Shown in pieces: positions 1 through 64,000 of a stretch of 64,000 nucleotides of DNA. A program made the position numbers and the translations under genes. The notes under the pieces are model-generated. The model was not told where the DNA came from. It worked only from the letters and a program-made list of their open reading frames with translations, and did no database searches. Each line of letters starts with the position of its first letter. Position 1 is the stretch's first letter. Source of the stretch: Umbilicaria muhlenbergii. Taxonomy: Eukaryota; Ascomycota; Lecanoromycetes; Umbilicariales; Umbilicariaceae. The DNA lies in contig KK106981.1 in assembly GCA_000611775.1 (NCBI GenBank), positions 2,727,211 through 2,791,210 of the forward strand. Reading direction: 5' to 3'.

Positions 1-2120
1 TTGCATGAATTGAAGACTGCTTTAAGATGTTTCAAGACCTCAAACAGATCATGATGAAGACTTCAGTATTAAAACATTTTAACCTCAACTGTCAGGTCAT
101 ACTAAAGACAGATGTTTTTAATCTTGTAACAGATGAAATTCTCTCTTAATATGATGATGAAGAAGTTCTTCACCTGATGACATTTTACAACAAAAGCATG
201 ATCTCAGCAGAGTGCAATTATCATATTTATAATAAAGAACTGCTAATCATTATTCACTGTTTTAAACACTGACATCCTGAACTTGAATACACTGACTTAT
301 TTATATAAGTTTTCATTAATCATCAGGCCCTGAAGACCTTCATGAAGAATAAAAAATTAACACAACATCAAGCTAAATACTTAAATATTTTATCAAAGTT
401 CAACTTTCAAGTCATCTTTCAAACAGGCAAGATTAATGATAAGATGAATGCATTAACTTGAACACTTGATAACTCTGAAAATAAGAACCTGGCTTATCAG
501 ATCATTCTTACCTCAGACTGTGTGAAAATTCAAGTAAAAAAAGTGAAAGAAAGTCTCTTTGAATGTGTGCATGCAGTTAATAAAGCAGATAAGCTATGCA
601 GTGAATACTGTTCAATCATAATAAAGAATGTCATTAAGCTACATGATATCTGCCTTCATGAATGTTGAATAATGAATGATGCTTTATTTAAAAACAACCT
701 TTTATGAGTACTTGAATCTCTACATACTGAGCTCCTTCAGGAAATACATGATCAGTCATCTTTTGAACACTTAAACATCAACTGAACAGTGAATCTGATT
801 TATCATCACTACTACTGATCAGGACATGTGATCATCATGAAGTAATATATTCAGAACTGTTATCACTGTCAGTGAAGTAAGTCATCTCATGATGTCATTA
901 ATGAACTTCTGATTTCACTTCCTATCATGCAACAACACTGACAGGACATTGTCATGAACTTTATAATTAAACTGTTAATATTAAAGAGTTATAATATTAT
1001 CTGCACCCTCATTGACAGATTATTCAAGGAAAGGCATTATGTTCTTTATTATTCAAGAGATGAAGGAACCTCAACAGAGGAGTTAATATAATTTATGTTA
1101 TAAAACATTTATCACCTACATGACTTATCAAGCTTTATTACCTCAGACTGAGGCCCTCAGTTTATCTTCAACCTATGACAGAGCATGTGTAAATATCTAA
1201 AAATCAAGATTAACCTATCAATCACTTATCACTCAGAGACAGATGATCAAACTGAACAGGTTAATCAAGATGTTGAATGAGACCTCTGAACATATACAAC
1301 TATATGCAAAATGACTGAGTGAAGTGACTGCTTATGATTAAGTTCAGTGATAATAACAATTGCTTCTCAGTAACCTCACTCTCACCTTTTTACCTTAACA
1401 AAGGCTTTCACTCATGCATGAGTTTCAGCCCTGACACTACTACTTATGAATTTACCCGTGAATGACTTCAGTCAGTGAAGGTGAAGGATATAACAACTCA
1501 CATACAAAAAATTCTTAATTTCAGTAAACAGCAGTTGAAAAAGAGCAGAGAATTTATAAAAGTGCAAGTGAATAAACATCAAAAGGATGTCAGCTATGAG
1601 ATAAGAAACATGATCAAGTTATAATCTGAAAGACAAGCAGCTGAGACTGTTTCATGTTAAAAAATGAGTGAGAATCACTTATTGACTGAAGTTATCTGTT
1701 ATCATGTGAATTTATGATGTCTTCAGCCTCAAGCTGCTCTGCTCATGTGTCATTAACTCTCTTTCAGGCCAGCATACACCCTCATCAACTCTCATTATAA
1801 TAAAAGATGAGGAGGAGCATTGAGAAGTTGATGACATTCTTAACTTAAAATAATATCACAGCAGGCTTCAATACAAGGTCAAATGACATGAAATTAATCA
1901 TGACAATGAGTGATATTATGCAGACAAAGGTGAATTTAACAGCTCAACAGAAGTGTTGAAGGAATTTTATTATAAATACTTTAACAAGTCATGTTAAGTT
2001 TAAACTGTTCAAGAACTGTTCAGAGTGATCATTTAAATCATTTAAAGCAACTGAGCAAGAATGTTATATTTTAATATTATTTTTACAGCAGCATCACAGA
2101 TGACGCTTTTTCAAAGAAAG
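1..2120 (+). mobile_element. Ty3/Gypsy chromovirus fossil, 3' part
   Basis: Remnant of a Ty3/Gypsy LTR retrotransposon read on the plus strand and entering from outside the window. In order one can recognise the RNase H region (about 1-480), a zinc-binding/integrase region (about 600-1650, with a typical integrase core around 950-1290) and a C-terminal chromodomain-like segment (about 1790-1990), which places it with the chromoviruses. It is heavily broken, with many breaks in every frame and strong AT enrichment. No 3' LTR could be delimited because its partner lies outside the window. It differs clearly from the chromovirus family at 37-56 kb in the RNase H/integrase linker. Confidence 0.8.
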
Positions 2121-2469
2121 AGATAATGTTAAAAGCATGATAAGATTAAGTAATTTACATTAACTTCTGATTGAGCCTAGCGCGTTCAGCTAATTCTGCA
2201 ACACTCACATATGTAGTTTTGCTCATCACTTAATGACTCCTTAGAATTAATCTCTTGATCATTATATTTATATAATGAGCTTTGCATGATCCTGATAAAA
2301 CTTTGCTGTAAACTGAGTGCTATTGAATTTAACATATAAGTTAACTTGAAGGAAATAAGCTTGAAGCTTAATCTTATAATATTAATTATTAATTTTTAAT
2401 CATATAAAACTGTCTTGAGATAAATTTAAAAGCTTGTCAAATACTTAAAAACACTAAGTTTTAAGAATT

Positions 2470-3060
2470 ATTACTAATAATATAAGATTATTATATTAAG
2501 TTAAGCATGAAGCTTTTAACTATGTAGAAGTTAATTTATTTATATAATAATTTACAGATCTTCCTGCTCTCTATAATTAAATCAGTTAATACTTAATTAA
2601 CTTAATCATAATAATTAAAGTGATCAGCACTCAATCAGCTCAATTATGATGATTTAAATAATTAACACTCAATCAATTTAATCATTTTAAAATATTATTA
2701 ATTCATTTTATGATCCTGCTAACTAAGCTCATTATAATAATGAGTTTAATTTAAGGTTATCAGGTATTTTATATATAATTATTTAATAAAGTCATTACTA
2801 ATAGTTAGAGTAAATTATTATATTAAGTTAAGTATAAAACTTTTAACTATGTAGGAGTTTAATCTGTTTATATAATAATTTATAAACTCTCTGCTCATTG
2901 TGATTAAAATAATTAAAGCTTTAACTGTGCTGATTAACTTGATTACTCCTTGATTATAATAATTGAAGTGATTGAAGATTTGATTATTTTGATTCATGAT
3001 GATAAAGTGATCATATTGATTAAACTTATTATAACAATAAGATTATCACTTTGAATTTAA
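2470..3060. repeat. Two tandem copies of a ~325-bp AT-rich repeat
   Basis: The stretch beginning TTACTAATAATATAAG near 2470 is repeated from about 2795. Shared landmarks are TTATATTAAGTTAAG, CTTTTAACTATGTAG and TATATAATAATTTA, followed by a CTCT-containing segment and, near the end of each copy, a TGATC...ATTATAA block. The copies have diverged by many C/T and G/A differences. They could be LTR fragments or a local duplication; neither can be shown. Confidence 0.55.
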
Positions 3061-4750
3061 ATAATTATATTATTAACCTCAATAATAACTTAATACAAAC
3101 ATCAAAATCATAGTAAAATTATTTGTTTAAAAGTATTTTATTATTTTAAAATTGTTACTGTAAATTTTCTTCTCACAAGGGTTTAGCTTTATACTTTGAG
3201 TGTGATTAATATTACACTCAAAACTAATTAAGTCTTTTCAGATAAAAAAGTATTAATGAGGATTTCTCTTTTAACTACAACACAAGGTACTTCAATTTAT
3301 AAGTAAATATCACTTAAATTATTAAACTTGAGAAGCTACAGTTAATTAATATAATATAAAATTATAAACTCATCACTGTGAAATTTTTAATCATAGATCC
3401 TTAAAGCATTTAATAAATATTAAATTATTTATTGACTTAAATGAGAAGAAAAAAGATAACAGTGTTAATATATTTAAATATTACTTAAATATACTGATAT
3501 TGACTTTAACATAATATAAGCAGAGCTTAACTAAACTCAAGAAAGTATTTCTTTTTACAGAAATTTAAAAATTTTACTTTCTTAATTGTTGAGAGTTGAG
3601 ATCAAATAAAATTAACAGTGATATAAATATAAATCTTTAGAACTACTCATATAATGTTTTTATATAATTTATAAGTATAATTTAAGCTTATATAACTTTG
3701 TAAATAACTTATATGTATTTTATTTTTCAAGTGTTTTTAGTAGTTTATATGTATTTCTCAAATATTTACAGGAAAAATATCTGAGCACTGTATTAAATTA
3801 AATTACTTTAAGTAAAGTGATTTTAGAGTGTATTTATTAATAATATACTTAAATTTTATAAAGAAAAGTTATCTAAATGAATTAACTTTATAATTTTGCC
3901 AAAGTGATATATATTAACAAGTATTTTTAAAATAAAGTTTAAGTTAACTAAGATAAATACAGATAAAAAGTTATAAGTAGTGAAGTTATTATGTTATAAT
4001 TACTTAAAAAGTATATTTTATAAAATAAATAATTTTGTAGTATTTAAAACCTTAATATATTATTATATTATTATAATACTGCTTTTGTATTATTAAATAA
4101 AATAATACTGTTGTGTAATAATATAACTCAGCTTAATTATAAAATTATTTTTTATCTTAGTTTAAATAATAATAAAGTATTATAATGAGAACTACTTTTT
4201 ATATAATAAGAATAAATTTTATATTACCTACTACAATTGTAATAATAAGAAATATTATATTAATAAATATTATATATTATTAAAAAATCTTAATTAAGTA
4301 TCTGTAACTGTTATTGCAGTGTTTAAATTTTATTTTTTTAAAAACAGGCTAGAAAACACTTTGTTTAACTGTATTTATACTTATTAGAAAATACTTTGTA
4401 TTAATTTATAAGTTATTAAGTGATGACAGTTACATAAAATTAATTACAGCTTTTTTATGCAATGTTATATTTAAGATAAACTATATAATGACTGTTTTAT
4501 TTAATTTATTTAATCAGATTTTTCAAAAGATATTTTATTATTAAGCAGTTTTTCATGATTTAACAGAGTTACATTTTTAATTAAAAACAGTACCCTCATA
4601 CCTTGAAAACTAAATGATCACATTAACTTAAACTTGTTTTAACACTTTTTTATAGTCATAACTGCTGTCAGGCTGAGTTATATATAAATTTATAATGTTG
4701 ATTCTTCTGAGTGCTGAATATATAGAGATTTTGCATAACTTATACATAAC

Positions 4751-4779
4751 AGTATGCATAGCATGCATAATATGCATAA
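4751..4779. repeat. ATGCAT palindrome cluster
   Basis: Four TATGCAT/GCATGCAT words follow one another within about 30 bp (AGTATGCATAGCATGCATAA, then TATGCATAAA). This makes a short self-complementary cluster in the AT-rich spacer. No function is evident. Confidence 0.5.
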
Positions 4780-5051
4780 AAGCAGCACGTCACAAAAAGC
4801 AGAAAACAGAAAACAGGAAAAACAGTGTAAAAACAATGCAAAAATCAGAGCAGAAAGAATAACAGAGACAGTAATAAAAAATTCTTATAAAAACAGTTCT
4901 TAAAAAAGTGTGAGAAGTTGTTTACTTTTTTAAATTATTAATTTAAAAACATGTATTTCTTAAATGTACACAGCACAAATATCTAAGCATTGCATTAATA
5001 TAATGTACTCAATAATGTCACAGAATAAACAACATTGTATTTTTTCTTCTT

Positions 5052-5124
5052 CCCCCTCCCCCCTTGTAGAAAAACATAAATACACATAAACATTGATAGA
5101 AAATCGGAATTTCATCATAATTGC
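5052..5124 (+). repeat. Left terminal inverted repeat of the pogo-type element
   Basis: Reverse complementation of 6873-6942 gives a near match: the C-run, a TGTAG/TGGTAG step, then ACAT-AATACACATAAACAT, GATAGAAAATC and GAATTTCATC followed by ATTG. About 65-70 bp align with a handful of transitions and one or two indels. This matched pair defines the transposon limits. Confidence 0.8.
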
Positions 5125-6823
5125 ATGCATTTAATAAAGAAAAAAGAGCATCTTCTGAAGATCATTAAAATCTACAATAAAGCTTTTAAAGATTAAGAAA
5201 ATTAATTGTCACTCAATACAACATATTAAACTGTACATTAAGAGGGAGAATTCAAAGCACTCAACAGTTTAAATAAGTAATCAGTAGTATTATGCAGAGA
5301 TTATCAATTATAGAAGAGGATTTTATACAAAGATTCATTATTTTAACAGCAGGCTGAGGATGATCACTGTGAATAAAAAATTTACATTCTCTAATTAAAA
5401 ATCTTCTATTAATAAAAGAAGATATGACTGACTTAAGTATTCATTAATATTTAAAATTTTTACAGCATTATCCTGACCTGAAAAACACCTTCTCATAAAA
5501 GTCAAATTAATCATGATATCTAGCAGGTTCTCTAGAAATCATTAAGCATTAATTTCAATTATACAATATCACAATTAAGAAGAATGATATCACTACTAAG
5601 AATATCTACAATATGAATAAAAAGAGGATAATGCATGAAGTTATAACATCTTCAAAGATCATTATACCCTGTATAATAAAGACTGAAAATGTTTAACAGT
5701 TAGAGAATAAAGAATAAATATCTTTAATGAAGTGTATATTTACACAGAGTTAGTATCTTTCATTAATAATTATCTTTAAGAGGAAAAAACTCTTGAAGGA
5801 GTGATTTAAAAAGAATATAATTAAAAGCACTGTGATAACTTTTTCAGAGAAGAGTTAAATAGATAATGAGCTTGAATTGAAGTGATTGATGAAGATATTT
5901 AATTCTTACATAATTTCATAAGCAGTTAAAAAACAGCTTCTTGTTTTAAATGATCATGAGTCTTATTGCACAAGTTAATTCATTGACTTTTATTATGAGA
6001 AAAGCATTGTTCTGTTATGTTTACCTCCTCATTTTACACATTTGCTACAGCCTCTTGATATATCTCTTTTTAAATCACTGATGAAAGCTTATAAGAAGTC
6101 AGTTGAGAATAGCAGCTGTTTTGAAGACTGTTATTTTATTAACAAGCAGGACTTCTTGAAGCACTATTTATAAATAGTGCTTCAAGAAGTCCTGTTATTA
6201 CACAAGATAATATAACCTCTTCTTGAGCTGCTGCAGAATTATATCTTTTTAATCTTGCAGCAGTTATAATTAAGCTTCCTCTTCACCTTAAAACTCCTTC
6301 AGAACTGACAATTACAGATTTAACAGAATGATTTATCAACCTCATTCTTATATTTATCAATCCTACTGAAATTGATGAGGTTGTAGATCAGATTTTGAAT
6401 GAAACTTCACATATTAAACAACATGTTATGCAGCTCAGTAAAGCTGCTATCAAAGTAATTACAGATCATATCATACTGAAACATTGAAACAAAGCTCTTG
6501 CAGAGGCCAATCAGCGGAAGCGGCAGACTCAATCTAAGAAGGCATATACAGAGCTAAAAAGGATATTGATGAAGGAGGAAGCAGAGAAGCTACAGGAGGC
6601 TGAAGAGAAGAAAAAACAAAATCAATTAATTAATCAACAAGTCAAGAAGAACTTAACACAGCAGAGGAAGATGTTGAAGGAGATAAAGCAGCTGAAGACA
6701 CAGGTCAGGAAGTCAAAACAGCTGCAGGATAAAAAGAAGAAGCAGACAGCAAAGGCTGCAGTTGTTGCAGCAAAAGCAGCCTTGAAGGTTTTAAAATCTA
6801 TAGATCCTACAGCTCTACAATAG
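5120..6823 (+). pseudogene. pogo/Fot1-type transposase remnant
   Basis: Broken transposase of the pogo/Fot1 (DDE) group. Recognisable pieces on the plus strand, spread over shifting frames, are: a helix-turn-helix/CENP-B-like N-terminal part (about 5190-5520, with the family's 'IIEEDFIQ' type segment and a '-HYPDLKNTFS' type segment), the YNMNKK segment corresponding to the family's YNMDE around the first catalytic region (about 5605-5635), and the LPPHFTHLLQPLD motif (about 6027-6065) typical of the DDE core. A lysine- and glutamate-rich coiled-coil tail follows and is still open from about 6490 to the stop at 6821-6823. The core has many stops and at least two frame changes, including one at a 48-bp palindrome, so it is inactive. 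The tail has near-normal base composition, unlike the core. Confidence 0.75.
6147..6194. repeat. Perfect 48-bp palindrome
   Basis: CAGGACTTCTTGAAGCACTA followed by TTTA is mirrored exactly by its reverse complement, giving two 24-base arms with no loop, centred between 6170 and 6171. The left arm matches the expected transposase coding sequence (reading NKQDFLKHYL). The right arm is an inverted copy that throws the frame off. Confidence 0.95.
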
Positions 6824-6872
6824 ACTACAATGTAGAGCTTCAAAATGATCTACTTAGACTGAAATCTACTGC

Positions 6873-6942
6873 TCAATTGATGAAATTCTGATTTTCTATC
6901 ATGTTTATGTGTATTCATGTTTTCCTACCAGGGGGGGGGGGG
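6873..6942 (-). repeat. Right terminal inverted repeat of the pogo-type element
   Basis: Inverted partner of 5052-5124. It ends in a run of twelve G (6931-6942), immediately followed by GC-rich TTGCGGCGTTGC sequence, where composition changes abruptly. Confidence 0.8.
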
Positions 6943-7342
6943 TTGCGGCGTTGCCTATCCTGCGGCGTTGCTGGGTACATTACGTTAAGCTTAGATTACA
7001 TAAGTGATTTCAGCCTGTAATTATTCAAAACGCGCTCAGACCCTAGGAAGAAGAAGTCCTTGAATAGGACTAGTTGTGGCGCAGCCATCCTGGGAATGGG
7101 TCTGAGTTAGCTGAGTTCGGTCTTGACCAGTAGCGGGAGCTAGTCTCACGCTCTGAATTGCCTCTTCGGTAGGCGCTATGCCTGGCCTTGGCAGCCCAAC
7201 TGCTACTCCGTACGAGTACAGCCACATTTGGCACGAACGATGGGGCCATCAGAAGGCCTCCACGCCAACGTGAGACAGGAACCGCCTGCAGCATGGATGT
7301 TGCGCGCAGTAAGTAAAGTGATCGTCCGCATTGCTTACGAAG
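6943..7342. other. Intergenic, no gene seen
   Basis: Sequence of normal composition between the transposon edge and the 3' end of the TOK1-type gene. It begins with two copies of TGCGGCGTTGC (6944-6954 and 6960-6970). No credible gene was found; part of it will be the 3' untranslated region of the gene on the minus strand. Confidence 0.6.
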
Positions 7343-9543
7343 TCAGACGCTTTCCACGCCTCTATGGGCTGTAGAAATGCCCGACTCGTGCTGTTCGTGC
7401 TTCTCATTCGGGAAGTCTTTCTTTTCCCGTCCGTCAAGCTCGTCGACCTTCTCCTTCAGTTCTTCTTCTAAAGTAGACATCAATCTTTCCAAAACCCACT
7501 TAGGCTCATCAATGCTGCTCATCAATGGACTCTTCGGGCCCATCCAGCTCCACGGCTCCACCTCGCCGTCCCGTTCCCGAGCGCCCGCTGGCGCATTCCC
7601 GTTCGTGTCTCCTGTTTCTTCCCCACGTTGCACATTCCCAATCCTGCGATGGTTATCGGATGTCGATTCATCTTCCCCGAGAAGTTTCAGGAACCACGTC
7701 CATTCGGCATAGGTGTAGTTTCGTGGGGGTGAAGCGTCCATATGTTGCACGACCTTCTTCATTTCTTTCATTAATAGGTAATGACGATAGTGCTTCCCTG
7801 CATCATTAGCATCCTGCTGTGTTGTGTCGCCTCTTGCGTTACTTTCCTCCGTGGTCTGACCTATACCCTTAACAGCGTCTGCTTCAGCTTTGTTGTCAAA
7901 GTCACCGTCCTCAGCCATGCCACTAGACATGAAGCCAGGTGGCTTCGTTCCTTGATAGGCATTACCTTCAGCCTTGGCAGCGCTGCCTTTCAAGTCTCCT
8001 AATGTGCCCTTTCTGTTTGGAAGATGCTCGCCAACCCAAAGGGTCAGCGTACCGACACCTTCGGATATCAGATCACCGATAGCCCCGATGAGTACAGTCA
8101 ATGTTGGAAGTGCTATCAGTGACCAGAGGACGAACACCGGTTTTGCAGAATTATCATGTGGATAAAAGTCCCCATATCCAATGGTCAGCAACGATACATA
8201 CGTAAAGTAGAGCGACTCGAAGTAGCTCCAGTTGGCGTAACCTTTCTCGGCCTGCCAAAATGCTACAGCTCCGACAAACCACAAGAGCATCCAAGCCCCA
8301 CCGGATATGCTAAGCGCTATCATACGGTTGTCGTTGGCAGCCTTCTTTTGGACCTCGCGCATAATATTGAATTCTTGTTCCCTACGGTCAAGCTCAGATG
8401 AGAGGTTTGTTCGAACACGACTCTTTCGAAATAGACTGAACCGCACGGTGCCTTTCTCGACATTCAGGTTTTTCAAGGCTTGTTCCCGGGCCTTCTCTAC
8501 CATCCGGATTGTCACCTTCTTCGTGCCACGCTCCAACGCTAACGTACGGATCGAGGCTATGATCAGGCCGAGAAAGAGAATCCCTCCAATCGCCATGGGA
8601 AATAGTAGGCCTCGGCCTAGATGTGTTTTTGGTGCATAATCGCCGAATCCGATGGTGAGAATGGTTACGTCGGTCCAGTATACTGCATCCAGGTAATTCC
8701 ATCCCTCGACCCTTGAGTATACGGCCGCAGCGGCGAGGATATACCCTATAAATGTCATGGTTTGGACCATGAGTGTTCTGGGGGCATGTCAGCTTGCTTT
8801 ATAGCGAAGCAACAGCAGAAAACTGTTATACCTTTGGCTGAACGAGAGCTTATATCTCCGGCTATACCGGCCAATGTACACTCCGAAGCTGGTGCAAACC
8901 AGCAAGGAAGCGAGGACGGAGTATAGTGCCGCTGAAAGTATAGCATAATAGTAGGCCTGGGAAAAGGTGCGGTCCTCGCCGGCAGGTAACGGGAGACGAC
9001 TCGGTGCCGCTGCGACAAGTCCGATCAAGAGGAACGAAGAGACGTACCAGCCGACAATAGTCGCTGATTGCGAGACAGCGAAGGAAAGCCGATTAAACAT
9101 GTGTGCAAGCAGTGCCAGGTTGGCCAGAACAGCAATCACAAGAGCTATACCATTGACTGCGCGGAGCCTAGTTGTCAAGCATGTAGTGTCAGAACATCGT
9201 ACCGTCAGCTTAGCAGCTCGTGTACCATTTAGGATCTCGAATATCTGTGCCCTCGGCCTCGGTCGAGCTACTGTCTACTATGACCCGCCAGTCCATCACC
9301 AATGCGCAGATATTGAACGCCGTAGCCAATGGCCCAAACGTCCCAGCTATCAGAGGGAAGAGAGTAGAAGAAAACCACCATCGCCTGTGTTCTGTCAGTT
9401 GAAGTACAGAAAATGGAATGGGCCCAAGCTCACGATGGCGCAAGGTGGTCCTCTTCAGCTTCTTCCTCATCTTTCGTCACATATTCTTCGGGGTTTTCTG
9501 GGATATCAAGGTTCTCAACCGTACCCGCATTTGACTCTAGCAT
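7343..9543 (-). CDS. TOK1: TOK1-type two-pore outward-rectifier potassium channel
   Basis: Plasma-membrane K+ channel of the fungal TOK family (eight membrane segments, two pore loops), releasing K+ on depolarisation. Four exons were derived from splice sites: 9543-9434, 9384-9226, 9167-8832 and 8777-7343, with introns of 49, 58 and 54 bp that all join in phase, giving 679 residues. Visible features are an acidic N-terminus (MLESNAGTVENLDIPENPEE), the family block WWFSSTLFPLIAGTFGP, and several hydrophobic helices. The first pore loop reads TILTIGFGDYAP and the second LLTIGYGDFYP. A long hydrophilic cytosolic tail follows, ending in a Lys/Glu-rich region. Length and motif order fit the family. 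The start is the ATG at 9543, needed to reach the first donor site in phase. The downstream neighbour is the transposon block; nothing suggests damage. Confidence 0.92.
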
Positions 9544-10136
9544 GGCGACAGTTGGTTTGGCTAGCTATTTTCTGTAAAGCGTAGTAGAATCGACATGTTA
9601 TAATGCCATACCCTAACCTTGGCATTGTTGATACCTTATGGAACTCAAAGTTGGCACCGTCGGGACTGACGTGTCGGGATCCTGCGTAGTCTTGCAGGTG
9701 CTAGTCTGTTTCTAGACTAGATGCACTTCGAGACCTTCGGGTTTCACAAGCCCTAGTTGCCAAGGATAAAGGGGGAGGTTTTCCCTCAGGTTCTACAACA
9801 TCTGGATGTGTACATGGTCGCTTGAGGCCAACCCCGTTGGTATCTGGAGTGACAACTTATGAATTGGCGCTAAGTATGGTGCTTGTCGAGGGTCCCAGCG
9901 AACAAAATTTCCTTGTAGTTGACTCATCACATGATTACGACATGTTAGCAGTATAAATCATCCTAAATTATATAGTTTCGGCACTCGAGCTCATGAAGTT
10001 TCCAAAGTGGGCGAGGAGATTAGACTATATTTCGAACTATTTGAATTAGCTTAAGAAGTAGTATCATCTAGACTGAAACAATCTACCTACACGCCGACTC
10101 CGCCTCGCCAGATCACCAACAAAACCATTGACTCAC
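9544..10136. other. Intergenic, upstream of the TOK1-type gene
   Basis: About 590 bp without a supportable gene. It should contain the promoter of the potassium channel gene (minus strand) and the 3' flank of the short gene ending at 10137. No clear regulatory motif was picked out. Confidence 0.5.
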
Positions 10137-10434
10137 TCACACACGTCGCTGCCAACCACTCTCCCTCCTCACCTCGTCCATCGCCATCTCCTCCATCACC
10201 CGCACCATGTGCCTCATCATCTCCATCTTCCCATGCGGAATCGCGTACCGCATCCCGTCCTCCTCGATCTCCACCATCAGCACCGCATAGCGCCTCCGGA
10301 CGGCACATTCCCCCAGTCGGAAACAGGGTTCGCATAGCGGGATGGAGGATGGTCCGTGGTGGAAGCCGCGGCTGTGTCTGCAGTTGGGGTTGTGGTCTGG
10401 AAGGAGGGTGGAGGAGCTGGTGGCGGGGGGTATG
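10137..10434 (-). CDS. Unrecognised small Cys-containing protein, 3' exon only
   Basis: An open frame without its own ATG encodes about 98 residues. It has a Ser/Pro-rich start, then LPDHNPNCRHSRGFHHG, PLCEPCFRLGEC with a C-x2-C pair, and a C-terminal, Met-, Glu- and Arg-rich helix-like segment (RYAVLMVEIEEDGMRYAIPH and onward). The Cys/His spacing suggests a small metal-binding unit. It looks like a real 3' exon: a plausible acceptor sits just upstream (CCCCAAG before 10434) and a donor at 10488 (GTCAGT) would give a 54-bp intron. I could not find a convincing start exon further upstream, so the model is partial. I do not recognise the family. Confidence 0.4.
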
Positions 10435-11356
10435 CTTGGGGTCGGGGAGAGGGTGAACTTTGAGAAGGGTAGGGAAGGGGGGACTGACCTTTTTTGATGG
10501 GGGGTGGTGTTCGTGAGAATGAGGTGCTGTGTGGTTTGTTAGTTTGATGGGGAACTGGGGTGATGGAGAGGAAAGGCCTGGAGTAAGAGAAGTGTGGATG
10601 GCTAAACAGACGTGCCGGCTTTCTTTATTCGGGGTGTTGCCAGTAGAAATAATGGCTTTCTGCCATTGATGGACCTTGAGGGTAATGATGGACTAGCAAT
10701 AGAGAAGAAGGGTCTCTTGTCACCCTTGATAAAGAAGCTCTTTCAAGCGTGCTTGTAGGTAATATGATCAACAATGGATAGGGTCTGCTTCAACACCATG
10801 GGAGATAGTACACATACGGTGAAATAGATACCAAAAATGTGCATGGATAATTGGGTTACTTGGAAACACTTCCGTTGAGAAATCGCTTGCGTAACATTCA
10901 TAGTGGACAGGAGATGGAGGTGACAGCTCAGTTAGCCACCAGGGTGTGAGTACAAGCCAACAGAAGCAACTATCCAGCCTTCCCAGTCTAGTGGTGCAAA
11001 AAAAAAGTCTGTACAGTTAGTGAAATTGGGCCTGTCGGTGAACCGCATTGCCGATTATAAGACCAACACGCTTTGTAAACCAATATGTAGGCTTCAACAT
11101 GCGGAAAGCATGTCAAAGGCTCAAACATCATTGGTCCCAATCATTTCGTACGCCGAAGCCGGTAGTGTGCATAATCTTGAAGGTATATTCATTTCAAAGT
11201 CGAGCATGCCTTCATTACATCGTGACTGCAAGGCTAGCGCTAAGGAGTCAGAAGCCATACAGCTCGCAAAGCCTTGTGCAAAAACTCGTAAAGACGGTAG
11301 CCATAGCTGAAGACCTGGTCCAGGAGCCTTCACAAGAACGGCAATTCCACAACTCC
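10435..11356. other. No confirmed gene; probable upstream part of the 10137 gene
   Basis: The first part (to about 10650) is G-rich on the plus strand and probably contains the missing 5' exon(s) or leader of the gene ending at 10137. The rest is intergenic, including the 3' flank of MAK16. Short open frames on the plus strand (for example 11020-11310) have no recognisable features. Confidence 0.4.
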
Positions 11357-12403
11357 TTAAGCCAAGATGGCTTCCCGTTGTGGCGCCTCAGTTTCGTATT
11401 CAATTTCCATCCGGGGTCCCTTCTTCTTGGGTTTCGGTGGAGGCGCATTTCCACGTTTCCTCTTTGCTCCAGCTGCGGGCTTCTTCAGCTTCCCTTCGTC
11501 CCCTTCGCTGCTTTCGTCGCTTTCATCGCTTTCATCTTCATCCTCCTCGTCACTATCAACCTCCTCACCACTTTCGCCTCCCAACCACTCCTCTAGATCG
11601 CCAAGATCGTCTTCGTCCCCTTCTACATCGCTGACGTACTCTACATCACCCATATCCTCCTCTTCCATTTCGTATTCTTCGTCCAGCTCCTCCTCATCCT
11701 CGATACCCTCGTCGAGATCCTCGTCTCGCTGACCTTCGCCACCTCTCTCCAACCCCCTCAAGACCTTTTTCCATACGCCCTCTTCCACGTTCAGTGGTCT
11801 GTCGCCGTATGCACCACTGCGCAGCCTCTCGATGAGCTCCCTCTCAATAGCTCGCTCGACCTTCGCAGCGGCCTCTGCTTTCCGTTCTCTGGTCTCTTCT
11901 CTTCTCCGTATCTTTGGTGCTAGCTTTGGCACAATCTTCTCACCTAACCTCTCCGCTTCCTTTGCTAATCTTCGCATCCGAATCGCCACTTGGGTGAGTC
12001 TAGTAAGTCTCTGCTTACACTTGTGGATAAGGAACTTCGGCCAGTAGATGAGCCGCTCGTCTATCTGTTCCAAAGCTTTCGCGTAGTTCTGCGAGAGTTT
12101 GATCCGCTCCCATAGCTTGGAGGGCATGTGTGCGCGCTCGATCGTCTTCATGTAGAGGTAGAGGGTACCGGTTTCGGGGTTTGAGCGGATTGTGGCATAA
12201 CGAGAGTTTGCAAGTGGACAAGACTGGCGGTTGCAGAAGCCGGTAACATTATATTCGTTACGGCAGAAATTCTGTTGCTTGGGTGTTCTGAGGGACTTCG
12301 ATTAGGATGATGTGTTGTCGCAGGTATTCGACCAAACTCACTTTAACTTGAAACTGCAGTGGAATTGGTTGATCACGGACCATACAATCTCATCTGAGGC
12401 CAT
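11357..12403 (-). CDS. MAK16: MAK16 ribosome biogenesis protein
   Basis: Nucleolar protein needed for 60S ribosomal subunit maturation (25S/5.8S rRNA processing). Two exons, 12403-12342 and 12287-11357, with a 54-bp intron, join in phase to give 330 residues. The N-terminus MASDEIVWSVINQFHCSFKL is the family signature. It is followed by KQQNFCRNEYNVTGFCNRQS, whose cysteines belong to the family's N-terminal Cys cluster, and by the highly conserved MKTIERAHMPSKLWERIKLS and LIYWPKFLIHKCKQRLTRLT. The C-terminal third is extremely acidic (long Asp/Glu runs, about residues 185-285) and ends in a Lys-rich, nuclear-signal-like segment. The intron position just after the first 20 codons is sensible for this gene. 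The gene is divergent from MSS1. Identification is secure. Confidence 0.95.
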
Positions 12404-12994
12404 TGATGCGGATGAAGGGGTTCTGAAGGGCTGCACACAACGTGTGCGGTCAGTTGAAGTGGTTGCTGAAGGCTCACGCGAGATGGACAGGAAAATCATC
12501 CATTATCAAAAGGGAACTTTTCGCGAGTCTCCTCAGTCCAAGCGCGCTAGCTACTCTGGGCCCTCTCGCGCTCGTCACTAGCCCGATGCAGATTAAGGGT
12601 GCTGGAAGAGACACAATCACATGGCTTGCAGCTGAGCCATACGATAAGTTAGTACTTATCATCATGATGACAGCGGATCTCCTTGCAAGGCTTCACGCCG
12701 CCTCCGTGATTCACGAACTTGAGTCAAAAGTAGACACTTTTCATGAGCACGCTGAGCTACGTGAGGCGCCCTCTTGGTGCTACTCAGCACGACTCCTCAG
12801 ACTTGTGACAGGGCTTGCATGAAGTGTGAGCCGCTAGCTGTTCGCATCCGTTTAGCCCACATGCCGCTATAGACAGAACTTGAGGCGCCTTAGAAACCCA
12901 CCTCGTTTCTGATACTCCCAACGGACGCTTAATTGGAGCCCGCTTCCTTAGGTAGCTACATGGCCCGGCTTAAGTCATAAACATCAGTAAGGTG
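12404..12994. other. Divergent promoter region between MAK16 and MSS1
   Basis: About 590 bp separating the start codons of two divergently transcribed housekeeping genes, so both promoters must lie here. Overlapping short open frames in this stretch show no family features and were not accepted. Confidence 0.55.
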
Positions 12995-14953
12995 ATGAGG
13001 CCTTGTCTTTGGCATGGTCTTTTGGTCCCAAAATGTCCACCAGGCGCCAAGCTGTGGTCCCCCAGGGCATGCCAACTGGTCCATCCGGACAGACCTTTAG
13101 GGCCTTTCCACAATGTCCGCCAGAATCCTGGCATCAGGTTCTTTGCAGAACACAAACTGGTGCTTAACTTGAGCGGAGCGACTGGGGCCACTTTCGGTAA
13201 AGACGATGCTACGATCTACGCCCTTTCCACGGCTCCTGGCCGGGCTGCAATTGCGATAATTCGGATTTCTGGTCCAGCTTGCATGGCGGTATGGGTTCCA
13301 TCTTACGTCTGGAGTACTTTATGTAACTCTTCGTAGACATACCAAGTTTTATGCCCAGGGCGGCCTCCGCCAAAGCCTCGCAAAGCCACTTTGCGCACTT
13401 TATACTCCCCAGAACTTCAGGGCAACTCTTCGCCAGATGTACTAGACCCTGGTGCACTTGTGCTTTACTTTCCACATCCCGAGACAGTGACTGGCGAAGA
13501 TGTGCTAGAGCTCCATGTTCATGGGGGACCTGCAATCGTCAAGGCAGTACTTGCTGCAATCCCCAAAGCTGTTACAAGATCACCTGATAACGGCAACTAT
13601 GTCGTTCGGTATGCTGAACCCGGAGAATTTACCCGACGTGCCTTCTATAACAACAGACTTGATCTGACCCAGATCGAAGCTCTGGGCGATACCTTGTCTG
13701 CGGATACAGAACAGCAGCGTCGTTTAGCAGTCGGCGGGACTAAGGACAGCCTTGCAAAACGCTATGAAGCCTGGCGCCAGCAATTACTATACGCTAGAGG
13801 TGAGTTAGAGGCACTCATTGACTTTTCTGAAGATCAGCATTTCGAAGAGTCGCCTGCAAAACTGGTCTCGTCGGTGGCAAAGCAAGTTAAGCAGCTCAGC
13901 TCACGAGTGCAAGCAAGCATCCGAAACGCATCACGCGGGGAACTTCTACGGGGCGGGATCTCCATCGCTCTTGTAGGAGCCCCGAATGCAGGAAAGAGCT
14001 CGCTTCTGAACCTGATTGTTGGACGCGAGGCAGCTATTGTAAGTAAAGAGGAGGGTACCACAAGGGACGTTGTTGAGATCGGCGTCGATATCGGAGGGTT
14101 TTATTGTCGGTTCAGTGACCTTGCTGGGCTTCGTGGAGGCTCATCTCTGGAGTTTGCTTCTACGGCTTCGACTAGCATTATCGGAGAGGTAGAAGAGGAA
14201 GGTATCAGAAGAGCTAAGGAACGAGCTTTGGCCGCTGATGCTGTAATCGTCATCCTCTCACTAGAGCCCAAGGAAGAATCGCTCGACATCAAACTGAATT
14301 CCGAAGTGCGAGCAACAATTGCGAAATGTGATAGCGACAGACAGAAGATTATCTGTGTGGTCAACAAGTGGGACTTGGTGCGCACACACGGCCATGACCC
14401 AGAAATCGTACATCAAAAGATCCTACGGTCATTGGCAGCGGATCCGAACCTCACAATCGTGCAAGGTCGAGTGTACTGCGTCTCTTGTGAGGACGCTCGT
14501 CAAGGTGGGGAACCCCTTTCCGATCCAGGACACTTTCAGTATTTCCTCCGATGTTTGACTGGGGTCTTCAAGAAAATGACGTCCGCTGTCGACGTGTACG
14601 GCTCTCAGGGACCTGTTTCTTGGGATGAATCTCTTGGGGCGAGTGAGCGGCAGCGGCTGCTGCTCCAGCAGTGCCTCAATCATCTCAATGCTTTCGTCCT
14701 TCTAGTGAAGTCTTCAGAAGATCAGTCTGACTCCAATTCAGAGAACGCAGAGATTGATGTAGTCCTTGCTGCAGAAAGTCTCCGGGCTGCTGCGGACTGC
14801 TTGGCGAAAATCACCGGCAAAGGAGAAACCGGAGACGTAGAAGAAGTCTTGGGAGTGGTTTTCGAAAAGTAAGTCACAGGGCAATGAATTGGACAATATG
14901 AGTGACATTGATGTAAATTGACAAGCTACTGCAGATTCTGCGTGGGGAAATAA
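12995..14953 (+). CDS. MSS1: Mitochondrial tRNA modification GTPase, MnmE/MSS1 family
   Basis: With its MTO1/MnmG partner, this family makes the 5-carboxymethylaminomethyl modification at the wobble uridine of mitochondrial tRNAs. Three exons (12995-13288, 13337-14868, 14935-14953; introns 48 and 66 bp) join in phase to 614 residues. The folate-binding N-domain starts at DDATIYALSTAPGRAAIAII and includes VLELHVHGG and EPGEFTRRAFYNNRLDLTQI. The G domain shows G1 GAPNAGKSS, G2 GTTRD, G3 DLAG (usually DTAG) and G4 NKWD. The tiny last exon restores the family's C-terminal catalytic motif: FCVGK then stop (C-x-G-K). The start is the first in-frame ATG; about 70 residues before the N-domain could be a mitochondrial presequence, but the exact start is less certain than the rest. 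Confidence 0.93.
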
Positions 14954-15153
14954 AGCGCCGACCATGCCAATTTTCCCATCCTCCAAACAATGCAAAATCT
15001 ATATCTCGGATCGGAGTTACCCTGGACGCCAATGCTGCAAATCTATATGCCCATCCGCGCACGCTTATGCTCACGAAATCAATCCGCCCGTATCAAAACT
15101 CCGGAAATGCCCAATGTGCTTTGCCCATGCTGTGTTGGAAGCTTTCGCATCCT

Positions 15154-15381
15154 TCATGCCCAGTCGTAGGACATACGCCGCCATGAGCCTTCCCGTGCGG
15201 TTGGCGTCGTTATCGTCGGCGACGATTGTTCGTGGCTGGCTTGGGTGCCTTCTTGCGTGGCTGAGCGCGCCGTCGAGTTGTATCCGCCTCGCCCGAAGGA
15301 GACTTGGATGGTGGGCATGGATGCGGTGCCGGAGCGGGAGTGGAACTTGGACGCAACACCGTTGTATCCGCCGCGACCCAT
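15154..15381 (-). CDS. Small DUF3602-like protein with GRGGYN repeats
   Basis: Predicted 75-residue soluble protein with two GRGGYN motifs (MGRGGYNGVASKF and SFGRGGYNSTARS), rich in Ser, Thr and Gly and without membrane segment or signal peptide. Repeated GRGG-x-N motifs in a short, low-complexity protein are the hallmark of the fungal DUF3602 family, whose function is unknown. The open frame continues upstream to 15897, but the codons before the ATG at 15381 look like untranslated leader (isoleucine/tyrosine-rich, tandemly repeated DNA), so I chose the ATG directly before the first GRGGYN. It is convergent with MSS1, whose coding end lies 200 bp away. Confidence 0.65.
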   Translation of the reverse strand: MGRGGYNGVASKFHSRSGTASMPTIQVSFGRGGYNSTARSATQEGTQASHEQSSPTITTPTAREGSWRRMSYDWA

Positions 15382-15497
15382 TGTGATAGTGGATATGGCG
15401 GTTGAGGTGGGTGTGGTGGAGGATTGGGGTGGCTTCTTGGCTGGGGTGAGGTGGTAGGGTGCGAGCTTGATTTGTTGTATAGACTTTATTCGGGGCG

Positions 15498-15601
15498 GTT
15501 GGCTTGTGGTATGGATGTTTGGCTGGATAGAAAAGGATATTTGGATGAGGTTGCTTGTGGTATAGACGTTGGCTGGATAGAAGAATAGGATATCTGACTG
15601 A
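15498..15601. repeat. Two imperfect ~52-bp tandem copies in the DUF3602 leader
   Basis: GGTTGGCTTGTGGTATGGAT (15498 onward) and GGTTGCTTGTGGTATAGACG (15549 onward) start two copies, each continuing with TTGGCTGGATAGAA and GGATAT. They lie 120-220 bp upstream of the DUF3602 start codon on the minus strand, most likely in its 5' leader. Confidence 0.7.
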
Positions 15602-15605
15602 GGTT

Positions 15606-17722
15606 GGTTGTTCTTATACAAGATGCAGATATACAAAGCCCGAGTATATAAGATCGATCTATCTGCAGTAGTACCGAGTAATAGACAGAGACTTCGAATG
15701 TTTGATGATGCCCCAAAACCAACAGACGTTGGCCTGACATATATACCCCCCTCCCCACCCCTACCCTCCAGGCAACTGCGCAGCAGCCAGTCAGTCCGTC
15801 CACCTGCCCCCAACCCAAGAAAAAACCCAATGACTCCCACGCGCATTTCCAAACCCGGAAACCCAAGCCCCCCTCCAACATCCCTCCGAAGGCTCACTCC
15901 GTCAGTCAGTCATCACCCATCATCCCTAAACGACGCACATGGCAAAGGGCCGCAAAACAGCCTCGCCGGGCTGCAACGCCGTCCAATCGCCTCCTTCCAG
16001 CTCCTGCAAGAGGCAGCGTACCTGACAGACAGTCACTCACGCTTATCTTACTTGCATGGCCCCGGGTGCCAGGCGAGGGAGGGATGACAGGGTCTGTTCC
16101 ACGTGGCTCGGCAGGGCTGGGCTGGGTCCAGGACTCGATGTAATTTCCGCCGTGCCCGTTATTGCCTGCCTGCCTGCCCAGGTTCGGATGTCAGGTACGC
16201 TGCATGCAATGCGATGGAAGGGAACGAGGAAGGGTGGGATGAGGTGAGCACGCATGGGGTGAGCATGACGAATATGAGCAATGCGATGGCGCACGAGGCG
16301 GCCCAGTCACGGCGTCAGCCCTCTCCCGGGCGTGGAATGGTCGTCGCTTGCTGCAGGCGCTGGCTTTTCGGATTACTACGTGGGAAGCAGGGAGTTATTT
16401 TCTGCAACGGTGGAGGTGGAGTTGTGGAGCTGCGGCTACGGCTGAAACGGGCGGGCGCACATGGCTTTGGACAAGGGGATGTTGGGTTTGGGACCCTGCA
16501 TGTGGTGGTGGTGGTGGTGCGAGGGAATATGGGAAATGCGGTAATGGGGGGGGTGCTTTTGGGTTTGCAGGAGATGAGGCTGAAGGTGCGAGAGTGAGAT
16601 GGGGAGGGGTCGAGGGAGGCTGTGTGTGAGGGTTCGAGGACGCAGGACTATTTGGGTTAGTGTACCACGGCGGGGTCGTGGGAGCTATTTTGGGAGCGCA
16701 AGGGTGGGAGGAAGCTTGGTCGGTAGTAGTTAGGCGGGAGCTCGATGGGGTATGGTGGGTTCGCTTTTGGCGGACGGAAGGTGACTGTGATGATGCTTGG
16801 TAACGAGTACGACTTGTTATTATTATTTGTCGTGATGACTGTTTCTCTCGTGGTACCTTTGACGAGCTTTCTTTAACGGGTTCCTTCCAGTCGGGCTTGG
16901 TAGCTTGGGATTGCAGATGGAGGAGCTGACTGGTAGGGTTTTGGATAGACGACTCGATCGGTACGTCTTGTTGCCCGGTCGCTGCGCCTGCCTGGGGATG
17001 GGATCGGAGATTGATAAGAGTCAGATTACTGATATAGAGATCATTCTTCTATTTGTAGCGGCTTGATCACATGCTCCTGGTAGCCGGTGCTGTTACTGGT
17101 TGCTTGTAATCTTCAAAAGGAGGAACAGGCTTACCAGGACCGGGACGGTATTGTTGGGTGATGCCTAATACTACCGTTTCAAGGATGTCGTGTTCAAAGA
17201 GAGTAAATGCAGACCGTCAATTCTGTTCTGTGTATACCTGCTCCATAGTTTGGAATAGTACCAACAGTGTCATAGATCAGCCGAATCATCTCAAACAGCG
17301 CAACACCTATACGCCCTGCCAGACCCCCCTCTAACCTCTGTAAACCCTAATTAGGCCATCCTGGTCGTCTTCAAAACTTTTCGATAACATCTGCCGCACG
17401 CTCCGCCACTACTTGGACACCTCATTGTATGTTCTCCCAAGCTACCATCGAATATACATTCGTATCCGTAACCCAAAATTCTTCCCCAATACACCTTCGA
17501 ATTTCTATCAATCACTGCGCCTATCTTCTCAAGGCAGAATCGCACACGTGCCGCATGGGTGCATGTTGGAAACAAAATTGCGCCTACAGTGCCCCTCGGT
17601 TGCGTCTAGAACTGCTGATCCCCACCCCAACGGGCTGACGCCGGCATGAATTCTTTTTAAGGAATGCGACGGCATGATAGAGACATCTGTTTCAGAGTAC
17701 TGGACATGCCGGGAGTTGATCT
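15606..17722. other. Long stretch without a confirmed gene
   Basis: About 2.1 kb. It should include the promoter and leader of the DUF3602 gene. Between about 16040 and 16620 several overlapping GC- and G-rich open frames exist on both strands, but none has a recognisable domain, splice structure or convincing composition. A GT repeat (GGTGGTGGTGGTGG, near 16505) is present. Confidence 0.5.
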
Positions 17723-19163
17723 TCACGTGGAAAGGGCGACATAAAATAGCCCGGATCTACAACGGGTGGGGGAGAAGGATCGTTGGGGTTGCAGTGGTGG
17801 TGCCGCGAAAGACAGGATGCGGCGGCGGAGAGGCGGAAATTGACATGTAATTGCTGAGGTGGGTGATAGCGAAGTCGCCTTTACTGGCAGGCTTCCTGAG
17901 GTGGCATTGCAATGCATCTGCTCCGACGAGGAGAGAGCCCCTTTTGGGATTTCGGAGGGTTGAGTGGATACAATCGTATTTTTATCTCTTGCAATGGAAA
18001 ACCCTGGCAATGTTGGTGCTGCAAACCCATTTGTTGAGGAACTGTGCGAGCCGTTTCTGGTCTTTTGGATCGAGCAAGTCAAAAAATAGCACCAAAGCAG
18101 ACGGATCAAAGCCTCCAATCTGGGTTGGGGGCGTGCGGTTGGTAGGCACATAGTGTAGCTTGGATGGTTCCAGAATTTCTTGCCACATCACTTGTTGATA
18201 CTATCGACGACTTCGACGCAGATACTGGAAATGAAATGATCCAGAAGGTACTTGCTGAACCCTGGATTGGGACCTCCAACATAAATCGCATACGGTTGGG
18301 GAAGTTCGAATAAACTTATCTCAGAGAGCTTACTAGTCAAGTAAACTTGAATATTCCAGCCCGAGGAAACTCCTTTTTGCAAATGCTTCGTCGTGACGTA
18401 TCGTATGCCATCTTTGGCGAACGAACCGCCAGTAGCGAGTATGGATCCATCACCAACGTTTCCGTGGAATGCCTTCAAGACTTTTTCAGCAACGGCTTGA
18501 CCGGACACGCAGAGAAATGGCCTAACAGCAATAAGAGCAGAATACCTCGATTTATCGTAGCCTGATTTCGATATCTTGGGGTCGGTTGATGAAGAGTTGA
18601 GAAGGAGTACCAGTGGCAGATCCGTTGAGAGTATCACGCGTCACTGCGTCCTCGGGTTGGGGAGTATTTCTGTCGAGGCCTTCTTGTAGTCCAGGGATCT
18701 AAGCCAGCCAGTATTGAACTGGGCACGGCTTCTCTTTGACCATCTTGTCGAAATAGTATGCCGTGCGGGTTTTCCACACATGCTGGAACTTCCCCTAGTG
18801 TGTTGCGATGTCTTCCAATTCCATTCGGTATTGCCCAGCGTAACCCAGCCATCCATGCCTAACCCTGATGAGTAGAACAAGGCCATGATATTGTTGGCTT
18901 TGAACCCTCCGAGCATTCGCCCTTCGGGTTGACTGGTTTGCTGCCCATAGAGATGTTCCTAGAGAACAAAGTAGGTGTCAAGTTGACGAGTTGCTCAGCG
19001 ACCGGGACCTGACCACCCTTTCAGCATGGACAATTTGAAGGAACTGCGTATCGGCGCCTGCCAGTTGCAAACCTCCGTTCACGTTGACCAGAGTAGAGTC
19101 TCTGGCTGAATACAATCCGCATCGTCTAGCACTGGCGCTCAATACGTACATTAGCCGGTCCAT
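17723..19163 (-). pseudogene. Unrecognised degenerate coding-like region
   Basis: Several adjacent minus-strand frames look protein-like but do not join into one model: ARRCGLYSARDSTLVNVNGG (19163-18978), EHLYGQQTSQPEGRMLGGFK followed by MALFYSSGLGMDGWVTLGNT (about 18960-18790), VWKTRTAYYFDKMVKEKPC in another frame (about 18780-18700), and a 149-codon frame (18637-18188) ending in QPYAIYVGGPNPGFSKYLLD. The frame changes at least twice without good splice sites, which suggests an inactivated host gene. I do not recognise the family. An intron-rich gene that I failed to model is the alternative. Confidence 0.3.
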
Positions 19164-21740
19164 AGCCTAGCGAAACTTGACTTTGTTCCCGTTTCTAGTT
19201 ACCGCGATATACCGCGCCTTCCTTGAGCTTGTGGCATTGATGCTTTGAGGATTGCAGCATCCACTCTGCTCAAACAAGAGTGGCTGGATGCAGAGACCGC
19301 CTCTTCATGAGTGTGTGAAGTTGAGAATGATCATTCGGATGAGGCTGTCAAAGGCCACAGGGTTGGTGGTGCTCGAACATGCTCTGACAAGGGCTTATGG
19401 TCCTCTGCGCTCCGTTCATGTAGTTCAAGATTTTAAGAGTTGCTTGATCCATCCCAAGGTACGGTAGGACCTGGCGCAATGAACACCGGATACACACACG
19501 CCGTAGCAGCAATCATCCATGCTTGCCGTGTGGTTACAGACGCGTCATCACTTACGTCTTATATTGACGTTGCACAAACACAGAACAAGTTGTAAGAGGC
19601 AACAGCGCAATAGCGAACAAGACAGCATGGATAAGGCATCTGCAAGAAACTACCAGCGGGAAGTAGTTGAGCTTTCGAATCTCCAGCTGGATAACTGCCG
19701 AACGTTGCTTTCAGAGCTGAGATGTGAAGAGGCTGGAGGGAGGGTTCAGCTGAGGAGGTTGGGAGCTGCTTGACCCTGCTGCGTGCGTAGCGAACGTCAT
19801 TCGTGCTTTAGGTAGATTCGGGACACATGACTTCTTCATTTCGATGCTCCTGATTTGGTTTGCCATCTGCATACTCCGTACAAAGAAGAAAGACTGGGGT
19901 GCATCTTCACTTGCTTGCCTCCGTGGAAGTCTTTGGTGGCAAACAAAGGTTCTTTAATGGGGTCGTCAGTGCAGGCTGGCAACGAAGGAGCTTAAGAATC
20001 GGTTGCGGTACTCGGCAGCGGTGTTATGCAAGAGGTACGTGCTGCAGAACGATCGCAGCTGGATTTAGGCAGTAATCTCAAAGCGCTGCAGGGTTTTCCC
20101 GTCCTGCCTTTGTGTTTACGTCGCAGCGATCGAGTGTGTTCCCTTTATTCGGCTGTTCAGCTGGGCATACTTGCATCAGGCAGGCCATTTGCGGTAGGTA
20201 CAACACATGGGCGGATGCGGTTCCATTCTCGGAGGGTCACAGTGCTGAGTCCACTACTACGATGAAGTGGTACAGCGCGAGAAATTATGTCATACTGATG
20301 CAACATCTGTTGATTCACTGAGTCGCCTTCGCGTTATGTTGGTTCGATCCTTGAGGATGATTACGGTAGGTAAGGATTGTGATATCGGCGCTCCGTCATA
20401 GAGGTCCGTTATAGTGGGAACTGTGGGGAATCCTTTGTTCCAGTGTTTGCCTTCGTCGCATTGGCTGGCGCCCGTGGAGTACTCGGTAACTTTATATGGA
20501 CTTACATCATGTTCGAGGTCAGTAGGGCACGCGACGTCCAATGATGTCGCGGGGAAAGACAGAGCAGATTGGGCGTGACATGTTTTGAATGCAAGATCCC
20601 TTCATCACAACAAGTGACTCTACACAACAAGAGCGGCGGAGATGTGCCCTTTGTGTGATTTGCGCTGGTAACAGGAAAGGTTTCATGTGCTTGCGTGTTC
20701 CCTTGCCAATTGCCAACCAACCCAGCCACACGTCTAGGCCCTCTCACCCGTTGCCCCTGAAGCCGCAGGATTCCGACCGGGGTATGACGTGAGCGCAAAT
20801 TAGCCACAGCAGGTTTTTCCCAATCACGGCCAGCCTGCCTTGCGATTTCCACACTCAAGTACTGCTACCGATGTCGCACAAATCTCTCAATGTGATGGAA
20901 TAATGCATCGACACCGCGCGACGGCTGGGGGAGTGGCGGGGGTGAGTCCATGCAATCATAAAGAGACGGAGTGCAGTTCCAACCACAGCAGGTACCCGTT
21001 AAGCGCAGTGACCAGCCCAGTGGCGGTCTCCGGCTCGGATTGCTTTCGACAACTCCACCGTAGAAGCGACCCTCCGATATTTCCACAGTGCAGACGGTCA
21101 TATCACTCAGGACTCAGACGAGGAATACGATCACAGCGGGAGCCTTTCCACTGCTACAACATACACGGTCCTCTCACCGTTCTCCTGAGACTCGCAGCTC
21201 GCGAGTGGTGCCCTGTGCATGCGCCTGCCGTGACGATGTCCCCGGTTAAGCATTCGTTTATCGTGACTCTGATTGCACCGGCCAACGGTGATGCTCGCCC
21301 AATGATCCTGGATGCCGCCGACGACCCTGGTCAAGCTGATTTGGGGGGCCACCACGCTCGTTTCCAAGCTTTCCTGCCCGTTCATTCACGCCTGCCAAGC
21401 GCGACAGCAAATTGCACTTTCCCAAACAACTTAAATCTCAATTGAGTATTTGCCTGGCCGAAAGGCACTAGCAGCAACACCTAACTTCCCGGCCTTCTCT
21501 TCCCTACCTCATAAGCTTTCGTCCTCCGGATCCCATTTCCATCTTCTTCTCCTTCTCCTTTCCTTTCACCGTTCAACTTCAACCTCTTCAACCTCTTCAA
21601 CCTCAACCTCAACCTCCACCTCCACCTCCACCTCAACACCTCAACGCGCCCACACTCAACATCCGCCACGCTACCTAACGCGTCAACTTAACCACCTCAT
21701 CATCTACCTACCCAATTAACCTAATAACACTAGAAGCAAT
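19164..21740. other. No confirmed gene; upstream region of the CFEM gene
   Basis: About 2.6 kb containing only unsupported short frames (the longest, 20840-21445 on the plus strand, has no recognisable domain). The last 300 bp are the likely promoter and leader of the CFEM gene, including a pyrimidine-rich repeat at 21573-21645. Confidence 0.5.
21573..21645 (+). repeat. Pyrimidine-rich hexamer microsatellite upstream of the CFEM gene
   Basis: Repeats of (C)TTCAAC, then CTCAAC, then CTCCAC, about 12 units. This lies 95-170 bp before the start codon at 21741. CT-rich tracts of this kind are common around fungal transcription starts, so it may be part of the core promoter or leader; it could also vary in length between strains. 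Confidence 0.7.
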
Positions 21741-22938
21741 ATGAAGGGTTTCGTGGTAGCCGTTGCCGCGCTCTGTGTGAGCTTGAGCGTCGCCCAGGAC
21801 CTCAGTGCCATCAACAACCTCCCAGCATGTGGTGTACGAGTTCTCGACGCGTGTGATCTGATGAGCTTCAAGCTGACAATCGCCTAGAAAGTTTGCATCA
21901 CCAACATGCTGGGCCAGGCACAGCAGCTGGGCTGTTCCAGCCAGACCGATGTTTCCTGTCTATGTAGCAAGGACAACTTCCGCTTTGGCATCCGCGATTG
22001 TCTTGCCGAGTCGTGCTCTTCATCGGATGACGCGACTACCACCACTTTCGGGAACAGCCTCTGCGCAGGTTCGTCTTTGTAACCAAGAAGACGTTGGATT
22101 TGAAGCTGACATTTGCCTAGCTTACGTCTCTGGTGGCTCTGTCTCCGTAGCTACTGTTACCGCCACATCCGTGACTGGTACGAGCACTATTGTCGTTAGC
22201 ACAGGCACGGACTCGGCAGGAAACAATGCTACCCAGACCATCACGGGAGTGACACCGGGAACACTTGCGGTGGCCGGTATTGTCATCACGACGACTAACT
22301 CTGCTGGATCGACGTTCACGACAACTGAGCTCACTTCCACAACCAGTCTCCCGGGTTCTGCTGGAGTCCCAGTTGGAGGAGTTGTGGTTACCACGACGAA
22401 TTCTGCCGGGTCAACCTATACTACGACGCTCATCACCACGTCGGCTGCGGCGGCGGCGAACGCAACCACCGTCACCACCACTGACACTGTCGGCTCAACG
22501 TTCACTACCATCGTTGGCGCTGGTGGCTCGAACGCTACTGCTACTGGCAGTGGCACCTCGGGCGGAGCTGGTGCTGTGGTTATCACGACGACTAACAGCG
22601 CTGGCTCAACAATCACCACAACCGTTACCGGCTCAGTAGTTAGCGTGAGTACTTGCTGTCATCCCTTATATCAAATCTACCTTTGAGTCTTCCGATTATC
22701 TTCAGCTTGGAGCACCAAAAAACTGACCGTGAATTGTTCTTAGTCTTCGTCTGCGCCATCCACTTCCTCCGGCGAATCATCTTCAGCGGCAACCACCACG
22801 TCCGGCGGAGAATCCACTTCATCTGCAGCCTCAAAAACTTCGGCTAGCGCCAGCGCAACCAAGAGTGGCGGCGCCAACGCTCTCGCTGTTCCTGCATTTG
22901 CCGGTGTTGCTGGTATGGCCGCTCTTGTCTTCCTGTAA
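21741..22938 (+). CDS. CFEM-domain GPI-anchored surface protein with Ser/Thr repeats
   Basis: Secreted, probably GPI-anchored wall or membrane protein. CFEM domains are fungal-specific eight-cysteine modules; some bind haem and others act at the host or surface interface. Four exons (21741-21833, 21888-22068, 22121-22644, 22744-22938; introns 54, 52 and 99 bp) give 330 residues. MKGFVVAVAALCVSLSVAQ is a signal peptide. The CFEM domain (about residues 20-92) has eight cysteines, from LPACGKVC through DVSCLCSKDNF and IRDCLAESC to NSLCA. A long Thr/Ser/Gly region follows with four copies of a TTTNSAGST-type unit, then an Ala/Ser-rich stretch. The C-terminal hydrophobic tail (NALAVPAFAGVAGMAALVFL) fits a GPI signal. 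No individual function can be assigned. Confidence 0.9.
22279..22626 (+). repeat. Four in-frame copies of a ~16-codon TTTNSAGST unit
   Basis: Copies start near 22279, 22381, 22465 and 22576. They encode VITTTNSAGSTFTTT, VVTTTNSAGSTYTTT, VTTTDTVGSTFTTI and VITTTNSAGSTITTT, separated by variable Thr/Ala/Gly spacers. The repeats lengthen the O-glycosylation-prone stalk of the CFEM protein. Confidence 0.85.
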
Positions 22939-23512
22939 ATTAGCAGTTTCCGAACTTTGTGAATGTCTATTCTTGCTGTGCTAAGGGGAGACCTGCATTT
23001 GGAAAACTGTCTTCTAAAGAGATGCATTGAGCGAGTCGCTTCTCGGTTGCCAACAGTCTCATCCGGCTGAGATGTCGATACCCTGGACATACGCCACGTC
23101 CCTTATGCTTCGTTACGCAGAACATAAATACCCAGAGTCGTTTGTAACAACTTGTAATTAGGATTGCGTTATGAATCAATAATATTCCAGCGAATGATCC
23201 TTTGATATCGTTCCTTTGATATGCTCGACGTGCATCGGATCAAATGATGAACCTGGCTTGGTTCTGTGGCAGAGTGAATGAAAGGGTTCGGCCTGTATTC
23301 GAATAGGACCTCGTAGCTTTTCGCTATAATGACGCGCGTGGACACGGCTGCCCTTGCATTCAGGAGCATCCCATCTTCAGTTCTACAGCTCGTGTGGACT
23401 GATTGGAACATCATGTGGTCTGGGAACAGGCGAACCCATACCTATCGCAACATTTCCGTACCAGAGTCCGACAGTACCACGCCAACAGCGTGTTACACGC
23501 CGTTCCTTCCCT

Positions 23513-24005
23513 TCAACCACCCGATCTCGTTCTGCCCCTCTCATCCTCACCCTCGCTATCGCTCTCATCTCGGAAGCCGACTTCCAAATCTCGACTCAGC
23601 CTCCGCTCTCCATCGCTACCTCGCCGGACTCCACCATCCCCGGCTCTCGGCACCAGACCCTCTTCTAGTTCTTCTTCACCGAACAGACTGGTTCCGCTCT
23701 CGTCGCTTGGTCTTCTTCGGCCGAGTCCTAAGCGTGACGGTAGTAGTCGGGCAAGTATGCGCGAGGGGAGGGATGGGAGAGAATTGGTGGCGGATTGGAG
23801 GGGAAGGGGGATGTATGAAGAATAGCGGCCGCGGTAACGATGGTAGAAAGGGACGAGGACGTAGGATAGGAGGAGGTAGAGGGCGAGGCTGAGGAGGGGT
23901 GGCAAGAGGAATGACTGTGAGGGGCAGGGGATTGATTAACTGCGGGCCTACTTGGGACGGAATGGGGATGTGCTCTACCTTCCAGAGACGACTAGATCCG
24001 GCCAT
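23513..24005 (-). CDS. Small conserved fungal protein with one N-terminal membrane helix
   Basis: Two exons, 24005-23979 and 23914-23513, with a 64-bp intron (GTAGAG...CACAG), give 142 residues starting MAGSSRLWK. The first exon encodes only nine residues. The second begins SFLLPPLLSLALYLLLSYVL, a single membrane or signal-anchor helix, followed by VPFYHRYRGRYSSYIPL. Next come a basic segment with RLLPSRLGLGRRR and an acidic tail containing EEELEEGL, GERRLSRDLEVGFRDESDSE. I recall this layout from uncharacterised ascomycete proteins; no function is known. The gene is divergent from the formin, with 856 bp between the start codons. Confidence 0.7.
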
Positions 24006-24861
24006 GGGTTTTAGGCTTGGAGCAGCAGAGGGCGATGATCGGAATATGGGGAGTGTACCACGGGGGATTGAGCGGTGGAGGATGGTGAGAGCATTCAGCG
24101 GCTGGCGCTTACACAACGCATCTTTGATTGATCTCTGTCGATGTGAAAATATCGATGAGTACCGAGTAGTGTTTCTCAGACGGACGCTTTGTGGAGTATG
24201 CTTTCCGTGTGGAATGTACTGCGAGGCCAGGTTGATCATCACGACAACGTGTCGCCGGGCCCTGATCCCAAGCCTTGATCCCAAGCCTGCGGGAGCCGGA
24301 CCCGAATAGTGCGAGTACCTCTGCGCTAAGCACGGGCGAGGGTGTGCACGGGTGTGCAAGGGTGGCCGCGAACAAACAACGTAGTGGAGCGCCAACCGGC
24401 TACCGCTAAGAGGCCCCAGACCCAGGGGCTGAATGCAGACTTGCCATGCTGCTGATGCCCTGAACCGCGACACGAACTGCTGCTCCGACGGACACCGAAG
24501 AACACTGCAACAGCCACGGCACACGTGAGGACTCCAACGCGTGGGCGTAGCTGCGTAAGGACGTAAGGACGTTGCCAGTTCGGGTAGCTGCAACCTGCTG
24601 GACATTGCGCCCGCTTACAGTGAGTATGTGGAGAGATTCACTCTCCGCCGTAACCGTGCACGCCGCAGCCGCTGTTTGAGGATATTCGGGGCACCGATGA
24701 CACCACCTATGTCCCCCCAACCTTCCTCATGAACGTTCTGCACCTTCAACAAAGGGCTGGCAAGATAACGGAGACGTGATCTGGCGCGCTGAACGCAACC
24801 ACGAGCAGGTGCCGGTGCTGCTGCTTGGACAGAAGTGGGGGAGCGGCAGTGAGCTGGCCCC
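24006..24861. other. Divergent promoter region before the formin gene
   Basis: Shared upstream region of the small membrane protein (minus) and the formin (plus). It contains overlapping GC-rich frames with no recognisable product, and a short direct repeat CCTGATCCCAAGCCTTGATC / TTGATCCCAAGCCT near 24260-24290. Confidence 0.5.
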
Positions 24862-27800
24862 ATGCCTTCCACTACCCCTCCGGCCGATGGCAAGACGCGA
24901 CAGTCGTCCGGTGGAAGGTCGTTCTTTGGTCGGAGGCTGCACAGGGAGAAGAATGGAGAGTCAAAGATCTATGACGAAGGAGGTTTGTTGCCAGATCTGC
25001 CGAGCGGCGCGAGTAGCACCAATGGATCCAAGTCTTCGCGGCACTCGCACAGAGCCTCGACCATGTCTATGGATATGGGCAATCCCAACGACACGGCAGG
25101 ACTGTCAATGACTGCGGGAGTCATCACCTCAATACCATACGACAGCGTGGCTGCGGGTCGGAAAACCCCTATACCCGTGGACTATCTGCCCAGAAGTGAT
25201 CACATCCCAACCCGCAAAGAGCCATTACCACATCATCTGAACAAAGGAGGGGGAGACTATCACCAGTACCCTTCCTGGAGCCCAACGAGTCCGTCGCCCG
25301 AAGGGACTTCACATCCTACGGGTCCAAGACCCCCACCCAAACCCCCGCAATCGACAATTAGCACCGTCTCATCTCGTGATAAAGGTGGATATCAGCAGCA
25401 GTCAGGCAGGCCCGGCACCACGGCAGGTTACACCAATGGCTCGCACGATACCTACTCGACCGCAGACTCATCAACAACCGCCCGTAATTCCTTTGACCAA
25501 GCAAGTGTGTACTCGTCCATATCTTCCGCCACACGAGGTTCTAGCATATTCTCCTCCGACAATTCATCCCGAACTGCGATACCTTCGCCAACTCGTGATA
25601 ACAGCTTCCTTCGACCCTCAACCTCACACTCCTCAACGCGACAATCCAGCGCTCATCAATCAACATGGCAACCTCAACAACCAAACGCCTTCAGTTCGAC
25701 TACGTCGTTCAGTCCCGAAGGCTTTTACCTTCCACGGCCATCCGACGAAAAGGTTATAGAATCTCAGTTCTTATCCCTCATGCATAAGCGTGGCTGGCAG
25801 AACCTCCCAGACCAAGCAAAGAGACAGATGTTGGCCTATCCAGCTGCGAAGAAATGGACGCTGGTTCATCAAGACAAGTTGACGGAATGGCAAGGGGAGC
25901 AAAAGAGGAGGGCCAATGCCAGAAATACAGTCATGGGTAGTGATGGCCAGATAAACGTGATGGGTAGGGCAGATGAAGAGGGTAGTCCGGAGTGGTTTGT
26001 TAAGAAAGTCATGGAGGATTCTATTACGGCGAAGCAACTCCAAAGCTTGAGCGTCAGCTTGAGAACTCAACCGATTAGGTAGGCATGCGTTTCCCTAGGC
26101 TGCATGAAGTATCCTTCACTGCCGCGGGGTGATGTAAGAACATCATAAGTCATTTTTGGTTTCACTACTTCTCCAGCACTTCTTTCCCCCCTATTTGTTC
26201 TCATGCCACCATTACTTCTAAGATGAGTGTACGTCACGTAGGTCGAGGGAAGCGCTATCGTCATAGTTTAAACAGTGTCATTCCGTCCTCGCTTGCAAAG
26301 TTATACTCTTTACTATGCGTCTAGGTTCTGCGGTCATTACTGACGGAAAGCAGTTGGGTCAAATCCTTCGTCGAGGCGCAAGGCCAAGTAGCCCTCACAA
26401 ACGTCCTAGCCAAGATCAACAGGCGGCAAGCGAAGGGTCCAGCCCCTGAATCTGGCAATACCAGTGACAAAGACCTCGACCGCGAATACGACATTGTGAA
26501 ATGTCTCAAAGCGTTGATGAACAACAAGTATGGCGCGGACGATGCGTTGAATCACCAGCAAGTCATTGTCTCTTTAGCAACTTCGCTCATTTCGCCACGG
26601 TTGACTACAAGAAAACTTGTCAGCGAGGTTCTGACGTTCCTATGCCACTGGGCAGAGGGCGAGGGGCACCTGAAGGTGCTCCAGGCGTTGGACTATGTCA
26701 AGAACCAGCAAGGAGAGAATGGACGGTTCGATGCGTGGATGCGGATCGTTGAAGTCACTATCGATGGACGGGGAAAAATGGGAAGCCTGGTTGGCGCAAG
26801 TGAAGAGGTCCGGAGTGGAGGCATTGGCATGGAGAATCTCCTCATGGAATACGCTGTTGCGTCGCTTTTCTTGCTAAATATGATCATCGATGCGCCAGAG
26901 CATGACTTGCAGCTGCGATGCCATATTCGGGCACAGTTCACATCATGTGGCATCAAGCGGATCCTTACGAAAATGGAGGGCTTCCAGTACGAGGTTATCG
27001 ACAAGCAGGTTGAGCGGTACCGCGAAAATGAGGCTATCGATTACGAGGATCTGCTCCAGCGTGAGAACAGTAGCATGAAGGACAGCTTCGATGGGGAAGT
27101 CAAGGATATGCACGACCCAGCCCAAATCGTCGACGCCATTATGTCCAAAATACAGGGTAGTCGCTCGCAAGACTACTTCCTTTCCGCTATGCAGCATCTG
27201 CTGTTGATCCGGGACAACGAGGGTGAGGACCGGCTACGCATGTTCCAGCTTGTGGACGCCATGCTCAGCTATGTGGCAATGGATCGACGACTCCCGGATA
27301 TGGATCTCAAGCAAAGTCTTAATTTCTCCGTGCAAAGTCTGCTCGACAGGTTGCATACAGATTCAGAGGCAAGGCAAGCACTCGATGAAGCCACAGAGAA
27401 TCGGCAGATTGCCGAGTCGGCAATGGCTGAACGGGACGAGATGAAGGCGCAGATCGAGATGGGTGCCAGTGGTCTAGTCGCAAAATTGCAGAAGCAATTA
27501 GAAGAACAAGCTGCAATTATTGCGCTTCAAGGCCGACAGAATGAGGCATTGAAGGCGGAACTTGCTGATCTCCAGCGAGTACGTGCTCAAGAATTACAGC
27601 GGAATGAATTGGAGACGAGAGAGCTTTATTTGATGCTTCGTGATGCCCAAGACGTCGCCGCCGCGGGAGCAAAGAAATCAGGCAAAGACGGTCTCGCTCC
27701 TTCGGACCCCAAGCAAATGCAAGGTATTCTAGATCGGGAGAGGTTGATGGATCGACTAGAAATGCAGCTCGAGAGAGCAAAGACACAATGCAAGCTAGAA

Positions 27801-30676
27801 GGGAGAGTCTGGCATCAGACAGGGCCGTCCGATAGGCTACGAGAACTGCGCGAAAAGATGGATGGAGAAATGGGCTATCAAGGCATTTCTTCGGAGCAGC
27901 CGAACCGGATTTTCAGCGACCCTGCTCTGCGGAGTACCATACTTCGTGGACCTAGGCGGGCCGCTGCTGAAGCCTTGGCGAAGGATGAGGAATTTGAAAA
28001 CATGGCAGAGGATGACCATGGGGATACGATTATCTATGAGAAGCCGCGATTGGTCGAAATGAAGCGGCCTCAGATGAATCCAAAGCAAGCCACTGGTCTA
28101 CTCGGAGAGATAGCCGCTAAAGTGCGAGGGTACGATGCCAGCGAAGATGAGGACGGTGGTGACGGCGTTACTACTGGACCCTCGCATCCCAGTCTCGAAT
28201 CCGATTCACCCAAGACTCCGTTGGATGAACTTATGCCGAAGGAGCATAAGATTGAAGATCAGAAAGCTCAATTTACCGGACCTCCTCCGCCACCACCTCC
28301 TCCACTCCCACCAACGTCTCATACACCGACTCCCGCACCGCCTCTACCCGTAATTATGCCTGGTTTCGAGTCTGGCCCTCCACCACCACCTCCACCACCG
28401 GCCCCAGGGCTGTCCCCTGCCACTCCATCAATGCCGGGATTCTCTAATGGTCCTCCTCCTCCACCTCCGCCTCCTCCCCCACCAATGCCTGGAACACCGA
28501 GGACCCCATTGACACCAGGAGGCGGGTCAATGGCTCCCCTTCCCCCTCCCCCTCCTCCCGGCGCGCCGCCGCTACCTGGTGCTAAGAAGGGAGGTTACCT
28601 TCCCCAATCGCAGTATGCTCCAGTCCCCACAATTGGATTACCCTTTATCCGGCCAAAGAAGAAACTCAAGGCTCTGCATTGGGAGAAGGTGGATGTTCCG
28701 CAAGTCACTGTCTGGGCTGCTCATGCTCCAACAGCTGCAGCCAAGGAAGAAAAATACATGGAGCTGTCAAGGAAAGGTGTCTTAGACGAGGTAGAGAAAC
28801 TGTTCTTGGCGAAAGAAATCAAAATGATCGGTGCAGGGGCCAGTAAAAAATCCGACAAGAAGCAAATCATCTCGAGTGATCTCATGCGAACATTCCAGAT
28901 ATCTCTTGCCAAATTCTCCCAGCTTTCGGCTGACGAAGTCGTCCGCATGATCATCCATTGCGATAAGGAGGTTCTAGACAACAACAACGTTATGGACTTT
29001 CTCCAAAAGGACGACATGTGTAATATCCCCGACAACACGGCTAAACTCATGGCACCCTACAGCAAGGATTGGACCGGACCAGATGCTTTGAGAACACCAC
29101 GGGAACAGGACCCCAGCGAGCTCACCCGGGAGGATCAGGTTTATTTACAAACCGCTTTCGAGCTACATCACTATTGGAAGTCAAGGATGCGCGCTTTGAG
29201 CCTGACGAGGACTTTTGAGGCGGAATACGATGACGTTTCCAGCAAACTTCGAGAAGTGGTTAGAGTGTCTGAATCCCTACGAGACTCTGTCGCACTAATG
29301 AACGTTCTTGGTCTCATTCTGGACATTGGCAATTACATGAATGACTCTAACAAGCAGGCCACTGGCTTCAAACTCAGTTCTCTAGCTCGCCTCGGTATGG
29401 TGAAGGACGACAAGAACGAGTCCACTTTCGCCGACCTCGTCGAGAGGATCGTGCGAAACCAGTACTCCGAATGGGAAGGCTTCGTAGATGACATTGGCGG
29501 AGTGGTGACAGCGCAGAAATTGAACGTGGAGCAGCTGCAACTGGATGCAAAACGTTACATCGAAAACATCAAGAACGTTCAGACATCTCTTGACTCAGGC
29601 AACCTCAGTGATCCCAAGAAATTCCATCCCCAAGACCGTGTCAGCCAAGTGGTTCAGCGGTCAATGAAAGAGGCAAGGCGGAAGGCGGAGCAGATGCAGC
29701 TATATCTCGAGGAGATGACTCGGACTTATGACGATATCATGACATTCTATGGCGAAGACAGCACCGATGACAATGCTCGGAGAGAATTCTTTTTGAAGCT
29801 GGCTGCCTTCGTCACCGAGTGGAAGGTGGGTTTAATCATCTTTCGCAGGCTTTTTACAGAACTAGCGGTACTGACTATCTTTTACAGAAATCCAAAGAGA
29901 AGAACGTCGCTGTTGAAGAAACCCGCCGCCGCAACGAAGCCTCCATGGCCCGCAAACGCACCATGAACCCCATCCAGGCCAACGCTTCGAGTGCCGCAGA
30001 AGGACCACTCTCACCTTCATCGACAGGGGCCATGGACTCCCTCCTCGAGAAACTCCGTGCCGCTGCTCCACAAGCCCGTGATCAACGCGACCGCAGGCGC
30101 CGAGCTCGTCTTAAGGATCGTCACCAGATCCGCGTCGCCTCTGGTCAGAAAATCCCCGACATGGCCGACCTGACCAAGGCCGATCATGACGACAGTGACC
30201 GCCCCGTGGTCAGCCCAGACAATGCTGCTACGGGGCCAACGACCCCGCCTTTAGAGCGGATTCCTGAAGCCGCCAGCCCAGCAGCTACGCCCGACGGCGA
30301 AGACGTCGCCGATCGCGCGGCCAGCATGCTACAAGGACTCCGAGGCGACGGAGACGCGGGCCCGGAAACCGTATCCCGGGACGGCAGTCTCAGAGTCCGC
30401 CGCAGGAGAGAGAGCGCGGACGATGAACGGCGGAACCGAAGGAGAAGGAGGGGCGCGCAGGGGAGTAGTGGCGCTAGTGCTGGTGGCGAGAGGGATAGTA
30501 TCATGCCCTCTACGAAGGAAGAAGGACCGTCTTCTATCCCGGAGGAGGAACCAGTTGATGCGGAGGACGGAACAAATGTGGGTAAGGATTCTTTGCCGGT
30601 GCCGCCGGCGGCGGTGGTGGTGAGTCCGCCTACTCCGGATGGGACTGAGAAGAGGCCACTGGAAATTGCGGATTGA
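24862..30676 (+). CDS. sepA: Diaphanous-type formin (SepA/Bni1 family)
   Basis: Actin nucleator acting at hyphal tips and septa, normally controlled by Rho GTPases and feeding on profilin-actin. Three exons (24862-26078, 26354-29825, 29888-30676; introns 275 and 62 bp) join in phase to 1825 residues. A Ser-rich disordered N-terminus (to about residue 280) is followed by the GBD/FH3 regulatory region (about 283-755, from FYLPRPSDEKVIESQFLSLM, with WVKSFVEAQGQVALTNVLAK). A coiled coil follows (about 735-840), then a proline-rich FH1 with several Pro runs (about 1048-1148). The FH2 domain (about 1168-1560) contains KKKLKALHWEKV and LGLILDIGNYMND. A DAD-like segment MDSLLEKLRAAAP with a following RRRRAR cluster lies near 1611-1635. 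The first intron is unusually long for this window; its acceptor (CAG at 26351-26353) was chosen because it restores frame and the family sequence. Confidence 0.93.
28281..28580 (+). repeat. FH1 polyproline coding tract
   Basis: Low-complexity CCT/CCA/CCC codon runs encode at least four blocks of five to nine consecutive prolines separated by Gly/Thr/Met-containing spacers. These are the profilin-binding sites expected in a formin FH1 region. The DNA is strongly repetitive and may vary in length between isolates. Confidence 0.85.
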
Positions 30677-31716
30677 ATGTGCTTGTTCGTAAGAGGGTCC
30701 CAAGGAAGAAGGGGGGCGGTTGGGTTTTTTTCGTGTTCTATAGCTTGTTGTAATACCCCTTTGTTTGTTGTGGTATTTTTCGTTCTCGTGTTGAGCGGCA
30801 TAGCGTGCGTTGCTGGGTCGGATACTGGTTTTTGAGATGACGAATGGGCGCAGTGGCGGGTGCGGATTTGACACATCGAGATGATTATAGGTTCGGTTTA
30901 GGGGGGAGAATGAGAATGAGTTGAGGGCGGAAGATTTATGCCTCCTCCGTTCATGATTTTGACTTTGAAGTGATTGCCATGAGACGATAATGATGCTGTG
31001 TAGGGACTCCCATGGATCGTGTTAGGGCTTGCTCCCGCCACTCGCTTATACTTCACTCTTTCGCCTCATTACCTCATTTCTCTACGGCGAATCTTACGGA
31101 GAGCTTCAGATCTCACAACACCAGGACACCACAATCCAACCGAAAATATCGAGAATAATAATACGTGATGATAGGCATGCAGAGTCTATTAGAGGGTGTA
31201 ATAGACGTTGATATTGATGATTTTTGACATGTCTAGCTGAGTGTCGAGCAATATGTTGCTCGGCTGCTCGGCAGCTCGGCAGGCGGGAGCTAACTACATT
31301 GGGCCTAATGTATTGACCGCGCTAGTAGTGTGCCTGGTAGACACGGTGCATAAACCCATACCTTAAGGTATTGTGCACCAACAGAAAAGATGAATTCTTG
31401 TTGGTGAGCTCAGCGTTCTCGCATGCTACATCTCGCAATTTCGATGGTGTTCTTTCTACCTTCTTCTCGAATCTGATCCGTGCGCGTTCTCATACTGTGC
31501 GATTTGGCGCGCCTAGCATTTCGCTCTTCACCTTGCCATCACCTCCGGTCATAGAAGCCTCTGCATTCACGTTGTGCTTCCACCTGTCTACTCGGATATT
31601 ATCTACCCACATCAAGCTCAGTCACACATGATCAACCTCCGTAACCGCGACATCGATCTACGCCACGACACCATTCGGAGTTTTAGCATAAGGGGGGTTT
31701 GATACTAGCTAGCATC
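30677..31716. other. Intergenic between formin and DUF7918 gene
   Basis: About 1 kb with no supportable gene. It holds the 3' flank of the formin and the promoter of the DUF7918 gene. The frames antisense to the formin end (30184-30876) follow its codon bias and are shadows. Confidence 0.55.
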
Positions 31717-32962
31717 ATGGCGATCATTGAAGACGTGGAAGTTCAGATCGTGTTCACCAACACCGGCCAAGCTCTTTCGGAGTATGACAATCCGGAACCG
31801 GCCACGACCTCAAAGGCGAAGAGTGTCGAAAAGTACATCCAAGCCGAGACTGGCATGGAGTTTCATATCTTGGTAAAACTCAAGAAAGGCTTTAATTACC
31901 ACGGGGCCGATGGAGTTCGGGTCTCTTACAACATCGATGGTGGCGTACTCAGTCGAATCAAGTTCTTTGAGCCACCCAACGGGACCAAGAATGGGCATTT
32001 GCTGGCACAGCAGGTGTATACGATCGACAAGGTTACCATCAGAACTGGCGATGTATGGAAGCGTATTCGCTACTCCTTCAATTCAGTCGACGTCGGTGAG
32101 TTGCTTTCCCCGTTCAATTGGCTCCTCTCAACGACATCCAGATGAGGACCTTATAACCACGAAAGCCACCCTGGAGAAACAGTTCGAGATGCTAGGCAGC
32201 ATACAGATCAATGTTGACCGAGTCAAGCAGCACAAGCGGGAAGCTGACGGATGCTTTGATTGTGGCGTCGAAGAATGGACCGAAAAAGTTGATAAGAAGC
32301 TCTTGCTCAAATCAATTAGTCATACAGTGAAGTATGTCTGCACAGATGAGCTATTCGATTTGATCTATCTCACTGTTCTGTAATTATAGGGCATCAAGAG
32401 CGATCGTTGTATCCGAGCCTAAGGCAACTCAATACAAAGGGACTCCAATCGCTGGTCAGCATGGAAAGAAACTGAGGTTCAAATTCCGCTATAGATCTCA
32501 CTGTAAGTAGATGATAGGCTGCTTGGCCCCGATATTGATGTTTGCAGTGAGTTTGCAAACCCTAGGATGTATCCAAAGGACCCCCTCTCCGGCTCCCACT
32601 GCCGAACGAGCTCCTGAGGATCTAATTGAGGAGGAAAGGACTGCAGAGCTCGTACGGATAAGGGTACGCAGGAAGCGTGAGACACATCTAATCCACCAGC
32701 AAAGCTAACCTTAATACAGGCCAAGCTTCAAGACCTTCACAGCAAGAACCGCACTCTTATGCAGGCCAACCAGGAAATGAACAAGCAGATCAGAGAGCGT
32801 ATGGCAGCCTTTGTGGGAGGAAGTAGCAGCAAGCACACGAAGCCGGTAAAGAGGGAGCGGGTCAAGGCAGAGGAGCATGACTCGGAAGTCGGCAGCCTGG
32901 GCTCGCCTACTAGTCGCAACACCAAGCGTGCAAAGACGTGCGACCTTACTGGCGACGACTAA
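31717..32962 (+). CDS. DUF7918-like fungal protein with C-terminal basic/coiled region
   Basis: Five exons (31717-32095, 32142-32331, 32390-32502, 32548-32663, 32720-32962; introns 46, 58, 45 and 56 bp) all join in phase to 346 residues. The N-terminal half (MAIIEDVEVQIVFTNTGQAL, VEKYIQAETGMEFHILVKL, FNYHGADGVRVSYNIDGG) and the Cys pair in CFDCGV match the layout I know from DUF7918 proteins, a family expanded in filamentous fungi with no established function. The C-terminal part has a Glu-rich helix (ERAPEDLIEEERTAELVRI), a coiled segment (SKNRTLMQANQEMNKQIRER) and basic, possibly nuclear-targeting clusters (KPVKRERVK, NTKRAKTCDL). The family call rests on recall of the pattern. Confidence 0.75.
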
Positions 32963-34518
32963 GCAAACAAACAAGCCCAATCAACACTGCAGGAGAACAG
33001 GATCGTATTTCGTTTGACTGCTTGAGTCTATTGCTCTACATTGGGAGCACACATACAACCCATTATCTTGAACGGCTCATAGCGGCGCAGACACTTACAA
33101 ATACTTGTTGAATAGTTGCAGCTCGCAGTCATCTCAACTACTGTCTCCTTCTGCAGATCTCTTCGAAAAGATTATCTGTCCATGCACCTTTTAATGCTTA
33201 TCCACAAATGGCCGCGACTGTCCCAAAATGCAAACGGAGAGAACCGACTTCAATTGCTGAGCGCGATTCGAGAAGGTGCATCTTCATCGCAGTTGTTGAC
33301 TCTTCGGACACGTAAGCGTTAAACAAGTGCAATCCCTTGTGCACTCCGCTGCCCTCCCTGTATCCTCTTAACTCCTTAACCCAGATTCTACTCCTGCTAC
33401 TCTTCCGCCGCAATTCAGTTTATCCAATTCCAATCTCCAGGTCTACAAAGCCACCAAACCTTCATTACATCACCTCTTTTTCTAGCCCTAACTCGTTTGT
33501 TGAAACATCCGCCCCTAACCCCACCCGCCCTACCGTTCGCCTCGCCTGCGTCTGCGCTTACCGCTAACCCTAAGCCCTAAACTCCGACCACGACCGCTTC
33601 TACGGCGGACGATAGCTTTCATGCTACCATCGCGATGTAATCTAGCATAACATTTGATTTACAGTACCACTGACGATGCATATATCTTGCCAATGCTGCT
33701 GCTCCAAGTTCCCATTACGGGTCTGCGATTTCCATTGATCATATGGTATAGTCGATTTAAGAAAGAAAATGTTTGATGAAACTAAAAGACCTCTGTTGTA
33801 GCTGCTGTCACCCACATCGATGCTTGAGGTTCTTCGAGAAAGAATGTTTATTTCTGATTACGTTGGTCGCAGCCCGAATTCCATCACTTTGCTGACCAGC
33901 CTTCTGTTCCTACCAATGACATGACTCTCTGCTTTGCTCATCGTCTCAGCACGGCTAAACAGAGCGAGTGTGAAGACTGTACCAAATGAACACAAACCGA
34001 GACCAAGGATTTACCACCGACAACTACGAATTTATATTCAGGCATTCCGAGAGACTCTGGATGATGCCGAAACCACTGGTACAGTAGTCGTAGTATAGAA
34101 GGAACGTAGATTTGAAAGACAGTGGTGACAATGTAAACCGATTCAGGGGAAGCTAGAGAGAACAAAAAGTCGCCAGGACGAATGCTCATGTCTACGAATA
34201 TTCTGTAAACAGCGGGAAACTGAGAGTCCCGTACTACGGCTGGGACCTCGACGAAAGGCAGCTGAAGCGCCCCCCACTCCCATGGTTTCAAAGGGCTAAG
34301 GTGCCGGCTTAATCTCTTCCCAAATCGACGAATGGGAGGCAGAACCGTGGGCGACTGAAGGAACGGCGGGACCCCTGCCCTCTGCAGCTGTCAGTCGCCA
34401 TGCGATGCGCAAGCAAACTCGGAGGCTCAGCATTGAGAGCACGCATGTTGATCGGTGCTTTAGTGTTTCGGCCTCGGCTAGTAGCTGCGAGACTGGAGCG
34501 GAAAGCAATCACAGGTCA

Positions 34519-34640
34519 CTGCAGTTTCTGCTGATGTGAGGACGTTGATGCTGTGGTACGGGGTACAGATGATGCTTGGGGCGTCTGGATAGGATTACTC
34601 CAGCTTCTGCTGATGTGAGAATGTTGATGCTGTGGAACGG
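34519..34640 (+). repeat. Direct repeat of ~37 bp, two copies
   Basis: TTTCTGCTGATGTGAGGACG... (about 34520-34556) recurs as CTTCTGCTGATGTGAGAATG... (about 34604-34640). Both continue with TTGATGCTGTGG and an ACGG end. The second pair CACGCCGCTC-ACAA lies just downstream (34687 and 34771), so the locus contains two interleaved short direct-repeat pairs. Confidence 0.7.
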
Positions 34641-35334
34641 TGTAAGGTTTATACCTGTGCGTCGGAATAGCGGCCACTATCATCTCCCACGCCGCTCCAC
34701 AACGTCCATGTGCTTGACGTCTGATCCAACCAGTTTATCTCACCAGCACTTCTCAGCAGTTGTTAACTTCCACGCCGCTCAACAATGGTCATATGCATGA
34801 AGTCTGGACCAAGATAGATGCGTTCAGATTGATGCTGTCCTGCTACCCATGCTGCGCCATCGGTAAGCCAATGGGTAGAGGACTGTTTCCAAATCCTGGC
34901 ACTGGGAGGAACGCCAATATGGCAGAGGCATGGTAAACTCAGCGCCGCATAACATACCGCCTGCCTTACGGATCTCCATGCGTTGTGCTTTACAGCCAGT
35001 TGGCTGTTAGCATACTATATTCAACGAAATATCACTGTTTTCAAAACCTGTCGGCTCGGTGTACTACAAGTTAGATTGTTTATGATCAACTTTCTCTATG
35101 GAATGGGTGGTGTTGGAATCCAAGCTGTGAAAGACATCTTGAGTTGAAAACTTAACAGACCTCCTCGAAAAATCAATCTACCAATCTCTAGACCTCTCCT
35201 TTTCATTCATTGCCTATGACTCCATAAAGCCTTGTTTTGACCATTACAAATAAATGACAGTGAATACTGAAAGACTCATCTGAGTCATACAAATAAATGC
35301 ATGAAAGACAGCCTGAAAGCACCTCTATAGAAAA

Positions 35335-35425
35335 ATGGGGGTCAACCGAGGAATTATGAAGTTTTGGGGGTTATTCCAGGAATTTACAAGTTTGGGGGGG
35401 TCATTTTAGGCATTTACCGACAATT
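35335..35425 (+). repeat. Three degenerate ~30-bp G-run tandem repeats
   Basis: Three units each carry a run of five to seven G followed by TCA/TTATT, AGG-ATT and a TTACAAGTTT-like tail (starting near 35336, 35372 and 35394). The G-runs alternate with T-rich spacers. Confidence 0.75.
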
Positions 35426-36564
35426 ATTTGAATTTTGACGATAAGTCCTAGCATTACAGGCACAAGTATTTCGTTGTTTTTTTGATCATTTTCTCTCTTG
35501 TGTATAATGTAACAGTGTATGAACAATATGCAGAGGTTTTACTGTCTCAGTATGATGAAACAACCGTCCTGTATCCTAAGAAATTAATTACTGCTCGCTA
35601 CCGTAAAGATCAATCATGTAGGGCCAAAACGTATAGCGGCACGAGCGGGTACCCACAAGGGCCATTACGAAGGCCGAGGACAATTTAACGAAAAGGTTGC
35701 CCTAATCGCGAATGCTTCAACCACGACCGCTTTCTCAGTTATTTACTCCAATCAATGTCGGCCTTTCCCATCCATCGTATGTTGGAACCACCCAAAGGTC
35801 GTTATTAATCAGCTGCAAGCGCTTGCGACCACTGTTGCAATCGAAGAATCCATCTGAGACTCTGTTCCTGCACAGCCCGCTCCATCCAATGACTGTAGGT
35901 GACCTGACTCCTTCCCCACCATCTGTGAAGAAAAGACATCTGGCAGTCTTATTGGGCAAGCCGGGAAAGAGTCCATGATGCGCTCAGTCGGTACGCCTCA
36001 CGCCCGTCTGCAGGACCCCGCCGCGAAGGATTCCAAGGATTCGACTTGCATGTCCAGAAGGATTGAGGCGTTGCCATCCTATATGCACAGCATACTAAAA
36101 AGTCATCATCATGGCAGCATTTGCCTAGCTTACTTCTCTGTGCCATTCGTTGGTGGAACATGCAGTTTGACCTTGAGCGAAAGAACGACACCGTCTTGCC
36201 GTGCCAATAGGTGCCATCGCAAACTCTGTACCTAAGACCGTCGGAACCGTTCCGATACGTATTGGAGCAGTATCTGAATGCTTGAGGACGGCGTGGTCGC
36301 TCTGCTGGATAAGGCTTTGAGACAGCTTTTGCAGAAATTGTTGTAAATATCGATAAGGACTGACTAACTAGCAAAGAACAATGTGGGAACCAGCTAACTA
36401 TAAGGCCCCGCCGTGACTGCCTGGACCCTGAAAACCCTAAACCCTGCCTGTCATCCAACACTGATATTAACCCCGATAAGCGACTGCTGTAAGCCGACAG
36501 CGCCTAAATTCAACAGAAATTCACTCAACACTGGTGTGAAGGTGGTAGCATCAGAGCACAGCAT

Positions 36565-36574
36565 CATATATATC
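36565..36574 (+). promoter_or_regulatory. Possible TATA element of the rhodopsin-domain gene
   Basis: CATATATATC lies about 70-80 bp before the start codon at 36646 and is followed by a pyrimidine-rich stretch. This is a composition-based guess only. Confidence 0.3.
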
Positions 36575-36645
36575 ATTCCCCCTTATCACCTTCGAGATCG
36601 CTCCTTTCAATCGTCCACTCCTTCAATTTCGCTCTTCTCACAATC

Positions 36646-36807
36646 ATGGTTTTGATACTGAGTGACGATACTCGAGGTGTCATCGAAATTGCTCTATGCG
36701 GTGTCTTCCTTCTATTCTCTGCAATAGCTGTCGCTCTCAGAATATGGTCCAGGCGCATCAAGGGAAAGGTCTTGGTACTAAATGATTACATGATTCTGGT
36801 TGCTTTG
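36646..36807 (+). CDS. Rhodopsin-domain (SAT4/PTH11-like) membrane protein, exon 1
   Basis: First exon of a seven-helix fungal rhodopsin-domain integral membrane protein; exons 2-5 lie 20 kb away at 56804-57954. The 54 codons start MVLILSDDTRGVIEIALCGV and cover helix 1 plus the beginning of helix 2 (VLNDYMILVAL). The exon ends in phase 0 at a GTGCGA donor (36808). Only 35 bp of the intron remain before the Copia element begins. The encoded family is widespread in Pezizomycotina, and its members are mostly uncharacterised; some are candidate surface sensors. The exon is intact, and its composition shows no sign of the decay seen in the neighbouring element. Confidence 0.85.
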
Positions 36808-36842
36808 GTGCGAGACTGCGTTGTCCCCTCTAAATATCTAAA

Positions 36843-37062
36843 TAATGAATAGACGATGTATTGATGTACATCTATGTATCTAAGCACACCCTCTAGTAGT
36901 TGTAGCAGACATCATGCGACGTATGCTCAGACTACTCATGTTATAATAGCTCGCTAAGGCTAGTGTCTTGTGCGTACGTTAACTGCGTACGTGAGGTTCT
37001 CAGCCCTAATGCACTAACCCTAATTGCCTAATTGAGTACAGTAGTAGACACTTCATTCAACA
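36843..37062 (-). repeat. Copia 3' LTR (left copy)
   Basis: 220 bp, matching 56557-56776. Read on the minus strand it begins TGTTGAATG and ends ATTCATTA. The flanking CTAAA at 36838-36842 pairs with 56777-56781. Confidence 0.92.
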
Positions 37063-37508
37063 CTCCCCCTGCGTCTTTATTTTATCTCAATCAAACATTT
37101 AACTTCCTTCAGCTCTTTCCTTCTCAATGTGTTTAAGCTTTAATTGCTGTTGATGCTTCTTGAACAAATTTTTAGTTAATGTCTTGATTAAATCATCTGC
37201 TAACATGTCCTTCATAGTCACTCATTTGACAATGAGTTCTCCGTCGTTCATGAGAGACTGTATGTAGTGATGTTGTATGTTTATGTGTTTTGTATGACTG
37301 TGCTGCTCCGTGTTTTGAATCAGTCTGATGCTTGATTTATTGTCATCAAGGAGAGTGATATTCAGCTTCAGCTCATAAAGTTTTAACTCATTAATAAACC
37401 TTTGCATTCAAACTCCTTGTCTTGCCTCATGACTCAAAGTGATATACTCAGCCTCAGCAGTAGATGTAAACACTGTACACTGCTTCTTTAACATTCAGGC
37501 AGTGATGC

Positions 37509-37781
37509 TGTAAGAGGCTGATCTACAACGTGAGGTCATATAGGTGTTGAATGAGGTGTCATAAGCAATATAATCATGATAGAGTCAATGCAGTGATGAT
37601 ATGTGTTCTATTCAGTGAGAAGACTGATCACTGAGGAAGCAGGTTTCTGCACCTTCTTGTGAAGAGTTTTCACTTGATGTCAAGGCGCTAGGCGCTGAGT
37701 CATCATATTTAAGCTATAGTGTCGTACCATAGTGTCGTACTATAGTGTCATACTGTCATACTATATATGATGGCTCTGACA
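37509..37781 (-). repeat. Element A 3' LTR
   Basis: 273 bp, TGTAAGAGGC...CTGACA as printed on the plus strand, matching 42781-43053. It contains short tandem (C)TATAGTGTCGTAC-type words near its end. Preceded by GATGC. Confidence 0.9.
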
Positions 37782-38004
37782 CAGCATTCCTCTTCTCATG
37801 ATGCTGTCCCTGGTGCCAATTGACTCTGAATTCATAATCATAGACATCATCATGATAGTCTGATAAGTGGTTGATCATGTAGGGTGAATGTGTGAAACAG
37901 TGCTAAAGTAAAGCTGATCATCATAAGTTCAAAACACCTCTCCCTTGTGTTTCTTCTTCATCATCTCTCTTATGACATGTCATCATACTTTCTGATAAGT
38001 GCCT

Positions 38005-38320
38005 TGTAGGCCTGTAATGCCTTTGCATGAAGGACTTTCATGACTGCCTCTCTGTGAAGAACTTCTGTGAATGCCTCTCTGTGAAGAACTTTTATGAATG
38101 CCTTTCTGTGAAGAACTTTCATGACTGTCTCTCTATGAAGGACTTCTGAAGTGAAATAATCATCTTTGTGAGCTCCTGATAAGTGCCTTGTAGGCCTGTA
38201 ATGCCTTTGTGTGAAGAACTTTCATGAATGCTTCTCTGTGAAGGATTTCTGTGACTGCCTCCCTATGAAGAACTTCTGAAGTGAAATGATCACCTTTGTG
38301 AGCTTCTGATAAGTGCCTTG
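38005..38320 (-). repeat. 27-bp minisatellite and larger repeats in element A tail
   Basis: Units of about 27 bp (TGTGAAGAACTTCTGTGAAT and variants) occur about five times between 38025 and 38145 and again around 38205-38280. They sit inside a longer unit that starts CTGATAAGTGCCTTGTAGG at about 37999, 38170 and 38307. Confidence 0.85.
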
Positions 38321-38321
38321 T

Positions 38322-38805
38322 AGGCTTATAAGGCCTTAATAAAACCTGTACTGATGAGTCACCTTCCTTAATGAACTTGTCACTCTTGACCCTTGCTGTA
38401 GATACTTTATAAGGTCTCAATAAAACCTGTAAAACCTCTTAAGGAAAATCAGGAAAGAGTGTCCTTATGACATTAATTAAATCATGTTTGAACTGTTTGA
38501 ACTGTTCAAAACATTCAGATTGTTCAGCCTGTTTGAAATTATTCAGACTGTTTAAATGTAAGTAAGCTTATAATGCCTCAATAAAACCTGTACTGATGAG
38601 TCACCTTCCTTAATGAACTTGTTGCTCTTGACCCTTGCTGTAGATACCTTATAAGGCCTTGATAAAACCTGTAAAACCTCTTGAGAAAAATCAGGAAAGA
38701 GTGTTCTTATGACATTAACTAAATCATGTTTGAACCGTTTAAACTGTTTAAAATGTTCAGATTGTTCAGCCTGTTCAGAACTGTTCAGATTGTTTGAATG
38801 TAAAT
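38322..38805 (-). repeat. 242-bp tandem duplication in element A tail
   Basis: 38322-38563 and 38564-38805 start with AGGCTTATAAGGCC and AAGCTTATAATGCC and run in parallel through CTGTACTGATGAGTCACCTT, TAGATAC-TTATAAGG and a GTTCAGATTGTTCAGCCTG segment. Differences are mainly transitions. Confidence 0.85.
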
Positions 38806-38899
38806 CTGCCTTTTCTACTCCCCTTTCATTTTTGTTTAGTATGACAAAATGTCATAGTAATTGTTGTACTTTTGTTGTACTCATGTATATTCATTGTAT

Positions 38900-39800
38900 T
38901 AATATATTCATCATGATTTAAGTCCTGGACTGCTGATGTTTCTGTTGTACCACCAGCTTCAATATTTGTTGTACTGATATATATTCATCACGGCCTGCTT
39001 CTCAAGCATGTAGGTCATGAACTGCTGATATTTCAGCTGCACTGCTGACTTCATTTCATTGTATTGATATATTCATCACGGCTTGCTTCTTGAGCATGTA
39101 GGTCACGGACTGCTGATGTTTCAGTTGTATCATCAGCTTCAGTATGCATCATACTGATATATTCATTGTACTTGTATGTTCGTCACGGCTTGCTTCTTGA
39201 GCATGTAGGTCACGGACTGCTGATGTTTCAGCTGCGTCATCAGCTTCAGTATGCATTATACTGATATATTCATCATACTCATATGTTCATCATGACTTGC
39301 TTCTTGAGCATGTAGGTCATGAACTGCTGATGTTTCAGCTGTGCTGTCAGCTTCAGTATGCATCATACTGATATATTTGTTGTACTTATATGTTCATCAC
39401 GGCTTGCTTCTTGAGCATGTAGGTCACAGACTGCTGATGTTTCAGCTGTGTCATCAGCTTCAGTATGCATCATACTGGTATATTCATCATACTGGTATGT
39501 TTATTGTACTCATATGTTTGTTGTACTTGTATGTTCATCACGGCTTGCTTCTTGAGCATGTAGGTACTGACTGCTGATGTTTCAGTCATATCATCAGCTT
39601 CAGTATGCATCATACTGATATATTCATCATGATGTTCATCATATTGTATGTTCATCATACTTGTATGTTTATCATATTTGTATGTTCATCATGACTTGCT
39701 TCTTGAGCATGTAGGCACTGACTGCTGATGTTTCAGTCATATCATCAGCTTCAGTATGCATCATACTGATATATTTGTCACGGCTTGCTTTTAAAGCATG
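38900..39800 (-). repeat. Tandem repeat array (~105-bp units) in element A linker
   Basis: About eight units, marked by TGCTTCTTGAGCATGTAGG at roughly 38994, 39083, 39191, 39299, 39404, 39545, 39698 and 39785. Spacing varies from 87 to 153 bp because a short CATACTG-TATGTT word is itself repeated within units. On the minus strand each unit corresponds to a peptide of about 30 residues around TETSAV and HAQEAS. A second block of the same units lies at about 40190-40480. Confidence 0.9.
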
Positions 39801-40189
39801 TAAATTTCACATCACTGATGTTCTGATGAGATCACTGCATCATATTCATGTTTATCATCTCAGACTCAGTCAAGTTGTTTTTATTCTTAAGAGGGGTAGT
39901 TAATCCCTGTTGTACTCATCATATCAAACCGTCTTTCAACTGTTCAGTATGACTCATATGTTCAAGTTGTTTGATAAACATTCTTGTATAAGTTGTTATC
40001 TCCTCATCTAGGGGTGAGTGAGTAGACATGAGTTGAAGTGCTTCAACAGTGTCAGCAGAAGAGTATTATCCTTAATTTAAAGATTAAAGGAATGCAGCTT
40101 GCACTGTTGTTCATAATTACAGTGTCTGCTGTGTTATCCTTGATTGAGTGCTACTCAAGATCTGCATTCAGGCTCTCTTATTCAGTCAC

Positions 40190-40480
40190 AGCTTGTTTTT
40201 AAAGCATATAGGTCACAGACTGCTGATGTTTCAGTTGTATCATCAGCTTCAGTATGCATCATACTGATATAACATCATGGTTTGCTTCTTGAGCATATAA
40301 GTCATGAACTGCTGATGTTTCAGTCATATTATCAGCTTCAGTATGTATTATATTAATATATTCATCACGGCTTGCTTCTTGAGCATATAGGTCATGAACT
40401 GCTGGTGTTTCAGTTGTATTACTAACTTCAGTATGCATCATATTGATATATTCATCACAGTTTATATTCTGCATCACTGA
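40190..40480 (-). repeat. Second block of the element A linker repeat
   Basis: Three further units of 87-90 bp (landmarks near 40190, 40278 and 40368), separated from the main array by about 400 bp of single-copy linker that matches 52000-52320 of the longer element. Confidence 0.85.
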
Positions 40481-40674
40481 TGTTTCAATGAGACTGCTGT
40501 CTTCAGTGTTCATCATACTGATAGATTCATTATGACAGGTATGACATTCTTTTGTTGTAGCCTCTGTCATACTGAATAAATTCCTCACTGCTGATGTTTC
40601 AGTGATACTGTTGATTTCATTTTCATTACAGCTTGCTTCTTCTTGAGTTGATAAATTCCTCACTGCTGACGTTC

Positions 40675-41282
40675 TGATGAGATCGTCATCTTCAGTATTC
40701 ATCATATCAGTGATATTCATTATGACAGATATGACATTCTCTTGTCATAGCTCTCCCTTGACTTAAACTCATCTTTACTAAAGATCAAGATATTATTCAA
40801 GTAGATCATGCATATGATGTTTAAAAACTCATCAAGCGCTTTATTTATAAAGACTTGAAATGTAACAGGAGCATTCATGAGTCTGAAAGATATAATGAGA
40901 TATTTAAACAGCTTAAATCATGTTCAGAACACTGTCTTTCACTCATCTCTGCTTTTAATTCATATTTGATTATATGCATGATGAGACTGCCGTCTTCAGT
41001 ATTCATCATATCAGTGATATTCATTATGACAGATATGACATTCTCTTGTCATAGCTCTCCCTTGACTTAAACTCATCTTTACTAAAGATCAAGATATTAT
41101 TCAAGTAGATCATGCATATGATGTTTAAAAACTCATCAAGCGCTTTATTTATAAAGACTTGAAATGTAACAGGAGCATTCATGAGTCTGAAAGATATAAT
41201 GAGATATTTAAACAGCTTAAATCATGTTCAGAACACTGTCTTTCACTCATCTCTGCTTTTAATTCATATTTGATTATATGCA
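40675..41282 (-). repeat. Almost identical 304-bp tandem duplication in element A
   Basis: 40675-40978 and 40979-41282 are the same apart from a few bases in the first 15-20 positions (TGATGAGATCGTCATC against TGATGAGACTGCCGTC). The duplicated unit covers a reverse-transcriptase piece and the start of the linker. Confidence 0.93.
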
Positions 41283-42780
41283 TTCTTGCAGTTTAGCTTC
41301 ATGAACTTCTTGACTTCTTGAAGATGATTCAATATATACTCTTTGTCATATCACAATGAGTTCATTTATTCACATTAACTGTAATAATGACTGCTGTTGA
41401 TCATTCTGTCATACATTCATTCCTTCAATGACTGATGACTTTACACTTAATGCAGAGACCTGTTGATTTGCATGCATTTACTTCATTCCTTGAAATAAAG
41501 TCTTCTTGTCAGTGTGAAGAAGCTGCAAGTGTTTATGTCATCATTGCTGTAATTATTTCTTCAGTGATTAATAAGTGATTGAGATTCTGACTCTGATTGC
41601 AGTCACTTTTATGATAAAAACCTCATGAGTTGTTTCTGCTTTCATGATTGAATTGTTGAGAATGAGAGAGCTTTTCAGAGAAAAATTCTTTTCTGTCATA
41701 ATATGATGTTTATGTTGTATTTTTATTTATGTCATCAATTTTGTTTTCACAGTCCTTTTTAGTGTCTGAACAGCTTTGAAATGATTCATAATTAATGATG
41801 ATGTCAAGATGTGTTGATATTTCCTGCACTGACTGTCTTGCAACCTGCGTTGAATCTCAGCGTCATAGTTCAGTCAGGACATGATGTGAAAGTTTTAATC
41901 ATCAGTGATCTTGAATGAGCATCTCACTGATCTCTTTGTGTGAAGTTGAAAGGAAGCAGTAGAGTTCTGATAATTTATCATATCAGAAGATGATTGTATC
42001 ATGATTGTGAAGTTCAACTGCATTGAAAGTGATAATATTTCATTCATTTGTATCTTCACTGAAAGATAAGTTTTTCTTCAGCACCTTCAGGAAGTTGTTA
42101 TAAGTGACTTAAGTGTGATCATGCTGCTTCTTTTGCTTTCATCAGTCACTCATAACTGTTTTCTCAAGGTAGGTGCCTGCTCAGATGATGAAATCTCATT
42201 CAGTAAGAAATTACTCTGACATCAGTTCCTGATTCTGATTAATTTCATTCAAGTATTTTTAAAGTTTTCATTTCATGACTTTGATGCCTCCTGCATAAGA
42301 ATGAGGCTCTCATGACTTTATAAGGTGTTGAAAAGAGAGAGGTGTGATGTCTGTCATAACTTAATATCATAATTCATGTGATGAACTTGTGTCATTTCTT
42401 GAGTTTATTATAATTGAAGAATTTTCTTGTAAGTGTTGATTAAGCTTCTGAAGTTTTCTTTTATTGTCCTTAAACTCAATTTCTTGTCATACATGTCATA
42501 ATTGTAATCACTGACACTCAATGACTTCTTGATTGTGAGCAGTGACTGCCTCAAGATCATTAATGAAGTCATCAAGGTTGCCTGCATCAATATGTTCATC
42601 ATTGTCATTGATGATGTCAGAAGCAGGAGTGTTGACAGTTAATGATGTAAATCTGTTAATTGAAGGTCTTGATTTAACTTAATTGACTGTTTCACTGACC
42701 TGATGAGATTGAAGTGTTGATGTCATCATGTCTTATGCTTTTGACATGACCGTTCACCTGAAGGTACTGAGTAATCAGTA

Positions 42781-43053
42781 TGTAAGAGGCTGATCTATGA
42801 TATGAGGTCATATAGATGTTGAATGAAGTGTCATAAGCAATATAGTCATGATAGAGTCAATGCAGTGGTGATATGTGTTCTATTCAATGAGAAGACTGAT
42901 TACTGAAAAAGCAGATTTCTGCACCTTCTTGTGAAGAGTTTTCACTTGATGTCAAGGCGCTAGGCACTGAGTCATCATATTTAAATTATAGTGTTGTATC
43001 ATAATGTCATATTATAGTGTTGTACTGTCATACTATATATGATGGCCCTGACA
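42781..43053 (-). repeat. Element A 5' LTR
   Basis: 273 bp, the same ends as 37509-37781 and followed by GATGC. Equal lengths and intact target duplications show that this is one insertion event. Confidence 0.9.
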
Positions 43054-45613
43054 GATGCATTCATTTAACATGAAGATGTATCTCATAATTAATCTTCAGT
43101 TCATGATATCACCTGTGTAGTTGCTGTTCATATAATCATATATTGCTGTATTGAATTGTTTTATACAGATGAGTTTCTTGAATCTGTACATGAGCTTTAA
43201 CCTTATTGTTCTCTTTAAGTATCACATGACTCATTTCATCACCTTGATGTGACTGAGTCATGAATCTGAAATGTTTTAATTAAGGCAGTCAACAGTAAAA
43301 GTGATATCTGATCTGATCTCACAAGCAATGTACATGAGCTTGTCAACAATGCACTGTAAATTTTTCAGTTTCACTTCATCAGTGTCCTCTGATTCATTCA
43401 GAGTTATGAAAGATTCAAGCTTCATGAGCATCTCAACAGGTGAACAGTTCTTCATCTCTTCTTGCAGTAGTACTTCTTTTATGTATGAAGCTTGATTTAA
43501 AGTTAATGTGTGCTTATTTCAGTCCTGAACTATCTGCAGTTCAATGATTGTCTGTGTTTTTTCTAAATTAAACATTTTAAACATCTTGTTGAAGACCTGC
43601 TTCATATGATTAATGTTCTTCATAGAAACACTGACAATAAGTAAATCATTCACATATACATTTATTAATGTAAGGCTATGACGGTCCTTTTGAATCAGAA
43701 TGCTTGAGTTCACATTTAATGTGTAAAACCTCTTCTTTAACATCAGGTCAGTCAACTTCTTATGTTATAATCATGCAGACTGCTTCAGATCATATAATTT
43801 CTTCATAATTTAATATATCATCTTAATTTCAGATTATTCTTGTACAGTGACTTCTTCTGAAATGTGCATATAAATATTCTCCTCCTCATGTTTCAGTTCA
43901 CTGCTCAGGTATGCTGCTTTGACATTCATTTAATATAACTTCATGTCATATGATGCAATCATGATGAGAAACATCCTCAATGACTTTTTATGAACAGTAG
44001 ATGTGAACATCTCTTGATAATTCATTTCATAAATTTGTGAAAATTCCTGAGTCATAAGTTTAATCTTGAATCATGTTATTCTTTCTTTCTCATCATATTT
44101 AATCTTAAAAACTCACTTGCACTCAACAGGTCTTCTACTCTGTGATAATGATTTAATGATTCATACAGTGTATGACTTCAAGTTCAGTAATTCTTCCTTA
44201 ATGACTTCTCTTCATTACTTTTCATAAACTGAGTCTCATACTGCTTCTTCATATGAATGTGATTTAATAACTTTCAACTGATTATTCTTTTTCTGATCTC
44301 TTTCATTTTAATTCTTGATGACATTCTTCTTTTAATCTCTTTCATCTTCACTCTTGACAGCATTTTTTTCAGTTGCTCACTGTGCATTTGCATCCTTCAA
44401 TCATGCCTCAAAGATGTCAATTATCAGAGCACTTGCACTGTATAAAGTTTGTCTCTCAGAGCACACTCTCATATGAAGCTTCTTAAGAGTGAATAAATTT
44501 AATGTCACAACATCTGCCTGTGATTTAACTGATTGCTTTAACCTCATCATTATGCAATCTTTCATAAATTCATCAGTGACTGATGAGATAACTCATCATG
44601 TATTGATTATACCTGTTGATGACTCAACTGAAACAGAGTTCTTTTCACTTAAACATCTTTTTTTATAAGGTGATGTTGACATGTCCTCCTCAACCTCTTT
44701 AGAAAATTGTGATTGATTGTTGTGATTCATATGAGGATATGATGTAATGTCATCATTATAATCAATGTTTATCCTCACTGAATGATTTCATTTTTAAAGG
44801 GTGTCAGGGTTTACCTTATCAGTGATTTTCATACAGGATGATAATGAAAGTGATTTGCCTGTTAATAAGTTTAATTCTTTGATAAACTCATCAATAGTAT
44901 ATGCTGAGACAATGTGAATAAAATTGATTTAAATGCTTCACACTTTCACTTGCTTATTAATATCAGTGTACTCAATTAATATTCTCTTTCATGTATAATT
45001 TAAATCTGACTTTATCCTCTTTTCTTTTAATATGTATACATATGAAACACTACTAAAGATTTGTATGTGATTAATATTTAAAATGAATTCAGTTCAGCCT
45101 TCTTCTGAAGTCACTGTTTATGCATTCATGAGTAAGTGATTCTGAACATAGTTCATGATATTTATAACTTCAGCTCAGAAATGATTAAACAGTTTACTGT
45201 TCAATAACATGACATCTTTCATCATATGAAGTGTACATTAACATCATTCTGATATAAAGTTGTGTTCTGATGTGTACAGTATTGAATATTTCAGAGTGAT
45301 GTCATGATTTGTGCAGAAATTTTTTATAACTTAACTTATGAACTCTTCTCCTCTGTCAATGCACAAGTGAGTGAGCTTTATTTCAGCTTTTTTCTCAATC
45401 AGCTTCAATCATTTCTTAAATCACTCAAAGTATTAATCCTTGCTCTTTAAAAACATGATTCAAGACTTTTAAGTGAAGTCATTCATTAAGATGACTGTGT
45501 TCAAACTATCATTAAAGAATAATGAATCATGTGAGCTTTAAAGATCTGAGTGTACTCACTTCAGCTTCTTGATGATAAGTTTCATGAGTTCATGATGAAT
45601 GACTCTTGCATCA

Positions 45614-46559
45614 GCAATTTAGCAAGTTAGCTCTGAGTTAATTTTTAGCACTTTGAGCGCTCTGAGCTTCTGATCTCATGTCTCAGCTAACAGCCGCTCT
45701 TAGCATCCTCTGAGCGCTTTGAGCTCAACCTTAAATCTTGAGCAGAACATCAAAATTTTGTGATAAAAAAACAATTATTAAAACAATTGTTTAAACAAGT
45801 ACACACACAGTGTTATAATAACAGTAAAACTTATAATAAGTAAACTTTTGCTAAAATTCACTTTTCTGCAATAAAAAATCATGATTTGTTGAGTCTGAAA
45901 GCACTGTATAAGTGTTGAGTTCTGAATATTTAAAGAACTTCAAGATTTTCATCACTTAAAAATTTACACACTTTAATAACTTTTGCAACTCAACAGATAT
46001 GAAGAAACTTTCAATGCATAAATTATAAAAAACAGTATTATCTATTAATGTTAAATTAAAAGTTTCTTCATAACTGCTGTTATTGTTAAATTATATTTAA
46101 TTCAAGTTTGCAATAGTGAAAAATCTTTCAAAAAAAAGTCACATACTTTGAATAACTATTGCGCTTTTATACTTATAATATAACTTTCAGGTTATAAGTT
46201 GTAGAGAATAAGCTGTTTAAGAGTTTTCTGATACAAAGTTTCTTTTTATGTGTTGTTGGTGTTGAGTTATTCAAAAAGTCATTAAAAATCTGTTTATTAA
46301 TGTTGTAATTTTCATCACTGAAAGTTTGAAATCAATATAACTTTTTAACAACAACAGTTATAAAAAAACTTTAAGTTATAAAACAGTTTAATAGCTTCTT
46401 CTCTACAACTTATAAACTAAAAGTTATTATTATTCATGAAGGTATAATAGTTATTTAAAGTGTAAGATTTGTATGAGCTCATTTACTGCTCAGAGAGTGC
46501 TCTGAGCGCATAAAGTACTATTAACTAAAATCTTATTTTTGAGCGGGCTGTCAAGTTGC
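45614..46559. mobile_element. Non-coding terminal-inverted-repeat element inside Copia integrase
   Basis: About 945 bp interrupting the Copia integrase region. Both ends, read inward, begin GCAA-TT-GCA-like, followed by a GCTC block, a TTAAT...CTTT stretch and GCGCTC-GAGC, which makes an imperfect inverted repeat of about 65 bp. Inner arms around 46135-46280 and 46320-46470 are also inverted copies of each other, and a third diverged copy lies near 45970-46060. No coding capacity. This is probably a small non-autonomous DNA element or foldback element; a target duplication is not clear (possibly a 4-5-bp TGCAA/CGCAA-type word), so family and exact ends are open. Confidence 0.55.
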
Positions 46560-47618
46560 GGATGCTTGTCTGCTTGCTGATCACACAAGACTTGCATATT
46601 TCAGGAACTGCTTCATACAGAATGTTGATAAAAACATCAGATGTTAAGATGTCATTAATGTTCCCTGATTACTCATTATTGAAGATAGATAAGGCAGTTG
46701 ACTCAGCAAGTATAATGTCTTCAATTCTTAACTCAGTGATGATCTTATTAACTTGCTTGATTCATATGAGACCTGCATGAGTTAGGCGTCAATGATATAA
46801 GTTCAGTTTGAGGATTAAACTGCATTTATATGTAACTCTCCCTCTGACAGCTAAGCTCACTTCAGTCTGTATGATATTTAAAACATAAAGATTTTCAACT
46901 CTTAAAGCTTTCTCTATAAGTGTGTTGTTGCATTTAAAAATCATTTCAATTTCATTATCATGATAGATGATTTCACTTCAACTGAGTTGTCTCAAAGACA
47001 AAAGATTTGTGTCACACTGAGGAACATAAACAACATCTTTAATCTGCATCAGCTTATTAATTGATGTTCACAGTTGAATGATGTTTTTTTCAGTTGTTGT
47101 TATTGTTCCTCTGTTAGCAATGCTGAAAGTTTAGTGATGAGGTTTCATGTGAGTAAACAGATGTTGCTGATTTGTGACATGTGAAGACACTTCAGAGTTA
47201 ATATATTAATCATATGAGTTGACCCTGAAGCTTGTGAGCATGTCAAGTTGTTCATTTTCAGTTGATTCCTCATCACTGTCCTCATTGCTGTTATACTCAG
47301 TCATTACTGCTGCTCAGTGTTTTAACTGCTTGTTAAATTCATGACTGTTGTTAGCTGCTTTCTGCCTTTCATACAGTTTATTGTTCTTCTCATATGATCT
47401 TTTATTTTCATCACTTCTTCTTATCCTGCAGTCTTTGGCAAAGTGTTCAAGTTTGTCACAGTTATGACAGTCAACTTCACTCATAAGCCTTCATTGATTT
47501 CATATAAACAGGATTGTGTCTTTCTTCTGATTTACTTCAAGGTCTGACTTGATATGAGCTTCTTCAGAGGTCAGAATTTACTGTGTGTCATTCAACATGA
47601 TTTCACTTTGATTCAAAA

Positions 47619-47898
47619 TGTTAGAGCCATCATATAATAGTATGACAGTATGACAAGTACAACACTATAGTACAACACTATAGTATGACATTATATAAAC
47701 ATGATGACTCAGTGTTTAACGCCTTGACATCAAGTAAAAACTTTTCACAAGAAGGTTCAGAAACCTGCTTCCTCAGTGATCAATTTTATCACTGAATAAA
47801 ATATGTATAATCACTGCATTGACTTCATCATGACTATATTGCTTACAACACTTCATTCAACACTTATATGACCTCACATCATAGATCAGCCTCTTACA
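47619..47898 (+). repeat. Element B 5' LTR
   Basis: 280 bp beginning TGTTAGAGCC and ending CTCTTACA, matching 55621-55900 and, in reverse complement, the element A LTRs. Preceded by CAAAA. Confidence 0.9.
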
Positions 47899-50800
47899 TA
47901 CTGATCACTCAGTACCTTCAGGTGAATGGTCATGTCAAAAGCATAAAACATGATGACATCAACACTTCAATCTCATTAGGTTAATGAAACAATCAACAAT
48001 CAAGCTGAATCAGGACCTTCAATTAACAGGTTCACATTATCAACTGTTAACATCTCTGCCTCTGACATCATTAATGACAATGATGAACATATTGATGCAG
48101 ATAACCCTGATGACTTTATTAAAGATCTTGAGACAGTCACTGCTCACAATCAGGAGGTCATTGAGTGTCAGTGATTACAATTATGACATGTAAGACAAGA
48201 AATTGAGTTTAAAGACAATAAAAAAGAACTTCAAGAGCTTAATCAACATCTGAAAGAAAATCCTTCAGTTATGACAAACTCAGGAAATGATGCAGGTTCA
48301 TTACATGAATTATGACATCAAGTTATGACAGACATCACACCTCCTCCTTTTCAACACCTTGTAAAGTCATGAGAGCCTTGTCTTTATGCAGGAGGCATTA
48401 AAGTCATTAAATGAAAACTTCAAGAATACTTGAATGAAATTAATCAGAGTCAAAAGCTGATGTCAGAGCAATTTTCTACTGAATGAAATTTCATCATCTG
48501 AGCAGGCACCTACTTAGAGAAAATCATCATGAGTGACTGATGAAAGCAGAAAGAGCAGTATGATCACACTTAAATCACTTATAACAACTTTCTGAAAATG
48601 CTGAAGAAAAACTTATCCTCTGATGAAGACATGAATGAATGAAATATCATCACCTTCAATGCAGTTGAACTCTGCAGCAATGATATAATCATCTTTTAAT
48701 ATAATAAATTATCAGAACTCTACTGCTTTCTTTCAACTTCACATAAGGAAATCAGTGAGATACTCATTTAAAATCACTGATGATCAAGGCTTCCTCATCA
48801 TGTCTTGACTGAATTATGATGTTGAGATCTGACGCAGGTTGCAAGACAGTCAGTGCAGGAAATCTCAACACATCTTGATGTCATCATTGATTATGAATCA
48901 TTCTGAAGTCACTCAGACACTAAAAAGGATCATTAAAACAAAACTGACAACAACAACAAAAGTATGACAAAGATATCATACTACAACAGAAAAGACTTCT
49001 TCACTGAATAATAAATCTCTCACCCTCAACAATTCAACTGTGAAAGAGAAAACAATTCATGAGGTTTCTATCAAGAAAGTAATCATGAGCAAAGCTGAAA
49101 TTTAAATTACATACCAGTTGCAGAGAAAGTAATTATGACAATAACATAAATATTCACAAAACCCTCATGCTGACAAGAAGACTTTATTTCAAAGAATGAA
49201 GTAAATGCATGAAAGGCAGCAGACCTCTGTATTAAGTGTGAAATCATCAGTCATTGAACAAATGAATGTATGATGAGATGATCAACAGTAGTCACTACTG
49301 CAGTTGATGTGAATAAATGATTCACAGTCAACCTTCAGCTCATCTTCTTACTTATCATTAATGATATCTCACATCTGATATCAAGACAGTTAAAGGTGAA
49401 TTTTCATACAACAAGAAGTGATCTGAAGAAAAAATACTCATATATTATCAACAACAGCAGTCAAGGCAATATTATCACATGAAGTGTTGTCAATGAGCTG
49501 TCTTTACAAACTGAATCCTACAGAGCTCAAGTTAATGCATGAGGTAATGTGATTGACTTATCAGAGTTCATCATACTGACAATTACAGTGTATGGCATTA
49601 ACAGTTAATTTTACTGCTATAACAGCTGTTTTCTTGTCACATAAGACAACACATCAGCTTCTTTCATCCTCAGGTTATCATTTCTAGTCAATGCAAACCT
49701 GAATCATGAATACAACATGAGGAAATTCCTATGAAAAAAGGTGAAGCATATCACAGCACACTGAGTATTCACTGTCAGTGAAAAGAAAGTGCTGAAGAAC
49801 ATTCTACATATGAATAATCTTTTCATTATGAAACACTTCATAGGACCGTCAGACTTAATAATTAATATAAAAAAATATACTCTTCAGATGAACTCATTAC
49901 AGTATAACAGAAGTAGTGATGTGTACAACACATTATCTTCTGAATATCATGACTTCACAGACATATTTCAAGCAGCTGAGAAGCAGTCTCTGCCTGAGAG
50001 AGATTCACATGATCATGTCATTGACTTGAAATCAGGACAGCAATCTTCATTTAAAAAGTTATACTTGATGTTCTTAGCTGAGCTTGATGTACTGAAGGTA
50101 TATCTAGATGACATCATGAAGGTAAGCATAATCTGTAAATTAATATTACCTGCAGCTTCACCTGTTATGTTTGTATTAAAATCAGACAGCAGCTTATGAT
50201 TAGTCATTGATTATAAGCACTTGAACAATATTATTATTAAGAATCATTACTCACTATCACTTATATCAGACATGTTGAATCATTTTCAAGGAGTTAAGAA
50301 GTTCATGAAGCTAAACTGCAAGAATGCATATAATCAAATATGAATTAAGGGCAGAGATGAGTGAAAAACAGTGTTTTGACATGATTCAAGCTGTTTAAAT
50401 ATCTCATCATGTCATTCAGTCTTATGAATGCCCCTGCTATGTTTCAAGCCTTCATTGATAAAGTGCTTGATGAGTTTTTAAACATCACATGCATGATCTA
50501 CTTGAATGATATCTTGATCTTTAGCAAAGATGAGTTTAAGCATGAAGAGCATGTACAACAAGTATTAAATGCATTATGATGTCATGATCTTCATCTTAAG
50601 ATCAGTAAGTGTTTATTTAATGCAATGAAAGTGAACTTCCTAGGATTCAAAATCAACATAAAAGGCATATATATGAACTCAGAGAGAATTTAAGCTGTCA
50701 AAGAATGACTGCCTCTGAAGAACATTCATGAATTGCAGATTTTTTAAGCTTCATAAACTTCTTCTGAAGGTTTATAAGAGATTATTCATGAATTACAGCA

Positions 50801-51675
50801 TCACTGTTAAATCTCTTGAAAACAGGAAAGAATAAAAAGAAGATTAAAAATACATCACTCTTTCCTTTTTAATCTCAACAGACTGTTATTAAAAGAAAGC
50901 AGAACAACTTGACCTCATCATGAAGATTTAATACAAAGTATTCAGCATGCAGCCTGCAAGTCAGAGGAAAGTTATAACAAGAAAACATCATACCTGTCTC
51001 TTTTTCACTTTCAGGAGTCACATTGAAAGTGTTTAAAACTCTGAAGAAGACTTTCATGAGTGCTTCATTACTACACTACTTTAATGAAAATAAACTCATG
51101 AGGGTTGAAATGAACACCTCTGAATTCACAATTGATGAAATCTTGATGCAATGCTTCAAGGTCAACAGTCAATTGCATTGATTATCAATTATTTACTACA
51201 GCAAGAAGCTGCTAAATACTGAGATCTGATATGATACAGATGAGCAAGAGCTCCTTGTCATCATAAAAGTCATGCATCATTGATGACACTACTGTCAGGG
51301 TGCTAAATATTAAATTGTTGTATTGATTAATCATGCAAACCTCATTTGATTCATGACTACTTTAAACCTCACATGAAGGCAGCTTAAATAAGCTGAAAAG
51401 CTTGCTGAATACAACTTCAAAGTCACATATTAAGAAGGCAAGAAGAACTCTGCTGATGATTTATCAAGACAGCTTGATTATGAACTGCTGAAGACTGTCA
51501 GTACCTCAACTGCTGCTGAAATAATGTGACAGTCCTTTCATTTAGGAAGCAAGGATTATAAGTCAGTGCAGAAGAAATTATACATGCTTGTCACAATGAT
51601 GCTGCAGTCAAGACACTCAGTATGACAGGAGTTATGACAAGAGAACATCATATCTGTCACAATAAATATTATCAG

Positions 51676-51985
51676 TATGATGAACACTGAAGATGATGAC
51701 ATGACTGAAACATCAGCAGTACATAACCTGCATGCTCAAGAAGCAAGCTGTAATGAACTGCAGTCAAGATGCTCAATACAACAGAAGTTACAACAAAAGA
51801 ATGTCATATCTGTCACAACAAATACTACTGATACAATGAATACTGAAGATGACAGTCTCATCAGAACATCAGCAGTGTGAAACTTATTTACTCAAGAAGC
51901 AAGCTGTGTCATGTCAGAAGAAATCAGAGACATCATTAAAACACACACTGTGCAGCATCTATCTGCTCAAGAAGCAAGTTATTAC
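51676..51985 (+). repeat. Few-copy peptide repeat in element B linker
   Basis: Three or four units of about 80-100 bp, with landmarks ACTGAAACATCAGCAGTA and CTCAAGAAGCAAG, lying between the RNase H and integrase parts. They are the low-copy counterpart of the array at 38900-39800. Confidence 0.8.
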
Positions 51986-53811
51986 TCAGTTGAAGAGCTT
52001 AAATATGCAGAGTCTCAGCAGCACTCAATCAAGGATAGTTCAATAAACACTGCAGTTATGAACAGTGACACAAGTCACATTTTTATTAATCTTCAAATTG
52101 AGGATAACACTTCTGCTGACACTGTTAAAGCACTTCAACTCATGTCTACTCACTCATTAATAAGTGAGGAGATAACAGCTTATATAAGAATGTTTATTAA
52201 ACAACTTGAATATGTGATTCATACTGAGCAGTTGAAAGATGGTTTGATATGATGAGTACAACAGGGATTAATTACCCCTCTTGAGAATAAAAACAACTTG
52301 ACTGAGTTTAAGATGATAAACATGAATATAAACATGAACTCAGAGATGATCATGACATCAGAGATGCAGTCAAATATGACATTTATACTGTCAGATGTAC
52401 AAAAATGTTGGCAGGAAATTAAAGATGTCATATATTATGATGATAAAATTTATGTTTCACAGAACTCTGCCCTCTGCAATGCAGTGATCAGTCAATTTCA
52501 TGATGATGTCTTTGCAGGTCATTTCAAGAAGTCAAGAATTATAAAGTTGATGCAGTGATCTTATAATTGATCTGATGCTGTCAGAGATGTATGATGTTAC
52601 TGTCATGACTGTGTTGAATGTCAAAAGGTAAAGCCAGCTCATCACAAATCATACAAGTTATTGAACTCATTATCAGTCTCAGAAGTGTCATCACATACAG
52701 TGATAATGAACTTCATTACAGACCTGTCACTGAGCAGCACATATAAAAGTATGATATGAAATTTAATCCTCATCATAGTTGATAAGTTGATTAAAATGAT
52801 TCATTATATTTCAGTACAGAAGACAATGTCAGTTGCTGACTTCATTGAAGTGTTTATTCAGGACATAATTAAGCATCATGATGTGTCAAAAGTTTTAATC
52901 ACAGACAGAGATAAGTTGTTTATGTTAAAGCAGTGAATCAGCTTCTGCTTTCATATGCAGTGTTATCATAATATGTCAACAGCTTTTCACCTGCAAACTG
53001 ATGATCAAACTGAGAGGCAGAATCAGTCCCTGAAGATGTATTTACACATATTCATTAATGAGCAGTAAGAGGACTGAGTTAAGCTCTTATTCTGCATGAA
53101 GTTTTCATACAACAACTTCATACATGCTGTTATGAGAAAGAGCCCCTTTTAGCTTAACTTAAAATGAGACCCTCAGATGAGCTTAAGTAAGCTGTTTATA
53201 CAGCACTCACATAAACAAATAAAACTTTATGCAGATGCACAGCAGCTTCAAGATCAAATTGCAACAACTTAAAAGCAGCTATGATAAGTTAACAAGATGT
53301 ATGCAAATTATTATAATCAACACTGAACAGAGATAACATTTAAAGAAGGTGATTTAATACTGATTAATGAAAAAAATGTGTCAGTGAACAAGCAGATGAA
53401 GAAACTGCATTGAAAAAAGCTCAGCTCATTCATGATACAACATGTGATAAGTCAGTTATTGTATGAACTTGACCTCTCAGAGGATCAAAATATTTATAAT
53501 GTATTCAATGTTGCTTTATTGAAGTCATTTTAAGACACACATCATGTGTTCTCTGCATTGACAGGAAAAGACCTACTACTCAACTGAGATGATGAGTGAG
53601 AAGTTGAGGCAATTGTGAATAATCATGTTCATGACAGCAGGCTTCAATACCTCATTAAATGAAAGCTGACAAATCAAGTGTGAGATGACACATGAAAGTC
53701 AGCACACTTTATTCACAATATAAAGACAAAATATGAAAATTTCATGCTGACAACTCTGATAAACTGAAATCTGAGTGAGCTGTACAACATGACCCTTCAA
53801 GGTCAATTGAG

Positions 53812-53901
53812 AAGCTGTCACAAAAGTCATAAGTCTTAAAAAAGCTGTCACAAAAGTCATGAACCTTAAGAAAGCTGTCACAAAAGTCATGAGTTTTAAG
53901 A
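53812..53901 (+). repeat. Three 30-bp tandem repeats in element B
   Basis: AAGCTGTCACAAAAGTCAT starts at 53812, 53842 and 53872, each followed by an (A/G)A-C/TCTTAA(G/A)A spacer. The period of 30 keeps frame. It lies just after the chromodomain-like region. Confidence 0.9.
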
Positions 53902-55620
53902 ATTGAAAACTTTGTCAGCTTTGTTAATTTAATCTTTTATAACAGAGTCTGTGCTCTACAACAAGAATACAACAGGAGTTACAACATTATAATGTTATAA
54001 CAGGATCTGTAATAAGATTACTGCATGAACTACATTATAACAGACATGTCACATTGCAGAGAACATTTAAGCACAGAAGCATTTCATTTCAAATCTGAAG
54101 ATTAAAATGAACTTGAGGTCAACATCTTGCATTTAATCCTTCATCAACACTGCATCAAGTCACTTTTATTTATTTATTTATCTTCTGTCATCTTAAATTC
54201 TTCTTCACTGTTATTTGATGAAGCCTCTGATCTCATCTTCTTAATGCATCAGTGCTCACAGAGTTCAACATACTCTTGATGATGATGAAATTAATGAGTG
54301 TTGAGAACATAAAAAGCATGAGCAGTGCTCTTCAGCAAGACAGCAAGAGCTTGAATGAGCTTCTTAAGATTATTAAATTAACATTAATCACCTCATTGTG
54401 AATGTCATGAGACTCATGTTGAGGAGCAGCTGCAGGAGACATAAAGAATGCTGATAATAATTAATAAAAGATGACAGCATGAGGATCTGATGATTAATCA
54501 TTAAACACTATGATTAATTAACAATGCAAAAGTATGATAATTAATACAACATTTTTTCATTTTAAACAAAACAAAAAAAGATTAAAGAAGACAGACTTAC
54601 AGTGTGCTGTCACTCCTCTGATCATCATAAACACGTGTGTGCAGGACAACAACATCAGAGCTTTTAAAAATTGAGGCAGTGATGATCAGAGACTCTGTCA
54701 TGCATTGCTCATGAGGATTGCAGAGAGATATGTAACATGTGCAGGCTCTCCTGTCTGACACAAAGCAGTGATCAACTTCAGCTCTTATACAAGAGTCACA
54801 GTGAGCAGTACCTGACAACATGTGACTGAGGTTCTCTCAAATCACATGCTCATGATGATGAGTCTGCTGCATGTGAGCTGGCAGTGAGGTATCATCATGA
54901 CATCACACAGAGCAAGACTCCTCATTAGAGATGTCATCTGAAGGTAGATGTTAAGTTCTTTTCAGATGTTGAACAGATTATTTTTCTTCTCTGCTTCTTC
55001 ATCTCTTTCTGAAGGTGTCAATCATCACAGTTTCATTCACTGACTCTGACTCAGAGCTCTTCTCATCACATTGAGCCTGAAGATCAACAGGCTTTCCTGA
55101 TGAAGACAGGTCTTCACTGTTGTTCATGATCATGAGTTCAATCATTTAAATATTGATTGACTATATATCATGTTAGCATTCATACATGTATGACAGGAAG
55201 TATGATATTACAAGAATGTTGAGCTGTGAGCTGCAAGCTTCATGATGCTCCCTTCATGAGGTGAACACCTCTGCAATGAAGATGACATCATGAAGTCATT
55301 AAGTCACTTAATGAGCTGTGAAAAAGCTGTGAGATGTACAACAACATGTCATAAGACAAACAACTAGACAAATGATGAAGAATAAGCACAAAGGGAAGGA
55401 TGTTTTGAACTTATGATAAACATGATCTTGATGTTTATGTTATGAAGAAGAACTTACTGCCAGGTGTGATATCATCACAATTAAGTGAGAGCACATGATC
55501 AGCCTTATTTTAATGTAGTTTCATGCAACCACCCTACAACCTCAACTGTTATGACATCATAATGAGGTTTATGAGCATTCAGTTGGCCCTGAGGACGGCG
55601 TTATGAGAAGGGAAATGCTG

Positions 55621-55900
55621 TGTCAGGGTCATCATATAATAATATGACAGTACAACAAGTACAACACTATAGTACAACACTATAGTATGACATTATATAA
55701 ACATGATGACTCAACACCTAGCACCTTGACATCAAGTGAAAACTCTTCACAAGGAAGTTCAGAAACCTGCTTCCTCAGTGATCAGTTTTGCCACTGAATA
55801 AAATATGTATAATCACTGCATTGACTTCATCATGACTATATTGCCTATGATACCTCATTCAACACTTATATGACCTCACGTCATAGATCAGCCTCTTACA
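55621..55900 (+). repeat. Element B 3' LTR
   Basis: 280 bp beginning TGTCAGGGTC and ending CTCTTACA, followed by CAAAA. The purine-rich GAGAAGGGAAATGC just before it is a plausible polypurine tract and matches the same position in element A. Confidence 0.9.
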
Positions 55901-56556
55901 CAAAAGGTGATTCTTACAGGTGCTATATTCCTCTGAAAGACCTTCAAGAATTATTATCAACATGATGTCACTTCAGATATCTCATACAGATGTGTTGAAT
56001 GTGAAAGTGACTTTAATCTTCTTTATGAGGCTTGTGACTTCTTTAAAATGTGTGTTGATGAATTTTTCATGTCCTTGAGTTTTGAATTTGAATGAGTGTG
56101 TTAACAGGGATTGAAGGTCAGTGTAAATGACTTCTTGATCAACCTGAGAACATGCTTTCTTGAGTTTGTCTCATATCTCCTTTGAATCATTCATATCCTT
56201 CACATTTTTGAATAAATCATCATTCAATTCACTCTTGATGATTCTTGCAGCTTCAGCAGACTCCTTCTTGAAGACAGTGATTTAAGCTGAGTCTGTCAAA
56301 CTCATATGAATTTCAGAGACAATATCTCAGTATCTCTTCTCTACTAATATCAACTCTGTCATGTTGAATCATCTTGATCAGTTTTCAACCCCCTTAAGCT
56401 TCTCTTCTCATTGAATCATGTCATAGTCGTCATTAGGCATGTTGAGTGTGTGGGTGTCATAACTGAAGGTTCATACAAAGAGTTATGTGAGGTGGTTTGA
56501 TTGCTGTTTTTGTGTGTTGTTCAGATGTTGTTCAGGCGCTTTCTGAGCTCATAACC

Positions 56557-56776
56557 TAATGAATAAATGATGTATTGATGTACATCTATGTATCTAAGCA
56601 CACCTTCTAGTAGTTGTAGCAGACATCATGCAACATATGCTCAGACTACTCATGCTATAGTAGCTCACTAAGGCTAGTGCCTTGTGCATACGCTAACTGC
56701 GTACGCGAGGTTCTCAGCCCTAATGCACTAACCCTAATTGCCTAATTGAGTACAGTAGTAGACGCTCCATTCAACA
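56557..56776 (-). repeat. Copia 5' LTR (right copy)
   Basis: 220 bp, the same length as the left copy. It is followed on the right by the second target duplication CTAAA and then by the remainder of the host intron. On its inner side lies the initiator-tRNA-type primer-binding site. Confidence 0.92.
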
Positions 56777-56803
56777 CTAAATGTATAAGATTGACATCCT
56801 CAG

Positions 56804-57954
56804 TTTCTTACGAGTGCATTTTCTGCCCTACTGATCGCCTGTATGTCCATCCACATTTACATCTTAAAGATGCCTTTCTAATCCCTGTAGCTGCCGCTGC
56901 AGCGGGATCGGGTGAGCACACCAGTGCTCTCTCTCCCAGCCAAGTTATCCTGTTCTCAAAGGTGAATGAACGGCTACACTAGCTCGTCCTTTGAAGTAAT
57001 CACGCTAACGAGTCCAGATGTCCGTGGTCGTACAAATCGAGTGGTGCCTTGCCAATTCCGCTGTTAAGATTTCTATACTTGACCTCTACCTGCGTACTTT
57101 TCCCGTCCGCAAGTTCCGCATCGTTACATATGTTATGATGGCATTCACGATGTTCTACATCCTAGTCATCGTGTTGGAAACTGTTCTTCTCTGCCACCCG
57201 TTTGCCTACAACTGGGACAAAAGCATCAAGGGTGGCTCCTGCGCCGACCTAAGATCCGCGTGCCTGAGCGCTGGGATTCTGAACCTGCTCATTGATGTGG
57301 CTATTGTCAGTCTGCCCATGCCCATGCTATGGGGTCTTCAACTACCATCTGCGAAGAAGGCCGCCATTTGTGGTATTTTCGGGATTGGTTACATGTAAGT
57401 CGATACATTCCATTCATCCTGACATACATCAGAGTTGAGAGTTCGGATGTTTTTATCTGGTTCTGTCTCTTGTACTCTCCCTCTGCCGGCGTCTAGCTCA
57501 ATGGTTTTGCATTCATAGCATCTGTGTCATTACCATACTCCGCCTCATTGCAATCCTGCACCTCGACTACTCGGACATCACCTTTAATGCTGCCCCCGCT
57601 GGCTACTGGAGTATCCTTGAGCCCACTCTGGGCATTCTCAACGCCTGCCTCCCCGTTATGCAACCTGTCCTTCACAAGCTTTTTGGCTCCCGCGCCCTCA
57701 GCTACACCAGCGACCCTAAAAACTCCGATAACAGGCGGCACTGGCTCAGCGGTAGCACGTTCTCGAAAAAACGCCCCGTCGATGACTCGCAGCTTAGTCG
57801 CTTTAAAAGGCTAACTGATGTGGAGGGATATCCGCTTAAAAATGTGACGGGCACAGAGACTTGCGTTACAGTGTCTAGGGGGAAATCCGAGGAGGACGGA
57901 GAGGTTATCATGATTAAGACAGATTGGAATGTTCATAGTAATACAGTTGCCTAG
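56804..57954 (+). CDS. Rhodopsin-domain (SAT4/PTH11-like) membrane protein, exons 2-5
   Basis: Continuation of the gene that starts at 36646. Exons 56804-56840, 56891-56961, 57018-57394 and 57519-57954 (introns 50, 56 and 124 bp) join in phase with exon 1, giving 360 residues in total. They encode the rest of helix 2 (FLTSAFSALLIAS) and SALSPSQVILFSK. Next comes the family signature around helix 3 (IEWCLANSAVKISILDLYLR), then helices 4-7 (VTYVMMAFTMFYILVIV, LLIDVAIVSLPMPMLWGL, ICVITILRLIAIL, WSILEPTLGILNACLPVMQP). A hydrophilic cytosolic tail ends in SNTVA. Acceptor CAG at 56801-56803 and the branch-like ATTGAC survive right of the Copia element. All frames are open, so the gene is structurally whole apart from a first intron of about 20 kb. 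Confidence 0.88.
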
Positions 57955-59079
57955 TAATGCTGTATAAGGAGGTTAGAGATCAGATCTGCAAAGCTGATGA
58001 GCAGAGTTCTAGTTCTCATCTATCAGTGAGTCACGATGTTGACAAAGACTACGAACAACGGCACTTTGCACGCAGAACTATGAGCCGCAACCGTAAACAA
58101 GCCGACTCAAAAAGCTTTGAATCTAAACTTGTCCTATGGGTTCTTTGCCCATTCTCAACCTACCTCTATTTCAATACTTTATTAGATTAGTTCAGGAGAT
58201 CTGTTTGAAACGCTTACTCCACACCCTTGAGCTCGTCTCTAAGCTTGTGCTCTTATCTACCCCCTCTTCCTTTCCTCTTCATCGTTTGTGGCTGCATGTG
58301 CCATTTTGCAATGATGAGCTTATGGGCGCACTCACAGCAAGTCTCCACTCCACAGAGAGAACAGTTGGCCTGAGCATCTCTCTGTTCCTCATGGAGTCTC
58401 ACATCTGCTCATCGCCCACGTGGAGCTCCCAATCATCACACTCTCTGACATAAACCTCCCTGTAACGGCAATTCCCACTGTGATATGATGTCCAGTCGAA
58501 ATGTGTGTGGAAAGATAAGCCTACAGCCTTATTAATTGATGAAGCCGTTAAGGTAGTTCGGCTCCTCTCCTGCATGTCTATCCAACAGCATCTGCAAGGA
58601 CGACTGGTCATGCTTCTTGGGTGTAACAAACCGACGGGGTGCGGAAAGGGGAGTAACCAGACTCGTAGTTTCAGAAGAGAAGGCAAAAGGCAAAATGCAT
58701 CAGAGCATCGGTTGAGCCTTCCCTACAGACTTACTGCGAGACTCCAAAAGCTGTGATGTGGTAAAGAGAGCGGCGCAGACAAGTATTTTGACTGGCTGCA
58801 TAAGTGGTCATACACTCAACGAGGCTGACAAGGCAGCGGACGTACATATGTAGGATGCCAAAGTAACACTCGCACTTGTGACCACATGGTTTGGTTAGGT
58901 GCGGACGGCGCAGCGGTATGACATTTCTCATGAGCTGCATGGAGTGACACTGATCGCCATGCTTTAACGCCATCACTTGTAAAGATGACCCCTATTGACT
59001 CGTGCCAACACGCGCTGAACGTAACAGGCTCCACCCCGTCGAGAGTGATGGTGAGTTGCCTGTCTCCTATTCCCAGTCA
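57955..59079. other. Intergenic, no gene seen
   Basis: About 1.1 kb between the rhodopsin-domain gene and the prenyltransferase remnant. Short frames on both strands have no recognisable features. Confidence 0.5.
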
Positions 59080-60011
59080 GCCAGTACCCGTTGACACACC
59101 CATCCACACCTCCCCTCCACCTCTCCTCTCCTCTACCAAGCCCCCACAATCTAGCTCTTCACCCTCAGCCACCTCAAAACAGTCATCGGCCCTCAACCCG
59201 CATTCAGCATCCTCTACACCCTCTCCAGCCCCGTCCTCACCACCAAGAACCCCCCCCCACATCCTCCCCGCCATGCAGCAGACACCAGGGGTCGTGTTCT
59301 GGGTCTGGACCAACCTCCTCCCCTTCAACATCGGCACCCAACGCCAGTCCAACGCAATAGAAGAAGACCGCATCAACAAGCCCCGGCGCGCCCATCCCCA
59401 CAAAGAGACTCTCGGCGCAACAAGCGAACCCACCTCATCTTATTGGCGTATCTGGGTGCCATCCTCACCAGCATCTGTCTTGGCGGCTTCAAAAGCTGCG
59501 TCTGCGATGATCGTGCTGGGGGTCTATTACCACGAGCCGGGCGGTGTGCGGACAATAGCTTCCCGGTGTGCGGCATCTGGTCAACGCGGCTGGGTTCCTC
59601 TCGTTTGGCTCTTGGGCGGCGGAAGTGGCGCTGACTCATCTCCAGTACTCGCTGAACCCGACGGCATATGCGTGGTTTTTCGTCGTCAGGGCAGTTGTCT
59701 TTTTCGACGGTTCAATCGCAGGATATGGCTGATCAGGAAGGGGACGATAAGCGGGGACGAAAAACGGCGCCGCTGGTGCTTGGAGACGGGTTGGCCCGGA
59801 GGAGTATAGCCGTCCCGGTATTGGCATGGTGGTGCTTCCGCCCTTATTTCTTGGTGTTGCCGGCTTGGGGGTACTTGCCTGGCCTTTCGGAAGGTGTCAT
59901 TGTTGCGTACCGGACTGTCGTGCAGACAAGACGACGTTTGTGGTCTGGAATCTTTGGATGGTGACCATCTATCTGTTGCCGTTGATTAAACGGTTCAGCA
60001 TGCGGGAATGA
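59080..60011 (+). pseudogene. UbiA-family prenyltransferase pseudogene
   Basis: Host gene remnant of a membrane-bound UbiA-type prenyltransferase, the kind that attaches prenyl chains to aromatic or other acceptors. Typical pieces occur in the right order but in changing frames: LFTLSHLKTVIGPQ (about 59155-59200), VVFWVWTNLLPFNIGTQRQS and AIEEDRINKP (about 59287-59382, first Asp-rich region), AYLGAILTSICLGG (about 59446-59487), SAMIVLGVYYHEPGG (about 59500-59545), LVNAAGFLSFGSWAAEVALT (about 59578-59640), QDMADQEGDDKRG (second Asp-rich motif, about 59718-59756), and a last membrane part with TTFVVWNLWMVTIYLLPLIK (about 59934-59993). At least five frame changes without matching splice sites mark it as inactivated. 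Base composition is normal, so this is not RIP-type decay. Confidence 0.8.
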
Positions 60012-60896
60012 GGCGCCACCGAGTCCTGTTCTTCTCGTGCAGACATAAGCGTGACTGCTCCGAAACCAGCGCGTCCGGATCGATAGGTCTTCGCAGTCAC
60101 CGCCTCAGCCTATTCCGAGCCAGCAAGGTGGGAACTGCATCATCAGTATTGTCCGTGCACTAAGGTACCGGTAGTCTTCCATGCAGCGCATCCTAGTCCC
60201 GCCCTCCTATTTCCACCCCGATTGTCGGAGAAACTCAGCGTTGACGTTAGCCAGCGGAGTATGGATATCACGGCCTGGTAATGATATGCGGCATCGCGTC
60301 ACCGAGCCACGAGTTTTCGGATTCAACGAATCCAATGCACGCGATAACAGGTAGCCCTGGTTCACCACGGAGTGGTTCGATGAAGGCTCTGTCGCCTACA
60401 CCGTTGGAATCTACACCGTGTTTGGGGCCGTAGGCAGAGGCAGATGGCCTGTGACGCTGGCTTCCAAGCCCGCTGCGACCTCGTTTAGACTGCTCTTCGA
60501 CTACCGTGATGGGGTTTATTCGTTGTAGAGACTTGCTTATTCCGTCGACGACTGCTATGAACCATTCGCGATCTGTCGTTCTTTCTGTCTTAACATGCGT
60601 CGATGTTGGGATGTAGTTGCGTGTCGTTGGCTTTTAATTACTTTCTGTAGATATGGCGTTGCCAGCTAGGCCGACTCTTTCCTGATATAGCACCTGAACG
60701 TGCATGACGTCGAATGAATATTTTTGGAAGAACGCCTTCACACAGTCAAGTAACAACATAGCTTTACCCAACTCTCTCGCATCAGCTGGGTCAGCCAAGG
60801 TATGACCTACCAATTTTCTACGTCCGTGCGACTCGAGCAATATGTCCTCTCACCAAACCCAATACGCACCAAGAAACCACTTTTTCTCTACCCTCC
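60012..60896. other. Intergenic, no gene seen
   Basis: About 880 bp between two convergent units, the prenyltransferase remnant and the O-methyltransferase. One short piece around 60360-60530 reads protein-like on the plus strand (TEWFDEGSVAYTVGIYTVFG) but has no start, and I do not recognise it. Confidence 0.45.
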
Positions 60897-62504
60897 TCAA
60901 ACCTCCTCTCCTCCTTTCCAAACCCTCCTCAACCTCGCCTCCAGCACCGTCTGCGGCCCCACCTCCCCCCTCCAAACCCTCACAAGCTCCAACCCCGCCT
61001 CCTCAAAAATCTCCTCGAAATCCCTCCTCGTCCGTTCTCGTCCCGCCAAGTTCACAAACATAACATAATCCATCCAATACACCGCCATGTCATCGACTGT
61101 GCGTTCGCCATCGTGCTCCGGCACGATCATCTCGGCGATCAGAACGCGAGAGTCCGGAGCCATGGCGGAGACGATAGCGGAGAGGATCTGCACGCAGGAA
61201 GCCGAGTCCCAGTCGTGAAGGACACGGCGGAGGTAGTAGACATGCGCGTCTGTTAGGGTGTTTAATTAATAAGAGGAGAGAGTAGAGCGGAGGAAAAGAG
61301 GAAAGCGGGGAGGGATGGGCTAAGTGGATGTGAAGAGTTGGAGAGGTGGCTTACTTTTGACTGGTTGGGCGGTGAAGAAATCGTGTGGCATCTTCTCGAT
61401 GCCTGTGAGCTCGTCGTTAGGGATGGCTTCTAGAACCGAGGGCCTGTCCTGCAGGATCACCCTGCCCTTCAGCGAGGGACAGGCACTCTTAATTTGGAGC
61501 AAAGACTGTCCGCGTCCGCCACCGACATCAACTAGAAGCGGCCGATGGTCGAGATCCGGAGCGTTGCTAAGCTCGGAGTTGAATGGATACATGCCAAGGA
61601 CTGGGAGGGCGGTATCTTGCGTGGCCATGGCCATGTTGAAAAGACTCATGCGTTTTGGGTCCCTGGAGATGATTTCGAAGAAGTTGCTGCCTTCCATGTT
61701 GTTTGCCCAGGAGAAGGGAGTGTGCGTCATGGTTTTGGTGTCTCTGAAGCCTCTGGTTCTGAGATACTCGGGCAGTCTCGAGGTTGTGGGCAGGAGCTCG
61801 TCATACCTGTCAGGGTTCAACATAAGTCCGCGCGTAGTGATATAAGTAGCAGCCTTTTGCCGGGCGTTGGAAAGGATTCACATTAATTTGAAGAAGTCCA
61901 CCTCGTGTCCATCCAAATAAGCCAGAGAGAATGGCGTGTGGGCATATTGATTGGGGTCTATCCCTTTGAATATACCGGTCACTGTGAGTATCCGCATCAA
62001 GCGGACTGATAACCACCTCAGGCATTAGCGGAGTTATCTCCTCAGCGGAGAGAAACTCCGTGACTGACTGATCAACGTTTCTTCCGCTTCGACACTATAG
62101 GCAAGATCTTTCGCAGATATGCTCCCTTCGAGAGGGATCTTCTCAAGGACTCCTATTTCCAGAACAGCTCGCATGTTGCAAATCACCGCCATCTAGAAAT
62201 GCATAGTCAAGGCAGGCTTTACATATCAAGGACGAGTCGTTTTCCGCAGATACAAGACGATCAGGGTGGTTAAGCATATGTGCATTAACTCGCTGAACAG
62301 ACATACCTTCGTAAAATGATCGAACATTGCCTCCTTGGGCTCTTGCAACAGCTTACCGAGATGGCTCACCCGTCGAAGGAGACTCAATCGCTGCACACGT
62401 TCGGAGGGGCCGTCAGAACCCGTTTTCGACTCATACCACTTTGTAGCAGTAAGAAGCTCTTCCGCGAGGGCCGTCAAACTCATCGGATTAGATGGCTTTG
62501 ACAT
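60897..62504 (-). CDS. SAM-dependent O-methyltransferase (plant/fungal type)
   Basis: Probable O-methyltransferase of secondary metabolism, of the type that methylates phenolic hydroxyls using S-adenosylmethionine. Five exons (62504-62307, 62192-62069, 62005-61882, 61806-61355, 61249-60897; introns 114, 63, 75 and 105 bp) join in phase to 416 residues. The N-terminal helical dimerisation part includes MAVICNMRAVLEIGVLEKIP, a winged-helix-like segment RLMRILTVTGIFKGI and HTPFSLAYLDGHEVDFFKLM. Next comes YDELLPTTSRLPEYLRTRGF. The SAM-binding motif is LLVDVGGGRGQSLLQ, and the catalytic histidine region reads YYLRRVLHDWDS. The C-terminal part has LIAEMIVPEHDG. Length and motif order are normal for the family. 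It is divergent from the CYC2-type gene and convergent with a prenyltransferase pseudogene, which could mean a relic biosynthetic locus. Confidence 0.9.
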
Positions 62505-62942
62505 GTCTGGTTTTCAGAGTATGGAATCTAGAGCTCTGAAGCATTTCCTGAACCCATTGGAGTAATATAGGAGGTGAGACGGTGCTGTGCCTCCTAGCCA
62601 CATTATCTCCATTCCGTCCTTTCTGGAGTAGTACAGCTTCTGGTGGATCCATCCTTTCGGGTGATAATAGCTGTCCAATACCGTTGAGGCTTTACGAAGT
62701 CCCTTGCAATGCTTCGATGCATGCGAGTTCTAGTATCCGAGTGTCTATTGCTGGTCGGTTTTCTCATCGATGCCCTGAGCAGAAAACGGCTGTAACGCAA
62801 TTCGAATTAGCGCGCTTTGCATGATGTCTTAGCAACATACTCCGATACTTGCCACCATGGCATGAATGAACGCCCAAACAAAGATGAAATCCGGCAGATT
62901 TTGTAAGTGTACAAGTCTTCCGCAACGGTCCTTGTGTCATCC
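62505..62942. other. Divergent promoter region, O-methyltransferase / CYC2
   Basis: 438 bp between two start codons on opposite strands. It must hold both promoters; no specific site was recognised. Confidence 0.5.
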
Positions 62943-64000
62943 ATGGTTCCTAGATGCTCTACATGGGTGCTAGAGCGCTACTATGGACTTCGCTCGACAG
63001 CTCGGCCATTTCAGCTCATACGCGTTATAAGGGCACCTACCACTCTCATCTCTGCGTCCAAAGGTCATGCGCGGCTACAGTCGACCGTCAGCACTTCGGC
63101 AGGATCGCATCAACGTCGATGGCCTTGGTATCTCTTGACCTTTGCTAGTGGGTTTGGGTCGGCCATTACCTATAAATCATGGACGGAACCGGTGCCCGAT
63201 TCACCTCTGAATCCTCAATCGTTCTCACCGTATACTTTGATTTCGAGGGAACAAGTATCTTCGACGGGCAGCATCTTCACTCTCCGCCCGTCTCATTCTT
63301 CAGCGTTAAAGGACGGGGCAGACATATACAAACATTTCTGGAAAAGTGGCATATGGAGCGTTGAGGTCAAGCAACCACAATTGCAGATAGCGCGGGCTTA
63401 CACTCCATTACCGCCGTCAAACCTGCTGGCTAAAGGCGCCGAGGATGGGCTCGACCTCCACTTCGTTATCCGGCGTGACCCGAAAGGAGAGGTCTCCGGC
63501 TATCTCCACAAACTTCCTGAAGGCGCTAAGATTGATTTACGAGGACCGCATCTGGAATACAAGATCCCAACAAATGTAGGCGAAGTACTATTCCTTGCCG
63601 GCGGTACTGGCATTGCACCTGCTTTGCAAGCTGCGCACACATTGCTTTCTCACAGAACGTGTTCTGCTATTGAATCACCAAAGATACGAGTTCTCTGGGC
63701 GAACAGAAGACGGGATGAATGCATGGGAGGAACGAGCTTTCAACTCTCGGCCGCATCTGCAGCTTCAAATGTCCTAGCGTTATGGCCTGGCCCTGCGCAA
63801 CCGCAGACACTAAAAGTGCAGAATGAGAGTTTGAAACACGCTGATGGCACGCGCCAAGCTCCTTTGGTGAAAGAGCTTACGGCTTTGCAAAAGCAATATC
63901 CAAGCAGATTCAATGTCGAATATTTCGTGGATGAAGAGTACACTTATATCACCGAGGCTAGACTTGATCGATGCATCAGCGGCAAGGCATCCTGGGGAAC
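62943..64000 (+). CDS. CYC2: CYC2-like mitochondrial FAD/NAD oxidoreductase, 5' part
   Basis: Open from the ATG at 62943 to the window end (352 codons), truncated only by the window. The family is an inner-membrane flavoprotein that supports haem attachment to cytochrome c in fungi. The N-terminus MVPRCSTWVLERYYGLRSTA is Arg-rich and poor in acidic residues, like a mitochondrial presequence. It is followed by a membrane helix (RRWPWYLLTFASGFGSAITY, about residues 65-85). The FAD-binding ferredoxin-reductase-type fold starts at SPYTLISREQVSSTGSIFTL and contains ARAYTPLPPSN (RxYTP-type FAD motif), FVIRRDPKGEVSGYLHKL and LRGPHLEY. NAD-binding begins with VLFLAGGTGIAPALQ, the GGTGIAP motif. No intron is needed in this part. 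Confidence 0.88.
   Translation, partial: MVPRCSTWVLERYYGLRSTARPFQLIRVIRAPTTLISASKGHARLQSTVSTSAGSHQRRWPWYLLTFASGFGSAITYKSWTEPVPDSPLNPQSFSPYTLISREQVSSTGSIFTLRPSHSSALKDGADIYKHFWKSGIWSVEVKQPQLQIARAYTPLPPSNLLAKGAEDGLDLHFVIRRDPKGEVSGYLHKLPEGAKIDLRGPHLEYKIPTNVGEVLFLAGGTGIAPALQAAHTLLSHRTCSAIESPKIRVLWANRRRDECMGGTSFQLSAASAASNVLALWPGPAQPQTLKVQNESLKHADGTRQAPLVKELTALQKQYPSRFNVEYFVDEEYTYITEARLDRCISGKASWG

What the first reader, a model, noticed from the sequence alone, without database searches (positions are those of the whole stretch)
36808..56803. A 57-bp host intron carrying a 19.9-kb nested retrotransposon block, with all host exons intact
Exon 1 (36646-36807) and exons 2-5 (56804-57954) of a rhodopsin-domain gene join in phase into 360 residues with seven helices. 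Removing the Copia element and one target duplication leaves an intron of ordinary size, with donor GTGCGA, a branch-like ATTGAC and acceptor CAG all preserved. The element is thoroughly decayed, yet the exons have no stops and normal composition. So either the gene still splices a fungal giant intron, or the insertion and the decay are recent, or the exons escaped decay by sharp edge control.
Basis: partly seen in the sequence, partly recalled or inferred. Interest (0 to 1): 0.82.

Follow-up and report, generated by a model that had tools for sequence, protein, structure and literature searches.

The report
Retrotransposon nest inside a fungal intron
A short intron of an intact-looking fungal membrane-protein gene has been blown up to 20,000 bases by three nested jumping elements; the coding parts look healthy mainly because mutation of the repeats fades out at the element's edges, and the element itself brings in a splice signal that probably cuts the message short.

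Summary
Exon 1 (36646-36807) and exons 2-5 (56804-57954) join in phase into 360 residues matching the whole Pfam fungal rhodopsin domain at 197.6 bits. Sixteen of 29 paralogues examined have an intron at exactly this codon and phase, 15 of 50-72 nt; without insert and one duplication ours is 57 nt. The block is one antisense Copia element (duplication CTAAA) carrying two complete LTR elements of another family in opposite orientations, each with a 5-base duplication.

The 'healthy exons in decayed DNA' puzzle largely resolves. CpG is nearly absent inside (observed/expected 0.03-0.15), near normal in the gene (0.81) and recovers within the outer LTRs. Three LTR pairs (773 nt) differ by 64 transitions, 0 transversions: repeat-targeted mutation. 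By the outer LTRs alone, neutral exons would have gained at most about 0.5-1 stop, so open exons do not show a working gene.

New here: the antisense LTR carries a strong 3' splice site in 8 of 8 copies, 234 nt from the weak host donor and followed at once by an in-frame stop. I predict mostly truncated transcripts; no RNA data were available.

The parts
36646..36807 (+). exon 1 of the fungal-rhodopsin-domain gene (codons 1-54, ends in phase 0)
   Evidence: joins in frame with exons 2-5; PF20684 match starts at residue 31 of the joined protein
36808..56803 (+). intron 1 as it stands, 19,996 nt; 57 nt without the insert and one duplication copy
   Evidence: same codon and phase in 16 of 29 paralogues
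36838..36842 (.). target-site duplication CTAAA, left copy
36843..37062 (-). left LTR of Copia element A (its 3' LTR, since A lies antisense)
   Evidence: 220 nt, 14 transitions and 0 transversions against the right LTR; 8 copies found in the genome, the window's two included
37002..37041 (+). strong 3' splice-site-like sequence carried by the LTR on the host gene's strand; next codons in frame with exon 1 are TAG TAG
   Evidence: score 15.5, above 96% of 84 paralogue acceptors; in 8 of 8 LTR copies; 9 of 1000 shuffled LTRs reach it
37063..37503 (-). internal part of A next to its 3' LTR (polypurine-like stretch and RNase H end, by eye only)
   Evidence: sequence read directly; no Pfam match in the two fragments scanned
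37509..43053 (-). guest element B, 5,545 nt with 273-nt LTRs, duplication GATGC at 37504-37508 and 43054-43058; carries minisatellites; coding strand inferred from B'
   Evidence: LTR pair 24 transitions, 0 transversions; inverted match to B'; tandem repeats; no Pfam match in its 11 fragments scanned
43059..47613 (-). middle of Copia element A: reverse transcriptase remains at 43429-44154 and a gag-type zinc knuckle at 47317-47490
   Evidence: PF07727 in the genome search with 4 TGA and 4 TAA; one fragment E=9.3e-9; zf-CCHC E=3.7e-5
47619..55900 (+). guest element B', 8,282 nt with 280-nt LTRs, duplication CAAAA at 47614-47618 and 55901-55905; Ty3/Gypsy-type remains
   Evidence: RVT_1 at 50385-50576 above cut-off, RT_RNaseH_2 at 50978-51178 just below, Integrase_H2C2 at 52256-52555 below cut-off; LTR pair 26 transitions, 0 transversions
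55906..56556 (-). internal part of A next to its 5' LTR
   Evidence: lies between B' and the right LTR; no Pfam match in three fragments
56557..56776 (-). right LTR of A (its 5' LTR); also holds the splice-site-like sequence, ending at 56755
56777..56781 (.). target-site duplication CTAAA, right copy
56782..56803 (+). rest of the host intron: TTGAC branch-like site and CAG acceptor
   Evidence: score 11.35, 40th percentile of paralogue acceptors
56804..56840 (+). exon 2
56841..56890 (+). intron 2, 50 nt, codon 66 phase 1 (also in paralogues)
56891..56961 (+). exon 3
56962..57017 (+). intron 3, 56 nt, codon 90 phase 0 (also in paralogues)
57018..57394 (+). exon 4
57395..57518 (+). intron 4, 124 nt, codon 215 phase 2 (also in paralogues)
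57519..57954 (+). exon 5 with stop codon

Best explanation
A Copia retrotransposon jumped, antisense, into a normal 57-nt first intron of a single-copy fungal rhodopsin-domain gene. It landed between donor and branch site, so all splice sites survived. Two LTR elements of a second family, at least one of Ty3/Gypsy type, then jumped into it in opposite orientations (shown). The nest was hit by a repeat-targeted C-to-T hypermutation that strips CpG (shown as composition and LTR-pair changes; the enzyme is inferred). It fades within the outer LTRs, so the single-copy exons were spared and look healthy without needing selection (inferred). The allele today is most likely a strong hypomorph or null: the weak host donor is captured by the strong acceptor that the LTR carries on the host strand, which puts a stop right after codon 54, or the transcript ends in the presumably silenced block (inferred; no RNA seen). 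A little full-length mRNA across the 20-kb intron is possible.
For: Gene model and domain. Intron at this codon and phase in 16 of 29 paralogues. Nested LTRs with three exact 5-base duplications. CpG observed/expected 0.03 (B'), 0.08 (A interior), 0.15 (B) against 0.81 (CDS), 0.84 (upstream), 0.61 (just 3' of the gene) and 0.83-0.91 (three gene-rich stretches). Edge: 200-nt steps fall from 0.83 (exon 1) and 0.91 (left LTR) to 0.19 just inside, and rise from 0.25 to 0.48 (right LTR), 0.57 and 1.31 on the other side. LTR pairs: 64 transitions, 0 transversions in 773 nt. From the outer pair alone (0 of 220) the bound allows 0.5-1.0 new stops in 1083 nt, so a stop-free CDS has a chance of 0.37-0.61 without selection even at the bound. 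Family-conserved residues: 3 of 38 deviate, within the range of 29 paralogues (0.03-0.35). LTR acceptor 15.5, above 96% of 84 paralogue acceptors, in 8 of 8 LTR copies, followed by TAG TAG in frame. Host donor: 10.7% of paralogue donors score as low or lower.
Against: No RNA, methylation or strain data. The outer LTR pair bounds the insertion only loosely: up to 10-20 Myr with the slowest recalled rate, 0.6-1.3 Myr with the fastest. C-side contexts of LTR-pair differences are mixed (CpG in only 14 of 64), so the CpG preference rests on depletion. The CDS is slightly shifted the decay way: CpG 0.81 against a paralogue mean of 0.95 (sd 0.12), TpA/ApT 0.76 against 0.63 (sd 0.11), both within range. 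Splice scores come from 84 predicted, unverified introns of one family; a high score does not prove use. The host acceptor is ordinary, so splicing to it is not excluded. Antisense orientation and intact splice sites are what a tolerated intronic insertion would show.
Confidence: 0.62

Rival explanations
1. Functional giant intron: the 20-kb block is transcribed through and spliced out efficiently, by 36807/56804 joining or stepwise, and the exons are kept by selection.
For: All host splice sites preserved, element antisense, exons open, family residues intact; the outer LTR pair leaves room for an age at which selection would matter. Plants do express genes with heterochromatic introns with the help of IBM2 (PMC7145194, passages read).
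Against: Weak donor and a stronger nearby acceptor with an immediate stop. Of 1247 AG sites in the intron 98, the host's own included, score at least as well as the host acceptor, and 59 reach the paralogue median. Fungal mean intron lengths called long in one survey are 426 and 469 bp (PMC8476143, passages read). Exon integrity does not need selection.
Confidence: 0.15
2. Old dead gene: the insertion is several million years old, the gene has been dead since, and the exons are open by chance.
For: Inner sequence is heavily mutated; the outer LTR bound allows it with slow rates.
Against: 0 transversions in the outer pair and in 773 nt of all three pairs; no stop, no frameshift, 3 of 38 conserved-site changes.
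Confidence: 0.1
3. Split expression: exons 2-5 are read from a promoter inside the block as a shorter protein.
For: The downstream part is open; its first in-frame Met is residue 91.
Against: The adjacent LTR points away from exon 2, since A is antisense; a start at Met91 would lose the first hydrophobic segments.
Confidence: 0.08
4. Assembly artefact that joins unrelated ends.
For: None found.
Against: Matched LTRs, three exact 5-base duplications, in-phase exons.
Confidence: 0.02

Closest known systems
Plant genes with heterochromatic, transposon-bearing introns (IBM2-dependent; PMC7145194)
   Same: Transposons enlarge an intron; premature transcript ends are the expected failure
   Different: Those are expressed with a dedicated machinery; here a fungus, no RNA or chromatin evidence, and 57 nt grew to 19,996 nt
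RIP and RIP-like C-to-T hypermutation of repeats in fungi (CpG-biased case: Tricholoma matsutake, PMC6980582)
   Same: C-to-T changes confined to repeats; CpG loss as in that report
   Different: T. matsutake is a mushroom of the Agaricomycotina; here interior TpA/ApT is 0.61-0.70, not the raised value recalled for classical CpA-type RIP (the LTRs alone show 1.35-1.5); enzyme untested
Nested LTR retrotransposons (Copia host, Ty3/Gypsy-type guest)
   Same: LTRs, 5-base duplications, domains, guests inside an older element
   Different: The whole nest sits inside one ordinary intron with both splice sites kept
LTR-derived cryptic splice sites that truncate host genes (recalled as a kind)
   Same: Acceptor supplied by an LTR, early stop
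   Different: Predicted from sequence only

Membership tests
Fungal rhodopsin domain proteins (PF20684) | Match over the whole profile above the curated cut-off | tested here: met
   197.6 bits against 27; 1-236 of 237
Fungal rhodopsin domain proteins (PF20684) | Shared intron positions with family members in the genome | tested here: met
   codon.phase 54.0, 66.1, 90.0 and 215.2 recur among 29 paralogues
Fungal rhodopsin domain proteins (PF20684) | Seven membrane helices | tested here: inconclusive
   hydropathy scan gave 8 windows, two pairs overlapping, so 6 separate peaks
Copia LTR retrotransposon (element A) | Copia-type reverse transcriptase | tested here: met
   PF07727 at window 43429-44154, - strand
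Copia LTR retrotransposon (element A) | LTR pair and 5-base duplication | tested here: met
   5-base duplications also flank three solo LTRs (L033, L038, L039; read)
Copia LTR retrotransposon (element A) | Integrase between gag and reverse transcriptase | tested here: inconclusive
   gag-type zinc knuckle and reverse transcriptase found in the right order, but no integrase match in A among the 56 of 101 fragments scanned
Ty3/Gypsy LTR retrotransposon (B' and B) | RVT_1, RNase H, integrase in that order | tested here: inconclusive
   B': order right, RVT_1 above cut-off, RNase H 28.9 against 29.8 and integrase zinc finger 17.8 against 25.5 below. B: no match in 11 fragments; linked to B' by sequence
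Classical RIP | CpA to TpA preference, raised TpA/ApT | tested here: not met
   interior TpA/ApT 0.61-0.70 and CpG o/e 0.03-0.15; the two short outer LTRs alone have TpA/ApT 1.35 and 1.5
Functional spliced giant intron | Spliced transcripts | not testable with these tools
   no RNA data

The most novel reading that the evidence does not exclude
A fungus whose introns are otherwise short nevertheless transcribes through and removes a 20-kb silenced repeat nest from a working gene, with a boundary inside the LTRs that keeps hypermutation off exons only 35 and 27 nt away.
Probability: 0.13. Interest if true: 0.78.

Novelty: new member of a known kind. Interest (0 to 1): 0.42.

Why it matters
It is a clean natural experiment: one ordinary intron whose empty size can be inferred, a well-ordered nest of insertions, and exons 35 and 27 nt from the outer LTRs. 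It makes two questions directly testable: how sharply fungal repeat-directed mutation stops at a repeat edge, and whether fungal splicing can cross a 20-kb intron. It also warns that open exons beside decayed repeats are not evidence of a working gene, because the decay is aimed at repeats.

Tried and rejected
Organism: not identified. Guess dropped.

Survey for other giant introns by split Pfam matches: p450 (106 matches; 92 of 146 candidates scored) and PF20684 (78 matches), read by eye, show no consecutive same-strand matches of one gene split by more than 1.5 kb. MFS scored only 9 of 221 candidates and was useless. The survey is blind to short first exons and would have missed exon 1 of this very gene, so it gives no frequency. 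Of 29 paralogues, 26 have their N-terminal part in reach of introns up to 300 nt; for L022 and L023 N-terminal pieces were then found within about 0.4 kb upstream. L025 stays open: part of its upstream stretch reads N and was left alone.

dN/dS: not run; no orthologue is at hand and paralogues are at most about 38% identical. Structure prediction: not run; the spliced protein is not a direct translation of the window. Literature: ten searches; no title or abstract start listed there was about a fungal gene with a transposon-made intron of this size. Most listed papers were not opened (three were), three searches returned only the best of longer lists, and the library is open-access, so this is no proof of absence. 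Recalled, not from a call: mutation rates (1e-9 to 1.6e-8 per site per year), the 4.5% stop share, the TpA/ApT reading for classical RIP, branch-site and polypurine motifs.

Mended on checking: I first bounded the age with all three LTR pairs pooled. The guests are younger than A, so only the outer pair bounds the insertion; that bound is 3.5 times looser. I lowered the best explanation from 0.66 to 0.62, raised the giant-intron rival from 0.13 to 0.15, the old-dead-gene rival from 0.06 to 0.10 and the novel case from 0.11 to 0.13. Six transversions first seen in the B pair (of 298) came from alignment past the LTR end; trimmed there are 0 in 273.
Full report
What is there. The window lies in a 34.8-Mb fungal genome of 7 contigs (C1:2727211-2791210). 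Exon 1 (36646-36807) and exons 2-5 (56804-56840, 56891-56961, 57018-57394, 57519-57954) join without an internal stop into 360 residues. The product matches the whole Pfam fungal rhodopsin domain (PF20684) at 197.6 bits, E=3e-58. The DNA of exons 2-5 has one match in the genome, itself.

Is the first intron real? I aligned the 360-residue protein, which carries no intron information, to 29 paralogous loci of the same genome with an intron-aware alignment (introns up to 300 nt). These are the 30 loci returned for 78 PF20684 matches, less the window gene itself; matches without a locus were not examined. Sixteen of 29 have an intron at exactly codon 54, phase 0: fifteen of 50-72 nt and one of 183 nt. 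The two best-scoring paralogues (L027 and L020, 37-38% identity) have it, at 56 and 51 nt. The other three introns of the gene also recur at their exact codons. Taking out the insert and one CTAAA leaves 57 nt. So this is an ancestral intron of ordinary size.

Anatomy of the block. The outer LTRs (36843-37062, 56557-56776; 220 nt) are flanked by CTAAA on both sides. Eight LTR copies were found in the genome, these two included; three solo copies (L033, L038, L039) also show 5-base duplications (read). The element is antisense: a Copia reverse transcriptase lies on the minus strand at window 43429-44154 with 4 TGA and 4 TAA (one fragment E=9.3e-9), and a gag-type zinc knuckle on the same strand at 47317-47490. 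Inside are two further LTR elements of one family in opposite orientations: B, 37509-43053, duplication GATGC; and B', 47619-55900, duplication CAAAA. B' has RVT_1 remains above cut-off and RNase H just below on the plus strand and a weak integrase zinc finger, so it looks like Ty3/Gypsy. B is about 73-90% alike to B' over most of the parts that match, has no domain match in 11 fragments and is rich in minisatellites. Of 101 stop-to-stop fragments of 45 or more residues in the block, 56 were scanned; one further weak match, ThiS-like at E=0.0093, is probably chance. Without its guests A measures 6,097 nt.

The decay. CpG observed/expected is 0.08 in the interior of A, 0.15 in B and 0.03 in B', but 0.81 in the CDS, 0.84 upstream, 0.61 just 3' of the gene and 0.83-0.91 in three gene-rich stretches. 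CpA and TpG are in excess (1.5-1.65) and TpA/ApT is low (0.61-0.70), unlike classical RIP; the short outer LTRs alone show TpA/ApT 1.35-1.5. In 200-nt steps CpG falls from 0.91 in the left LTR to 0.19 just inside it. On the right it rises from 0.25 to 0.48 in the LTR, 0.57 across LTR end and exon 2, and 1.31 next; later steps over the gene range from 0.56 to 1.19, so the right edge is less crisp than the left. The three LTR pairs differ by 14, 24 and 26 transitions in 220, 273 and 280 nt, and by no transversion. Against a pure CpG story, only 14 of these 64 differences are at CpG by the C-carrying copy; other cytosines are hit as well. Genome-wide, 53 of 55 Copia reverse-transcriptase matches contain in-frame stops, so decay of such repeats is general here.

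What the open exons prove. The guests are younger than A, so only the outer LTR pair bounds A's insertion: 0 transversions in 220 nt, 95% upper bound 3/220. Under transversion shares of one third to two thirds (assumed) this allows 11-22 neutral substitutions in the 1083-nt CDS and 0.5-1.0 new stops; a stop-free CDS then has a chance of 0.37-0.61 with no selection at all, before counting indels. With recalled rates the bound is 10-20 Myr (slow) or 0.6-1.3 Myr (fast). Open exons therefore neither prove nor exclude selection. Of 38 family-conserved sites 3 deviate (0.08); the 29 paralogues range from 0.03 to 0.35. GC3 is 0.58 (paralogue mean 0.61); CpG (0.81 against mean 0.95, sd 0.12) and TpA/ApT (0.76 against 0.63, sd 0.11) lean slightly the decay way but stay within range. 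The gene looks sound; whether it works now cannot be read from the exons.

How it most likely behaves. Scored with matrices from 84 predicted paralogue introns, the host donor GTGCGA lies at the 11th percentile and the host acceptor at the 40th. On the host strand the LTR contains a CTAAC/CTAAT...TACAG acceptor that scores above 96% of paralogue acceptors. It is the best of 1247 AG sites in the intron, tied by its own second LTR copy. Nine of 1000 dinucleotide-shuffled LTRs reach it; 601 of 1000 reach the level of the host acceptor, so merely adequate acceptors are common. All 8 LTR copies found keep it. Using it from the host donor makes a 234-nt intron and puts TAG TAG directly after codon 54; retention of the intron gives 68 residues. 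I therefore expect truncated or prematurely ended transcripts and little full-length product. This is inference: there is no RNA evidence.

Comparison. In plants, genes with heterochromatic introns are transcribed with the help of IBM2, and its loss gives premature ends in the intron (PMC7145194, passages). For fungi, a survey describes mean intron lengths of 426 and 469 bp as long and finds Copia and Gypsy remnants in some introns it calls recently gained (PMC8476143, passages). CpG-biased C-to-T mutation of repeats, and silence of 83.2% of 702 genes surrounded by transposons, are reported for Tricholoma matsutake (PMC6980582, abstract and passages). Transposon insertion into an intron and nested LTR elements are known kinds; the size, the preserved splice sites and the LTR-borne acceptor make this a good example, not a new kind.

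Noticed in passing
window 36843-37062 and 56557-56776; L032-L039: The strand of this Copia LTR opposite to its coding strand carries a near-ideal 3' splice site, kept in 8 of 8 copies found, next to telomere-like CCCTAA words. Insertions in genes in this orientation would tend to trap splicing.
   Followed up: partly
window 1-6500: Second AT-rich block, GC down to 0.16 and CpG observed/expected 0.06; lower GC than the nest in the intron.
   Followed up: no
window 38028-41283: Element B holds several tandem repeats (periods 27, 88-107, 130, 151, 242, 304 among others) and a 161-residue open frame on the minus strand (40262-40744) in CpG-poor DNA; no Pfam match.
   Followed up: partly
window 46145-46461: A 317-nt imperfect palindrome (68% identity to its own reverse complement) in the middle of the Copia element.
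   Followed up: no
L036 (C3:15553-18769): Another LTR copy lies about 0.9 kb from a cytochrome P450 match (C3:18124-18423); not examined as a possible second insertion in or near a gene.
   Followed up: no
L033, L038, L039: Three solo LTRs of the family with 5-base duplications GGTAA, ATCAA and ATTTT (read): AT-rich targets like CTAAA.
   Followed up: partly
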